Assembly (NCBI GenBank): GCA_001630475.1
Contig: KV419397.1
Span: forward strand, 813,758 to 877,757
DNA from: Sistotremastrum niveocremeum HHB9708
Lineage: Eukaryota > Basidiomycota > Agaricomycetes > Sistotremastrales > Sistotremastraceae
Direction of reading: 5' to 3'
Length of the DNA: 64,000 nucleotides
Below are positions 1-64,000 of the stretch, piece by piece. Both the position numbers and the translations under genes were made by a program. The notes beneath the pieces are model-generated. The model searched no databases, was not told the DNA's origin, and saw nothing but the letters and a program-made list of their open reading frames with translations. Numbering within the stretch: position 1 is the first letter of the stretch; each line of letters begins with the position of its first letter.

Positions 1-842
1 TCCTCGAGCGTATGAAAATGTTGGAGATCCTTGATATCACTATGGGCCCTCAGAAGAAAGGCAGAACTCGAAGCGTCGCAACACAAAATCAGCTCTCGTC
101 CGCAGCGACAAATATTCCTATCCGTCTCCAACGTCTTAAATTGACAGACTACGCAGCCGTCGAGATCGGCTATCTCTTAAGACGTCTTCGCTCAAGTTTC
201 TCCTTCGACGTCGAGTTACACATCATCAATCCTGATGAAAGTGACAAATTCCTCGTCACATTCTATCCGTCTATGAATTTAGCGAAAAGCCTCACGGTTT
301 TTCCAGGGTCAAAAATATCTTATATCTTTGACGGCACCACTGAGCACATCTTTACCTTGGAAACCTCAATGTGCAACATCTTCGGCGTACATTTGTCGGG
401 GGCATCATGGTACAACCTCCGAGAACTTTGTGTCCACGATTGCGTGGGTGGGGTTTCACTCCCTGCATGGCGTAAATTCCTGACCGCCGCTCCTTACCTG
501 GTGTCCGTCGCAATGCGTTCTTCAGCGACGACTTTCCTGCAGGCGGTGCTGCAGTCAAAAGAACCGCGTTTCGCCAATGACTTGCGCGAGTTGGATCTGA
601 GACGATCTCGTGATCATCCCCGGAATGCTCTCCTGGGAATATTGCGCCAGCCGGGAAGAACGCATCTTCGCAAGCTTTGGATTGACGAGAACAGTGTCTG
701 GGCTGCGTCGGCGTCGAATTTGAGGATGTATGTTGAGGAGTTGATCATCGAAAAGAATGAACCACCACGAGTTCCTCTTTGGTCTAAGCAGAACGGTGGC
801 TTGGCATTGACGACGGAGAGATCCGGTTTCGCCTGTCAATGA
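1..842 (+). CDS. F-box/LRR-like protein, 3' part only
   Basis: The frame is open from the window edge, so the 5' end lies outside; the first Met inside is at position 12. About 276 residues are visible before a TGA at 840-842. The sequence has the loose leucine-rich pattern of basidiomycete F-box C-terminal regions: repeated 'L+ELDL', 'LRELCVHDC' and 'LRKLWIDEN' strands spaced 25-40 residues apart. The F-box itself, if present, would be upstream and unseen. Proteins of this kind normally act as substrate receptors of SCF ubiquitin ligases; that role is inferred from family resemblance. The gene converges on the chitin synthase gene, with only 224 bp between the two stops. Confidence 0.55.
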   Translation, partial: LERMKMLEILDITMGPQKKGRTRSVATQNQLSSAATNIPIRLQRLKLTDYAAVEIGYLLRRLRSSFSFDVELHIINPDESDKFLVTFYPSMNLAKSLTVFPGSKISYIFDGTTEHIFTLETSMCNIFGVHLSGASWYNLRELCVHDCVGGVSLPAWRKFLTAAPYLVSVAMRSSATTFLQAVLQSKEPRFANDLRELDLRRSRDHPRNALLGILRQPGRTHLRKLWIDENSVWAASASNLRMYVEELIIEKNEPPRVPLWSKQNGGLALTTERSGFACQ

Positions 843-1066
843 AAGATAGGTTACCCAACCGGGTTCATTGATCTACATATGAACAAAGGGTATCACTATC
901 CAACTGCAGTACCGTACAACAAATAACACAAAAATCAAGAAGTTCCAAAAAGAAAGCTATGTCACAGACACGAACTAAGAATTCCTAAAGCGAATTGGAA
1001 AAGAAGATAAGCAACTAACGATAACGCGTAACGTAAGGAATAAGATACAGCCCTGCGGGCAGCTGC

Positions 1067-4000
1067 CTAATGGCCGAATAATCTGAAGATAAGGTAAAGC
1101 GTTGATCCGATGAATCGAATCAAGCTGAGGCCAGCGCTGTGACGATATGTCAGCTCTGTAACTTATGACCGGCATCGGAGGCATATACGTACAGAGCCCA
1201 GAAAAGGAAGGTGAGGTAAGGGTTGAACGTTGCGTCATTATGCTCTTGAACGTGATCTGCAACCCACGTCGTAAAGGCAGTCGACGTGAACCTAGGTACG
1301 CCGTCAGAATCTTCTGGTAAGCCAAAATCGAAACAAACGTACACAACGATCATAAGCCTAACACCCAGAGCATCAGCAACAACATTACTGGACACAGAGC
1401 AATATACACACATATTCGTCCCAACCCAAGCCAGCACAACATTCGTCCTACTATTCCGATCTCTATCCTGCTGCTTCGTCTCCGCATCCCGATGTTGTTT
1501 CTCCTCCGCCGGTTTATGCCGCAACGAACTTTGACTTGCGATCCAGAGACTGTCGACGTCTTCGCGGGCTGTGACCATTTCGACTTCCATCATTGTTTTG
1601 CCGTCGGATCCTTTAACTTGTTTTGCTCCGCCGAGGTCTTTTGCGGCACCGTTGTCGCTGCATGATCCCTGATAAGTATTGGTCATGACTCCCAAATCAC
1701 AGAGGCATACCCTTTGGTTCCCCAGGTCACGTCATGCCTGAAAAGAAGGGTGTAAGTTGAGGCCAACCCAGAAGTGAAAGGAGACCAACAAATTGCCTGG
1801 ATATTGCAGCTCAATATAAACCCGTAAGAGAAAACGAAGAGACGACTCACACATGGCGTACATCACTATTGGAAAAAAACAACCCACGTTAGCATGTGTA
1901 CGTAATCAGAGGAGAAGCCGTACTCAGAATGTTGACATCTAACGAACTTTATGTCAGCATCATGGCCACAAACGGGCTCAAGGTTCGAGAACTCACAGCT
2001 CGGAAGAAGGAACATGTATTGGACAAATGAAGTAATCATGTGCCAAGGTTCGAGATGCATGATGGACCCGATGAGGTAAAGTCCATAGGTTGCCGCGAGC
2101 GATACGACCTAAAACGCAATTTTAAGTCTTGCAAAGTGTTCGGTGTGAAAGAACTCACAATCTCGCGGAATGTAGTATTCGTCTGAATCAAACTAGAAGA
2201 ACCCGCTCAGATAACGTGCTCAATTCAATCGACGGTATCGGAGACATACTGTCCGATGTTCTCCCAACCAGCAAGTGTATGAGGCACAGCAAGGTAGACT
2301 GTGAATCCAGCACACCAAAGAGTGATGATATTGCAGAACCCGAAGAGGATCATAGCGAGGGAGTAGGTCCATTTCGAGCCTTGAGGTCGGTTGCCTAGGG
2401 AACACACGACTACGACGAAGAGGAGTGCGATGTAGAGCTGTCAGTCCATGAGTTAGGTACATGCGTTATGGGAGAGGTGTGATTGAAAGCTTGCCTTCAA
2501 GATTACTTCGAAGACGTCGTGACCTGCACCGGAGGAAAGGAAATTGAAAGCGTCAGTCTTAGGATCAGCAGTTGCCGAAGAGACGAGCTGTATCACATCA
2601 CAATATGATTGAGTTGTGAGAAAATGATGACAATCGAAAGAACTCACGAAGAAGAAAGCCAAGTAGAAATTAGCAAGAGAAGTCCACGTAAAAAGGAGTT
2701 GAACAGCATTATATATGAACTCGATCTAATCCCCATCAACGACTCTCCGAACTAAGAGAGCAAAGTGCAACTCACCTGGAGCACCAACTTGCGAAGCGGA
2801 TTATGTCCCGAAGTACATATCCTGAGCATGAACACAGTAGCATGGATAGCCGCGAACAAAGAGCCGTTAAGCCATCTTCGACGTTGAGAGATGAACTCGG
2901 GAACGGTGGTGGGGACGTCGGTTGACGCTTTGGCGCTCTTGACGTATTTCAATGTCCAGGCTTCCCTCTTCTTCGTCACGATTTCGAAGCAGAGGATACG
3001 ATCTTCGGCGAGGTACATGTTGCGTTCTAGTAATGGCAGCAGCCAACACGTGAGTGAGCTGTTCAAATGAGGATGCCACCGACAGACGTACCAAACAATC
3101 CGGCCCCATTGGCGCCTCCGCCATGCATGGTCTCTCCCTTGAAGTAACTCGCCAACGGTCCTTTCCCATTCGGCCCATTCTGCAACGCCTTATACCTATA
3201 CGCCGAGAAAGCCCCAGGAAGCACAGAGATATATCCAAAGACACTCTCAAGTGGCTTATCCAAGATATTGCTCATCTTATACTCGAAGTTCTGAGACGCA
3301 GCCAATGGAGAGGTCAGGAGCAAAGAGCAACCTCTGCCGGTATCGACGCAGATTTCACCGCAGGCTCCGCCGACGCCGGAGTGCTTGTCGAAGCATTTCC
3401 AGAGGTGATAGATTGATGTTCCAGTGGGCTTCGTTCCGACGTCTAGGAGGATACAGACGTTGGGATTAATGAGAGGACCGAAGGCGTTGAAGAACCAGCT
3501 GATGGTAGTTGGGAGCCCCGTCAGAATCATGCGTGAGATCGTACGATGGTCACCAACCGGTGTGAATTGAGCTTCTTCTTGTTCTGCTCTTTCAGACAGA
3601 AGAGAATCTGGATCGGGCAGGCACTGCGGCCGATCTCGCCGCTTTCGCTGACAGTTACTTGCGAAGTATATCTAGATCCATTGAGATTTCGGACAAACGA
3701 CGTGTTGACAAGCGACTTACTCGAAAATGTGAGCGGTGACTTCTTTGCCGCCAACAGAATCTTTCGCGATGCCATCTTGATAACATCCCATCTAAAAAGC
3801 GGAGGCTGAGCAAAGGAAATGTCTTCAGTATGTACGGTACATACCAAGGTCAAGACTTGCAGCGTCCGCTTGTTGATCTTCTTTCGGCCATCTGAGACAA
3901 TGCATACAACCACTTTCTTCCATCCTTCAGGTCCCCACATCTTAGAGCTAGACCTCGAGCAAAGATGTGCGATATTCTTGATGACTCTTCATACCTCGTT

Positions 4001-4788
4001 AGGATACGCCATATGTGCAAAATGGCGAAAGACAACGTACGCGTTCATAGTCTTCACGAACAGGCCCTCGTCTTCGTTGTACATTGTCATCACGATGAAG
4101 AGTTCGGTGTGACGATTGTATAGGTATTGACGGAGAGAGTATTTGGATGACATGAATTGATCGGGGTCGCATGTAGCTGCTGTATATCGCATCTTGGTCA
4201 TTTCTTCGCTTCGGTCGTTTCCAAGGATATGGGATGGGACGGGGACATCGAGGACTAAGTTGCCCTGAAAGAGCTCGACTTGACGCACAGACTGAAGGTA
4301 GATGATTGGCTTTAGTTCATGCCTTCGTCACCGAGATAAAGAGCAGTGCTTACCCGTCTTTTCATAAGCTGGTCTCTCGTATTGCTATACCCCGAATTAC
4401 TCCCACTATCATAGCGATTATTTCCAGGCCTCGTAGTAAGTCCAGCCGTCGTCCTCGAAGGTGGATAATTCGAAGGCAAACTAGGCATCGGAGGCGCATT
4501 ATTATAGTTCACTTGAGTCATCTCATACTGTGTGAGATGAGCTTGAGAAGTATTCGTCGACATGTACGATTTCGCATCCCAATTCGACTGTTCGTGATCA
4601 TATTCAAATTGAGATTGAGGTTGCGGTTGAGGTTGAGAATGAGCGTAATAAGGGTCGTGCTCAGGCTGAGTCGGAGGATAAGGAGCGAAGCTATCGGGAC
4701 CACCTGGGTTCCCGTATGCGTTTTGCTGGTGTTGATTATAGCGAGCGTTGTTGCCGTACGCGTTATAGGGCTGGCCTTGGTACGACAT
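1067..4788 (-). CDS. chitin synthase, division 1 (class I-III type)
   Basis: Membrane glycosyltransferase that polymerises UDP-GlcNAc into chitin at the plasma membrane. The start at 4788 opens a Gln/Tyr/Pro-rich cytosolic N-terminus. A short intron (4292-4353) leads to the chitin synthase N-terminal domain ('[14 protein letters not shown]', '[15 protein letters not shown]'), then '[17 protein letters not shown]', '[18 protein letters not shown]', '[19 protein letters not shown]', 'LAEDRIL' and the catalytic '[11 protein letters not shown]'. Hydrophobic segments follow. The last exon, after an intron with donor GTACGT near 1190, encodes '...[19 protein letters not shown]' and stops at 1067-1069, matching the usual family C-terminus. 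There are about a dozen exons with 45-60 nt introns; no interruption was seen. The exon 2/3 junction gives the family motif '[11 protein letters not shown]', which supports the model. Identity is very secure; the subclass is not. Confidence 0.93.
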
Positions 4789-5101
4789 GGGTAAAGGAAG
4801 GTGGTGGGACGGGAGAAGGAGAAAGTGGGAGATAATGAAGTTGAATTCCTAGTTTGGAACGAAATGCAACATGAGAGGCGCTTGTGGGCGCGTATTTGTT
4901 GACGGAATGGAAGCTATTTCCGGACTAACGCCGAGTGCTATTTCAAAGCGGAAACAAGGTTGGAAAGGCAACGCCAAATTTGACGCTATCTCAAAGCGTT
5001 GTCTCAAAGCCATCGAACGACTTACTTAGGGATTCTGTGTCTCTAGAGTCTCCGGAAGACAGTTCTCCATTTCAGCTGAGTTGTAATGTACTATACATCG
5101 A
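4789..5101 (-). promoter_or_regulatory. chitin synthase upstream region
   Basis: 313 bp between the chitin synthase ATG and the LINE insertion. It holds three spaced AAAGCG/AAAGCC-type repeats (within 4951-5015), two of them preceded by CTC, and pyrimidine-rich stretches just upstream of the start, but no clear TATA box. The LINE inserted 5' of this segment now forms the distal border of the promoter. Its regulatory role is inferred from position only. Confidence 0.35.
5087..5101. repeat. LINE target-site duplication, 3' copy
   Basis: The 15-mer TGTACTATACATCGA occurs here and again at 6408-6422, exactly flanking the LINE remnant. The neighbouring bases differ on both outer sides, as expected for a target-site duplication made by target-primed reverse transcription. 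Confidence 0.85.
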
Positions 5102-6407
5102 GAGAGAGAGAGATATTTCGTATTTGTATACCGCAGGGGGCAAGCGCTAGTGGAGCCCAGACGCGGTCGGCCAGAGGCCGGCTATCTACTGTAGTCTAAT
5201 ATACATAGTGTTAAATTACATGAGATGATGAGGAGAATATGGGTATGAGATTGAGAATGTTGCGGATCGAAATGGGCAGTGAAAATGACGGATGTGAAGG
5301 TGAAATGGAGTTTTAGGAAGATGATCCTCTTGGGTGGGTCTCGCGGCCACTTGTTTTTGTGAAGGCTTCGCTACGGCGAATGAATTCCGCCAAAGCCTCT
5401 ATCCCCTCTGGTTCGCCCAGCAGGCGCTGTAGCGATAAGTCTCGGTCGAACGCACGAAGAATTTCGCGGTCTTCTTCGTATAACGGGCACTCTTGGATGA
5501 TGTGTGCGCGGGTTTGGAGGGTTTCGCCACACGGGCAGTCCGTACTCTCTGTTGGCACAAAGTCGGCGTAATATTCGCCTATGAATGTGTGGCCTGTCCG
5601 ACATTGTAGCGTGCGTCCATACACTTTTCTCGGAAGCCTCTCGAAATGTTTCTTGAGTCTCCACGAGGGTGTCATTCTGTTGGCTGGAGCGAAGCGACGA
5701 GAGGGGATCGTAGAGCTCCAGCGTTCCGTCCACGTTCGGAGGGCTTCCTCTTTAGCTGTTCGTTTAAGATGGGCAATAGTTGCGCCAGTCTCAACGTCGC
5801 TGTTTGTAGCCTCTTTTGCTAGTTCGTCTGCGCGTTCATTGCCTTGGATCCCCTCGTGTCCCGGCACCCATTCGACAGTTGTTTGTACCCCTCGTTTGTT
5901 CAGCTCGTGTTCGGCCCATCGAAAGAGTAGAGAATGGGCTTGCGCAGGGTGGCATTCAGGGTCTCGGATGCTGGCTATTGCAGCTTGGTTATCTGCGAAA
6001 AGAAACAGCTCGGTCAGTAAGATGTTCTCGCTTTCGATTAGTTGCTTAGCCATGTTGATTCCTGTGGCCAGTGCAGTCATTTCTGCATCGTAGACCTCTG
6101 ATTTTGATCCCATGGAGATCTTTATATATGTCAGCTCCGTGCCTTTCCAATAAAACACCGCTGATGCGCCGACCCGTCTCTCGCCGTTTTCCTCAACCAT
6201 CGATCCATCCGTGTAGACCACCATCTTCGTAGGATCTGCCATCAACTCTGCTGCTCTCCGGATATGCTCCCGTGCAGCTGCTTTCTTCTTCGGCCTTGGT
6301 GTCCTGCTGAGCTTGGTTGGGATCTTGGAATATTCCCATGGTGCGGTTACGAATGGGTTGAGGCGCTCGTCTGATTTCCCCAGACCCTGACACATCCGTG
6401 TCAGTCT
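5102..6407 (-). mobile_element. 5'-truncated non-LTR retrotransposon (Tad/I-like LINE) with RNase H domain
   Basis: A 1.3-kb insertion on the minus strand, bounded by a 15-bp target-site duplication. Its 3' end (5102-5112 on the plus strand) is a short AG/CT dinucleotide run instead of poly(A). Only the last part of ORF2 remains: linker, RNase H and a C-terminal Cys/His knuckle. There is no reverse transcriptase or endonuclease, so it is a dead-on-arrival copy. It sits about 80 bp past the stop of the F-box gene at 6501-7967, in the same orientation, and 313 bp upstream of the chitin synthase start. The exact TSD and intact frame suggest a fairly recent insertion. Confidence 0.85.
5313..6407 (-). 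CDS. LINE ORF2 C-terminal fragment: RNase H and zinc knuckle
   Basis: The frame continues open into host DNA up to 6500, but element sequence begins at 6407. The RNase H acidic residues are in order: D in 'VVYTDGS', E in 'VYDAEMTAL', D in 'LFADNQAAI', D in 'GNERADELAKEA', with 'VEWVPGHEGIQGN' before the last. The tail carries 'TDCPCGETLQTRAHIIQECP', a C-x-C...H...C pattern typical of the C-terminus of Tad/I-clade LINE proteins. RNase H removes the RNA template during element integration. All catalytic positions look intact although the rest of the protein is missing. A host RNase HI is unlikely given the knuckle and the flanking duplication. Confidence 0.85.
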   Translation of the reverse strand, partial: RLTRMCQGLGKSDERLNPFVTAPWEYSKIPTKLSRTPRPKKKAAAREHIRRAAELMADPTKMVVYTDGSMVEENGERRVGASAVFYWKGTELTYIKISMGSKSEVYDAEMTALATGINMAKQLIESENILLTELFLFADNQAAIASIRDPECHPAQAHSLLFRWAEHELNKRGVQTTVEWVPGHEGIQGNERADELAKEATNSDVETGATIAHLKRTAKEEALRTWTERWSSTIPSRRFAPANRMTPSWRLKKHFERLPRKVYGRTLQCRTGHTFIGEYYADFVPTESTDCPCGETLQTRAHIIQECPLYEEDREILRAFDRDLSLQRLLGEPEGIEALAEFIRRSEAFTKTSGRETHPRGSSS

Positions 6408-6422
6408 TGTACTATACATCGA
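6408..6422. repeat. LINE target-site duplication, 5' copy
   Basis: Second copy of TGTACTATACATCGA, matching 5087-5101 exactly. The 78 bp from 6423 to 6500 are original 3' flank of the adjacent F-box gene. Confidence 0.85.
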
Positions 6423-6500
6423 ATACAGGAATGAAATGAGAAGTTGAGAACGGCACGACACAGACGGAAGAAGTAGCCAAAATAGCAATATCAATATCAA

Positions 6501-7967
6501 TTAGTACATACGTCGTCTATTAAAAGGATGAGACCGAAATTCAGACGCGTTAGCCTGACGATCCGGATAGATCGCCTCCCTAGCATAAACATTCTCCAAA
6601 TCCCTCTCCATCAACACATTACCCAACCCTAACGCCTGTTCAACAACAGGCTTGCTTCCCTCCATCGTCAACATCTCATGGAACGTCCTTCCAGAAGAGA
6701 AAAATGATAAATCGACAGGATTCACCAATTTCTCGAACGCCACGTCGATTTGAGCGAATGTGTAGCGCATTAGGACGCTATCGTATGCAACGGCTTTGAA
6801 TATTCGAAGGCTTGGGAATTGGAGTTTTAGTTCGTGACTTGCATAATCGATCATTGCAGCACCGCCGATCTCTAGGGTTCCGCGGTATGTATCGATGCAA
6901 TGTTGTTGAAGCCATAAGGAATCGAGTTTCACGATCAATGTATGAAGCTTGGGGAATTCATATCTGATATCCGTCTTCATAGATTGTAAGAACAAGAAAA
7001 TGACAAAGGGAAGAGAACTCACATTCACGACACCATATGGTAAATTCAACTGGAGTCCAGACAGGATCTCGAGATTCGGAAATGCGCTTTCGTAAAGGGT
7101 GAAGCATGATAAATCCCGCGTCATTCCAACGATAATGAGTCGCGTGATATTGACGAACGGACCACTTGCGCTCGTCAATATCTTAGGGTACTGAGGTGGT
7201 TGACCCATAATCCCGAAGAGCTCCAAATCGGTATCCCAAGAAGTTCGTTCGAACGCATGTCCATTTATGACGAGATCCTCAACTGTATTCGGACAGAAAA
7301 GTCGAATAGACTCCATATCTCCACGAAAGGTCTTCAGGTTCGAGAACATCCCTGATGATCGGACGTTCTTGATAACGCGCTGTGCATGGAATTCGGAGGG
7401 GATCGTCCATAATGTTCCGAAGAAAGTGAGATGTTGGAGATTGGGACATGATGCGAGGAAATTGAGGATGCAAGGGAAAGCTTCATCCTCTATCCCAATC
7501 GTCGACCAATAAAGTTCGACGCTCCTCAACGAACTATACACTGCATCCACAGAGAAAAGCGACATCACACCATTCGGATACGTCGAGCCAGTAACGATGA
7601 ATAGATGTTGGATAGAAGTGGCGCGTTGGAAGAAATCGGCAAGGAGGATTATAGCTTCTTCCGTACATCGTTCAGCGAAGATGGATATGTAGAGGTCTCG
7701 GACGTATTCTGCATACGCTGCGAGTCGGGCGAGTTTTTCTTCCCAGAATGCCATCTGACGCAGATCGTCTAGTGCGATTCGGGTTACGGATAGAAGGACG
7801 CGGATGGCTTCTTTACGCCAGGTTCGCGAGACCGTTGAGAGGGAGGTGAGGTTCTGCTCTTCGACTCGCAGTTGTTCGAAGTAGGATTCATCTTTGATGG
7901 TTGGTGGTGGATTTCTTATGTTTTCCAGGATTAATGCGACGATTTCTGCGGGGAGATTCATGGGCAT
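6501..7967 (-). CDS. F-box protein with LRR-like C-terminal region
   Basis: The N-terminus 'MPMNLPAEIVALILENIRNPP' (start 7967; a second Met is at 7961) followed by '...LTSLSTVSRTWRKEAIRVLL' is a degenerate F-box as found across Agaricomycetes, which would bind Skp1. The rest is irregular leucine-rich sequence ('NLQHLTFFGTLW', 'NLKTFRGDMESIRLF', 'LEILSGLQLNLP'). A 48-nt intron without a stop (6975-7022, GTGAGT donor, ATGAAG acceptor) probably interrupts 'VVN|TDIRYEFPKLHTL'. It sits after the 'LLSGC/ILSG' motif, near where the paralogues at 34-39 kb carry a 51-nt intron. The spliced protein is about 472 residues. The role as an SCF substrate receptor is inferred from the family; the substrate is unknown. 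Confidence 0.8.
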   Translation of the reverse strand: MPMNLPAEIVALILENIRNPPPTIKDESYFEQLRVEEQNLTSLSTVSRTWRKEAIRVLLSVTRIALDDLRQMAFWEEKLARLAAYAEYVRDLYISIFAERCTEEAIILLADFFQRATSIQHLFIVTGSTYPNGVMSLFSVDAVYSSLRSVELYWSTIGIEDEAFPCILNFLASCPNLQHLTFFGTLWTIPSEFHAQRVIKNVRSSGMFSNLKTFRGDMESIRLFCPNTVEDLVINGHAFERTSWDTDLELFGIMGQPPQYPKILTSASGPFVNITRLIIVGMTRDLSCFTLYESAFPNLEILSGLQLNLPYGVVNVSSLPFVIFLFLQSMKTDIRYEFPKLHTLIVKLDSLWLQQHCIDTYRGTLEIGGAAMIDYASHELKLQFPSLRIFKAVAYDSVLMRYTFAQIDVAFEKLVNPVDLSFFSSGRTFHEMLTMEGSKPVVEQALGLGNVLMERDLENVYAREAIYPDRQANASEFRSHPFNRRRMY

Positions 7968-9496
7968 GGTCGAGTCAAGCTACTATATTCAAGTTGAACT
8001 TGGCATAGGCCGTAGTCGGGATTCACAGTCCCGTTTAGCCACCTGAATCAGACCCTGATGAAAGATGCTTAGTTCACTACAAGTTCAAAATCAATACGAA
8101 CGTACGAACGCAGCAAGAGCTCGCGAGCTGAAGCTGAAGACTCAGAACCTGAATTGGCAGAGTTAGTAGACGCTGTTTGCCTCTATTTGCTAACACGCGC
8201 ATCCGCCGACCACACTGCTCGACCACGAAAATCAGAAAAAAAAACCACATGTACGACGACCCGATTAGACTCTTGGAATCCGGCTTGATCGCTCTCTGTC
8301 ACCCAGTCGCTGTGGTAATTCCCGACTTTGTTTTGTGGGTGCGACCAGAAATCTGGAAGAACGGAATCCACGACATCACTTGATGAAAGATCGATGGTCT
8401 CATCTGCTACTCGATCGTTATACTGTCAACAGTCAAGCTCATCTTGAGATACATCCTCCGATCCTACTTGCACGTCGCTCTAGAAATACTCTGAACGATT
8501 CACGGCTCTTTTGACCGAGACCTCTTCCATTGTTGCTGAACGTAGTACCGGGGCCTGCAATCTACCATGACCTCAATTTTGAACTCAAGTCTACTAGGAA
8601 GAGTCCTTTTGAGTCTGCTATCAGAGTCTCGCCTCTCGGTGGCTCAGTGATACCAAAACCTGTGGCTGGCAAGAACAGCAATGGGAGCACGCCTCCTATT
8701 CATCCCTCGTTCTATGGAGTTCAAACAGAAGAAACCCGTTCGCTTGTGCTTCTTGTGTGTCTCAGCATCATAATACATTGGCCCATTGCTGCCCACTGTA
8801 CATCTAGTCCTCGTTCGCAGATTGAAAGCCCTTCAAGCTAGTGCATCGATCTAGGCGATCTCGGTCAACTCTCCATCACTCGAGATATTCGCTCTGACAT
8901 GTCGTTTGCCTTTCTTCATTCGATGCTCCTCGCCTGACCTTCAGTCAATTTGTGTGAATTCAATTCAAACCCGCCAATACCGCACTTCAGAGATGGCGAC
9001 AAGCTTTGAAGTTTGGGAAGATATTGTGACAAAATCAGATACTAGTACATCGTTCCTGCAATATTGAATGTAGTCGACCGATTAGCGAAGTCCCCTTGAA
9101 TATATTCAACTTTACCTGCACTAATTTTCCTCGGCTCGGACGTCGGACCTGCGGAGGCTCGACCGGCTTGACCGTCGTTCTGCACAACGATATTCACGAC
9201 GACAGTGAAGCAGCTTCACTTCGAAAATATTCACGATACGTTGTACTGACATATGAGATTTATCATGCAATGCACCCTAGACCAACTCCTACTTTCCATT
9301 CTTCCCAGACTTTTTCTCACTGAATGCGAGATATTCACCCAAGAATTTGCTGGCGTCTAGCAGCACTGCATGGGATGAATTCGATTCCACGGTGCACTGG
9401 TAGGCGTACTAGCACCTGTGTTAGTCCTACGCACTGTCCGCTTCTTCACTTGTCTATCAACCTGCGAATCCACTCGCTCGTCCACCCAGGTATTCC
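7968..9496. other. intergenic region, no gene recognised
   Basis: 1.5 kb between the divergent F-box and NLR genes. Only short unsupported frames occur, none with codon structure, homology or splice support. The last 200 bp before 9497 are CT-rich, compatible with a promoter for the NLR gene. No repeat was seen. Confidence 0.5.
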
Positions 9497-12400
9497 ATGT
9501 CTGGAGCAGCTATTCCAAAGAAGCCTGGATTCTTTCGCAAAGTCAAGCATGGCCTTAAAATTTCGTTCTCTGGTCGTAAAGCGAAAGCTTCCATTGCGGC
9601 GGCTCCGCATGCAGTTTCATCTACGAGCTCACCGTCGACGCCTCTCGATGTGTCATCCGCGACTCCTGTGTCCAATCTTTCAACCCTTTCCCCACCTTCG
9701 AATTCCTCCAGCTTGCCTCTAGTCGGGTCTGGGGCTCAGCCAGTCGCTGTGCCCATTCCAACTGCCACGACACCGTCTGAACAGCCTGCCCTTGAAATCC
9801 TTAATACCGATATTGCGGTGACTGCAGACATTCAGAGTCAAGCGGGCACGGTGGTACCGTCATCCACTCTAGATTCCAATCCTTCGCCTACCTCGCAAGG
9901 TCAATCCGCTTCGTCGCCTGCACCCCAATTACAGCCTCCCGCTTTCCCGGAATCCTCGGCAGCGCAGCTCAAGACCGACGTCGAGGTCTCAGAGCCGCTC
10001 GTGCTCGACGCTTCGTCTGCTGCCTTGCATGTCGCATTGACTCCGACACCGTCTTCAGAGTTGTCATCCACGCTTGTAGTGCCGTCTGTCGCCATCCCGG
10101 GGTCTTCACAGACTCAGGCTCTGATGTCGGTGCCAGGTCTCGATGCTGGCACCTCGTCTGTTCCACAGGTTCCGATCACCTCTTCACACACGAGTGCATC
10201 TGTAGATCCCTCTCCCACTTCTCCACAATATTCTGCTGGCGTCACGCCATCTCCAAGATCGCAGCCCCAGGCTGGTGTCATGCCATCGGGCGTTGCCTTG
10301 GACGATACGTCTACTAGCTTGCAGGTCCCGATTGCTTCTACATCCGCCTTGCCTCCCGTCCAAGTCGAAGCAGTCGCGGCTGTAGACGATCCTTCGCCTT
10401 CTCCGCAAGCCGTCACCACATCTTCAGCTGCACTTCCGTTGTCTGATGCTGGTGCTATCGGCGCTGACTCGGGACCTTCGAAGAGCGCACCACGGGAAGA
10501 GACCACCCAGTTTGTTCAGCAACATGTCGTCCCCGCAGCTACATTTGTCTGGGATGGCCTCAAAACTCTGACCAGCATTCTGAGGGAATGCACAGATTTT
10601 CATCCAGTAATCAAGGCGGCCGCGGGTGGAGCCGTAGCCCTCATGGAGGCATTGGAGGTGCGCTGACTGAGCCAAACATACTTCTACCTAACTTCCTTCT
10701 GACATCAATGCGAAATAGCTACCGCAAGCAAACAGGAAGAAGATGGATGAAATCATCGTCAAGATACAAGAAGTGAACGAGGCTGTCAAAATCTCCGGCC
10801 AAGAAAACCTCCCTTCCCCGTTCAAGGATCGTCTTAATAAGCTAGCCAAGTGAGCGGAAATTGCAAAAGTATCGTACTCGGAACTAATCATATGACTCTG
10901 TTAGCGCCCTAGAAACCCAAACTAGTTACATCGAACTCAAAAGGAAGAACTGGTGGCCCAGGCGACTCCTGCAAGGCAAAAGAGACGCCGCGGATGTTAA
11001 CGACTCTTTACTCGCAATTGTCGATGCGTGTCAGTTGTATCAAGTGAGTCAATACTTGGCCGTTTCTGTTGTTTAGAAGCCTGAGCCGGAGCACAGCTAG
11101 GCGCACTTGCGAATGTGGAAGTCAAAGTCGAAGAGACCTTATCCGTCGCCGGACGAACGGAGGATATGGTTGCTCAATCGTTAGCAACAGTCAAGGAGAA
11201 TGCAGCTGCCATACGCAGTGATCGTGATGTACCTGCTGTTCTTGTGTATCACCGGAATGACTGCTGATGCGCTGCCAGCGTGAACTGTTGTCGACATTGA
11301 GACCGGTGGAGGCCGCCAGGTTTGACATTGCGTATACGGGGGTCTTGCGCAACGGATGCACGAAAGGCACCCGAGAATCCATCCTCCAGGAACTGATGTT
11401 TTGGAGCCAGGACGCTTCAACCCCCAAAATATACTGGCTCAACTTCTGAAAAAATTAGACCTACTAATTGTACTTTTGAGCACTCTGGAGTACTAAAAAG
11501 TACTCAAAAGTACAATTAGTAGGTCTAATTTTTTCAGAAGAATGGGATGGCTGGCACGGGCAAGACTACGATCGCATACTCGTTCTGTGAATATCTTCTT
11601 CAGCAGAACTTTCTCGGCGCAAGTTTCTTCTGCTCCCGCGCGATCGAAGAGACAAGACAGGTGCATCAAATTATTCCCACCATTGTGAATACACTAGCCA
11701 GCAATCAACATCTTCCCACTCGATTGACATCTTCCATAATTGATGCTTTGGCACACGACGACAATCTTGCAAATACAGCCATGCTTGAGAAGCAATGCCA
11801 AGCTCTTCTCTTTGATCCAGTGAAGATCAGCATGCAGGGCTTGGGCTTCTTCCCCATCATCATTATTGATGCCCTTGATGAATGCTCAGATCTGGAGCAG
11901 GTTCATCGCTTTCTCCAAACCCTCTTCCGACATGCCCCATCTCTTCCTGTGAAATTCTTTGTCTCCAGCCGACCTGAGACAGAGCATCAAAGATACCGCG
12001 CTGCACATCTGCATCATTCTTTCATCCTCCACAACATTGAAAGGGATTTAGTGAAGGCTGATATCACTAAATACCTGAATGACAAATTCAGCAGCCTCAA
12101 CACCTATAGTCAGGAAATATCAGACAATGATGTCAATGCTCTTGCTGAGCAGGCAGACAAATTGTTTATATTTGCTGCTACTGCTTACAAGTTTATCAGT
12201 GATCCACTCATCAATGATCCACATGGGCGTCTCCAACTTCTCCTGGAGTCAGATTGGGAAACAAGTCCACTTGACTCCTTGTACTCACAGATCATTGGAG
12301 ATCTCTTTGCTCGTCTTCGCCCATCTCAGCACATGTCCATGCAGCATGTCATACGCATCATAATCGCTGCTTCAGAACCCCTAACATCTCAATGCATTGC

Positions 12401-14762
12401 ATCTCTTCTCATGGGTGATATGAGTGCAAATGGTGATACTGTCAAGAGACAGGTTGAAGCACTTCAGTCTGTGTTTTATATGACTCCTGAAGATATTCCA
12501 CAAATTTCCCCATTTCATGCATCTTTCCCAGACTTTTTGAGTCAAGAGTCACGTTCAAAGCAATACTTCCTTGAATCCGGCCAGTCTCATCATATGTTGA
12601 CAAGGCAGTGCTTCACATTACTCAATGGCTTCTTCACTACCAAACAATTTGTGTCTATTCACCCTTCCACTTTGATCACTCCCACCTCAGATGCCCTGAG
12701 ATATTCTTCCTCTTTTTGGGCTTTCCACCTTTCAGGCTGCAATGATATAGATGTTGAAGTCCAGAATTTGCTCTCCTGGTTCCTCAAAAATCATATATTG
12801 CATTGGTTGGAGTACCTTCATTATCTTGGTCAGCTGCACATTGCAGTTGAGGCACTCATTCCCAGCAAGAAATCTGTGTTGGTATGTGCATGACTATAAC
12901 AATTTTGGTGAGACTGACTCTGGTGATCTTAGGGAAGATACCCATCTCTTCTCTCTTTGGTTGTAGATGCTCATAGATTTCTTCTGGAGAACTATGACAT
13001 GATAAGCAAGCATCCTGAAGAACTGTACAGATCAGCACTTCTGTGGCTGCCAAACAACTCAGAAATGAGATCCCACTATGTCACACAAAGGTCCAGTGCT
13101 CACTGGCCACAGGTGATCAAAGGACTCCATCTTACTTGGGGTGTCACTCAGCATACTCTGACAGGTCATGCTCATGGTGTTGCATGCATAGCCTTTTCCC
13201 CCCTTGGTCAGCACATTGCCTCAGCCTCTGATGACAGGACTCTCAGGATATGGGATACTGCCACTGGCCAGCAGAAGCAGATGATGAAAGGCCACTCAAA
13301 GCCACTGTCATGTGTAAAATACTCTCCTGATGGCTGGCACATTGCCACATGTGCTAATGACAGGACTGTCATAATATGGGATACTGCCACTGGCCATGAG
13401 GAGCAGGTATTGAAAGGCCATTTAAAGGTTGTGTCCTCAGTGGCATATTCTCCTGATGGAAAATACATTGCTTCAGCCTCTCATGACAAGACTGTGAGAA
13501 TTTGGGACATTGCCACTGGTTATCAGGATCAGGTATTGAATGGCCACTTGGACCGGGTGCTCTCTGTGGCATATTCTCCTGATGGGAACTACATTGCCTC
13601 AGCCTCTGCTGACAAGACTGTTATTGTTTGGGATGCTGTCACTGGCCAGCAGAAGCAATGCTTTGAGGGCCACTCATTACCTTTACACTGTGTGGTATAT
13701 TCTCCTGATGGCCAGCATATTGCCTCAGGGTCTGATGATCAGACTATCAGGATCTGGGATACTACTGCTGTCCAAAAAGAGTTGTTTGAACATCACTCAG
13801 GGATGGTGATGTCTGTAACATATTCCCACTGTGGCCAGCACATTGTCTCAGCCTCTGATGATAGGACTGTCAGGATATGGGATACAACTACTGGTCAGCA
13901 GGAGCACCTCTTAAAGGGCCACACAGATTCTGTAAGATCTGTTGCATATTCTCCTGATGACCAGCACATTGCCTCAGGTTCTGCTGACAAGAGTGTCAGA
14001 ATTTGGGAGGTTGCCACTGGCCATCAGAAGCAGGTACTGAATGGCCACTTACACTGGGTGTCCTCTGTGGTGTATTCTCCTGATGGCCAGCACATTGCCA
14101 CAGCCTCTTCTGACAAGACTGTAATAATTTGGGACATTACCACTGGCCACCAGGAGCAGGTATTGAAGGGTCACTTGGACTGGGTGGCGTCTGTGGCATA
14201 TTCTCCCAATGGCCAGCATATTGTTTCAGGGTCTGATGATCAAACTATCATCATTTGGGATGCTGTCACTGGCCAGCAGGAGCAGCAGTTGGGTGGCCAT
14301 TCAGAATGGTTCACTGTGCAATCTGTGGCATACTCTCCTGATGGCCAGCACATTGCCTCGCACTCTAAAGACAATGTTATCACAATTTGGAATGTTGCTA
14401 CTAGCCTGAGCCAAGAGGGGCAAATATTGTCAGGGCTCCAAAGACCAGTGGATCCTGCCATGTTTGTTTCTGCGGAGCATATTGGTCCTGATCCTGCCAG
14501 TGATCCTGATCCTGAGTCTGATTCTGATTCTGATTCTGATTTTGTTTTTGAACCATATTGTCCTCTCCTTTTGAAAGCGTATGATGTTGAAGCTGATTAT
14601 GATGAGCTAGTATGGCTTAAGGATCCTTTTCTGAAATCCCGTTGGTGCATCTCTCCTCATTACTCAAAAGCTAGCGTCATGGCTTCTTATGGCTCAAGTC
14701 TCTGTATTAGATATGGGTCCAAGAATCTCATGATTCTCAAAATTCCCAGTAGCACTACATGA
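9497..14762 (+). CDS. NLR-type receptor: disordered N-terminus, four-helix-like domain, NACHT, WD40; interrupted by a MITE
   Basis: Exons: 9497-10658, 10719-10849, 10905-11043, 11097-11228, 11279-12881 (holding the 98-bp insertion 11443-11540) and 12933-14762. Residues 1-30 are basic ('PGFFRKVKHGLKISFSGRK'); about 300 Ser/Pro/Ala-rich residues follow. A helical segment ('FHPVIKAAAGGAVALMEALE', 'LKRKNWWPRRLLQGKRDA') resembles the MLKL/HeLo-like bundles of mushroom NLRs. Then come 'DIAYTGVLRNGCTKGTRESI', a P-loop 'GMAGTGKTTIA', Walker B 'IIIIDALDECSD', 'FFVSSRPE' and ten WD40 repeats. Family knowledge links NACHT-WD40 proteins to fungal allorecognition and cell death; that role is inferred here. 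The insertion brings an in-frame TGA just ahead of the P-loop, so the gene is probably inactive, or makes separate products, unless splicing bypasses it. Confidence 0.82.
11443..11540. mobile_element. 98-bp palindromic MITE inserted at the NLR P-loop
   Basis: Two perfect 38-bp inverted arms (11443-11480 and 11503-11540, beginning CTTCTGAAAAAATTAG) flank a 22-nt centre. Flanking AA on both sides (11441-11442, 11541-11542) may be a 2-bp target duplication: leaving out the element and one AA gives the family sequence 'WLNGMAGTGKT' in frame. It has no coding capacity. The right arm ends in a T-run followed by CAG, a good match to a 3' splice site. Superfamily unknown. A stem-loop terminator is an alternative reading, but the position inside a conserved motif argues for insertion. 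Confidence 0.85.
13150..14410 (+). repeat. ten tandem WD40 repeats with high unit-to-unit identity
   Basis: Ten units of about 42 codons (126 nt), each with G-H near the start, 'SPDGQHIASxSxDKTVRIWD' in the middle and 'ATGHQ' at the end. Units 3, 4, 8 and 9 are especially alike at the DNA level. Highly similar WD40 units in NACHT proteins are known from HET-E/D/R-type loci, where concerted evolution and diversifying selection reshape the binding face. The next 20 codons hold an Asp/Ser run ('DPDPESDSDSDSD') and a non-repeat tail. Confidence 0.9.
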
Positions 14763-15505
14763 AATTCCCAGGGTTATCAGCTAAGGATTCAGTACACATA
14801 GGACCACATCATGTTCTAAAAATTGTTCTAAAAATTGTCTAACTGAGCCTTTTATGAATTATTTTGCCATAGGCTAAGGAGCTAAGCAGAAAAGAGAAAA
14901 ACTGACCTTAGAGATATGTTGGAGTACTGTAAGATTTTGACCACTTGGGATGGGTCAGGGGACAGGGACAGGAAAACAACACTGTGGTGCAAAGGCAGTG
15001 AAACACTTGAAAGCGACAAGAAGGACTATTATTCCAGAGAATATCCAGTGACGGACAATACTCCAGAAACAAATCCCAATAATTGCTAGTAGGCGGACAA
15101 CAGGAGTGACGGGCTCCGGCTGTTTGACCTATGAGTACGGGGGAAAGGACCTAAACAAAGCCTGCGAGAAAAGGGAAAGGGGAAAAGGGAAAGACTGTTT
15201 TCAGTAAGACAATTTTATATATCAACACTCAACTCCAAGGGGTTTTTGGAACCTTAAATCCGTACCCTAGGTCAGGGTGTGTGTGTGGGTCTCGAGGCCT
15301 TCCACACGTAAGGGCCCACCTATAAATAATATTTATATTAATTATTTAACGATTATATATGAGTGTCGGAGTGCTCCAGTATACACTGGAAGCCTTGAAA
15401 TTGTGTTTTGGCCTCTCCAACAGCCAAAAAATCATATAATATTGAACTATCTAGGGTCCACTGCTTGTATATGACCAAAATATTAATATATCAATTGATT
15501 TTATG
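14763..15505. other. AT-rich intergenic region bordering a transposon nest
   Basis: No gene recognised. 15275-15312 holds a GT-run followed by CTCGAGGCCTTCCACACGTAAG, which has an inverted relative at about 16211-16248. 15310-15500 is very AT-rich. Confidence 0.5.
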
Positions 15506-15791
15506 TAAGGCTTCCAACGAGTATCGTCAATTTAAGGGTACCCGCAGGTATACCTGCGCAGGTACCTGCCACAATTAGCGTGCGTGGGTATGAGTTTGGC
15601 CCTTGACCATTTTGGCAGGTACCTGCCTCCAACAAAGTGTTCTAATTTCACCATTTAACCACAAAACAAGACAGTTTTGGCAGGTATACCTGCATGGGTA
15701 CCTGTACTTGGCAAGTACGGGTATGGGATTTTGGCCCAAAAAAACAGGCAGGTACCTGAGTACCACAGGTACATACTCGTTGGAGGCCTTA
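15506..15791. mobile_element. hAT-like MITE (copy 1), 286 bp
   Basis: The terminal inverted repeats TAAGGCTTCCAACGAGTAT (left) and TAAGGCCTCCAACGAGTAT (right, reverse complement) differ at one base. They fit the hAT terminal pattern YARNG. An exact 8-bp duplication ATTTTATG flanks it (15498-15505 and 15792-15799), the length expected for hAT. The interior is non-coding and rich in GGTACCTG/CAGGTA motifs shared with the two 290-bp elements downstream, so all three appear related. Confidence 0.88.
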
Positions 15792-15840
15792 ATTTTATGT
15801 GTACATTGGTGTGTAATATTGAAAGGAATATTGTTCATAT

Positions 15841-16130
15841 TAAGGATGAACACGAGTATATACCTGCCCCACCTGAGTATCCACTCATGAGTATTTCAGA
15901 GGAAATTCTGGCCAACCATACCCACTCACTTCCCAAAAGACGGGTACCTACCTGAGTAATACCTGAGTAAAATGGCCTTTTTACCCAGGTACCCCAGGTA
16001 TGGATACCTGTTTTTGACAGTTTTTCTGGGAAAGCCAATACTCGGTACCTGTAAAAAATGAAAAAGGCAGGTACCTACTCAGGTTTATCCATGGGTACCA
16101 ATTTTTTTGCTATACTCGTGTTCATCCTTA
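15841..16130 (+). mobile_element. hAT-like MITE (copy 2), 290 bp
   Basis: The 20-bp termini TAAGGATGAACACGAGTATA and its inverse bound a non-coding 290-bp unit. It is nearly identical, in opposite orientation, to 16391-16680 (two differences seen by eye). Its own flanks do not match each other: left GTTCATAT (15833-15840), right CCTCAGAA (16131-16138). Each flank instead pairs with one flank of the other copy, which points to an inversion between the copies. Confidence 0.88.
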
Positions 16131-16390
16131 CCTCAGAACCCTACTTGCGTCGGAGTGTCATTGAGTTGAGCAAGGGGTTTTTGAAAACACAAACATGGAA
16201 CATACGTCACCTTACGCGGGGAAGGCCTCGACACACACACACACACCTCTTAAATCCGTTATCTCCGAGATAATTTCCATTTTTGGACGTTGCCGGAAGA
16301 TTTCCGACATCGGGGGATCCCTTTTCAGGTATGGTTTTGAACTCAGCTTGCGTACACCCAGTTATCAAGCCCATCGGAGTTCATATGAAC

Positions 16391-16680
16391 TAAGGATGAA
16401 CACGAGTATAGCAAAAAAATTGGTACCCATGGATAAACCTGAGTAGGTACCTGCCTTTTTCATTTTTTACAGGTACCGAGTATTGGCTTTCCCAGAAAAA
16501 CTGTCAAAAACAGGTATCCATACCTGGGGTACCTGGGTAAAAAGGCCATTTTACTCAGGTATTACTCAGGTAGGTACCCGTCTTTTGGGAAGTGAGTGGG
16601 TATGGCTGGCCAGAATCTCCTCTGAAATACTCATGAGTGGATACTCAGGTGGGGCAGGTATATACTCGTGTTCATCCTTA
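16391..16680 (-). mobile_element. hAT-like MITE (copy 3), 290 bp, inverted relative to copy 2
   Basis: Same length and termini as 15841-16130, reverse orientation. Left flank ATATGAAC (16383-16390) is the complement of GTTCATAT beside copy 2. Right flank TTCTGAGG (16681-16688) is the complement of CCTCAGAA at the other side of copy 2. Each pair would be an ordinary 8-bp duplication if the intervening 260 bp were in the other orientation. Confidence 0.88.
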
Positions 16681-17173
16681 TTCTGAGGTCCAGTCACAAC
16701 TGGACTTTTGACCCCCGGAGGGTGCAAGTGGCAACTGCCGGTCCGGTTGCCGTCCAAAATTTGGTGTGACTGGCAACTGTGACTGCGGTTGCGGTCTGGC
16801 AACCAGTCATGGCCACTTCTCCCAGTCACAACTGGTCTTTTATCAATATTTTAACCATTATTATATTATATATACTGTATATACACCTGATATGATGTGT
16901 TACATGCATATAGAGGCCAATATATGCCAGATATGTCACCATAAACACCCATTTGAGACCCAAAATACCCTCTGGGGACCCTGCTTGGGGACCCTTATTA
17001 TTATTGGTCCCTTAAGGGTCCTCGGTTGTGACCGTGGTCACAACCAGTCATGACTGTGGTTGCTGGTTGCCTGATTTTCCAAGAACCTAGGCAACCAGCA
17101 ACTGCAGTCTGGTTACGGTCCGGTTGCGACTGCCGGTTGCCACCAGTCACAGCAACTGGACCTTGGAACACTA
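16681..17173. mobile_element. GGTTGC-rich non-autonomous element, hAT-like ends, host of MITE copy 3
   Basis: About 490 bp full of GGTTGC/CAGTCAC/CAACTGG words in both orientations. The right end, read inward, starts TAGTGTTCCAAGGTCCAGT. The left end continues from TCTGAGGTCCAGT, and its outer 13 bp (TAGGGTTCTGAGG, read on the minus strand) lie displaced at 16131-16143. Joined on paper, the ends agree at 16 of 19 positions and fit the YARNG pattern. No matching 8-bp duplication of this element was found. No coding capacity. Confidence 0.65.
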
Positions 17174-17370
17174 ATTTCACTCAACAAAAAAAAGTATGTT
17201 GAAAGATAAAGGAAAAAAGCATATATAAACTAAACAAAGGTATCATAACTACCCAAGATTATCATCAACAGTCACTCAGTCCCAACACTTCACTCTCCAT
17301 CCCCCCCAACGCTCCCCAACACAAACACGCAACGAAGCAACAAAGCAAAACTCAAATAAAAGACTAAAAA

Positions 17371-20310
17371 TTAGAAATCACTCCCCTCAACTCCGAAATT
17401 CTTCCCATAATTCAGATACCCCTCCATCGCTTTTTGAATAGGCTCCGGGAGTGACATGCTAAGTAACGTATAGGAGATCTTCGCGTGGCCGTGAATTTGG
17501 CCTAGTTTGAAGATGTGGTGGGCTACTGAGGTCGGGTAGGATGTTTCCATGTACCATCTGTCCACCAATTAGCATTTAGTTCTCATTCAAAGAGGGGAGG
17601 GATGGGGAGAGGGATGGGTTTGGGGAAGGGACGTACCGATAATTGTATACCGTCAATCGAACAGCAGCATTCAAACTCCTCTGCACATCCCCCTCCTCAC
17701 ACCAAACCTCCAACAATCTCCCCCAAGCTTTCGCACTAAATCGTCCTCCATCAAGACATCGTACCCAACACTCCTTCGCCTCTTCCCTATGTCCCAATCT
17801 CCACCCCAACTCGCCTAGGATTTCCCATTCGGAGGAAGTCTTTCGATAAGCTAAGTGTTGAGTTTTGAAATGAGCGACTTCGGCACGGTAGATTGTCCAG
17901 ATTCGGAGATCTTCGTAGAGGCACATGAAGAGGTTGTCGAGCCATCGTTCGCAGAGTCGTTTGTTGGTGAATGAGAAGCCGTCTTGTCCAGTTCCACTGG
18001 CTTCTTGCCCTGTTTGACCGGGCTCGGTGCTCGTGCTGTCATTGTGGGCGTGGCCGTTGGGAGATTGGTGGGGGATAGAATGACCTGTCGGAGTCGTCGA
18101 AAGCGTATCGTCCGCGGTAGCATACGTCCCCGTCTCCGTCGTTGTCGATCCCGTAGTCGAAGTTCCGCTGGCACTATCCGCCGGAGTCGCAGCAGCACTC
18201 GGCTTCTCAATCCCTCCAATCTCCCCATTCCCATTCATCTTCGTCTCCCCGCCATTCGAAGTGGAAGCCGAGGCTGAAGGAGACTCAGAAGCACCGAATT
18301 CCTTCTCCCGATCACTCTCGGACGAAACCTTGATAACCGGCACCCCAGGACTCAACGGTCCATCCCCACTCGTCGAGATCCCATCGTCCGTCTCCAACGA
18401 TAGTTCCCCGTTCCTCGATCGTAGAGCAGGAGAAACGACACCTCTCGTACTAGCATTATCATCCGCCCCTCCTCCTCCTCCTCCTCTTCCATTCCTCGAG
18501 CTCAAATCGAATGGATCGACAGAAGGAACCGATGGATCAGACGAATGTGAAAGATCGGCAGAGTTTGGAGAATGGTCCCCGACGACGTCTCGCAGATCCC
18601 CTTGGGCTTTTTGCATCCTGTATTCTTCCTCCATCACGAAGACGTTGCTTCGTGCTTTGAGGAGCTCGTCCCAGCCTATCAACGAGACGAGCCTCGAGAG
18701 GATTTTATACGCTTGTGCGAATGTGCCTTTGAGCGCCGGCGCAGGGAGGCGTTGGAGCGCCGGATCGATCTACACAACACCACACATCAGCTTTCCTCAA
18801 CAAAAAGAAAGAAGTGGCAAAGAGCGTACATCCTCATCACCCCCCTCATCCAATATCCCCGTCTCCGTAACCCACCCCTTAACAGGCAACCAAGTCTTCC
18901 CCGGCACCGGCATCCGATGTAAATCCCTCTCATTAACAGTGAACATAGGACACGAATTCAGCGTTAATAACGCCATCTCCCATTCGCCTAAATCGACGTA
19001 AATCTCGGTTAGCTTGGCCCAGGTTGTGAATTCTGAGGGGGCGATTTGAACGGCTGATTTTGCGATTTTGAGGGCGGGGTGATAGGCGGATTTGGAGCGC
19101 AGGAATGTGGATTGAGTGTGGAGTAGTGTGTAGGTTGGTGGGTGGGTGCGCAGGGATGATGCGATTATTTGGATCGCTTTTACTTCTTCGTCTATCCGGT
19201 CATTCGTATCATATTTCTTGACAGAGGATGAAAGAGGGGACGTACTCATTCCGATATATGCTTGAGCTAAGAGAGCGTTTATCTCTGGCTCACGAACGGC
19301 GAGTTTCTCGAATAGATTAGCAGCTTTATCAAGCCTGAAACTATCTCCGAAATATTTCATCAAGCCCGTGACGAGATGATTCGCCGTAAGACACGCGACT
19401 TGAATCTCCGGATCACTTCCAAGTTGCCATCCTACCAGCACCTATCAGCTTTAATTGATATTTATAGAAGGAGGGGGGGGGGACCTTTGGGAAAGAGCGC
19501 CTCGGCGGCGGCTAGGAATCGTAGTTCGTCTTCTTGAGTCCTGATTGGCTCGAGCTTGCGGTATCCGACGAGTTTGTAGGATGTATCGTCTGTGTAGAGG
19601 ATTGCGCGGAGGAGAGCGGAGAGGTAAGTTTCTGTCCAAATTTGAGGAGTCGCTTCGTGTCTTCACCACCATTGTCAGTACTTATACTCAATTGAAAGGG
19701 GGAGGGGAGCTTACCGTTCACCACGAAGATCGATAACGTACGATGAGACTCCTCCTGGAATCTTAACATCCACTCTAACATCCACCCTCGAAAATGCATT
19801 GAAACAGCTACACCCCATCCCATCATTACCATCCATCCAAGCAGCTAACGCGAAGGAGAGATGGGAGACGTACCAGTATGATCCACTGCGTACTTTCCAT
19901 GAGGGTCCTTTGGAGAACCAAGCGGGTTGATCTTCGATTGCGTATGTTAGGGAATTGAGGTATGCAGCGAGTGAAGCGGAGGATGATGCGTCGACGCCTG
20001 ATACGTAGTGATATGACCCGAGCTACATGATCATCGTCAATTACTCTCTCACTTCGCCAGAAAAGATTAGGGAAGGGGGATGTACCTCTTTGACACCGTG
20101 TTTATTCGAGCTCTTGATTGTATGACATAAATCCGGTGGACCCAGTTCACGGAACGAGACTAGAGCCACCTCGTATCAGACCAGCTCTTTGAATTGATAG
20201 GAAAGAAGCGTACCAAGTGTTTCAGTACGAGAACTGAGCGATTCACCCAGTTCTACTTCGAAGAACTCTGGGATATCTTTGAACACCGCTTGAGCGGTTG
20301 GATCTGCCAT
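17371..20310 (-). CDS. ChAPs family protein (exomer subunit, Bch1/Bud7-like)
   Basis: Exomer is the Golgi coat that carries chitin synthase and a few other cargoes to the plasma membrane; ChAPs bind Arf1 and cargo. Start 20310 'MADPTAQAVFKDIPEFFEVE' leads through several short introns into 'VSFRELGPPDLCH', 'GSYHYVSGVDASSSASLAAY', 'LYTDDTSYKLVGYRKLEP' and the TPR region ('ALLAQAYIGMNEEVKAIQII', 'AYHPALKIAKSAVQIAPSEF', 'MFTVNERDLHRMPVP'). An inserted Ser/Gly-rich stretch of about 180 residues follows 'DLRDVVGDHSPNS', then TPRs resume at 'LCERWLDNLFMCLYEDLRIW'. The end is 'LNYGKNFGVEGSDF'. The low-complexity insert is unusual relative to the compact yeast proteins. Identity is confident; fine exon limits are less so. 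Confidence 0.88.
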
Positions 20311-20387
20311 TCTTCCTTTCAGTCACTAGGACTGGGACTAGTACTCGTTATCGTCGTCTTCTAATTCGCGTTTGGTTGTGGATGCAC

Positions 20388-20395
20388 TTATATAG
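20388..20395 (-). promoter_or_regulatory. TATA-like box upstream of the ChAPs gene
   Basis: TATATAAG on the minus strand, about 80 bp before the ATG at 20310, a plausible core promoter distance. Confidence 0.45.
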
Positions 20396-20680
20396 GTGCC
20401 AGAGCAAGAGCTGCGCGCTGTGCGACGCGTCGGTAGCAGAATGAGAAAGTGGGCGGAGTTTACATCGTCTCAGGCCCTTACCCTCACTCATTCAACGGTC
20501 CCTTAAAGCCTTCACAATGTCGCTAGCAACGAAACGGACTCCAGACGAGGCTTTAAGGAGCACGAGAAAGGCTTAGGGTGACTATGTGGTACGTTCAGTC
20601 GACAAACCCTGCATTTGAGGGCCAAGAGACAGCCTATCAGCCTCTTTCTCGGACTTTCACTCTCGTCCCTCACACTCGAC

Positions 20681-20936
20681 GCTATGAAGGAGATATCCAG
20701 CCCTCCTGTTGAGGTATCCAACCCTCCATAGTCGCTCTCTTTGCTATGAAGCGGGTATCCAACCCCGCTGCTGAGGTATCCAACCCTCCATAGCCATCTC
20801 CCCGCTCTATGAAGGAGGTATCCACTCCTCCTGCTGAGGTATCCAGCCCTCCATGGGCGATGTTTCTGCATTGCTCGAATCCCTACTATGAGGCAGGTAT
20901 CCAGCCCTGCTGTTGAGGTATCCAGCCCTCCTTAGT
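20681..20936. repeat. four 52-nt tandem units with conserved fold
   Basis: Units 20681-20732, 20743-20794, 20806-20857 and 20885-20936 are each exactly 52 nt, separated by 10, 11 and 27 nt. Each starts CTATG and ends CATAG or a close match (outer stem) and holds two hairpins with the same 8-nt loop, TATCCARC or a near variant. Hairpin 1 (unit positions 8-13 with 22-27) keeps pairing while its sequence changes: pair 10-25 is G-C, C-G, G-C, C-G and pair 11-24 is A-T, G-C, A-T, A-T. Hairpin 2 (31-34 with 43-46) is invariant GAGG/CCTC. The array lies about 370 bp upstream of the ChAPs start. Function unknown. Confidence 0.85.
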
Positions 20937-21901
20937 TTCACCTCGCTTGCTTGTCTCGAGAAACCTGATCTCCTTCTCGGCTCGCATACTAGTCTTTCGT
21001 ACCTGACCAGTCCATTTCGTCTATTTGCCCGGTACTGCCTCTGGCGTGCGTGAACGCATACTCATTTCCCTTCGCCCCTCCTCTCTCGTACCCCTGTCTC
21101 CTTTTTCGCTGCGCACGGGCCATCCATGACGATTACGTAATGCTCCTTCCGACGAGTCGACGCTCGGCCGACAGGCACTAGCTTTGCAAATGCTACCCTA
21201 CATTGCCTGCTTGCCTCCTATACAGTATACCATAGCAGACTTCCTTCGACTTACTCGTTTTTCCATTCCTCCTTTTATGTGATGTCATTGGTGTGCCGAA
21301 ACTATGCTCTGTATCATATTACCATGCGCTCTTTCCGTACTCTTTCCTCCGCCCCTTTTCAGAACTTATCCTCCTATATGTTGTGTCCTCTTCGGGATGC
21401 CTATATATATTGTCTTGGCCACTACCTCCTCCACCGGTTCCTGTGTAGACTCTGAGATTGGGTAACAATTCCCCCCCTTTGGCACGAGTTTACCTGGTTC
21501 TGGTTAGTGTAACTGTGCGCTTAGCGAGGTTACACGCAGCCGTTGCTCTCATGAAGGGCGCTACACGGCTTTAAACACAAACACAAACACAAACACTCAG
21601 AGTTTCTGGCATGCTCTTAGGCATAATGCATTGCATAGTAGACTACGAGTCAAGTTAAATATCTTAGATTGCTTATTGTAGTACTGATGATGTATCTAAC
21701 GCTCGAACTCAATACAGCTTGTCCATTGTCCACCGTTCGCTTTCGATTATTATTATTATTCGCTCATCGCGTCCAGGAACGCGGGCGCTTAGTTCAACGT
21801 TACCATCATCATCATCGTTTCTCATTCTGGTTCCGACGAGCTCGTCGACTCTTTCAATCATCAGAATTGGGTATCTGGGAGTATTGAGAAGATAAGACGA
21901 G
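20937..21901. other. intergenic region, no gene recognised
   Basis: Nearly 1 kb of CT-rich sequence between the 52-nt repeat array and EXO70. It contains a TATATATATTG stretch near 21410, a run of seven C near 21472 and an AAACAC repeat (about 21572-21595). A degenerate solo LTR is conceivable but not supported by ends or a target duplication. Confidence 0.4.
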
Positions 21902-24900
21902 ATGGAAGATGAAGCTGAAGTCGAACTCGTACGTCCCTTGAATAATATCGATTTCAATATTTGTGGATGCTAATGCCACTTCTGCTTCCCTTGTTCTCCC
22001 TCGCTCTCATACACATAAATCATTCTATGCTCATTCTATGCTCTTCTGACTCTGTATCATCGAATGCTCTCTCATTACCTGCCTCCACTCGTCCAACCGT
22101 TGGCTCTGGCTCGTCTGGCTCGGCTACCCCCTCGCCTGCCGGTTCCCAGCTCGACCAACACCTCCTCAAAACCCGGCAAATAACCCTCCGCATGACATCC
22201 GTCCTATCAAAATTCGATTCTAGACTAATCAAACTCGAGAAATCCATCGGACCTTTATATTCTAGTACTAGTTCTTTGACTCGATTAGCTACTAGTACGT
22301 CCCCCCCTTTCGTCTTCTGCTCTCCCTTGGATGAGGATGAGGATGAGGATGAGGATGAGGAGCTCGCTGACATGGTGTAGATATTGATGCGACGTTGGAG
22401 AGTATAAGGGGTGTCAAGAGCGAGCGTGGTATCGAAGCTGAGGAATCTATAATTCTACGCGGGTATGTCCTTCCCATTCCCTCTTTCAGTTATAATTCAT
22501 TTTTGATGATGATGTGCGTAGACCTAGAATGGGAGAGCTGGATATCTACATCGACGCAATCGAGAAATTGAACAAGAATATTCTGTTTCAAGGTGATAAC
22601 GATCCCGAAGGGAATATCCAAGATTCCGTACGCCCCTCCCCTGTCATTAATTACTAAATACTGATGATGTACGTAGGCACGACTTTTGGAGACGGGTACA
22701 AAGAAGCTGTGTCAACTCTTCACATCCCTAATCTCCTCAGCTTCCCCTCCCCCCTCCGCCCCCTCCCTCTCCGCATCCCTCTCCACCCCTCCCTTCCCCC
22801 ACGCAACTCTCCAATCCCTCCTCCCCCTAATACAAACTCTCCGATCTCTCCCGAATCCCTCCACACATCCCTCCCACCCTTCGTCCTCTTCTATACTGGC
22901 AACACTTAAAGAGGCGACGAGTAGTTATGTGGATATAAGAGGAAAGTGGGCGAGGGCGAGTTTGGAGGGAGGGGGGAATGTATTGGATAGGGTTAGTAGT
23001 AGTGCTGAGGGCGAGGGGGGGAGGGTGTTTAGAGGGTGGTTTGAGGGACTCGTTAATATCGCTGCCGTAAGTCGCCGACCCTCCCTCTCTTCAATTCTTT
23101 TATATTAATTGGGACTAATGTAGGACGAATACGACCTCCTCCAATCTCTATCTCCCCTCCCTCCCCTCCTCCCCTCCTCCTACTCCACCCTCCTCTCCCC
23201 CCTAATCTCATCATTCACATCTTCCCTCAACGCTCTAACCGGCTACCTAAAAGCTCCGCCGAGGTTATCATTGACGCCAGGAACGAAACATAATACCACC
23301 TTTTTGGCTTTAGATATATATTCTACTCTCACGGACCTCCAACCGGAGTGGGACGATATACTCGCCAAACCGAGCAATAATAACCTGGGAGGAGGAGGGA
23401 ATAACGGGGTGAAAGAAATGAAAGAGATAATTCAGTCGTCGGGATTGAGAGGGATTGTGTTGAGGAGTTTCCCAGAGCTTTTGGTGGATATACAAACTAG
23501 TGTTAGTGGGATGAAAGATGGTGGGACGGGGGTTGCTGATATTACTTATTCTGTACGTTCCTCTCACATTTCCTCCTCCGTTTCTTTTCATTCCCTGTTT
23601 TCTCCCTTGGTTCTTTCTCCTCCTTTCTGTTTGCTCGTATTCTCCCACTCGTTTCTCTCCCCTCTCTCTCCCTCTTCCCTTTCTCATCTTGTCAACCGCG
23701 AACTGACGAGCTCACTTTGTTCGCTCGCAGACCGTAAAATACCTAACACTCCTCCCATCCCATCAACCCCAAATCCAATCCGCACTCTTAACGCTGGGGG
23801 ATGGGAACTGGAAAATGGGTGCGGGGATGAAGAGTTCTATGAAGAAATCTGGGAATCAAGGAAATGTGGGCGGAGGGAAGGAGGAGGGAGTTGTGCTTTT
23901 GGAACATTATACTTGTGAGTTTGGCGTTTCTTCAGCATTCTGATTCTTTCGTTTTGTTTCATATTTTTCTTTCTTTCCGTTCTTTCTCTCGTTCTTCTCT
24001 GCTTTCTTATCTCTTTCGCTTCGTCCATTCACCCCTTTGTCGAATTTTCCCCCCTTCCTACCTTTCCCACCGCATCGCACCCCGTCCGTCAAGTCCATTC
24101 CAGTCCGCCGCGTGCGGGTCGCTTCCTCGCTCTCGCTCTCCGCTCTCCGCTCTCCCAATCCACATCTACACCGCGTCTTCTCGCGTCCTTCCGAACCCTT
24201 CCGATAATCTCCCAACGACGCGACGCATCTCCTCGCGCCATCCCGTCCTTGTGCACTTCCGCTTGCACTTTCGCTCGAGACTTGGGACCCTAGAGCCTCA
24301 GAGCCTCACGCCGAGCCGAATGAGATGAGATGAGATGAGATGAGATGAGTCTTGCGTTGCGTTGCGTTGCGGTGTACCATGGTCCGTGGTCCGTGGTGTT
24401 CCAGGATGCGAGATGGATGATGAATGATGAATGACGATGGGGATGATAGAGACGATGCCAGCGACTGATGGGACGATGACTGTGGGATTACATGTCTACC
24501 AATCCATCGAACCTACACCGAATCCACCAAATCCACCAAATCTGCTAAATCTGCTGGATTTCAAAGCCACTGGATGCGTGGCACACTACACTGAGCTCGG
24601 AATCACCCTCTCGAGCTGGGAGCCGCAAGTCATAAAACAAAAAAACGGGATCTAATTCACCTGGGTTGGGTTGGAATACGTCCTGCGTTGCCTTCAACTT
24701 TGAAGTTTGGCCTTCGAACTATATCCTCCATCCGACTCCAGATCCTGGCTTCACATCATGACATGCCATTACTGTCGGTATATTGGATGACGGCCGACGA
24801 CGTGCGAACATCTCGTGGCGGGGTGGATTTCTGGATCTCATACTTTGCTTTGCTTGGATCCGGGGTGGGGGTGAGGAGAGTTTTTTTTTCTATTTTTGTG

Positions 24901-26916
24901 CCTTTTTCGTTGATTTCGTTTCTTCGTTTCTTCTGTTTCTTTCGTTGTTTTCTGTTCTTTCGGTTCGCTTCGATTCGCCGCTCCTCGCTCCTCAGCATCG
25001 CTATCGCCATCGCCGATTGCATCTGATCCCGCCTCCCGCCTCCCTCGCCCCCTCGATCCTCAGTCCATAAAAATGGAAATTTCGGTTTCGACGGGGCTAG
25101 GAACTCGGAACTCAGGGATCCGAGATGATTGTGCGCCCGTACCTTCGTCTTTTTCGTCTTTTTCATCTTCTCTCATCGCGCATCCCGAACTGCACCGAGG
25201 ACGACTCCCCTCCCCCACTCTACCCGCTGCTCATTAAAATGAGCTCTGGTATTGAAGATGGCTAGGCAGCTCGGAGATATTCTCATTCCTTCTCGTTCAA
25301 CTCTTTCATTTGTTCGTATCTTCTCATCGCCCGTCGGTCATCGCCTTCGCCTTCATCGCACTTCGCACGTCGCACGTCATACCTCCCATCACCTCGCCCA
25401 CCCGATCTACATCGCATCTAAATGTATGGTAAATAATCGGGCTGGCTAGGAACTCGGAGGTCGGAATTCAGAACTCACCTCACGAACTCGCGTGAACTCC
25501 ATGTCCTCCTGTCCTCCTGTCCTTTATATCATCCATCTCCTCCGACGCCCTCGATCCTCTCGGGCTCTCGGTGCTCTCCCACTCTCCCAGTGAGTGGAAG
25601 AGTGGGAAATGGAGAGATCAGGACGTTCCTGATGATTAAATGATATTTAACTGGTGCATGGACGTGCTCATGTTCTGCATCAGTGAATATCCGTGGACAT
25701 GTGTGAACATTAGGCATTGTGTGTGCTGTGATTTAGGAGCCACGAGTCGCAGATGCGAGTGTTCCGGAGTCGGCGAACTGCTCGGATGTGGGATGTGGAC
25801 CACCTTCTCCCTTCTACCTTCGGTCATCGTCCTGCTCGCGAGATGCGACTCATTCTGATGTCATGTCGGAGTGTCCACCGCAGTTCTCTAGTTTCGCGTT
25901 TCGCTTTTTGATTTTCTCGTTGTGCTTTCTATTCGCCTCTTTTCTTTTATTCCTCGTTCATTTGTGCAGTTGTTCGTTGTTCTTTCTCCTTAGCTCCAGC
26001 CAGCTATCGTTTTCTCCGATGTGTAAGCGAAAGTTGAGCTCGATCTCGAGATGAACATTGGCAATCCCACTCCCACTTCCACCTCCGATTCCTTCCATGC
26101 CTTCTTTTCCCTCGTTCATTATCTCTCTTCTCTCACTCTCCAACGACACATAAACTGACTCATCTCCAACAGACGACATAATCCAAACCCTCGTCCAAAC
26201 ACTAACATCCCTAACACACAAACGCCCCCCAAACCCCGGCTCATCAACTCCCTCCCTACCCCCCTCTACCCCCCTCGCACCCTCCCAAAGCACATTCGCC
26301 TCCCCCTCCCTCTCCTCCATATTCCTCCTAAACAACATCCACCACCTCCGCTCAACCCTCCTCCTCTCCCCCCAATCCCCAATCGACGACCTCCTCTCTC
26401 CCCAAACCCAAGACCTCCTCAATTCCTCTTATAGAACATCAAAAGCAGAATATCTAGCTACGAATTTCTCGTACCTTCTTTCGTTTTTGAGTGATGATGG
26501 GAAGAGTGGGGGGAAGGGGTTGAAAGAGAAGTTTACGAGGTTTTTTGATGTGCTTGATGAGGTTTATGAGAGGCATAGAGTTGCGAGGGTTTTGCCTGAT
26601 AGTGGGGGAGGGGGGGAGGGGGATGAGGAGAGAGAGGCTAGGGGCGATTTGGGCGATGAGGTTGTCAGACTTGTTGTTCCGCAGTTTGAGAGGTTTGTGG
26701 GGAGGGGGAAGGAGAGGGAGTTTAGTAAGAGTACGTATCTATTCTCCTCTCGCTTATCTTCGGGATTCTGACTGGGTGCTTTTGCAGATCCGTCGAAATG
26801 TGCGTCAATTTCTCTGTGTGAAGTGGTGACGTGGCGTGGCTGATAGATTGATGTGTGTAGATATCAAGATGACGCCTGATGAAGTCGAGCGGAAATTACG
26901 CGATATGTATCGATAG
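21902..26916 (+). CDS. EXO70: exocyst subunit Exo70
   Basis: Exo70 tethers secretory vesicles at growth sites by binding PI(4,5)P2, Rho GTPases and the exocyst core. Exons: 21902-21928, 22150-22294, 22381-22462, 22522-22627, 22677-23066, 23124-23552, 23731-23914, 26173-26730, 26788-26799, 26861-26916; they sum to 663 codons without a stop. N-terminal coiled coil 'KTRQITLRMTSVLSKFDSRL', then 'ARLLETGTKKLCQLF', 'TVKYLTLLPSHQPQIQSALL', 'VVLLEHYTYDIIQTLVQTL', 'SIFLLNNIHHLRSTL', and the family C-terminus 'NPSKYIKMTPDEVERKLRDM'. Length (662 residues) is normal. Odd points are a 2,258-nt intron, a 12-nt microexon, and exons that begin C-rich and end G-rich. The first-intron boundary is the least certain. 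It converges on SEC31. Confidence 0.88.
23915..26172 (+). other. 2.26-kb intron of EXO70
   Basis: Donor GTGAGT at 23915, acceptor CAACAG ending at 26172; the flanking exons join as 'HYT|YDII'. Other introns here are about 46-220 nt. The intron holds long T/C-rich tracts, pentamer microsatellites and a repeated GGCTAGGAACTCGGA word (about 25095 and 25443). No convincing nested gene was found on either strand; short frames are compositionally biased. Confidence 0.75.
24321..24371. repeat. two adjacent pentamer microsatellites
   Basis: (TGAGA) about five and a half copies at 24321-24349, then (TTGCG) four copies at 24352-24371, both inside the long EXO70 intron. Confidence 0.9.
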
Positions 26917-27505
26917 TCGCTACCCTCACCATTATCCTCGTTCGCATTGGCTACTGCGTACGTTCGTCTTCTTCCTTGGAACGACTGATGCTAACAGTAG
27001 GATAGATATACAGCCATGCAGGTGCCGGTACTACCTATTGATATCGATATCTTTGTCAATGTTGGACGCTGGAGGTCAATGAGTTTACAGGAGAGGGTGA
27101 CCGAGAAGCCGAAGAGGGGTAGATCGTAGAGCTCATTCGCGTATTTATTCAGGGATTGTGAGAGTGTTGTAAGATATCGAGATTGAAGAGATTGAAGTGG
27201 GCTTCATAATGGCATCGCCAAGATATTTCTTCCATACGCGTCCCTCTAAGCTTCAGCCCGGTTCTCGATCGAAAAGCTCGCGAGGATCTTCGCGACCTCG
27301 CACAACACCGATTGATATCATTTTGCTCATAGTTCGAATATCTATTTATTTACACCCTACGATATCCATAACATCATACGCATGCAATCGCACACAATTT
27401 AATTTTAAGAACCCTTCCCAACCCATATCACTACTTCCAAAGGTATTTTCTCATCCCAATCCCATCCCATCTCTGATGTTCATGACGGCTCATGACCCCT
27501 CACGA
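26917..27505. other. convergent intergenic region EXO70/SEC31
   Basis: 589 bp holding both 3' ends. AT-rich around 27300-27420. No gene or repeat recognised. Confidence 0.5.
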
Positions 27506-30500
27506 TCAAATCCGCATCAAAAGCTGCTTCACACCGCTCATCCATAATCCAATATCCTGCGTCTTCGAAGCACTAGTCAACAACCCCATATGAATCGCCA
27601 ACGCGCCCTCCCTATCTCTCGCTTGGACAGCTACATAACCCCATCGCATATCAGTAATCATTCGCCGTGGTTTAAGAGGAACACGCATACCTTGGACTAG
27701 AGAGTTAAGCTGTTCGATCACTGGAGGGGGGATCGTAGAGCAATTCAGAGCGTCGAATAGCGCGTTGACGCGGCGTTCTGTATCGTCTACTATCCGCTTT
27801 TGTTGAGGCTGTACATCTCGTTAGCTCGACATGCTCGAATTACATTGCAATGAATCTTACAGCGCTTGTTTGGCGTAATCTTTCAATTTCGCCGGATAAG
27901 ACTACGTAGATTGGCTTTGACGATTCAGGGATATGTTCTCTGTCGCCCGGAGCTGCGGTTTATTAGTATCATACTCATGTCTTGATGACTGTGGGGACGC
28001 ACGATATTTAGGTGCTACGGGAGCTTTGGGAGGGGGAGGTCCTGGAGTCGCGGGAGTTGCTGATTGAGGCGTCGGAGGCGGCGGTCCTTGTCCTGCAGCT
28101 TGATGCGCATGTGCACCTGCACCCGGTGGCGGAGGAGGGGGTACACCTCCCGCTCCTCCAAGACCGACAGAAGGTGGCCGAGCATACGCACCGGCCGGAC
28201 TCTGGGGTGGTGGCGGATGTCTCCCTACAACGCCCCCTCCACCAGCAGGTGGGGGACCAGGAGGACCTCGTTGAACCGGAGGAGGTGCACCGCCCGGTTG
28301 AGGAAGTCTAGCTTGACCGAGAGGAGATGCCATTCTCGCGGGTCCTTGGACGAATTGGGAGCCTCCAGGTCCTCCTGGACGGACTTGACCCGATAAAGGA
28401 GATGAGACGCGCGGAGGGAATGATTGACGAATGTGACTTCCTTGTCCGCCTACGCCTGGCCCGCCTGGAGGAGGGGGAGGAGGATGAGGGCCTGTTGATC
28501 CTACGCGATTAGGTCCGCCGGGTCCGGTGAATGGGGGTGGGGGTCCACCACGTTGAGGAGGGGGATATTGACCTTGGGGTGGAGGAGGGGGTTGTTGGCC
28601 TCGCAAGGGAGGAGCGCCGGGACCTTGAGATGATACGGGAGGAGGACCAGCAGGTGGCGGAGGAGGATGATACATCCCTGATACCCCAGCTGGAGGCGGC
28701 GGTGGCGGGATTCCACTTCCAGGACGATGAGGTGGAGGAACCGATTGAGGGGTACGAGTCGTTACTCGGGGAGGAGGAGGAAGTTGTTGTGCGCCACGCG
28801 TGTATGGGGATCCAAGACCGGGTGTAGAAAGAGGCGATGTACTCGCACTTGCGCCTGAGCCTGCGGGGAAAGGTGACATAATAGGCGCAGGTTTGGCAGC
28901 TGCAGGACGACTCTTATCGTTCGAGACAATCGGGGCATCATTCCAGCCACCATTATCACGTTTGGGTGGTGGCGGAGGACCACTGGGAGACCTGGAAGGA
29001 GGAGTATTCCCTACGGGAGGCGGAGGAGGTGGCACCATTGCATTGTGTTGACCTGGAGGAGGGCGAGAGAAAGGAGGTGGCTGCTGCTGCTGAGGCTGGC
29101 CGTAGTTCGCATAACCATTAGAGTTCTGGTATGATCCTTGTTGAGGAGCGCCATAAGGGTTATATGCCGGCGGTGCGGGAGGTGCCTGAGAAGTAGTCTG
29201 AGCAGGTGCATATGGATTGTTGGCAGCGGGCGCGCCGTATGGATTATATGGCGCTTGCGAAGCTGGGACGTTGGTGGTATGCTGCTGCACGCCAGCGTAT
29301 GAGTCAAAGGGATATCCAACAGCCGGAGCAGTGGACGAAGGACCCGCAGCAGGTGCAGGAGGAATAGGAAGCGTCGTCGTCTTCTTAGGGCCCTTGGGAG
29401 TCTTCGCGTTCGCAGCGTACAACAGTCGTCCTCTCGCGGCTTCGAAGTCGATCTCAGGACGCGATCCCGTGTAGTTCGGCGGAGTGAGGTTGACGTATTC
29501 CACAGCTTGCGTCAACAAGCCTTGAGCGGCCAACAGATCGGCATACTCAAAGTATCTGTCGTAGAGCGCAGCAAGCTTGTACGTCCTAGCAACGGCTGCC
29601 GAGTCCAGCTCGGAAGTAGTTGTTGATTCCGCGAGATCCGAATCGACGTATTTGGTTGCACTCCTGAAGACGGTGACCTTCTCCATGAAACTCTGCAATG
29701 CCCTCGCGTGAGCAGTGTATCGGGAACCACTCTTATCTGCAGCTTCTTCCGCATCCGGAGCAGCGAGCTGCCCTTCCTCCTCTTTCATCTCGTCAACCCA
29801 GATGTTCACCACCTTTTCGAGTTTGCCGGCAGCCAAGTAACAGAGTGTCGCACTCTTGCGATACTGCTTGGCCTGCTCTTCTTGGCCTTCCGTTGCGGTT
29901 GCAAGAGATCCTTGGAATTCGAGTCGTTGACCAAGTTGCTCAGCGAGGCCCCAGAATTCGTCTGGTTTGGCAAATGTGCACAACACGACGAAGATCTCGT
30001 GCCACTCTTGGAGATCTGCGTTTTGGACGATGTCTGTCAAATCGTTGGTAACGACCGACTGGTAAAGACGAAGGTAAGGAAGATCGGCAGTCCTTCGCTC
30101 GAAGTATGCCTTCTGGGCACGTTGCAGGAGTTCGGGACTTCCCTTAACGGCGAGAAGAATAGCATCCGCGAATCGGTCGGCCGACAGGCAGAGTGTCACT
30201 GCTGAGTCGAAGTCGCCGACGACGAGTGATCGTGTTACGAGTCTGTCAACATCTGATTCTTCGTTGGGATAAATCCTGAAGGTGTTAGCTTTGATCACCT
30301 CGGATACCGAGGCAACGGATGAAGGGCGAGATCCTTGGGTAGCGGCAACAGAGGAGTCGCGAGGGGGATTGACGTGGGGTACGAGAACGTGTTGAGGAAT
30401 GGCACCACGTCCGGTATTGGCAGTTCCCATTGTGCTGAAGAAATCCACCGCGGCGTCGGTCTGAGGGGTTCCTCCGACAATCTCGTCTCCGAACAGACTG

Positions 30501-32542
30501 GGTTCAGTCGTAGCGGATGTAGCGGCAGTGGAAGCAGCGTCTGCAGTCTTGGTGGCTTCAGAGGTGGCATCGGTCGCACTGGTGCTGACCTCGGAAGGTG
30601 TCGTCTCGGCAGGATATCCCTCGCCATCGTGTGGCTCAGGCGACTCGGCCGTTGGTTCGACGAAGGAAACAACCGGTTCACGTGGTTCACCGGAAACCTC
30701 CTCCTCTTGCTCTTTCGCAGCTTCCGCTCTCTTCTTAAAGTTTTCCACTGCCTCGGCAACTTTCTCAGCTACGTCCGTCTTCGAGAATCCAAGCAGAGTG
30801 ACGAGTTCGTCTCTTGAGTCCGCGCGGAACAACGTGAGAAGGGCCTTCCAGTTGGCGAGATCCTCTGGTTTTTGATCCGCAATCTTGCCCTTCTCCTCTG
30901 CATATTTCTCCAGCTCTCCAGCATCGGCAGCAGTCTGAAGTGCCACAGCCCTATCGATGATATCATTCTCCGTGACGACTGTTCGGATATGGACCGCAGA
31001 GCTTTGATTGTGCCCACTTGCACCAGGCAGGTTCTCAACTGTGACGAGTTTGCCTCCGAACCCGAAAGAAGCGCTGGTAGGTCTACGGAGCCATTTAGGA
31101 GGTTGTTTGAGCGAGAGGGATGCTTCCGTGTTCTTTGCATATCCGGGAACATCGAAGACATCGGCACCGTCCGCTTGTGGGGTGATAGTAGGAGCAATGG
31201 CGTCTTGGATGGACTGGAGTGAATGAATGCTGATAGTAGCATCGAAGGACGCGGATGCAAGAAGATCTGGGTTTCGTGGGCACCAGTCGACTTGGAAAGC
31301 CCAGTTGTTCGCGGTGGCGAGCTAGATAGATTGATAAGTTAGAGAAAACCGAAAAGCAGAGGCTCAATTGAGCGGCGTACCTCGCCGATGATCTCTGAGG
31401 TCTGCGGGTTCCAGCAGATAGTTCGGCTATCTTTTCCACAGGACAGGAGCAAGTCCGAATCTTGTTTACACCATGACATCGACAAAATGCCTTTCTCGTG
31501 TCCGGAGAGCACCTATTCCGAAGGTCAGACAATATTGCCCAGAACATATGTGGATATTCTTACTTTCTCAGGGGCGCGCGCATTGCGCAGATCCCAGAGC
31601 ATGATGACTGGGGAAGCATCGTCTTCTGAAGAAGTGACTAGCCTCGTTGCCTAATATCTTGTCAATAACGCTTTTCACGCGTCAATCGAGACCAAACTCA
31701 CGTTTTCAGGGTGCCAAACGACGTCACTCATTCCCCTTCTCCCACCCGAGCCTCCAAGCCCTTGCCCAGCTCCGGCACCAGAATAAGCAAGCGCAACAAC
31801 TTCTCTCTTGCCTCTCAAATCCCACACAACCGTGTATCCCGTACTGCTCGAAGTTGCAAGAATATGGGGTACTTGGGCATTCCAATTCAACGCGGTAATT
31901 TCATCGAGTTTCGATGATCGGGTTCCAGGAGAGTAGGGTTTTGAAGGATCTTTGAGGTCCCAGATGTACACTTCGCCATTGACTGCACCCGAAGCGAGAA
32001 GGTTCGTTTGAAGAGGGTTAAAGTCGAGCCCTCGGACTGGGCCTGTATGGGTCGAATTGCTTAGTATTAAAGCGTCACTGGTAGTCCTTCGTTAGTTGGG
32101 TGGAAAGTGAAGTAGTTGACGTCAGCGGAAGCATACCCATCTCCAGAGAGGATTTTTATGGGGTCCCAAAGCGTTAACTCTCCGTTCTCCATTCCAGCAG
32201 CCAGAACTCCTTTACTTCTGTCCGCGCTAACATGCCCCCATGCCAGGCGATTGAATCTAATAAATTGAGACCAACAAGTGGATTAGCTGCCGCTTCCTTA
32301 CAGAGAATGAGAACGACGAACCTGGAGCTAGTGTTTATCTTGGCAACATGTCCCTCGTACCCGTCACTCCCAAGATCAAACTCATTCCTATCACAAAAAT
32401 CCGGAGACCAAATCTCCAACTGACTATCATTGCTGAACGAAGCGTCCAAAGCGCCTGCAACCGTTCCTGTAGCAATAAGCGGTAATGCCGGGAACGGCGA
32501 CCATGCAAATGTCGACGTTCTGTGAATTTCTTTGAGTTTCAT
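27506..32542 (-). CDS. SEC31: COPII outer coat protein Sec31
   Basis: Sec31 forms the outer cage of ER-to-Golgi COPII vesicles with Sec13 and stimulates Sar1 GTPase. The start at 32542 gives '[16 protein letters not shown]', followed across several short introns by a WD40 propeller ('[20 protein letters not shown]', '[20 protein letters not shown]', '[10 protein letters not shown]', '[20 protein letters not shown]'). A large exon (27956-31320 region) encodes the helical ACE1 region ('[20 protein letters not shown]', '[20 protein letters not shown]'), then about 400 residues of Pro/Gly-rich disordered sequence that binds Sec23/Sar1 in other species. The last exons give the C-terminal helical domain ending '[14 protein letters not shown]', stop at 27506-27508. 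Its many PPPP runs also create long spurious frames on the other strand. Confidence 0.93.
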
Positions 32543-32731
32543 TTGAGAGAGGTAAAGGAGAGAGCCAAAGGGATTTGGTTTGGCTCGACGTGGCCTTAGC
32601 AGTTGCAGGCGGAGTTTCAAATTTGAAGATGATGTCGTTGCATCACTGCGCTTCCGAATTTTGTTCGCATCATTTTTCTTGACAGGAGAGGCGTACATAA
32701 ACTACTACAATACAACCTGGATAAAGAGTGT

Positions 32732-33826
32732 CTACAAGTTGATGCCGGAGGGATATTGACGAGCGAATTTTGTTCGACCACCAAGTCGAGGACTGGGAAG
32801 TCCGGAATCAATTGGAAAGCCCTCAAAGGCTGGGGTATCAACATTGATATGTATAGCGGGTGGAGATGTTGCTGTTGGAGAATGGAGGGAGGTGGACTGT
32901 GAGGTCGCGGAATGACTCGATTTATTGGATGCGGAAGAAGATTTCGACTTCTTCTTCCGACGAGGCGGAGCTTCCAATTCGCCAGCTGACGACGGCGGTA
33001 AAGGAACAAGATGTGGCCGAGGTTGGGTGCCATTGTTACTTGAAGTAACAGATTGGCTTTGTGAGCCATCGGTGCGATCGGCACGTCTAGCTTTCTTCGA
33101 ATACGTTTCTCCGCCAAAATCAGCGTCCTCGATATCCTGTGGTTCATAGACATGCTGGTCCATAGCCGCCTCAAATGGACCATAATCTTCGTCTGGAGGT
33201 TGTGATGGGGAAAGAGGTGAATGGGGGGAAGGAACGGTCATAGGAGCTTGAGCGGTGGGATATTGGCCGCTGCCAGGGAACCCCTCGAAATTTTCAGATT
33301 CGCCGGACTGTAGAGCACGTTTAAGCTCTCGTCGTTGCCGTCTAGCAAATCTTCGCTCCTCTCTCTGCCGTTGTTCTTCCTCTTCCCTGGCGAGATCTTC
33401 GTCGGTGAGCGGCGCAGTCCATCTGGCAGAAATATCTGCAATGCTCGCGTCTTCAACGACAGACGCGTCGGCATCGAGTGTGGCTGCAGAGAGAATACGC
33501 GACGTTCTTCGTCTCAGCCGTTCTCGTTCCTCTTCTTGTTCTCTCTGCTCGTCTTCCAAATCCGGGCGGCCAAACAAATAAAATCCAAAGAGCTGGATTC
33601 CACGTTTCTTCTTCTTCCGTCTCCTTTCTCGTTCTCCTCGTCCGATATTGGAGTGCAAAGACATGGCATCATCTTCGCCATCTGTAGACTCGGCTAGCAG
33701 GCCCTCAAGCTCATCGTTTCGAGCGAGTGTGGGTGTAGGTCGTGGTCTGGGGTTAATGAGAGGGATATAGGGAAGACACGAGCCCACAGACGCTCGGACA
33801 GCGTCGTACCAAGATATGGAATCCAT
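32732..33826 (-). CDS. hypothetical disordered protein, 364 residues
   Basis: Single exon from 'MDSISWYDAVRASVGSCLPY' (33826) to '...KFARQYPSGINL'. The first 20 residues look amphipathic and contain one Cys. After that the protein is strongly charged: an 'RRRKKKKRG' cluster near residue 70, an Arg/Glu-rich coiled-coil-like stretch (90-110 and 145-170), then a Ser/Pro-rich C-terminal half with 'PPRRKKKSKSSS'. The segment 'GIQLFGFYLFGRPDLEDEQ' is the most folded-looking part. The gene is compact, head-to-tail after SEC31 with 189 bp between, and has normal codon use, so I believe it is real. I do not recognise the family. Confidence 0.7.
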   Translation of the reverse strand: MDSISWYDAVRASVGSCLPYIPLINPRPRPTPTLARNDELEGLLAESTDGEDDAMSLHSNIGRGERERRRKKKKRGIQLFGFYLFGRPDLEDEQREQEEERERLRRRTSRILSAATLDADASVVEDASIADISARWTAPLTDEDLAREEEEQRQREERRFARRQRRELKRALQSGESENFEGFPGSGQYPTAQAPMTVPSPHSPLSPSQPPDEDYGPFEAAMDQHVYEPQDIEDADFGGETYSKKARRADRTDGSQSQSVTSSNNGTQPRPHLVPLPPSSAGELEAPPRRKKKSKSSSASNKSSHSATSQSTSLHSPTATSPPAIHINVDTPAFEGFPIDSGLPSPRLGGRTKFARQYPSGINL

Positions 33827-33914
33827 GAGTGAAAGGCAGAAACACGCTGCTCGCTGTAGGCACGTCGGTTATAAACTGCGCGAGCACTGCGCTCGTGATT
33901 CCCCGGATGAGAAT

Positions 33915-34049
33915 GTTGTTGGCTGCTGTTTGGTCACATGAGATCATCATCATTCCGGATCCCGACAACACGATTCCGACTCGTCAAGCGACTCGTCGTC
34001 GTCGTTCAACCTTCAATTTTTTGGCTTCCCGGTCTCAAGTCCAGTCGCT
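33915..34049 (+). repeat. duplicated 5' flank, cluster A copy 1
   Basis: GTTGTTGGCTGCTGTTTGG...CATGAGATCATC...TTCCGGA...ATTCCGA, directly before the first tandem F-box gene. It resembles 35814-35919 and 37675-37789, showing that the duplicated unit included upstream sequence. Confidence 0.7.
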
Positions 34050-35699
34050 ATGAGGTTTCCCGTTGAAATCATAACGATGATCATCGAAAATGTTCGCCGG
34101 TCTCATCCACCCGGTGTTTTCTTCGCGAATCAGTTCCGGGAAGAAGAGCAAACGCTTGCTCGCCTTGCTCGAGTCTCGCACACGTTTCATCACGAAGCAA
34201 CAAAAGTTCTCTTCTCTATCGCGACAATTTGGATATGCGAAAGAGAACAATCGAAGATTGACAAACCGTACGACGACGCGGACGAATGGAAGAGACTATA
34301 TGGACGTCGCCGAGACGTCGACTCGGACGACCCAGACGCTCCAGGCGATCCCCCGCCTAAGGAACCGAGACCTATGAGATTCGAGAATGTCTTCAAGAAG
34401 CTACAGGCTCTTAACCAAAACTCGTCGCTAATTGAAAGACATGTCCATCAGGTCTACATAAGCGTCAATACCCCCGACTACAAAGTCCTGGAGCAGATAC
34501 TGCCTCAGCTCGGAATCTTTCTCCAGCATGCCACCTCCCTTCAACACCTGCACATTCAGACAGGACCGCAAAGCGAAATCGATGGGGTCAGGCAGCTGAC
34601 GGCCGAAATCGCGCACGTTACACTCCCAAAAGTCCAATCGATTAAAATTTACTTCCACGGTGGGATGCACAGGTGGGACCTACCCGACCAAGAGCAGGAA
34701 GAAGAAACGTACGATGCGCTCATGTCATTCATCTCCTTGAACCCATCGCTAGTCCATGTCGACCTAAAGGGTATCAAAACTTGGCCGGATGCCCCCGATA
34801 CGCCTGCCGGAACTCTTCTTCCTCAACTGAAGAAATTTAAAGGTTCCATGTGTCTTATGGAGGCAATCCGCCTGGATGACCTCGAGGAGGTCTGGATTGG
34901 ATGGGAGGAAAGTGAGCAGAGCGATGTCTGGGGAATCAACGTACTCAACGTGAATGCGGGTACCCGATACGAACATCTGCGGACCTTAAGCTTCGATCTG
35001 TCAGGCCCGTTTGCTCACCTGATGAAGCTCTTTGATCTTCTCCAATGTCGTCATGATTTTCCAAACTTGGAGCTATTGTCCGGATGCAAACTTACTTTTC
35101 CACTACCCGAGCAAGTGAGTCGTTTCAGACTGCACGACCTAAAACATGCTGATATTCACTCAAAGAGACTACACGATGAAAGACAAACTTTCTGGAGTAA
35201 ATTCCCCAAACTGAAAACCATTGTTGCCGTCTATTCTGGCTTCGACACCCCGTTCGAGGCTCCCAAAGTTCACACTCACAAGCCTGAGATCAATCTCAAC
35301 TTCCACTTCATAATGAGACATATATTCCCCAGGCTTGAAGTTCTCGAGCTCGCGGAGGCTTATCATGACAGTCCTCGGGACGACACATCTTACAGTCTCA
35401 GCTTCCAATGCTACCGCTACGCCAATAACCCGCACATTCTTCCAGGGGAGTGGGACTACACAGTCAACCGGTTCGGCCGACCCAGAGTCATAGAGACACG
35501 TTACGAAGCTTGCCGTTTTTCGGATTTGGGGATAGCAGAAGTATTAGGAAGTTGCGCCTTGGATAAAAGGGACCGAAGGGACTTCAGCGCTTCTCTCGGG
35601 GTGAGCAAGGTCGACGTCTGGAGCCTGATAGAGCAGGATCAGGAACGAAAGGCAGCAAGTAAGGAGTATTTTGCCGCTAAAATATGGGCGATGTGGTGA
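34050..35699 (+). CDS. F-box protein, tandem cluster A paralogue 1
   Basis: F-box-like N-terminus 'MRFPVEIITMIIENVRRSHP' with '...LARVSHTFHHEATKVLFSIATIW', the Skp1-binding region in family terms. Irregular leucine-rich sequence follows ('SLQHLHIQTGPQSEID', 'SLVHVDLKGIKTWPDAP', 'LELLSGCKLTFPLPEQ') and the end is 'YFAAKIWAMW'. A 51-nt intron (35115-35165) is inferred because paralogue 2 has a stop inside the same stretch; here it is free of stops, so retention would add 17 residues. Spliced length 532 residues. Closely related to the next two genes in the same orientation. SCF adaptor role inferred from the family, substrate unknown. Confidence 0.85.
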   Translation: MRFPVEIITMIIENVRRSHPPGVFFANQFREEEQTLARLARVSHTFHHEATKVLFSIATIWICEREQSKIDKPYDDADEWKRLYGRRRDVDSDDPDAPGDPPPKEPRPMRFENVFKKLQALNQNSSLIERHVHQVYISVNTPDYKVLEQILPQLGIFLQHATSLQHLHIQTGPQSEIDGVRQLTAEIAHVTLPKVQSIKIYFHGGMHRWDLPDQEQEEETYDALMSFISLNPSLVHVDLKGIKTWPDAPDTPAGTLLPQLKKFKGSMCLMEAIRLDDLEEVWIGWEESEQSDVWGINVLNVNAGTRYEHLRTLSFDLSGPFAHLMKLFDLLQCRHDFPNLELLSGCKLTFPLPEQVSRFRLHDLKHADIHSKRLHDERQTFWSKFPKLKTIVAVYSGFDTPFEAPKVHTHKPEINLNFHFIMRHIFPRLEVLELAEAYHDSPRDDTSYSLSFQCYRYANNPHILPGEWDYTVNRFGRPRVIETRYEACRFSDLGIAEVLGSCALDKRDRRDFSASLGVSKVDVWSLIEQDQERKAASKEYFAAKIWAMW

Positions 35700-35813
35700 A
35701 GCTTCGTGTGCATCAGACATTGAAAAAGGTAGGGCAGAGGGGGAGCGAAGACTTCGGAACCTTTATTATGATGTAGAGGTGCTATGACCAATGGCTATAC
35801 TTAACACATGAGA

Positions 35814-35919
35814 ACGTTGTTTGCTGGAGTTTGGCCGCGTGAGATCGTCAGTCTTCCGGAGTCCGACATCGTGGTTCCAAGTCGACCTCCTAATTTTTTC
35901 TGCCTTGCAGGTTACGGTG
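35814..35919 (+). repeat. duplicated 5' flank, cluster A copy 2
   Basis: TGTTTGCTGGAGTTTGGCC...GAGATCGTC...TTCCGGAGTCCGACAT...TTTTTTCTGCCTTGCAG. Very similar to copy 3, including the TTTTTTCTG..TT.CAG stretch immediately before the ATG, which looks like a 3' splice site and could mark a 5' UTR intron. Confidence 0.7.
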
Positions 35920-37557
35920 ATGACCAGGTGCCTTCCTGTTGAACTCATCGCAAGGATATTCGAAAGCGTTCGTGATCACCATCCTCCCGGTGTTTTCTAC
36001 CCCAAACAGTTTAGGGGGGAGGAGCGAACTCTTGCTCGCCTTGCTCGCCTTGCTCGACTCTCGCGAACGTTTCATCACGAAGCCACAAAGGTTCTCCTCT
36101 CTATCACGTCAATATGGATGTGCGAGAGGGATCAATCGGAGATTGACACATACTATGATGCGCAGGAAGAGTGGCAGAGACTATATGGTCGTCGCCGAGG
36201 GCTTGACTCGGATGACCCAGCTGAGCTCGAGGATCCGCCGACTAGAAATAAGAGACCGATGAGATTCGACAAAGTCCTCGAAAAACTTCAGAGTCTCAAT
36301 CGGAACCCATCTTTTCTTGCTAAACATGTCCGCCGTGTCTACATCAGTGTCAACACCTCTGACTGCGTGGCCCTCTGCTACATCCGACGTCAGCTCAGAA
36401 TCTTCCTCCGTCATCTCACCCTCCTTCGACACATTCATCTTCAAACAGGACCCCAATGCAACATCGAAACGGTCGAGAGTTTGACGGCTGATTTCGCGCG
36501 CTTAGCATTTCCCACGATTCAGTCCATCAAAGTTTACTTCCACAAGGAATTTCACAGCTGGGATTCACCTAACTTCGAACAGGAAGAGACGTACAATTCA
36601 CTCGCGTCATTTCTCGCCTCGAACCCCTCGCTAGTCGATATTGATCTCAAAGGTGTCAAACCGTGGCCGGATACCTACAACACTTCGGTGGGGAGCCTTC
36701 CTCGGTTGAAGAGATTCAAAGGCTCCTTTAATCTCATAAAATTCATCCAACTCGGCGCTCTCGAGGAAATTTGGATAGGATCAGAGGAAAGTGTTCAGAA
36801 CGACGTCTGGGGAATAGACGTACTCAACGTGACTCCTGGCACGCAATACGAACACCTGCGGACCCTTAGCTTCGATCTTTCAGACGATTTTGATAGTCTG
36901 ATCAGCCTCTTTGACCTGCTCAAATGTTCTCATGATTTTCCTCATTTGGGACTCCTCTCCGGATGCAAACTTGCTTTTCCGATGCCAAAGCAGGTAAGTT
37001 CGTCCCGATCTGTATGAATTAAGACGTGCTGATATCCCTTCAAGAGACTATATGCTGAGAGAGAAAAATTCCAGATCAAATTCCCAAAGTTGCGAACAAT
37101 TGTTGCTGTATGGTCTGGCTTTGATGCCCCATATGAGGCACCAAATTTGCACGACAACATTGACCTCCGATACCATTTTATCATGAAACATCTGTTCCCA
37201 AGTCTCGAAGTGCTTGAGCTCGCGGATGCCCATCACGAAACTGCTCGCCACGAAACATCATACAGTATTACCTTCCAATGCTACCGCTACAGTGATGACC
37301 CGCACGACCTTCCAGGGCTGCGCGACTTTACGATCAACTCGTGCAGCCGACCAAGAGTCGTAGAGACACGCGACGAAGCTCGTCACTTCGCGCAATTGGG
37401 AATAGCGGAAGTCTTTGGGACTTGCATCATGGGAGAAGAAGCAGAACGTTCCCCATCCCCGAGCCCAATTGAATTCTTCCGCCGTCTCGAGGATGATAAG
37501 AAGCGACAGGAATCCAGGGAAGAATACTTTGCTCGTCAGAGATGGGCGATGTGGTAG
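35920..37557 (+). CDS. F-box protein, tandem cluster A paralogue 2
   Basis: Start at 35920 ('MTRCLPVELIARIFESVRDH'), chosen because it matches paralogues 1 and 3; an upstream in-frame Met at 35821 lies in the duplicated flank. Exons 35920-36993 and 37045-37557 are separated by a 51-nt intron that contains a stop codon, so splicing is required. This fixes the intron position for the whole cluster. The domain order matches paralogue 1: F-box, then 'LLRHIHLQTGPQCNIE', 'SLVDIDLKGVKPWPDTYN', 'LGLLSGCKLAFPMPKQ', 'HLFPSLEVLELADAHHE', and the end 'YFARQRWAMW'. 528 residues. A small tandem duplication gives 'LARLARLARLSRTFHH'. Function beyond F-box membership unknown. Confidence 0.87.
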
Positions 37558-37674
37558 AGCTTTGTGCGCATCAGCCGTTGAATTTGATAGGGTATAGGGT
37601 GGATGAGACATTGAGAGTGTTTTATTACAATGATATAGGCGTGCTACAGGTATGAACAATGGCTATCATAGAGG

Positions 37675-37789
37675 AGGATGTTGTTTGCCGGAGTTTGGCT
37701 GCATGAGATCATCGTTCGTCCGAACTCCGATATCGCGGTTCCGAGTCGCGGGCATCCTCCTGATTTTTTCTGGCTTTCAGTTTACCGCG
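37675..37789 (+). repeat. duplicated 5' flank, cluster A copy 3
   Basis: GGATGTTGTTTGCCGGAGTTTGG...GAGATCATC...CCGATATCGCGGTTCCGAG...TTTTTTCTGGCTTTCAG, aligned with copies 1 and 2. Confidence 0.7.
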
Positions 37790-39430
37790 ATGACTAGAAG
37801 TCTTCCTGTTGAAATCATCGCAAGGATATTTGAATTCGTTCGCGATGATCATCCTCCTGGTGTTTTCTACCCCGGACAGTTTAGGGAAGAGGAGCGAACT
37901 CTTGCTCGCCTTGCTCGACTATCGCGCACCTTTCACTACGAGGCAACAAAGGCCCTCCTCTCTACCACGGCGATATGGATGTGCGAAAGAGATCAATCAA
38001 AGATTGACACGTACTATGACAAACAGGAAGAGTATTGGGAGGAACGATATGTACGTTACCGAGGGCTTGACTCGGATGATCCAGACGGTCCAGACGGTCC
38101 GCCGCCCAAAGTACAGAGACCGATGAGATTCCAGAAAGTCCTCAAAAAACTTCAGGATTTGAATCGAAACCCATCGCTTCTTTCCAGACATGTTCGCCGT
38201 GTCTACATAAGCGTCAATACATCCGACTACGAGGCCCTGGACCACATCCTCCCTCAACTCAAAACCTTCCTTCAGCATACCACCACCCTTCGTCACATTC
38301 ATCTGCAGACAGGACCACAATCCGACCTTGAAGTGGTCGAGTTTCTGACGGCAGAGCTCGCGGGCTTAGCATTTGCCACAATTCAATCTATCAAGGTCTA
38401 CTTCCACAAGGGAATGCTCGGCTCGGATAACTATGAACAGGAAGAGGAGACGTACGATTTCATCGCGTCATTCATGTGCTCGAACCCCTCGCTGGTCGAT
38501 GTTGACCTGAAAGGCATGAAAACGTGGCCGGACACTTACAGTACCTCGATTGGCCGGCTTCCTCGATTGAAGAGATTCAAAGGCTCTATGAATCTCATGG
38601 AGTCGATCGAACTTGGTGAACTTGAGGAGCTTTGGATAGGATGGGAGAAAAGCGATCGGAGCGATGCATGGGGAATCAAAGTGCTTGACTTGACACCGGG
38701 CACCCGATATGAACACCTGCGGTTTTTAAGCTTTGATCTGTCGGGCCCGTTTGCTCGCCTCATAAACCTCTTCGACCTCCTCCGATGTCGACATGATTTT
38801 CCGCACCTGGAACTATTATCCGGATGCAAACTCGTGCTTCCAATGCCCGCGGAAGTGAGTCCTTTGCACCTGAGTGATCTAACACATACTGATACTCCCG
38901 CAAAGAGCCTATACAAGCAAAGACAAACCTTCTGGACCAAATTCCCCGAACTCAAAACGATTGTTGCTGTCTGGTCTGGCTTTGGGACCCCGTACGAGGG
39001 GCCCAAATTGCATAATCACGAGATCGATCGGACATTCCACTTCATCATGAAACATCTGTTCCCCAAACTAGAAGGTCTCGAGCTCGTAGACGCTCATCAC
39101 GAGAGTCCTGGAGACAGCGCATCATACAGTCTCGTCTTCCAATGCTACCGCTACAATAACGACCCGTACAATCTCCCACGGCAGTTCGATTACAACATCG
39201 ACTCGTACAAGCGACCAAGAGTCGTCGACGCGAGCATCGAAGCCCGTCGTTTTGCAGAATTGCAAATCGCAGAGGTCTTCGGAAGTGGCATCATGGGAGA
39301 AGACGTGAACTCGGAGCATTGGCCGCCCTTCCCGGGCACAATGGATTGGCTTCGCCATCTACTGGATGATAGGAAGCGACAGGAATCAAGAGAGAAATAC
39401 TTTGCTGATCGGAGATGGGCGATGTGGTAA
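37790..39430 (+). CDS. F-box protein, tandem cluster A paralogue 3
   Basis: Start 37790 ('MTRSLPVEIIARIFEFVRDD'), aligned with its neighbours; the frame is also open upstream through the duplicated flank. It has the same architecture, with 'TLRHIHLQTGPQSDLE', 'SLVDVDLKGMKTWPDTYS', 'LELLSGCKLVLPMPAE' and 'YFADRRWAMW'. The conserved 51-nt intron is 38855-38905 and contains no stop. Spliced length 529 residues. Paralogues 2 and 3 appear closer to each other than to 1, so the second duplication was later. F-box role inferred. Confidence 0.86.
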   Translation: MTRSLPVEIIARIFEFVRDDHPPGVFYPGQFREEERTLARLARLSRTFHYEATKALLSTTAIWMCERDQSKIDTYYDKQEEYWEERYVRYRGLDSDDPDGPDGPPPKVQRPMRFQKVLKKLQDLNRNPSLLSRHVRRVYISVNTSDYEALDHILPQLKTFLQHTTTLRHIHLQTGPQSDLEVVEFLTAELAGLAFATIQSIKVYFHKGMLGSDNYEQEEETYDFIASFMCSNPSLVDVDLKGMKTWPDTYSTSIGRLPRLKRFKGSMNLMESIELGELEELWIGWEKSDRSDAWGIKVLDLTPGTRYEHLRFLSFDLSGPFARLINLFDLLRCRHDFPHLELLSGCKLVLPMPAEVSPLHLSDLTHTDTPAKSLYKQRQTFWTKFPELKTIVAVWSGFGTPYEGPKLHNHEIDRTFHFIMKHLFPKLEGLELVDAHHESPGDSASYSLVFQCYRYNNDPYNLPRQFDYNIDSYKRPRVVDASIEARRFAELQIAEVFGSGIMGEDVNSEHWPPFPGTMDWLRHLLDDRKRQESREKYFADRRWAMW

Positions 39431-40841
39431 AGCCTTATTGGTATGTGCTGATTCCGAGTCAAGTCTTTTAAAATGTCTTGTCGCGTTAGCCTGCAGGCCT
39501 GATACTATTCATCCAGGACTAGCGCTGTAAAGAGTCGTCCCAGATTTGTTCGGTTGTTAGGAGTTATGAGTACGGTTTCCTGCTACTAGCTATAGTAGTA
39601 GCAGTATCTAGAAAAAATCAGCAAATAGCGATTATTCGCCAGGACTTGTATGGATCTATCCATGCATTCAATTTTTGATTTGATACCCGACCTCGCTGTT
39701 CATGATTTCGCCCAACAAGTAGCATTTACTAGGTTGCTCGAACTCAGCACATAGTACGTTCCGGAAGATTGGGTTTGGAAAAACAACAAGACTTCCAGAA
39801 TCGAGATCAAGGATTGACAAAAGGTGGAAGTTTTCGGCACATTTCACAAGATTCTTGACCATCGCAAAACTCGACTTCATCAAAGTAACTTTGTCCTACT
39901 CCGAAAGTCTAACTCTTTGCCAGAGTCGCTGGTTGCAACTGCCAGCTGCTGCTGTAATATGCCGCACGACTCGGCTCAGATTCGAGGGTCTCGCAGATTG
40001 CCGACTAGTAGTCTCCTGACTACGTTCCATAACCAGCCAAATGCAAATGCATCAACTTTTCGCCTCGGTTTCGTGTACTGGTGCTTTCTGAGCGATACCT
40101 TGTTTCACCCAGAAATATCTTGCGCCCACCTCGTCGCCATCTCAGCCCTTGATCTGTTCTTCATTGACCTCAGGCTAGTGCTCTTCACACTTGGCTCCTC
40201 AACAAGTTCCGATCAGGGCATGCGCGTGTGGCATGTCAAGTATGTCAAGTCACAGCTCATGCATTGTCTCAAAGGATCAAAGACTCTTCCTGCCAGTATT
40301 CTGTCAGTACTCTTGAACTCGGATGTTGCATCCGATGCATCCTTCCATGCCAAGGTATGTTCCTGAAATCTCCTACATTCTCGTTCCCAGGAACTCAGGA
40401 GGCGATGCAGGATAGGAGGGTTTCAAGACACATCAAAATGAAATGGGCCCTGGCGATTTTTCAAAACAATAAAAATAAAGGGGTTAGCTTATATGAGCGG
40501 CCGTTGGTTGGCGGCCGTACCTGAACGTTGCAGAACACAGAACCGCCAGATGGCCATTGCCCTAGCGTACGGAGGACAAGATTGGGCATTGTCTGTTCTC
40601 AAAATCCAAGGCTATTACTCTTTTGCGCATTGTCCGACACCGGCGGACAGTTTACACAGCTGACGCCGTCGGTTACGATCCAAGGAATGCATCCTGGGGC
40701 GGTGAGACAGCCTCGACCCTCGACCATGTAAACGCTTGGCTATATAAATCGCGGGTTCTCTTTTGTACCCCGCGCATCTCACCCCATAACATAACACCCC
40801 AATCACCGTTCCTTGACGGTCTTCCAACATCCAAGACATCC
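39431..40841. other. intergenic region, no supported gene
   Basis: 1.4 kb after cluster A. One 180-codon plus-strand frame (39824-40366) has no recognisable domain, biased composition or splice support. Promoter elements of the PLAC8 gene lie at the end. Confidence 0.45.
40741..40747 (+). promoter_or_regulatory. TATA box of the PLAC8 gene
   Basis: TATATAAATC, about 100 bp before the ATG at 40842, followed by a CT-rich and ACA-rich leader. Confidence 0.6.
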
Positions 40842-41415
40842 ATGAGCTACGCACCAGAGAAGACCACCAGCGAGCAGCCCAGTGCTACTGCTCCAATGAC
40901 CTTGGATCACAGAAATCCGAAAGGACTGCCTTTCGACCAGAACGGCAAACGCGCTTGGAGCCATGATATTTTCTCGTGCTTTGAAGAAATTGGCACCTGT
41001 ACGTCTTTCCATTTATTAATTGTTGATTTTACCTCACACCTTGCATGGCATAGGTTGCATCTCCACATTCCTCCCCTGTGTTACGTATGCCCAAAACAGG
41101 TCTCGCTTGCAGCACCTCCAGGCACACGGTACCCGTCATCCTTCTGGCGGTGAGCCGTTCAATCAAGACTGCTTCGTTTTCGGTTGCTTGCATGCCTGCG
41201 CCGGATTGGGCTGCATTCTTCAAGTAATCCCTCATCCGTCACATACTTCGGATTTGAACTGACCATTCATATAGATCGGCCAGCGTCAGGCCGCGCGCGA
41301 ACATTACAGGATTGAAGGAGATGGGGGTAATGATTTCCTGTGCTCTTGGTGTTGCCTGCCATGCGCCTTGACTCAAGAGGCCCGAGAAATTGAAGCTGAG
41401 GAGAAGAGCTACTGA
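40842..41415 (+). CDS. PLAC8 family cysteine-rich protein
   Basis: Three exons, 40842-40998, 41054-41223 and 41275-41415, giving 155 residues. The N-terminal 45 residues are polar. The PLAC8 domain starts at 'WSHDIFSCFEEIGTCCISTF' with the Cys pair, continues 'LPCVTYAQNRSRL' and 'GCLHACAGLGCILQIGQRQA', and ends with the signature 'DFLCSWCCLPCALTQEAREI'. PLAC8 proteins are small membrane-associated proteins linked in plants and fungi to cell size and metal (Cd, Zn, Ca) tolerance; the function here is inferred from family only. The splice junction 'GT|CC' restores the double cysteine expected for the family, which supports the exon model. A TATA box precedes it. Confidence 0.9.
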
Positions 41416-41760
41416 ATAATGTCCTGCGAACTCCTATTCTCAGACTACAGCGCTTTACTAGGTCAAGGCTTTCCTTGTGATATTCTGTACAGTGTACTAC
41501 ATAGCAATTTTTGGGAACGGTATTTCTTGGACATTGATATCCTTACTTCGGGCAATCATGATCTTCGTTCTGGTCTCGATCTCTTAGAGCATACACAGAG
41601 AAATGGCGGTTGAAATCCAAGTTCCCTTCTCCAACGTTTTGACAGTCCTCCGGGACGCGAGACTTGATGTTCTTCAGTATGTGTATCTCCGATGCCACTC
41701 GAACAAGCTCACGGAAAAACCATGGCACCAGGTGCAGTGGCACGCTTCGATTTCCCAACT

Positions 41761-41766
41761 TATAAA
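41761..41766 (+). promoter_or_regulatory. TATA box of the F-box gene at 41926
   Basis: TATAAAGG, 165 bp before the ATG, followed by long pyrimidine tracts typical of fungal transcription starts. Confidence 0.5.
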
Positions 41767-41925
41767 GGAGCATTGTCCTCTATAATAATCGTTTTCCGTT
41801 GTTCAACACTCCCATTCCCTCCTTACTCAAACTCTCGTTTTCCGTCCTTCCTCAGTGTTGCTCGCTGCCGAGTTCACGTCCCGACCCCGGTGCCCTTGAC
41901 TTCCCATCCACTGGATCACAGAAAT

Positions 41926-43092
41926 ATGGACACCGCGTCTACCTTTAGACCTACCCGACTGCCACCCGAGCTAATCAGCGCGATACTAGGATTTTGCGAC
42001 TATGGCGAGATCCTAGTGCTGTCACTCTTAGCGAAAGACTGGCGAGAACAGGCAAATCGAATCCTATGGCGCAGAGTGCATATGCCATGGCACGATATCA
42101 TCGATCCCAGATTCATCCATCAAATCCAATGGACCACATCCATAGTACGCGACCACGTTCGCGAGCTCGATTTATCTTTCCCATTCACACCTCCCACTCC
42201 AACGTTCCTGCAAAGCGTTCTCAAATATTTTGGACATAGGAGCACTCGACCTAACTTACGTGCGTTGGAGAATCTGACGTGTTTGACGACACTCAGGTTG
42301 AGTGCATTCTGCACTGACTCTCCTGTGGCTCTTCATATATTCAACTGCCACTTCCCAAACCTTCGCTCTCTGAGCTTCACGCACTTGGATATGCCACACG
42401 TCGCCATCCTTCCCTTCCTTCACCGTCATGCCGGGATCGAGGACATGGCCATAGAGCTATCTTCCATCAGAAATTTTCCGGAATGGGAGAAAGGACTTAC
42501 TCTCTATCGAGAGAGTTCTTTCCTGCCTAATCTGCTCTCTCTCGCAGCGGATAGATCAACTATCAAACTTATCCTATGCGAGGAACGTCATCAGAACGTC
42601 AAGACTTTGAAAGTGATGGACGCACGCTACAATTCCTCCCCGATGCCATACGACTTCGCAAAGGACGGCGAGCTCGTGAACGGCCGTTTCCCCGGTATTC
42701 GTACCCTTGGTAATGTTAAGGGCTCATTTGAGCTCAACTGGGCCACCGTCCGGAGTCTCGATGCGTGTTTTCCGAATGTCGAGTTCGTGTATGCAATAGC
42801 ACTCGGGGATAAGTTCCTGGTGAGTGTTCACTTGAAATCTTGCTAGCATGATCTTGACAATGGGTGTTAGGATTTCGTGAAAGACTTGCAAAATACCAAT
42901 GACGCGGGTCAATATTGTCTTGCACTGAAGAAGCTCAGCTTCCGAGTATCGCACAGACCATGGACTAGGGATGGATGGAGAAACTTCGAGAGGGATCAAG
43001 AAAAGTTTCATCCTGGCATCCGATACCTGGCTCGGATATTCCCGGAGTTATCTTTGGGAGAAGAACACCCGCTCGGGACACAGAACGTTTAG
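41926..43092 (+). CDS. F-box protein
   Basis: Start 41926 ('MDTASTFRPTRLPPELISAI'); an upstream in-frame Met at 41692 would place the TATA box inside the coding region and is rejected. F-box core 'LPPELISAILGFCDYGEILVLSLLAKDWREQANRIL' lies at residues 11-46, then 'ILWRRVHMPWHD' and leucine-rich strands ('LRALENLTCLTTLRLSAF', 'FPNLRSLSFTHLDMP'). Exons 41926-42819 and 42871-43092, intron 51 nt with GTGAGT donor. 371 residues. This is the most canonical F-box in the window and is not closely related to clusters A or B. Substrate unknown. Confidence 0.85.
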
Positions 43093-43343
43093 AAAGAGCA
43101 TCGGAAGAACATGAAAGCGGACAACCACAAACGGGTATAAAATATTGTCGAGATATGTAGAGGAATACAGCGTAGCGTGAATGACATCGTGGAGATCGCA
43201 ATACATCTGGAGAGCCGTTCAGCGGTATACAATAATATAGAAATAGGTCCATAGCTGCGTGATAATAAACATTGCGTGATCGTGATGTTCCGCCTAAAAC
43301 CCAAAGAAAAGATGCAAAGTATAAAATGCAATGACCGAATACA

Positions 43344-46300
43344 TTAGTCCTCCTTATCAAACTCTTCCTCCAATTCGTGAATGGTCTCGCAGAAGTTAAC
43401 TTTTTGCTCGTCGTCAAGGTCGGCACATAGAGGAGGCGGCGAGACACTTCTCGATTCAGCGGGGGTGTCGCCATATGCGACGGGTACGGCAACAGACGTA
43501 GCAAACTCCACGGTTTCGATCATCTTGCGCATGGCATCTACGACGACCATCAGTCTCAAAACGAGATACGAGATAGGAGGGACCACTCACTTTCATAACT
43601 GATCATGAACAACATCTGCGCGCCTAACATCAGCCTGAATACTAAAGAACGTAGACAAGAATATCTTACCTTCCTAGACTCTTCATCCGCTAAAATCTCC
43701 TTCTTCAATCGATCAGGCATACTAGCACCATCAGCGATCTCCTCCAACAACTTGCACAAGCTTTGCGGGGGAGGTTCTTTCAGCTGCACACCATCAAGAA
43801 GATAATGCACATGTTCGTGGAAACTCCGAACATGAATCAAAAGCTGAGTCGGAAGCTCTTGTAATCGATCGATGATCCGGGCTCTTTCTTCGTCTGGCGA
43901 AATTGAGGCGTCTGGTTGTTCTAAAGTACCGGTTACAGTTACGGTCGTGGGATCGTGTTGGAGGTCGAGTGTTCGGGCTTTGCGTCGGCGATCTCGGAAT
44001 TTCCGCACGGCACGGTGGAAATGCTGTTAACATAGGTAAGGGCGACTCTTGCAACAGGAATGAGGTGAACTTACAGTGCTATGGACGACAGAGTGGTACT
44101 TGGATGAACACGCTTCCGACACAACTGAAAGCCGATAAGCCCGAGATTACAAATCGACGAAGAATCTGTCATACCTGAGATGAAGATAGTCATCGTTGCA
44201 ACACCTGCAATGTATGCATAAGATACGACGTCAAATATCAAAGATTAGGGCACATACCCAACAAGGCGTAAACGATAAATATTGATCGACCGGCTGCAGT
44301 TACGGGGAAGTAATCGCCATAACCTGTCGAGGATGAGGATCTGATTCGCGGAGGGTGAGATCAAGCAATGCGTACCGATAGTGGAGAAGGTGATGTAGCA
44401 GAAGTACAACGCCAATCCGTAAGACCAGTTTTCAGTCTGAGAGAAGATGACCCTGGATATTACTCAGTGAGAAAGTTCGCAGACTGAACAGCCGATACGA
44501 ACCCTCCGATCTATACTCTCATCAGTTACTATATCATGCATCAAGAAAAGCACAACACTCACGAGCCAGAAAACGAAGAAAAGAGTCCAAGCAACGATGA
44601 GCTATGCGTAAGTTCAGCATATCACCAACATGTGATCTCTGCGAACCTACCTTGATATAAAATTCCCGACTCTGTTCATGTTCAAGCTGCCTCTTAACAC
44701 GCTGATAAGACTGTTCCTGCACCCTCCCCATCCTCGTCGAAAGAAGTTCTTCTTCAAGTTCTTCAGCCATATGAATCGTCCGAGCATGATTATCTTCTCC
44801 GTCGTGTTCTTGTTCCAGTTCATTGACGTGATGATCGTGGCCTTCTTTATATTTCTGCAATATGAAATCGGCTTCATCTAATGCCTTCCTTGTCTGTTCT
44901 TCGGAAAGAGCACCGTCGTTCAAGACACTCTTCGATCTCTTCCGAACATGAGGATGATGATGATGCGGATCATCAATATAAGCCGGAAGACCAGCAGCTC
45001 TCAATTGTCTTTCCACAGCAATCCTTCTCGCACGTCTCGCGACGCGTGCAAGCTTATGTTCCTGATGCTTCTCAGCGAGAAGTTTAGCGCGTTTGTGATA
45101 GGAATGTTCGAATGATTCGATGACGGTTTCGCGACACATGCTGATGGCCATACCGAGCATGAGAAGGCCGATGGTGTTGTAGAATATGGCGAAGATTCTG
45201 GAGCTTGTGCCGGTGGGATGGATATCTCCGAAACCGATGGTCTCGATGGACACGACGGTGACTGCACAAGATGAATCAAACCCCACGAAAAGTGACGGAT
45301 ACTCAGAGGCGACTCACAGTACAATCCATCTACGTAGTTCAGGTTCATGATGGCAGAATAGACGACGGCGCCTAACGCAATCCAGCAGAGGAGGATCATG
45401 ACGATAACGACCAGCTGTGAAACATGAGCATCACGACGTCATGAATTCTGCACCGACGAACCGAGCGTTGTTTTCTTGTCAATCCACTGCCGCTTTTGGA
45501 GAAGAACGGTGTCACTCTGAAATCATAGATCAAAGTGCAGTTGGTCAACGTAGAAACGACCGTTGAAGCTACGGTCAACCAATACGCTTGACCTACAAAT
45601 CGTGAGAATGGTGATCAAATGATATGAATCAGGGCACATACCATACTGGAATCCATCCCCATGTTTCCGGTTCGCCGCGAATGCAGCCATGCAGATCACA
45701 TTCAGCAAATCTGTAGATCCATCAGCGACGAAGAATGCCAGCGAAGGATCCACAGACCATGGATAGTCAGAGAAGCGATGGCAATGATAGTCATTTCCCG
45801 TGGTCGTTTCTCCAGATAACGGACGATCAGCGACGCGTTGGCAAGGATTGCACTGATCATACTGATTGCTATGCCGGCAATTAGGATTGGAGGATTGGAT
45901 TTAGGCGCTACGGGATTGGGTCCGGAAATAGGCTGATACCAGTGGTCCGTCAATCCGGGGATTTCGAGAAGAATCGCGAAGGGGACGGCGATGCCGCTGA
46001 TGATGGGTGTCCTGTTTCAATCTACAATGAGCTCGGTCACTAGAGACAGAGCGACGAGGACTCTCACCAGCGATAATTGGGAATAAATTCATGATGAGGG
46101 TCATCAAATGGTCCCGTTTGTAGAATAAAATGCTTGATGGCGTAAAACCACTTGAAATGTGTTCGGACCGCAAACGTAGAGTCCGAGCTCGAGGCGACAG
46201 AACCCTTCGACGACTGTTTGGTCCATACCCTCGACAACGGGTTTGAGGACTTTTCGTTGTGACTTTCTCGGTTGTCATCCGCCTCATCCCCATCCCCATC

Positions 46301-46447
46301 GTCTCCCGAGTCCCGTTCCATATTTAGGACAATATCGGGTGACGGTGTGCGGCCTTTCTCCTGATCTACGATATGAGTCTGAGACTCTGAATCAGACTTG
46401 GAAGAGCGTCCCATGAACGCAACGAGAAAGAGGAGAGGTCGCAGCAT
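43344..46447 (-). CDS. TOK-type two-pore outward-rectifier potassium channel (copy A)
   Basis: Fungal TOK channels have eight membrane segments and two pore loops and release K+ across the plasma membrane on depolarisation. Start 46447 ('MLRPLLFLVAFMGRSS') is preferred over 46414 because copy B begins similarly. The N-terminus is acidic, then 'FYAIKHFILQTGPFDDPHHE' and about four membrane segments. Pore 1 is 'VSIETIGFGDIHPTGTSS', followed by 'LLMLGMAISMCRETVIESFE' and a long basic coiled coil. Pore 2 is split by an intron: 'TIGYGDYFPVTAAGRSIFI'. The cytosolic tail contains 'FHEHVHYLLDGVQLKEPPPQ' and ends 'HELEEEFDKED'. Many short introns. Both selectivity filters (GFGD, GYGD) are intact, so it should be functional. 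Confidence 0.9.
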
Positions 46448-47651
46448 GGCGGACTCAGTATCGCGAGTCCTGTTGATGGAGGTTTAAGAGCATCGAAGAT
46501 GACAGCCTTAGACTACTGGAGCGGCAAGATCTGAATCTTCAGAAACACTGATGGAGTAACTTTCGGACTCATAGGATGAGTCCTAGCTTTTGCTGAGCGA
46601 TGGACTTGCATAGCGATTTAGTCAGGCCGCGGTCGTTGACCGGGGTAGAGGTCTATCCGATTTCCGATGGTTCCGATGCCTCTGCCCATTCGCTAGACGA
46701 GCCACTTGCACCCAAACCCACATTTAAGCGGACAATGAGAGGCGTCGAAACCATAGTCTTCTTTTCTTCTTACTTCTTGCGCGTCAGGGATCCTCAGCAA
46801 CATGTCTATCAAGCCACTGGCCTACAGTCGACGCGTAGCTCGATTTCGGTTCATCGCCTTACGCACCAGCTGGCCAGAAAAACGGTGCATCAAATCGTCT
46901 ATTGAGGCTTTCATCCATTTCAATCTTACTGATAGTAATGAAACGTGGCCTGTAACAAAGTGTTCTGGCCCTTGGCAATTACTTGCGGCGCTTACCTTCC
47001 GCGTTACAAATTTGTCGGTCTGCGCGTGGAGGCGAGATTTGATCTTGGATCGCGTCTTAGCCAGCCGTGGGATCGATGATATTTATAAACAGAAAGTCTC
47101 ATCTCGGTTGACGATCGACTCTAGAGCTGTGCCTGAACAGGATACTACCTGGCACCTGAACTGTGCTTATCTATGTGCCTCTGGCTTCGAAGTACGATGG
47201 TATCATTGCTGGTCTTTCTGGTCCTTCTTGCAGATTACCCAAGCCTCCTAGTATGCTTCAGCGCTGCTTCTCTGGGGATTCTCAGGCTGATGACACTTAG
47301 CTTCGACCAAAGTAAAGGACATATGGTGTGTCGCTTATCCTGGTCATTCTATGCTTCCAATTCACTCTGTTGGACCGACACGAGCAGCATCAATGATCTG
47401 AGAAGGAAGCACGGCCTTCAGAATATGGTCAAGTGAAGATGACACCCTCCGGACATAGCCGATAGAGCACTGGGACACATTCAATTCGAGAACATAAGCA
47501 TCGTAGATCAACATAGTAAAGATACATGAAGATACATGAAGTTAGCACAACAAGAACACCAAAAGAAATACAACAACACCATCCCCCAATACAAAATTTC
47601 GTTAGTACAAATTAGCGCCCACACATCACCACTTCGGGGTAGAAGTCAAGG
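46448..47651. other. intergenic region between the two channel genes
   Basis: 1.2 kb holding the 5' flank of copy A and the 3' flank of copy B. Frames on the plus strand up to 149 codons show no domain or splice support. No repeat shared with the other flank was noticed. Confidence 0.45.
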
Positions 47652-50600
47652 TTATAACGTCCTAGGCACAGAATCCACAATCTGTCTCGAAAGCGGACTA
47701 TCGCTGAAATTGACTCTAGGAGCCCTTGGACGATCTTCCGGAGATTCCGGCTGAGGTTGGGGCGTACTCGATCCAGATCGAGTGGATGCGTGAGTTTGAT
47801 CGTCGTCTGCTGTTGCGGCGAGCGTGGCGTGTTCGACTGTTTCGATAATTTTGCGCATTGTGACTAAATGAGAGGGTCATCGCGATGAGTATACGATTGT
47901 CAGAGAAAGGATCTGACATACTTTCATAGCTGACCATAAACAGCGTCTGAAACATCGTATGAGACATTGATTGAAGGAAAGGTGAGATGGAAGCATACCT
48001 TCCTCGCATCTTCATCCGCCAAAATCTCCTTCTTAGTCCTCTCATCCATAACATCCGTCTCCGCAATCTCATCCATAAGCTTATTCAAGCTCGGCGGCGG
48101 AGGCTCCAACAAATGCGCCCCATTGATAAAATAATGCACATGATCATGGAAGGTCCGAACGCTATTAAGGACTTGATGAGGAATATGTTCAAGAGCGTCT
48201 TTCGGATCCTTTGGTTCGTAGTGCTTTAGTGTTGGAGTACTGGCGTTGATGGCGCTTGAGGAGCGCATGGAGTCGAGTCGGGGGAGTTGATCCCTTTGAC
48301 GGAATTTCTTCACAGCGCTTTCGAATCGCTGTGTACGATTGAACTCTGAGTATATGACAGGGCCTGCACAGAGATACATCCATACCGTGTTTCCCATTGC
48401 AGAGTGATACTTGGACGAATAAGCTTCCGACAGGACTGTACGCCCGATAAGTCCGAGATACGATTGCAAGATGAAGGGAAGACGTACTTGAGATCAGGAT
48501 GGTCATCGTCCCGACACCTGCGAGACTAGGTTAATTCTAGGCGAAGGGAGAGAGCATAAGGAGATGGTTATACCCAGTAGCGCCCAAACAATGAAGATAG
48601 ATCGGCCGGCCGGAGTCTGGGGGTAGAAATCTCCATAGCCTGGAGAAATATGGTCATCCAATAGCATACAATGAGAAATCCGGCGGACTCACCGATGGTG
48701 GAGAAAGTGATGAAGCAGAAGTACAGTGAAGTGCCATACCCCCACTTTTCGGTTTCTTTGAAGATGAGACTAGGACCAAAACGTGAGGAAATCGAATATC
48801 AAGCTATAGTCGTACAAACCCTCCGATCTGGGGTACGATTAGACAGATTAAGAGAACATTCAGGACAGACACTCACCAGCCAGAAAGTGATAAACAAGCT
48901 CCAAGCTACACCGAGCTAGACAGCTTGTTAGCAAAGCCCACCACCAGACGCGAACCGCGTACCTTGACGAAAAACTCCTTCTGCTGCTCTTTCTGTATAT
49001 CAAGCTTAAACCGCATATAAGACTGTTCCTGCGCGCGCCCCGCCATCCCCACGGAAGCCAACTCCTCCTGCAACTCCCTCGCCATCTGCAACGTCCTAGC
49101 ATTCTTCGAAGCAGGATCCAAATGCTCATGTTCAAGCTCATGATGCGTCACATCATGAGCAGCACCCTCCGCGCTCGCGTTCAACTCTTTCAGCCTAATC
49201 TCCTCGGCTTCATCCGCAGCCTTTTGCTTCTGCTCCTCAGTCAATGCTTTATCATTCAACACCATCTTCATCCTTTTCTTATACCCTCCTCCACCTCTCC
49301 CCCCACCATGCCTCGAAGCCTTCTGCTCCATCACATAAATCGGTACACCAGCTTCTTTGAGTTGTTTTTCGATAGCGATACGATGAGCGCGTCGTTCGGC
49401 TCTGGCGACTTTATTCTCGTGGCGTTTCTCCGCGATAGATTTTGAGCGTTTACGGTATGAATGTTCGAAGGATTCGATGATGGTTTCGCGACATGTGCTG
49501 ATTGCCATACCGAGGTTGAGAATGCCGATGGTGTTGTAGAAGATTGCAAAGATTTGAGAGCCGGGGTTTGTAGGATGGATATCGCCAAAGCCGACCGTTT
49601 CAATAGATACAACAGCGACTAAGATTCATTCGATCAGTCTGGTAGCTGATAACGGCGAAAGTGACATACAATATAGCCCGTCAATGAAGGATAAGTGGAT
49701 AAGAACAGAATAGACAAGACCTCCGAAGGCTATCCAACATAGTAAAATCATGACGATGATAACAAGCTGAAGAGTTCCGTCAGTGTCTCAAAATGTAAGA
49801 TAGTGTTGAGCCTCACCGAACGTTGCTTGCGAGTCAATCCGCTACCACTCTTATCGAAATCGGGTATCCGAACGTAGTCGTAGATCAACGTTCCATTGAT
49901 GACCAGCGAGACCGACGTAGATGCCACCGTCATCCAGAACGGCTGGCCTGGATATCTTTGAGTGAAAAGAGAGGAAAGTTGACCCGACATCAGCGTACCA
50001 TATGTAAAGCCGTCATTGAACCGTCTCTGAACCGCAAACACAATGACCGCCACTGCATTGATGAGATCTATTACTGAAATGAGCAATAGAAGCGCAATAG
50101 TGACCTGCAGAACGTACCGTGTACACTGAGCGTGAAAATGGCGATAAGGGTCATAAGCTTCGGCCTCTTCTCCAAGAATCGAATAATGAGGGCGAGATTC
50201 GCGATCAGCGCGCACGCCATACTGATTGCCAGTCCCGCATCGAGCAGAGGAGGATTGGGTTGTGTCTGGACAGTCTGGTTGGCCTCGGTCCGAATGTACC
50301 AATGATCGGTTAGACCAGGAATTTCGAGGAGGATAGCAAAGGGTACTGCTATTCCACTGAATATTGGGGTCCTAGAGATTGAGTTAGTTGGTAAATGTGT
50401 GGGGATTGTGGGCGTTAGAACCAAGGGCTAAAAGGCCTCAGGGTACCCCAAACAACGCAGACGCACCATCTGTAGTGAGGCACAACTTCGTCTGAAGTAT
50501 CATACGGTCCTGTCTGGAAGATGAAGTGCTTGATCTTGGTGAGCACAGGAAAACGACTGGGCGGCTCGTCGGGAATGGTGGTGGCGACGCTCGAAATCGA

Positions 50601-50837
50601 AGATACAGTAGACTGTCGTGCCAGCTTCGTTCTTGACCTGGACCACGACCCCTTCTCTACGCCATTGCCATCTTCATCGTTCTGCTGCTCAGGCTCATCC
50701 GTCATGTCCAGGACCACATCATCTCTTCGCTCAGCCTTAGTCTCAGGCTCATCTCCTTCATCCGAGCGGAGCCGGTCCATAGGAGATCCATTGCGTCCTA
50801 GGTGCGCTAGGAGGTTCAAGAACAGGATTGGAGACAT
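47652..50837 (-). CDS. TOK-type two-pore outward-rectifier potassium channel (copy B)
   Basis: Tandem, same-strand paralogue of copy A. Start 50837 ('MSPILFLNLLAHLGRNGS'), acidic N-terminus, 'LTKIKHFIFQTGPYDTSDE', then 'FSGIAVPFAILLEIPGLTDH' and further membrane helices ('LAISMACALIANLALIIRFL'). Pore 1 is 'VSIETVGFGDIHPTNPGS', a basic coiled coil follows ('RKRSKSIAEKRHENKVARAE'), and pore 2 is 'GYGDFYPQTPAGRSIFIVWA'. The cytosolic tail 'FHDHVHYFINGAHLLEPPPP' is shared with copy A, ending '...QIVDSVPRTL'. The conserved HxHVHYxxxGxxLxEPPP block outside the pore suggests a shared regulatory element. The copies have diverged clearly in the N-terminus and tail, so the duplication is not recent. 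Confidence 0.9.
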
Positions 50838-51569
50838 GTGTAGGCCGTCCGAGATGGCGACCAGAGGGAGGTTATCAAGAAACCGGTCTGGAGCTTGCTA
50901 TCTCTGCATATCGGTCGATGACGCTGGGCTGTGTTCAGGAGGCCGCCGCTCCATCCGACAACCATCATCTCCTCAACGTCACTCGCGCTATTTTTGTGTC
51001 CGTTTCGCACAGTCTACTCCTACTTCTACGCATGGCAATATTTCATCACTATGACTGGTTGTCGTATCACTGGAACATCCACTACTTGCGCTACCGACTG
51101 ACCGACGAAAAATTTCACTTGATTGACATCTGTCAGCAGGCCGAGGCCTAGACTCTGATCGCTATGATAACCTCCATGATCATGGTTCCTTGACATGGTT
51201 CAGGATCCAAGGAGCGTCAACGCACGTGCAGGTACTCGAGTATCTCCTAGGCTCATAGCACGCGCAAAATTGCTGGAAATCGGCTTCGAAAATATTGATC
51301 CAGGCACCTGGGTTTACCTTTGTCACTGCATGACCAGGACCTCTGTTTATATTATATAAGGTTTGATCCAGAGCTCGGGTTCATTTATCCGAATGCGCGG
51401 ACCCCCAGCTTATCCGAAGAGCTCCTGCTAGATGAAATTTTCCGCTCGGCTTATCCGAATCATGGATCAAAGATCGCGAAAAAATCCCCAAAAAATCCCA
51501 AAAAATCCCAAAAAAATTCCACATCGTATATATGGCTGCTACGAGTCTCGGGGATGTAAATATAGACTT
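50838..51569. other. intergenic region, no gene recognised
   Basis: Contains three spaced TTATCCGAA words (about 51387, 51412, 51451) and a short AAAAAATCCC tandem (about 51483-51515). No gene supported. Confidence 0.45.
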
Positions 51570-53805
51570 CTATTCATCCTGCTCGTTAGTTTCTGGACCG
51601 GCATGCGCTTTCCTCTTCTCCATAGCAACAATCGCCTGAGCAATCCCTTGTCTCTCTTTATAGAGTGTCGTAAATATTTTCAAGGCCGAAGAAGACACTT
51701 GCATGGCCAGAGAAGAGGTTTCCTTGGGAGGATCATTGGGCGGAAGCATAGCCAGAAAATAAATCCTGCTAATATGACCCCAATTAATTATATTGCGGAA
51801 CGAACCTGCCTTTCGTCCGGGCTTGAACCGGGCGTCGGTTTGATGTTCAAAGATCTGAACAACGATATAGGATGGAGAGGACACGGACTCAACAGCTGGC
51901 ACCCATGCATGTTTGGATCCTGCCCCTTTCGACTGCGTATAGATAGTCTCAACTGTTGCAGACATTAGTTATCATGATACTGTAACGCAGAGTAAGAAGA
52001 AAACTTACCTCTACACAAAGCAATTTCGTCCTGATGCATCATAAATCCCCATGATCCAATTTGGAGATGGCGGCTGCCGTCGATTGCAGCACTTTGGCAA
52101 AGCTTGAGACACTCTTCGGTGAGTCCTGCGCCTCTCAGAGCTTCGTCTCTTTTCTTTTGATACTAGAACAAACGATTCAGGTCCGTCTCTAATGTGAGGT
52201 GAAGATACTTACGGCTTTGTGGTTCGATTTTGCGACCGCAGCCGCATTGGCCGCGTTACCGGTTGATGCTGCAGTGTCTTCCACATATCGGTTTTCAGAA
52301 GGTATCCACCGACCGGTACGTTTAAGCCCCTGAGTAGCTCGGCGTTCATCATTCTCGCGCAGAATCCGATGCATTTGGTGGACCAGATTTTTTGCTGTGT
52401 CTTCAACTTCCGAGGTGCCAGAGGCCGAGTCTTTTGCTGCAACAAAGTGAGCTTGCCGGACACCATCTCGTGCATCTTCAGTCTGATGAGCTTCCCTCAG
52501 CTCGGCGAGTTTATCTAAGTCCATGGTACGTGCAGAAATGTGTTTGGACAGGTCGATTCCGGACGAGAAAGTGCCGAATACGTCTCGAAGCGTCTCGAGT
52601 GATTGCAGCTGCCTTCGAGTTTCTTCAATGTCCTCCGCTTCCCGTGAATTTTCCTGAGGGAGGGACTGATATCTGAGAAGCAGTCAGTGAGGTATGGAAT
52701 ATACCTCGGGGTAGTGTACGTACTTTTCAATGGATTGATCTATCGCGAGGCTGACAGCCGCAAACCGAGCATCCAGAAGGGCTGCTTCAGTCGATCGAAG
52801 TGTGTCCGTGAGCTGTTCAGTATCCTGGAGCATCTGAACGAGTTCTGAGATATTACTCAGATTATTCGGACTACCATCGTCCTCGGTAAATTCGATGTTG
52901 TCGACAGCTTCATCATCACCCGGAATCGCCTCAGGAAGGTCGGCGACTGTCGAATTATCTGAAAATGTGTATCCCAGGGCTTGGATGAGACTAGTAGCTT
53001 CCTCAGCCGCCCTGTCAATTTCGTCTTGAATTTCGGCATCGGTTGGAAATTGGATGAATCGACTGATGGGAACACCTTCATCAACATGGCATGTATGATG
53101 ATATCCACTGGCACGGGCATTGGCTGCTGTGGTGGTTCCCTCTCGATAAGTGCCAGATATCAGAAGAGAGGTCTTGACAGCGCTGTAGATAAAATCGGCA
53201 TAGTTGAAGTCGGGGATCTGGGATCGGATGACACCAAAGAAGTGTTCGTTGGCCTCCGTGCCATGCATCCAGGGAAGGAATGGCTGAGCATTTGACTGTA
53301 GATGGTCGCGATGGATGAGTATCAAGATTAGCAGGTTGGTAACGAGTTTGTTTGTGATATCCACAGCTTGCCGAATGATCAGATGTCTGTCTTCGCGATA
53401 TCCAGCTTTTCGAAGGAAATTCCGCCATTCTTGGAGAAAGAACCATCCCCTCCAGGACATCCGGATACGTTCAGCATGATGGACCTTCCGACTTTGCCAA
53501 GCATCACAAAGTTCCCCGAAAACAAAATGGTAAATGATGGACCCGAGATGTTCAGGGTGATGCTTGATCTGATGTCGCAGGGTCGCTGCTGAGAACAGTC
53601 GGACTGCAGCGAGATCATCCTGTTTGTCGGCTTTGATTACATCACGTTTGAACATAGGGGAGTCAGAGTGAGGACTGTCGGCCGAAGATGTCTTGTTTGT
53701 GTCGGAATGACTAGGAGGAGCGGTACTTTGCAAGACGTCCTTGTACATCGTCAGGCTACGAAGTTTTGGTAAACACCAGACGGAGTCTTCGATATCCGCT
53801 TGCAT
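51570..53805 (-). CDS. transposase-like protein with an F-box-derived N-terminus
   Basis: Exons 52724-53805, 52213-52672, 52009-52162 and 51570-51952 join in frame with good splice sites. The first 26 residues ('MQADIEDSVWCLPKLRSLTM...') match exon 2 of cluster B F-box genes. From 'VIKADKQDDLAAVRLFSAAT' the protein resembles a widespread Agaricomycete family that I regard as transposon-derived: 'HLGSIIYHFVFGELCDAWQS', 'RMSWRGWFFLQEWRNFLRKA', 'LPWMHGTEANEHFFGVIRS'. The EHFFGVIRS motif recalls P-element/THAP9-type transposases, which is a tentative link. The remaining exons are Gln/Glu-rich ('SEVEDTAKNLVHQMHRILRE') and end 'MEKRKAHAGPETNEQDE'. No terminal repeats were found. It could be a domesticated gene or an eroding transposon. 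Confidence 0.6.
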
Positions 53806-53908
53806 GAATGACTATCAAAGAATGTCCTGAGGGGGACCGCTCTTTATTCATCTCAGTACTCAACGCCATCAAAAGTTTCGAGGGCTGGAAATGAATTCGC
53901 CAGTGCCT
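53720..53908 (-). pseudogene. F-box gene fragment (cluster B type)
   Basis: On the minus strand 'NSFPALETFDGVEY' (end of exon 1), a degenerate short intron ending GATAG, then 'SFMQADIEDSVWCLPKLRSL'. In the intact paralogue at 54495-55833 the same junction reads 'NQFPALEVFDGVDY...|SFMKTNVEDHSCCLPRL'. Only about 190 bp of the F-box gene are present, with transposase-like sequence on both sides. Confidence 0.75.
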
Positions 53909-53924
53909 TCGGGCGACACTGTCG

Positions 53925-54400
53925 TCAATTGTTGTTATGTAGTCCATTATCATTGTTACTGTATAACGCATGACCGACAAGCTTCCCGTATCCCTCTCTA
54001 CCACCCATTCGAGTCTGCAGGACTGCATTAATGTCACACACTGCCTTGATCGACGTGTGTCGAAAGAGCTTTGAAGCCGATTCATCTAGCCCTTCTCCAT
54101 GCCAGTTTGCCACGTATATCAGAGAACACTTTTTGACGGTATACGTAGTTGATGGAACGACAAGTCGCAGAAGTTGCAGCAGGACTTTGCCTGAAAGTGC
54201 TCGGTTCTCGGAGTGGGACAATAGACATCCACACTGGCAGTCCGTCGTACGCCGTCCCCTGATCACCACCCCGAACCTGAATACCTTGAAGGATTGGAGT
54301 GCTCGCATGTCCTGCATCTTCAAGCAGTCTGAATCGTGAGGCTTCATGATCACCCCAACACCATACGGCTGCGCCAGACCGGTTCTGGCAACCAAGCTCG
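53925..54400 (-). pseudogene. 5' piece of the transposase-like gene
   Basis: The open frame includes 'LIYVANWHGEGLDESASKLF', 'VLQTRMGGREGYGKLVGHAL' and 'YSNNDNGLHNNN', then a stop. From memory of related Agaricomycete proteins the last motif is normally followed directly by the 'VIKADKQDDLAAVRLF' block, which here lies at about 53640, beyond the F-box fragment. The upstream part of the gene is missing, replaced at 54495 by the end of the next F-box gene. Confidence 0.5.
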
Positions 54401-54494
54401 GCTAGTAAGATTCGCTCCCTGGCTCTGTTGTGACTGTAAGAACAACCCCAAGCGCCGCCGTCAACCCGGGTTGTCATTTTTTTCCCCATCGCGA

Positions 54495-55833
54495 CTACTC
54501 CAAAAGATACTCATACGGGCGGCGTAATTCGGAAGGTTTCTCGACATATGGGGGCACGACTCCGGTAGGATCAAATGCCCACACCATCACCGCATCCGGA
54601 GGATTGAGAATGCGAACGTTCTCCCGGCATCTAAAAACCACAGAGAGAAGGACTGGGAATAGGCGTGGAAGAGCGAAGAGAGCCCTATCACGACATTCAT
54701 TGTCCTTTATAACCGGGGGACCACGAAAAGTGAACATGTGCTGGTATATCGTGAGGGTGTGAAGTCTGGGTAGACAGCACGAATGGTCTTCGACGTTCGT
54801 TTTCATGAACGACTATTCTAGTCAGATTTGTGATATAGGGAAATCAGACTTTACTCACTATGAATTCAGATGAGTAATCCACGCCATCGAAGACTTCCAG
54901 AGCCGGGAACTGGTTCCCTAGGGCCCTCAAGTTGGCAACGTCGAGGACGATGCTTCCAGTGAGAATGGAGAGGTGGGTGACATGAATGAATGGGCCCGAC
55001 AATTGAGAAAATTCCCATTCCAGTGTTTGCGGCTCCTCAGACTCGGGTGCCAACCTGATATACTCGATGGCAGTCAAATGGTCCGACGACGCCAGCATGC
55101 TCAACTCCATATAGCCTCCCCGAAATCGCTCAAGATTCGGGAGTGGATTCTCAACTCTCAGTTGCTCCCACTGATACAAGTTTCTCTCGTAATCGGTGAG
55201 ATATAGAGACACGTCTTGCAGAGTGGGATGATTGAGCAAAAAATTCCCCGTCTCCTCCACCACGCCTTCATACTCTGGGGTCCGAAGCGAACAGGTGAGG
55301 ATCACAAGGCGCACTTCCCGCAGGAGTGGGAAGTGCAGAGTTGGAAGATGAAAGAACAATGATGGCAGCAACCCAGAGTTAAGAGAGAATCGCAGATATC
55401 GAAGGCGAGAGGCAAGAGAAAGTATGTCCTTGATACACTCCACAAAAAGGGGTGGAACCAAGGGCAGCACCCCCCATCGCGTACAAGTCAGTGGACGCAG
55501 GTTAATGGATAGCGTGTTTAACCGAGCGACAAAGCGGGATTCCGATGCCCTCATTGCCACTAAAATTTGAGATAGCTGATTTGTGTAGAGCTCGAGCCTC
55601 GGGTTAGGGGTTTCCTCCTTCCAAGCATAGTCGAGAAAATCGAACGCCTCAACAACTATTTCAGACTGCAATACCGGCAGCGTTTCATGCATCCACGCCT
55701 TCGACACGCGCAGCAGGGATAGAAGGCTCGCATTCTCTTTCATCCATTCTTCCCGCGTTTTTGCCAACGCGTCGACGCTGGAATTGCGTATTGCTTCTGC
55801 GATTGTACAACAGATTTCTGGGGGTAATTTCAT
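54495..55833 (-). CDS. F-box protein, cluster B paralogue 1
   Basis: Exons 54859-55833 and 54495-54812, intron 46 nt. Start 55833 ('MKLPPEICCTIAEAIRNSS') is aligned with the paralogues; in-frame Mets at 55842 and 55854 are alternatives. F-box-like helices: 'LPPEICCTIAEAIR', '...ASLLSLLRVSKAWMHETLPV'. Then leucine-rich strands 'HLRYLRFSLNSG'-type, 'LPNLERFRGGYMELSMLASS' and 'FIHVTHLSILTGSIVLDVAN'. Exon 2 starts 'SFMKTNVEDHSCCLPRLHTL' and ends 'SELRRPYEYLLE'. 430 residues. SCF adaptor role inferred; shares intron position and layout with the genes at 56696 and 59287. Confidence 0.85.
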
Positions 55834-55854
55834 GGCTGACATTGGATGGAGCAA

Positions 55855-56695
55855 TGAGATGGCTTATCCGTTAGGACTAGGTGCATGCAACAGTGACAGT
55901 CGTGGTCGAGACTGAGGAGGTTGAGCGCTTATTTGGGCCGATGCGCCATAAAATGGCAAGCTTGCTAACGACAAACCTCACCGCCATACCGATATCCTAA
56001 ACACTTTGGCACATTCACCTCCGTCTCGTTTCATATCTTCCAGTTCAAATTCCAAAATTTGTGATACGAATGATGCGCCCGAATAAATATTGATCAGACT
56101 GACAAGAAAATTTCGGCATTTTTTTCCCGTATCACACCAACTATTACTGAAATTGCGGTCAAAATCTGAATTGGTCGTTGTCTGTAGACATAACTAGACA
56201 GAACACGAGTTCTGTTTTCTCCATTCATGGGACGTATATTAAAAATCAAAACAAGGGTTGCCGGGGCTCTTACAGTATGAAGTGCCCCAGGCTCTACCGC
56301 TCTAGTATAAAACGTGTATCCTGAGGCCTGAGGCACGGTCTAACGAGTTGGCATGAGAAGGAGTCAACGGTAAAGACCTAGCAGTCTTTCCTAGGTTGCT
56401 AGTTATGATACAGAGCAACTCGAGTGAGGAGATCGCTCTCAAACGCCGAGTCTTGAAGTTATCTCGGAGACTCAAGACCACCCGCATGCATGTAACAGTC
56501 GTATGGACCAGCTAAGTCCCTGTTTCACAAGCTGCTCCACCGGAACATTTCATCTTGCTCTGTCCAAGAGCCCTCGAAGGTCATCCGAATTTTAAGCGGG
56601 CGTTCGAAACCCGCTCGGTTCATAGGACCTTAGGGTCCGCCCATAGCAAGGAGCGAATGTGACTTCCATTGAGATTATGAGACAATCGCCGGGAA
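55855..56695. other. intergenic region, no gene recognised
   Basis: 840 bp between cluster B genes 1 and 2. A hairpin AGCGGG/CCCGCT near 56600 resembles a tRNA T-arm by chance. No other structure seen. Confidence 0.45.
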
Positions 56696-58065
56696 CTACG
56701 CAAGATAATCAATGTACTTGCTGCGAGTTCCTCGAAATGTCCTGATGTATGGGCCGACAATTCCTTCTGGCTCAAATGCCCACGCCCTTACGACATGCAA
56801 AGCGTTACAACGAGGCAGCCAGTTGTCTTCGCCCCGGAGGACGACACAGAGCAGAGCGGGAAAGAGCTGCGGAAGAGAACAGAGGGCGATATCACGCTCA
56901 GGATTATCGGGAGGGAATGGGGTATTGATGTCCAATGGATAATCAGCATCTATATGGTCCAAAACCTCGTACATGGTGAGGGTATGAAGTTTCGGCAGGC
57001 ACGATGAAAGGTCCTCGGTGTTCGTTTCCATGAATGACTATCATCCAACGTCAAAAAGGGTTAAAACAGAAACCACACCTCACTCACGATAAATTCTTTC
57101 GTGCACTCCGCACCATCGAGAACTTCGAGCGCCGGAAACTGACGCACTAGCGCCCTCAAGCCAACACCATCGAGGACGATGTACTCGTTGGAAATAGAGA
57201 GGTGCGTCACATGGATAAATGGGCCAGAAAACTGGGAAAATTCCCAATCGAGTATGTTACGCCCATCAAGTTCCGGTTCGGGGACTTCAAGTATTTGTCT
57301 ATCGTATTGAAGAACGGTGAGATGCTTGGACGATGCCAACATACGCAATTCCTCAAAGGTTGCATGCATCCGCTCAAGGTTTGGGAGCGGATCCTCGCTT
57401 CTCAGCTGTCTCCATGGATAAGACTCCCCGGAGAAGTCGTAGAACCACAAGGAGACATCTTTGAGTTCAGGATGTTTGCCCAAGAATTTGGCTGCGTCAA
57501 TCGTGGGCTCGTTCGATGCTGTCAGGAGTCCCAGGCGCAATACACGTAGGTGTGGGAAGCGCAGACTGGAGAGGTGGATGAATATGGCGGACAATGGGAT
57601 CATCTGAGCGTTGACGGACAATCGCAGATATTGGAGATGAGAGGTAAGAGAAAGTATCTGATGGATACGCGCGAAAAAATCGGGTGGTACCGCCTCCACC
57701 CTATATTGCGTGCCGTTCTTTGGGTGTAGATCAATGGACAGTGCCTTTAGATTAATGACGAAACGAGATCCCGGTTTCTTCATTGCCATCAGAACGTTGG
57801 ATAACTGATTTGCATAAAGCTCGAGCCTCGGGTTAGGGTCTTCCTCTCTGTGAGCATCATCATCGGGACTGAACGCCTCGACGAATATCTCGGAATGCAG
57901 TATAGGAAGCGCTTCGCGCATCCATGCCCTCGAGACGCTCATAAGCGATAGAAGGGCTCCGTTCTCTTCCATCCATTCTTTTCGTGTTTTCCAGGTCAAC
58001 GCGTCTGCGCTGGATTCGCGTAGACCTGACGCAATTGTACGATACAGTTCGACAGGAAGTGTCAT
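56696..58065 (-). CDS. F-box protein, cluster B paralogue 2
   Basis: Exons 57088-58065 and 56696-57037, intron 50 nt. Start 58065 ('MTLPVELYRTIASGLRESSA') matches the paralogues. An in-frame Met at 58245, inside the inverted repeat arm, would add 60 residues not found in paralogues. Shared blocks: 'EWMEENGALLSLMSVSRAWM', 'HLQYLRLSVNAQMIPLSAIF', 'LPNLERMHATFEELRMLASS', 'FIHVTHLSISNEYIVLDGVG', then exon 2 'SFMETNTEDLSSCLPKLHTL'. 439 residues. The closest relative is paralogue 1. Its upstream region is one arm of a 322-bp inverted repeat, so the promoter now faces an inverted copy of itself. Confidence 0.85.
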
Positions 58066-58133
58066 CTCAGAGGGACAACAGCTAAACGAGGTAGCAGTCG
58101 CTGGGGGAGTTTGGGCGCTAATCTTTAGCTCGC

Positions 58134-58455
58134 TTATTGCTGTTTGCAAAAGTATTGGCGGAGGCCGAAAATCGCCAAAATCGGCGCGCCGCGGCTTGGA
58201 ACGTTCAGAACGCGAGATCTCGACGAATAGAGTAGATACAAACATGATTTTTGTTGCAAATGACAGCTAGAGTGAACCTGGAGGGCTTCAGGTCAAAGTT
58301 TGAAGCAAAACGATGCAGAAATGGACGAGCACGAAAATGGGGGCTGTCTGGGGTATGTGGACAATTCTGAGCGAACGAGAGTAGTTATCGACAAGCCGTT
58401 TTCATATTTGGGAAGTAGAAGTTCGTTGGCAGGGCGCCAAGAGGAATGGGGAGGG
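58134..58455 (+). repeat. 322-bp inverted repeat, left arm
   Basis: Starts TTATTGCTGTTTGC and ends GAGGAATGGGGAGGG. Base-for-base identical by eye to the reverse complement of 58863-59184. It begins 69 bp upstream of the F-box ATG at 58065, so it contains that gene's promoter. Confidence 0.92.
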
Positions 58456-58862
58456 CCACAGATGTGGTAGCTCCAACGTTGTTTGGACCCCCTCACCGGG
58501 TGGGCCGACTGTCGTGCGATTAGTACAATTTTTATACGAATCGGTGCCCATATCGTCAAAAGCACCTGCAGATAATATTCCGAACTATAGGGTTGATTTT
58601 GTATAGCGTACAGCTTGAGTACATAGAATTCATCATGTATATTAGAGATGATAAGCGCCCAAACCGTTGGGCACCGAAAAAACCTTTCCAAGCATCACCA
58701 TGGACGTAGGAACCATTCGATACCTGCCAAATGTTTCATTAGTACCTCTACACCCTTCAGGTGGCACAAAGAGGCAGATTTCGTGCACATTTCCCGCTCT
58801 CTGAATGACCCTACTGACCCTTTGTTCTTGCATGGTCGACAATTATGCTGCCTCCACCATGC
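58456..58862. other. 407-bp spacer of the inverted repeat
   Basis: Unique sequence between the arms, no gene recognised. Frames crossing from the spacer into either arm give the same C-terminal peptide because the arms are identical; they are not believed to be genes. Confidence 0.6.
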
Positions 58863-59184
58863 CCCTCCCCATTCCTCTTGGCGCCCTGCCAACGAACTTC
58901 TACTTCCCAAATATGAAAACGGCTTGTCGATAACTACTCTCGTTCGCTCAGAATTGTCCACATACCCCAGACAGCCCCCATTTTCGTGCTCGTCCATTTC
59001 TGCATCGTTTTGCTTCAAACTTTGACCTGAAGCCCTCCAGGTTCACTCTAGCTGTCATTTGCAACAAAAATCATGTTTGTATCTACTCTATTCGTCGAGA
59101 TCTCGCGTTCTGAACGTTCCAAGCCGCGGCGCGCCGATTTTGGCGATTTTCGGCCTCCGCCAATACTTTTGCAAACAGCAATAA
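58863..59184 (-). repeat. 322-bp inverted repeat, right arm
   Basis: Inverted copy of 58134-58455, ending 102 bp before the stop of the F-box gene at 59287-60543. No terminal target duplication was seen, which argues against a simple foldback transposon. Confidence 0.92.
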
Positions 59185-59286
59185 TTCACATTCTTTTGGG
59201 GCATTTGCCTCAAGCTTGTTTTGCTACGTTCTACGAGTAGCAGATGCCCTGATTTTTTATCTCTTTCGTTCAAGTATCTCCGGTTT

Positions 59287-60543
59287 CTACATCAATAAAG
59301 CTGCTCCACTGGCAAAGTGAACCTTCATCCGTTTGAACACTGCAACACCCGTCGTAAACGAGCAAAGCGTCAACTTGCGCTCGGCTGTTCCGCGTTCGTC
59401 TCGCAGGTGCATCGCTATTTGTATAGCAGGGAATATCTGAGGGAGCGCGATGAAAGCTCGGTCAAGTGCGTCATCTTGGAGACTTTGATAGAAGACGCCG
59501 TCGACGAAGGATAGGTCACCGTGGGACGACTCGTGTACCGTTATCTTTGTGAGACTTCGGAGGCATCCCGCTGCTTGTTCGACATCTTGCTTCATCAATT
59601 TCTAGACATGATAGTCAACACATGTGTAAGCAAAAACTGGACAACTCACAATGAAAGACGTGGTCGTCACGAGTCCATCCAACGTTATGAGAGCGGGAAA
59701 ACTCTGATGCAGAGCTTTGAGAGTATCCAAATCCAGCGGGATTTTAGGTGGAGACATAACGAGATGTTGGACTCTCAAGAACGGGTTCGCAAGTTGCGCT
59801 AGTTCAGGGATGAACGAACGTCTGTTTCCCGGGATAATCTTGAGCGCCGCCAAACGCTCTGACGAGCGCAAAATGCAAAGATCTGGAATTGTTCCCCAGA
59901 ATGTCTGAAGATTCGGAAGTGGGTCGAACTCCCTTAACAGAGTCCAATCGTACCAGCCCCAAATTTTAGGAACAGGCACTAATGACACCGTTTTCAAGCT
60001 TGGATGTCGGGCGAGAAATCTTCCTAGCTGTTCTCGTGCCGATTCGCTCGTGTTACAGACGGAGAATTTGATTTCCGTCAGATGGGGGAATTGAAGGGAG
60101 GATAGCTGCAATTGGACCATCTCCATCGCGCTGTAACGGAGATACCGAAGATGCGATGAATGCGAGAGGATCTCTTCAACAACTCGAGTTATATATTCTG
60201 TGTTGTCCTTCCCATTAATCATGATTGTCAAGCGTTTGAGATAGGTGGCATAGTCGTAAAAGGGTGTGGTATTTCTGAGCGTGTCCAGGAGCCGTGACGC
60301 TCGAATCAACGCGTGCACGCTGTGCTTTCCATGTACAGACGGACGATCGACGCGGTCAATAAGTATCTCTGACCAAAGCACTGGAGCTGCACCCCTGCTC
60401 CAGGTTTTGGACACGAGCGTAAGAGCAAGAAGTGTCGTGTTCTCTTTCAACCAGTCCTCTGTGTTTCTGGTCGGCGAGTTCACGTCCAGCGGGTCACGTA
60501 TTACTTCAGCGATAAGGCGACATATTTCTGGAGGTATGTGCAT
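59287..60543 (-). CDS. F-box protein, cluster B paralogue 3
   Basis: Exons 59650-60543 and 59287-59601, intron 48 nt. Start 60543 ('MHIPPEICRLIAEVIRDPLD'); an upstream in-frame Met at 60591 is rejected by alignment. F-box helices are followed by 'LLALTLVSKTWSRGAAPVLW', then 'HLRYLRYSAMEMVQLQLSSL', 'LPNLQTFWGTIPDLCILRSS' and 'FLRVQHLVMSPPKIPLDLDT'. Exon 2 begins 'KLMKQDVEQAAGCLRSLTKI' in place of the 'SFM' of its paralogues and ends 'FASGAALLM'. 402 residues. The most diverged cluster B member but with the same intron position, so the duplication predates the others. Confidence 0.84.
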
Positions 60544-60752
60544 CTTGAAACTGCTGCAATGGCGCCAAAAGCGACTGCGTAAGAAGTTCAACCTATAACG
60601 TTGATGTTGCTAAGTGATCATGGTGGGCGCTTAGTTTGTAGGCGCCGGCGGTCATATTTGCTTGAAAGTACTTTGAAAGTTCGTTTATTCAAAGAATTTA
60701 TCCCGACGTCCGGAATCACAGATTCAGACAGAAGAAAGGGAAGGTAACCAGA

Positions 60753-61977
60753 TCAGAGAGAGCTAACAACCAGATGATAGGTGTCCTTCATAGCCTTCCC
60801 TTGTCTCTTTTCACGCTTTCGCTCTGCGCGATCAGCTTTCTTCAAGCTACGTTGTTCCTTTCTGGCAGCGCGTTTGGCTTTCTTTTCGGCCTGCCTCTGC
60901 TCTCTACGTTCTCGCCTCATCTCTCTACGAGTTGCGCGATCCACTCGGCCCTTGCCTTTTCCGTAGTCGCTTGAATCGCTCGATGAAGAGCTGGACGAGG
61001 AGCTAGACGACGATGAAGCCGAAGATGTTCGATTGAGGGGCGCTCCGAGTCCAGGTGGCATCAAATTTTGATTGGGAGGTCCCATGAGAGGAGTAGTTCC
61101 TTTCAAGAGTATGACGTTCATACGTCGTGGTCGGAAGAAATGCTGTCAGATTCAGAAGATTAGATCTGTGCGAATACATTGAAGGTGTGGAGGCGACATA
61201 CGTTATTCCATATTTCAATAAGCTCGATCACGGGGAGTTCTTTCTTCTCCTTCATTTTCCCTTCGATAGCTCTGGTGACCAGAAAACCGGTAGCACCTAG
61301 GTGCATGCTGATAGGAGCGATATTGGAAATAATGCGCTGCTGTCCGGACAAAGCTCCAGCTATCTGGATATCCTCAAGGAATCTACGGTCCAATGAGACT
61401 GAGTTCAAATTATGCTTGGACAAACTGACCTTATCCAATCACCCTCGCCAACATCGTGGGTAGCGAAAGGATGTGGGTTCATAAATGACGCAGGAGGGAT
61501 CAACGAGAAGCATGATTCCAGGTGCTTCTTGCTCAGTCCATTCAACCACATTGGCTGAAATGTGGTGTACGGATATCTGGGATCAGGCCCTCGAGAGAAA
61601 GAGGGAGGAGGGGGGTTGAGTGGATCACGTTTCACAATTTTATTAAGAAGCTGACTGGCTCGCGACGATGCCGATGCCGCATCCTGGGGTGACGCCGTTG
61701 AAGGACCTGCTTGCGGTTGAGAGGGTGAGAGGTCTCTCGAAGATCCTTGCGCGAATGGAGATGTGGGTCGACTTGTAGATGGAGGTCGATATGCCGACTT
61801 CTCATCTATAGGAACCAGAAAGGGATTATGAGGGGAGTGTGAGCGTTCTATCTCGTCATAGCCAGGCGGTGGGCCAGGAGGAGGCACGAAGGCAGTATAG
61901 ATCATCGGTGGAGGGGCCGATAAGCCAAATTGACTCTGGTCATCGTTGGGTTCCCCTGTCTTTGAGTCGATAAGCAT
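60753..61977 (-). CDS. unrecognised Pro/Ser/Lys-rich protein, tandem paralogue 1
   Basis: Start 61977 ('MLIDSKTGEPNDD'), chosen by alignment with the neighbour. The N-terminus is Pro/Ser-rich and disordered ('FVPPPGPPPGYDEIE'). A conserved core starts at 'TFQPMWLNGLSKKHLESCFS' and runs 'NPHPFATHDVGEGDWIR|FLEDIQIAGALS'. A somewhat hydrophobic segment ('RIISNIAPISMHLGATGFLV') leads to 'VIELIEIWNN|HFFRPRRMNVILLKG'. The C-terminus has a 13-residue Ser run, a 60-residue Lys/Arg/Glu/Ala coiled coil, and ends 'KDTYHLVVSSL'. Three exons with short introns. I do not recognise the family. The basic tail suggests nucleic acid or membrane binding, which is speculation. Confidence 0.75.
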
Positions 61978-62476
61978 CGTGAGTTGCAAGCTTCAACTAG
62001 GAGAAAGCGCTGGAGGTATAATATAGCTGTCTGATCTGCGGCGCAGCTGGCTCACGACTGTGACCGTCTTCTGGGGGCCGTGCTGATAGCTCTGACTTCG
62101 GAAGGGGCGAGAGGGTAAATGGCCGATGGCCGATTTGACTCAAATAAGGGGCCATCATTATTGAGGCTCGAAAGCAGATGTGTGTACGGCTAATCAAAAG
62201 TCTCAGCTTAAGAAAAAATATCTCCAAGTGTAGCTCACCAGTTTTGGGATTTCTTGGGGACGTCGGCGTTATTCGAAGGTTCGGGCTGCGGTCAGAACGA
62301 TTACGTAAAGCGCACAGCATTCGACTCTGTGCGACCTGGCTCAGGAATATTGCTCAACGATTTATTACCTTGAGAAGGCAGAGAAAGGCAAGTATACAAA
62401 CGGAACTCGGAACATATCGTTCAACATAGAGAGGATGATTTAGGAAGGCTCGACAGGAATATAGCTCCAGTTCCCA
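61978..62476. other. intergenic region between the tandem unknown genes
   Basis: 500 bp of 5' flank for paralogue 1 and 3' flank for paralogue 2. No gene recognised. Confidence 0.5.
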
Positions 62477-63631
62477 CTAAATAGCTGTAACAAGCAAGTT
62501 ATAGCACTTTCGGCCGGAATCTTCTCCCTTCCGCGCTCTCTTCTCGAGCCTCTCACCATGCTTATTTGCCCGCTTCATCGCCTTGTATTCTTGTTTCATT
62601 GCCCTTCTCTCCATCTTCATTGCGTGTTTCTGTTGTCGTCTTTGTTCTTTAAGTTGACGCTTCATCTCCTTCCGAGCGACTCTATCATCTGGGAGGCCCC
62701 TCCCGGATGTCAGCCCGAGCCCTTGCTGAGCAGGATTGTGGTGAGTTAGATAGCCGTCGTTGGAGGATGAGCTGGAGGATGAGGAAGATGAAGAAGAAGA
62801 GTGTCGTCGCAGAGGAACGCCCTGCGTGAAATCCGACACATATGGCCCGTTATTTCCTGTGTTCATCAACGGACGCCTCCCTTTCAGAAGAGCGACGTGC
62901 ATCTTTCGAGGGCGGAAGAAATGCTACATGAGTTATCGATCAGAACCTGAAGTCGGGTAGCAAGGAAATGACGTACGCTATTCCAAGCTTCGATGACTTG
63001 GATCGCTGCGAGCTCTTTCTGAGTTTTGTGTCCATTGGAGCTAGCATGAGCCGCAGCCTGCATATCCTGAAGAAATCTGACACCAAATTAATACTCGTAA
63101 GCTTGTTCGACATAGATCTTACCTCGACCAATCCATCTCAGCGACGTCATGCGTCTCAAAAGGATGAGGGTTCGTGTGTGTAGGAGGCGGCATGACCACA
63201 AAGCATGATTTCAGATGCTTGCTCGTGCCCTGGAGGGACATAGGTTCGAAAGGTTGGTATGTACCCATTGGACTCGGCTGACGAGCGAAAGATGAAGGTC
63301 CTTGTCCAGGAGTTTGGTTTAGATGTGGATGTCCTATCCACTGTGCAGAATGACCGTTCAAGTTGGGCGGAGGGAGAGCAGGGGGATATTGAGGTTGATG
63401 TGGAAGACCGCCATAAGAAGGGCCATTTACATGGGAAGTGGGAGGCAGACCAGCTCCGCCTGGGCCATAACCGGGCCCCGTTGGCATCGCTCTTGACGAA
63501 TCGTGATTCTGCGTGTACGCAGGAGGAAATCCAGCAGGAGGCACGTATGAGGTATCCACGTGAGGAGATGGCATCCGAAGAGGCTCCTGAGCCTTAGTGT
63601 TGTCGAACGGTCGAGATTTGATGTCGTACAT
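62477..63631 (-). CDS. unrecognised Pro/Ser/Lys-rich protein, tandem paralogue 2
   Basis: Start 63631 ('MYDIKSRPFDNTKAQEPLRM'). The N-terminus is Pro/Gly-rich ('GPGYGPGGAGLPPT', 'QYPPALPPPN'). The core is 'GTSKHLKSCFVVMPPPTHTN', then 'PHPFETHDVAEMDWSR|FLQDMQAAAHAS' and 'ELAAIQVIEAWNS|HFFRPRKMHVALLKG'. The C-terminus has a 13-residue Ser run, then a Lys/Arg/Met/Gln-rich helix and 'RKCYNLLVTAI'. Compared with paralogue 1, about 30 residues between 'FLQDMQ..' and '..WNS', including the hydrophobic segment, are absent; the exon is continuous and in frame, so this is a real difference. Same exon layout otherwise. Function unknown. Confidence 0.75.
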
Positions 63632-64000
63632 AGTGGGTTTGTAGTTGAGGGTGAGTGTCTTCAGACTAGGCTTGTCCTGTTAAATAGCATAGGTGGCTCG
63701 GTGTATATTGACGTTCATGCAACGTTCATGCCCGGTGCCCTGCTCCACTGGCACCCATCGTACAGTTCCACAGCATGATGATGCCCCATCTCACTCTTGA
63801 ATAAGCCAAAGACCGGCGACATTAGAAAATTAGCTTGGGTATTGTTCAAGAAGGAGGCATATGTACAGCGAAACTTGGAAACGGATCCTCAAGCATACGC
63901 AGAATTGTGACGCAGATTGACCAGGAGCAAAAGCAGATCATACAGAGTTCCTACGATTAGGTTCAAGATAAAAACGAGGTCGTTCCCACGAATACAATTG
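63632..64000. other. upstream region of the gene at 63631
   Basis: 369 bp to the window end. CT/GT-rich, no gene recognised. Confidence 0.4.

Follow-up and report, generated by a model that had tools for sequence, protein, structure and literature searches.

Four 52-nt hairpin repeats with matched stem changes between the ChAPs and Exo70 genes: a possible structured RNA or DNA element

RNAs of the bacterial CsrB/RsmB type are multivalent, with several hairpins that carry one repeated loop motif. Promoter minisatellites are short tandem repeats found in promoters, in which a core is conserved and binding sites recur. Fungal structural RNAs supported by covariation were reported by Gao, Jones and Rivas in 2021 and comprise intergenic, intron and UTR elements (PMC8216456). 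As that screen is described, all of its genomes are from Ascomycota and the alignments are cross-species (PMC8216456). Mitochondrial double-hairpin or repetitive hairpin-forming elements (DHE/RHE) are short repeats with one or two hairpins, sometimes arranged in tandem and mostly intergenic (PMC2800124). Going by the account given there, they are the nearest published kind that we found for the array described here.

The array is part of a 64-kb stretch of DNA (the window). Its four units (U1 to U4) and three spacers are listed in order.

20681-20732, plus strand: U1, 52 nt; outer stem 20681-20686/20727-20732, hairpin 1 at 20688-20707, hairpin 2 at 20711-20726
20733-20742: spacer 1, 10 nt, dissimilar to the other spacers
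20743-20794, plus strand: U2, 52 nt; hairpin 1 at 20750-20769 (GCGGG/CCCGC), hairpin 2 at 20773-20788; 16 of 16 pairs standard
20795-20805: spacer 2, 11 nt
20806-20857, plus strand: U3, 52 nt; hairpin 1 at 20813-20832, hairpin 2 at 20836-20851; outer stem with two T.G wobbles
20858-20884: spacer 3, 27 nt
20885-20936, plus strand: U4, 52 nt; hairpin 1 at 20892-20911 (GCAGG/CCTGC, outer G.T), hairpin 2 at 20915-20930

These coordinates agree with the original prediction of four 52-nt units separated by 10, 11 and 27 nt. The sequence-conserved core of the unit has 50 nt, with 38 of 50 columns invariant, and the 52-nt reading is this core plus one non-conserved pair. Any two units differ at 6-8 of the 50 positions (84-88% identity). 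Two 21-nt hairpin monomers make up each unit; GGTATCC-type cores start 21 nt apart in all four units. Chance is excluded as the source of the repeat, because TATCCARCCC has seven matches in the window (both strands), all seven within the array, where 0.17 were expected by shuffling, and because Tandem Repeats Finder assigns a score of 224 to the row 20680-20854 (U1-U3). The 15-pair layout of the 50-nt core, allowing at most one break, occurs at only four places on both strands of the 64 kb, and these are the units.

With two hairpins in one short discrete unit, each copy is built like a double-hairpin or repetitive hairpin-forming element. In contrast to promoter minisatellites, the repeat is a hairpin dimer with matched arm changes and unrelated spacers. 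As in DHE/RHE, the units are short intergenic hairpin repeats, and complementary substitutions are sometimes seen in DHE/RHE as well (PMC2800124). Unlike DHE/RHE as described in that source, the array is nuclear, has only local copies known, and varies mainly in stem 1; the sponge elements among DHE/RHE have conserved stems and a few loop differences (PMC2800124). The array resembles the RNAs of Gao, Jones and Rivas in being intergenic with covariation, but it is known from four paralogues in one genome, which those RNAs, as presented, are not (PMC8216456).

The array has a protein-coding gene on either side, each with a TATA-like site.

17576-20310, minus strand: ChAPs (Chs5p-Arf1p-binding protein) gene, 3' end nominal; ATG at 20310, N-terminus MADPTAQAVFKDIPEFFEVELGESL
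20387-20394, minus strand: TATA-like site TATATAAG, 77-84 bp before the ChAPs start codon, a consensus match only
21402-21409, plus strand (same on minus): TATA-like site TATATATA, 500 bp before the Exo70 start codon, likewise a consensus match only
21902-26771, plus strand: Exo70 exocyst subunit gene, 3' end approximate; MEDEAEVEL read as the first exon, with a GTACGT donor after it

The ChAPs assignment is based on Pfam PF09295 in three separate ORF stretches. For Exo70, two of the four ORFs tested match PF03081, one with E 9.2e-16 and the other with E 0.0015, a match that falls short of the curated cut-off. Between the Exo70_C-matching stretches 23124-23918 and 26154-26771 (plus strand) there is an unexplained distance of about 2.2 kb, more than is usual for a fungal intron, which could reflect an insertion, an error in the gene model or an intron that is indeed long. 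We take ChAPs and Exo70 to be nuclear genes, and the locus is nuclear rather than mitochondrial by its gene content. The distance from the array to the start codon is 371 bp for ChAPs and, as its start is read here, 966 bp for Exo70. Because the array lies upstream of both the minus-strand and the plus-strand start, its neighbourhood is a divergent promoter region. The original prediction had placed it upstream of ChAPs and near no known RNA gene, which is correct (the latter according to Rfam), but had omitted that it is upstream of Exo70 as well. As the array is also upstream of both TATA-like sites, it is untranscribed upstream DNA of both genes in the simplest model. In the window, TATATATA occurs twice per strand, and TATATAA three times on the plus strand and eight times on the minus strand.

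Such a location, a divergent promoter region between two TATA-like sites, would suit an array of eight protein-binding sites in the DNA of the shared ChAPs/Exo70 promoter, with the core GGTATCCARCC and short inverted arms as dyad half-sites. As part of the same reading, a factor would bind the double-stranded DNA cooperatively, on one helix face. TATCCA is invariant in all eight monomers; the 21 bp between paired sites, constant in the four units, amount to two turns of the helix, and about four turns separate the sites that follow (41 and 42 bp). The last gap (58 bp) is, however, half a turn off phase, and the matched variation of the stem-1 arms is left unaccounted for. We know of no fungal factor for this core, and we consider an array of DNA sites possible but rather unlikely.

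It had been claimed that each unit can form an outer stem and two hairpins. RNAalifold, run on the 52-nt alignment alone, returns the same fold: an outer stem of 6 bp (P1), a hairpin of 6 bp with an 8-nt loop (P2, stem 1) and a hairpin of 4 bp with an 8-nt loop (P3, stem 2). This fold can be drawn in all four units, although one of the eight hairpins has one broken pair. On the plus strand, 62 of 64 pair cells across the four units are standard; the broken ones are an A.C in U1, where stem 1 meets its loop, and a T.T in the outer stem of U4. The proposed CTATG/CATAG outer stem is perfect in two units, but not in U3 (T.G wobble) and U4 (T.T mismatch). The 8-nt loop TATCCARC, said to be constant, is present in seven of the eight hairpins; hairpin 1 of U3 has TATCCACT instead.

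Stem 2 has no variation across the four units, so that it provides no covariation evidence and is silent on structure. Stem 1 varies as originally listed, including the G-C to C-G swaps: pair 10/25 is GC, CG, GC, CG and pair 11/24 is AT, GC, AT, AT. Three pairs covary over the 52 positions, two of them in stem 1; within the 50-nt core the number is two. The outermost pair, 1/52, has four pair types (GT, GC, TG, AT) but adds little, because 4 of 24 re-deals of its letters also pair in all four units (hand count). In a placement test, the 12 variable columns of the 50-nt core were moved randomly to columns with the same consensus base in 100,000 trials. At most two broken cells were found in 1.0% of the trials, at least two covarying pairs in 1.2%, and both together in 0.078%. 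In a shuffle control, the covariation score, the percentage paired and the number of cells changed on both sides were each reached by 3 of 500 shuffles. The other two of the five measures are unremarkable: the count of covarying pairs was reached by 36 of 500 shuffles and that of pair types by 79 of 500. A scan of 2,058 helix registers gave 12 with two covarying pairs, all 12 on the axis of stem 1. When the 3' partners were slid by 1-3 columns, 36-73% of cells were paired and at most one pair covaried. The tests of pairing share a weakness: the four sequences that suggested the fold are also those on which it was tested, and they are paralogues, between which sequence may be exchanged.

Matched changes can arise in another way. 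Template switching can create and repair stems, and 94.7% of 9,931 two-step compensatory changes are given as uninformative about the mutation process (PMC8794818). Quasi-palindrome correction in yeast is described in highly transcribed DNA and is raised by RNase H2 loss (PMC3820800). The array could then be a functionless hairpin repeat that was multiplied locally and whose arms are kept complementary by template switching (quasi-palindrome correction), since this process, as published, makes matched stem changes without RNA selection (PMC8794818, PMC3820800). The two pair changes of U2 are adjacent in the stem, as after one switch. Conversion between units would likewise fit the 50-nt core, in which columns 9/24, 28 and 40 support three mutually incompatible groupings of the units. 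Under DNA parameters, the minimum-energy fold contains both hairpins in U1, U2 and U4, together with P1 in U1 and U2; U3 retains hairpin 1 beside a different second hairpin (z-scores for U1-U4: -1.44, -3.49, -0.55, -0.37). Repair of the arms does not, however, explain the invariant loop cores and the invariant stem 2.

The spacers bear on the same question. Similarity has sharp edges at the outer stem; the units are alike and the spacers unrelated. Therefore, the unit is under constraint, or else copying took in nothing but the foldable unit, and the latter would give sharp edges in a neutral repeat as well. If the spacers were duplicated together with the units, their dissimilarity would require constraint on the units, which a neutral repeat lacks. 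For the comparison, spacers were taken as the 12 nt between 50-nt cores. If the first two had been duplicated with the units and had changed at the unit rate, four or fewer matches in 12, under the more favourable of two anchorings, would have P of about 4e-5. Ten local comparisons of spacers and flanks gave no clear similarity (lowest shuffle P 0.096). Among anchored comparisons of 12-nt flanks, 2 of 12 reach 7/12 matches (random mean 3.1, 95th percentile 6), which may be a faint hint of shared origin. Taken as a whole, we rate a neutral, locally multiplied repeat as possible, though on the unlikely side.

The phrase "signature of selection on structure", used in the original prediction, stands insofar as constant loops go with matched changes, in one helix only. 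It is too strong, because two to three pairs covary in four paralogous units with two of five shuffle measures unremarkable, because U1 and U4 have another RNA minimum, and because template-switch repair of quasi-palindromes gives the same pattern (PMC8794818, PMC3820800, as described there). The four-unit array is a real feature, small and unusual, and the evidence for constraint on its structure is suggestive and not decisive.

Folding energies are divided between two structures. Among single 52-nt units folded as plus-strand RNA, two of four have the three-way junction as their minimum, namely U2 and, without the outermost pair, U3; on the minus strand, this holds for U2 only (one of four). 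In plus-strand U1 and U4, a competing loop-to-loop helix wins over the three-way junction by 3.7 and 3.6 kcal/mol, respectively. Six base pairs of this helix, between columns 11-16 and 32-37 of the 50-nt core, are formed in all 24 cells and show no covariation. The competing fold was taken as the minimum of U1 and then evaluated over the whole length in all four units. Compared with the three-way junction, it is favoured in U1 (-15.9 vs -13.1) and disfavoured in U2 (-7.6 vs -19.6), U3 (-9.6 vs -16.2) and U4 (-7.9 vs -11.8); the RNA minimum of U4 itself is a variant of the competing fold. It is conceivable that the competing helix could make each unit a two-state switch. Single-unit RNA z-scores (50 nt, U1-U4) are -2.77, -3.22, -0.95 and -0.57 on the plus strand, those of U3 and U4 being unremarkable, and -1.94, -2.92, -1.08 and -0.92 on the minus strand. 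The whole array (266 nt on the plus strand) has a z-score against shuffles of -3.05 on the plus and -2.23 on the minus strand. By consensus energy, the minus strand is slightly ahead (-17.86 vs -17.52), whereas the covariation term of that energy is better on the plus strand (-1.38 vs -0.31). There are six non-Watson-Crick cells. Read on the plus strand they are four G.U wobbles and two breaks, and on the minus strand one wobble and five breaks. This count leans towards a plus-strand RNA; the lean is weak, because it is a 4:1 split only (one-sided sign test about 0.19, by hand).

The minus strand was also considered for its reading frames. In 20682-20935, each unit is open there for 15 codons, (M/K)EGWIPQQ..., to a TAG, and the self-complementary unit ends frame both strands. 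The repeats could thus code for minus-strand peptides, with the 21-nt period as seven codons. Frames from core position 3 are open to the unit-end TAG in all four units; three units read MEGWIPQQ(E/R)(G/E)WI(P/S)(P/A)S-stop and U4, which has no ATG, reads KEGWIPQQQGWIPAS-stop. However, the self-complementary CTATG/CATAG ends yield an in-frame ATG and TAG on both strands by construction, and the minus-strand start codon is lost in U4 just as the plus-strand stop codon is lost in U3. Third codon positions account for 5 of the 11 variable columns inside the frame (hand count), the TATA-like site of ChAPs is downstream of the array, and Pfam has no match for a minus-strand ORF of 139 codons that crosses the array in a different frame. 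Peptide-coding mini-ORFs are therefore judged highly improbable.

A covariance-model search for further copies had been suggested and was carried out on the 64-kb window; it retrieved no further convincing copy. Run unfiltered, the model reported 23 matches at E values of at most 10; U1 to U4 obtained 77.8-82.2 bits, and the match ranked after them, in which several pairs are broken, obtained 13.4 bits (E 0.037). The four copies are thus within 256 bp and none was found elsewhere in the 64 kb, which makes a densely dispersed mobile element unlikely; a neutral repeat, likewise, would not belong to a family of that kind. Rfam has no match at the gathering threshold in the whole window. For 20400-21200 there are two sub-threshold matches; the one in the array is CsrB, on the minus strand, with 10.7 bits against a gathering threshold of 71 (E 1.5). 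As this cmscan match is at chance level, CsrB/RsmB serves as a comparison of how such an RNA works, and homology is not claimed. ARAGORN found no tRNA with the bacterial code, and a scan of 20300-22100 for bacterial promoters and terminators gave nothing informative.

Sequence collections were searched with patterns. The 28-nt degenerate pattern, the 21-nt pattern and the ChAPs protein patterns have no match in viral contigs, a collection not meant for fungi. In genome contigs, the 28-nt pattern has one match, in a Bifidobacterium MAG, which was taken as chance, its surroundings (251 bases) being without a unit. A distant blastn search of plasmids gave no match. The misses in the viral, prokaryote and plasmid collections say little, because none of these is meant to hold fungi. 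Among the matches listed in a full-text literature search with the motif letters, there was no recognisable fungal promoter study, and two 12-nt loop-stem strings were absent from them.

Other repeats occur in the window. Inverted repeats of at least 12 nt are absent from 20300-21400, around the array. At 15835-16686 there is an inverted repeat with 301-nt arms, 98% complementary and 250 nt apart. CAGGTACCTG/CAGGTATACCTG palindromes are abundant in its region, starting at about 15540, and the repeat looks like a foldback or MITE-like element. Each of its arms has CAGGTATCCATACCTG, which matches the hairpin model in part (11.5 bits, E 0.18), probably by chance. A second inverted repeat, at 58134-59184 (338-nt arms, 98% complementary, 375 nt between), adjoins the minus-strand ORFs 57061-58266 and 59602-60609, which are alike by eye. 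A near-perfect long palindrome is found at 11443-11540 (49-nt arms, zero loop, 92% complementary). Three tandem copies of a gene-sized unit of about 1.87 kb are present at 34010-39436, with 60-86% identity in the stretches reported, and 12933-14762 is a WD40-repeat ORF with a 126-nt period and ten stretches that match PF00400.

From the observed units, their possible pairing, their covariation and their location, we tentatively propose that the array serves as a platform for a protein, as RNA of the plus strand, after local duplication that was followed by constraint on loops and pairing; this is a possibility rather than an expectation. A hairpin module of 50-52 nt would have been duplicated locally to four copies in the shared ChAPs/Exo70 promoter region. 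The module may since have been held to its sequence in the two loops and stem 2 and to intrastrand pairing in the outer stem and stem 1, while the spacers drifted. The plus strand of the array would be transcribed, and the product would be either a noncoding RNA or a long, alternative leader of Exo70. Each unit is predicted to fold into a compact three-way junction that displays two UAUCCARC loops. The eight loops together might form a multivalent binding platform for an RNA-binding protein, and the array may have an effect on its neighbours ChAPs and Exo70. The RNA platform accounts for the matched stems, the constant loops and the lean of the wobbles, but it faces the rival fold. The original prediction of a possible new structured RNA can be upheld as a possibility; it is unproven, the fold being the RNA minimum in two of four units only. 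In its full form, an undescribed fungal RNA made as a ChAPs-Exo70 intergenic plus-strand transcript, with four three-way junctions of two UAUCCARC loops each as an eight-site protein platform, the proposal is doubtful and should be regarded as improbable.

What the array means depends on whether selection keeps the pairing. If it does not, the array is a clean small case of replication template switching that imitates RNA covariation in one genome. If the Agaricomycete assignment is right, the array is in a phylum outside the covariation screen described in PMC8216456. If selection does keep the pairing, the array would be a candidate for a new structured RNA, or for a DNA element that depends on structure, flanked by two secretory-machinery genes.
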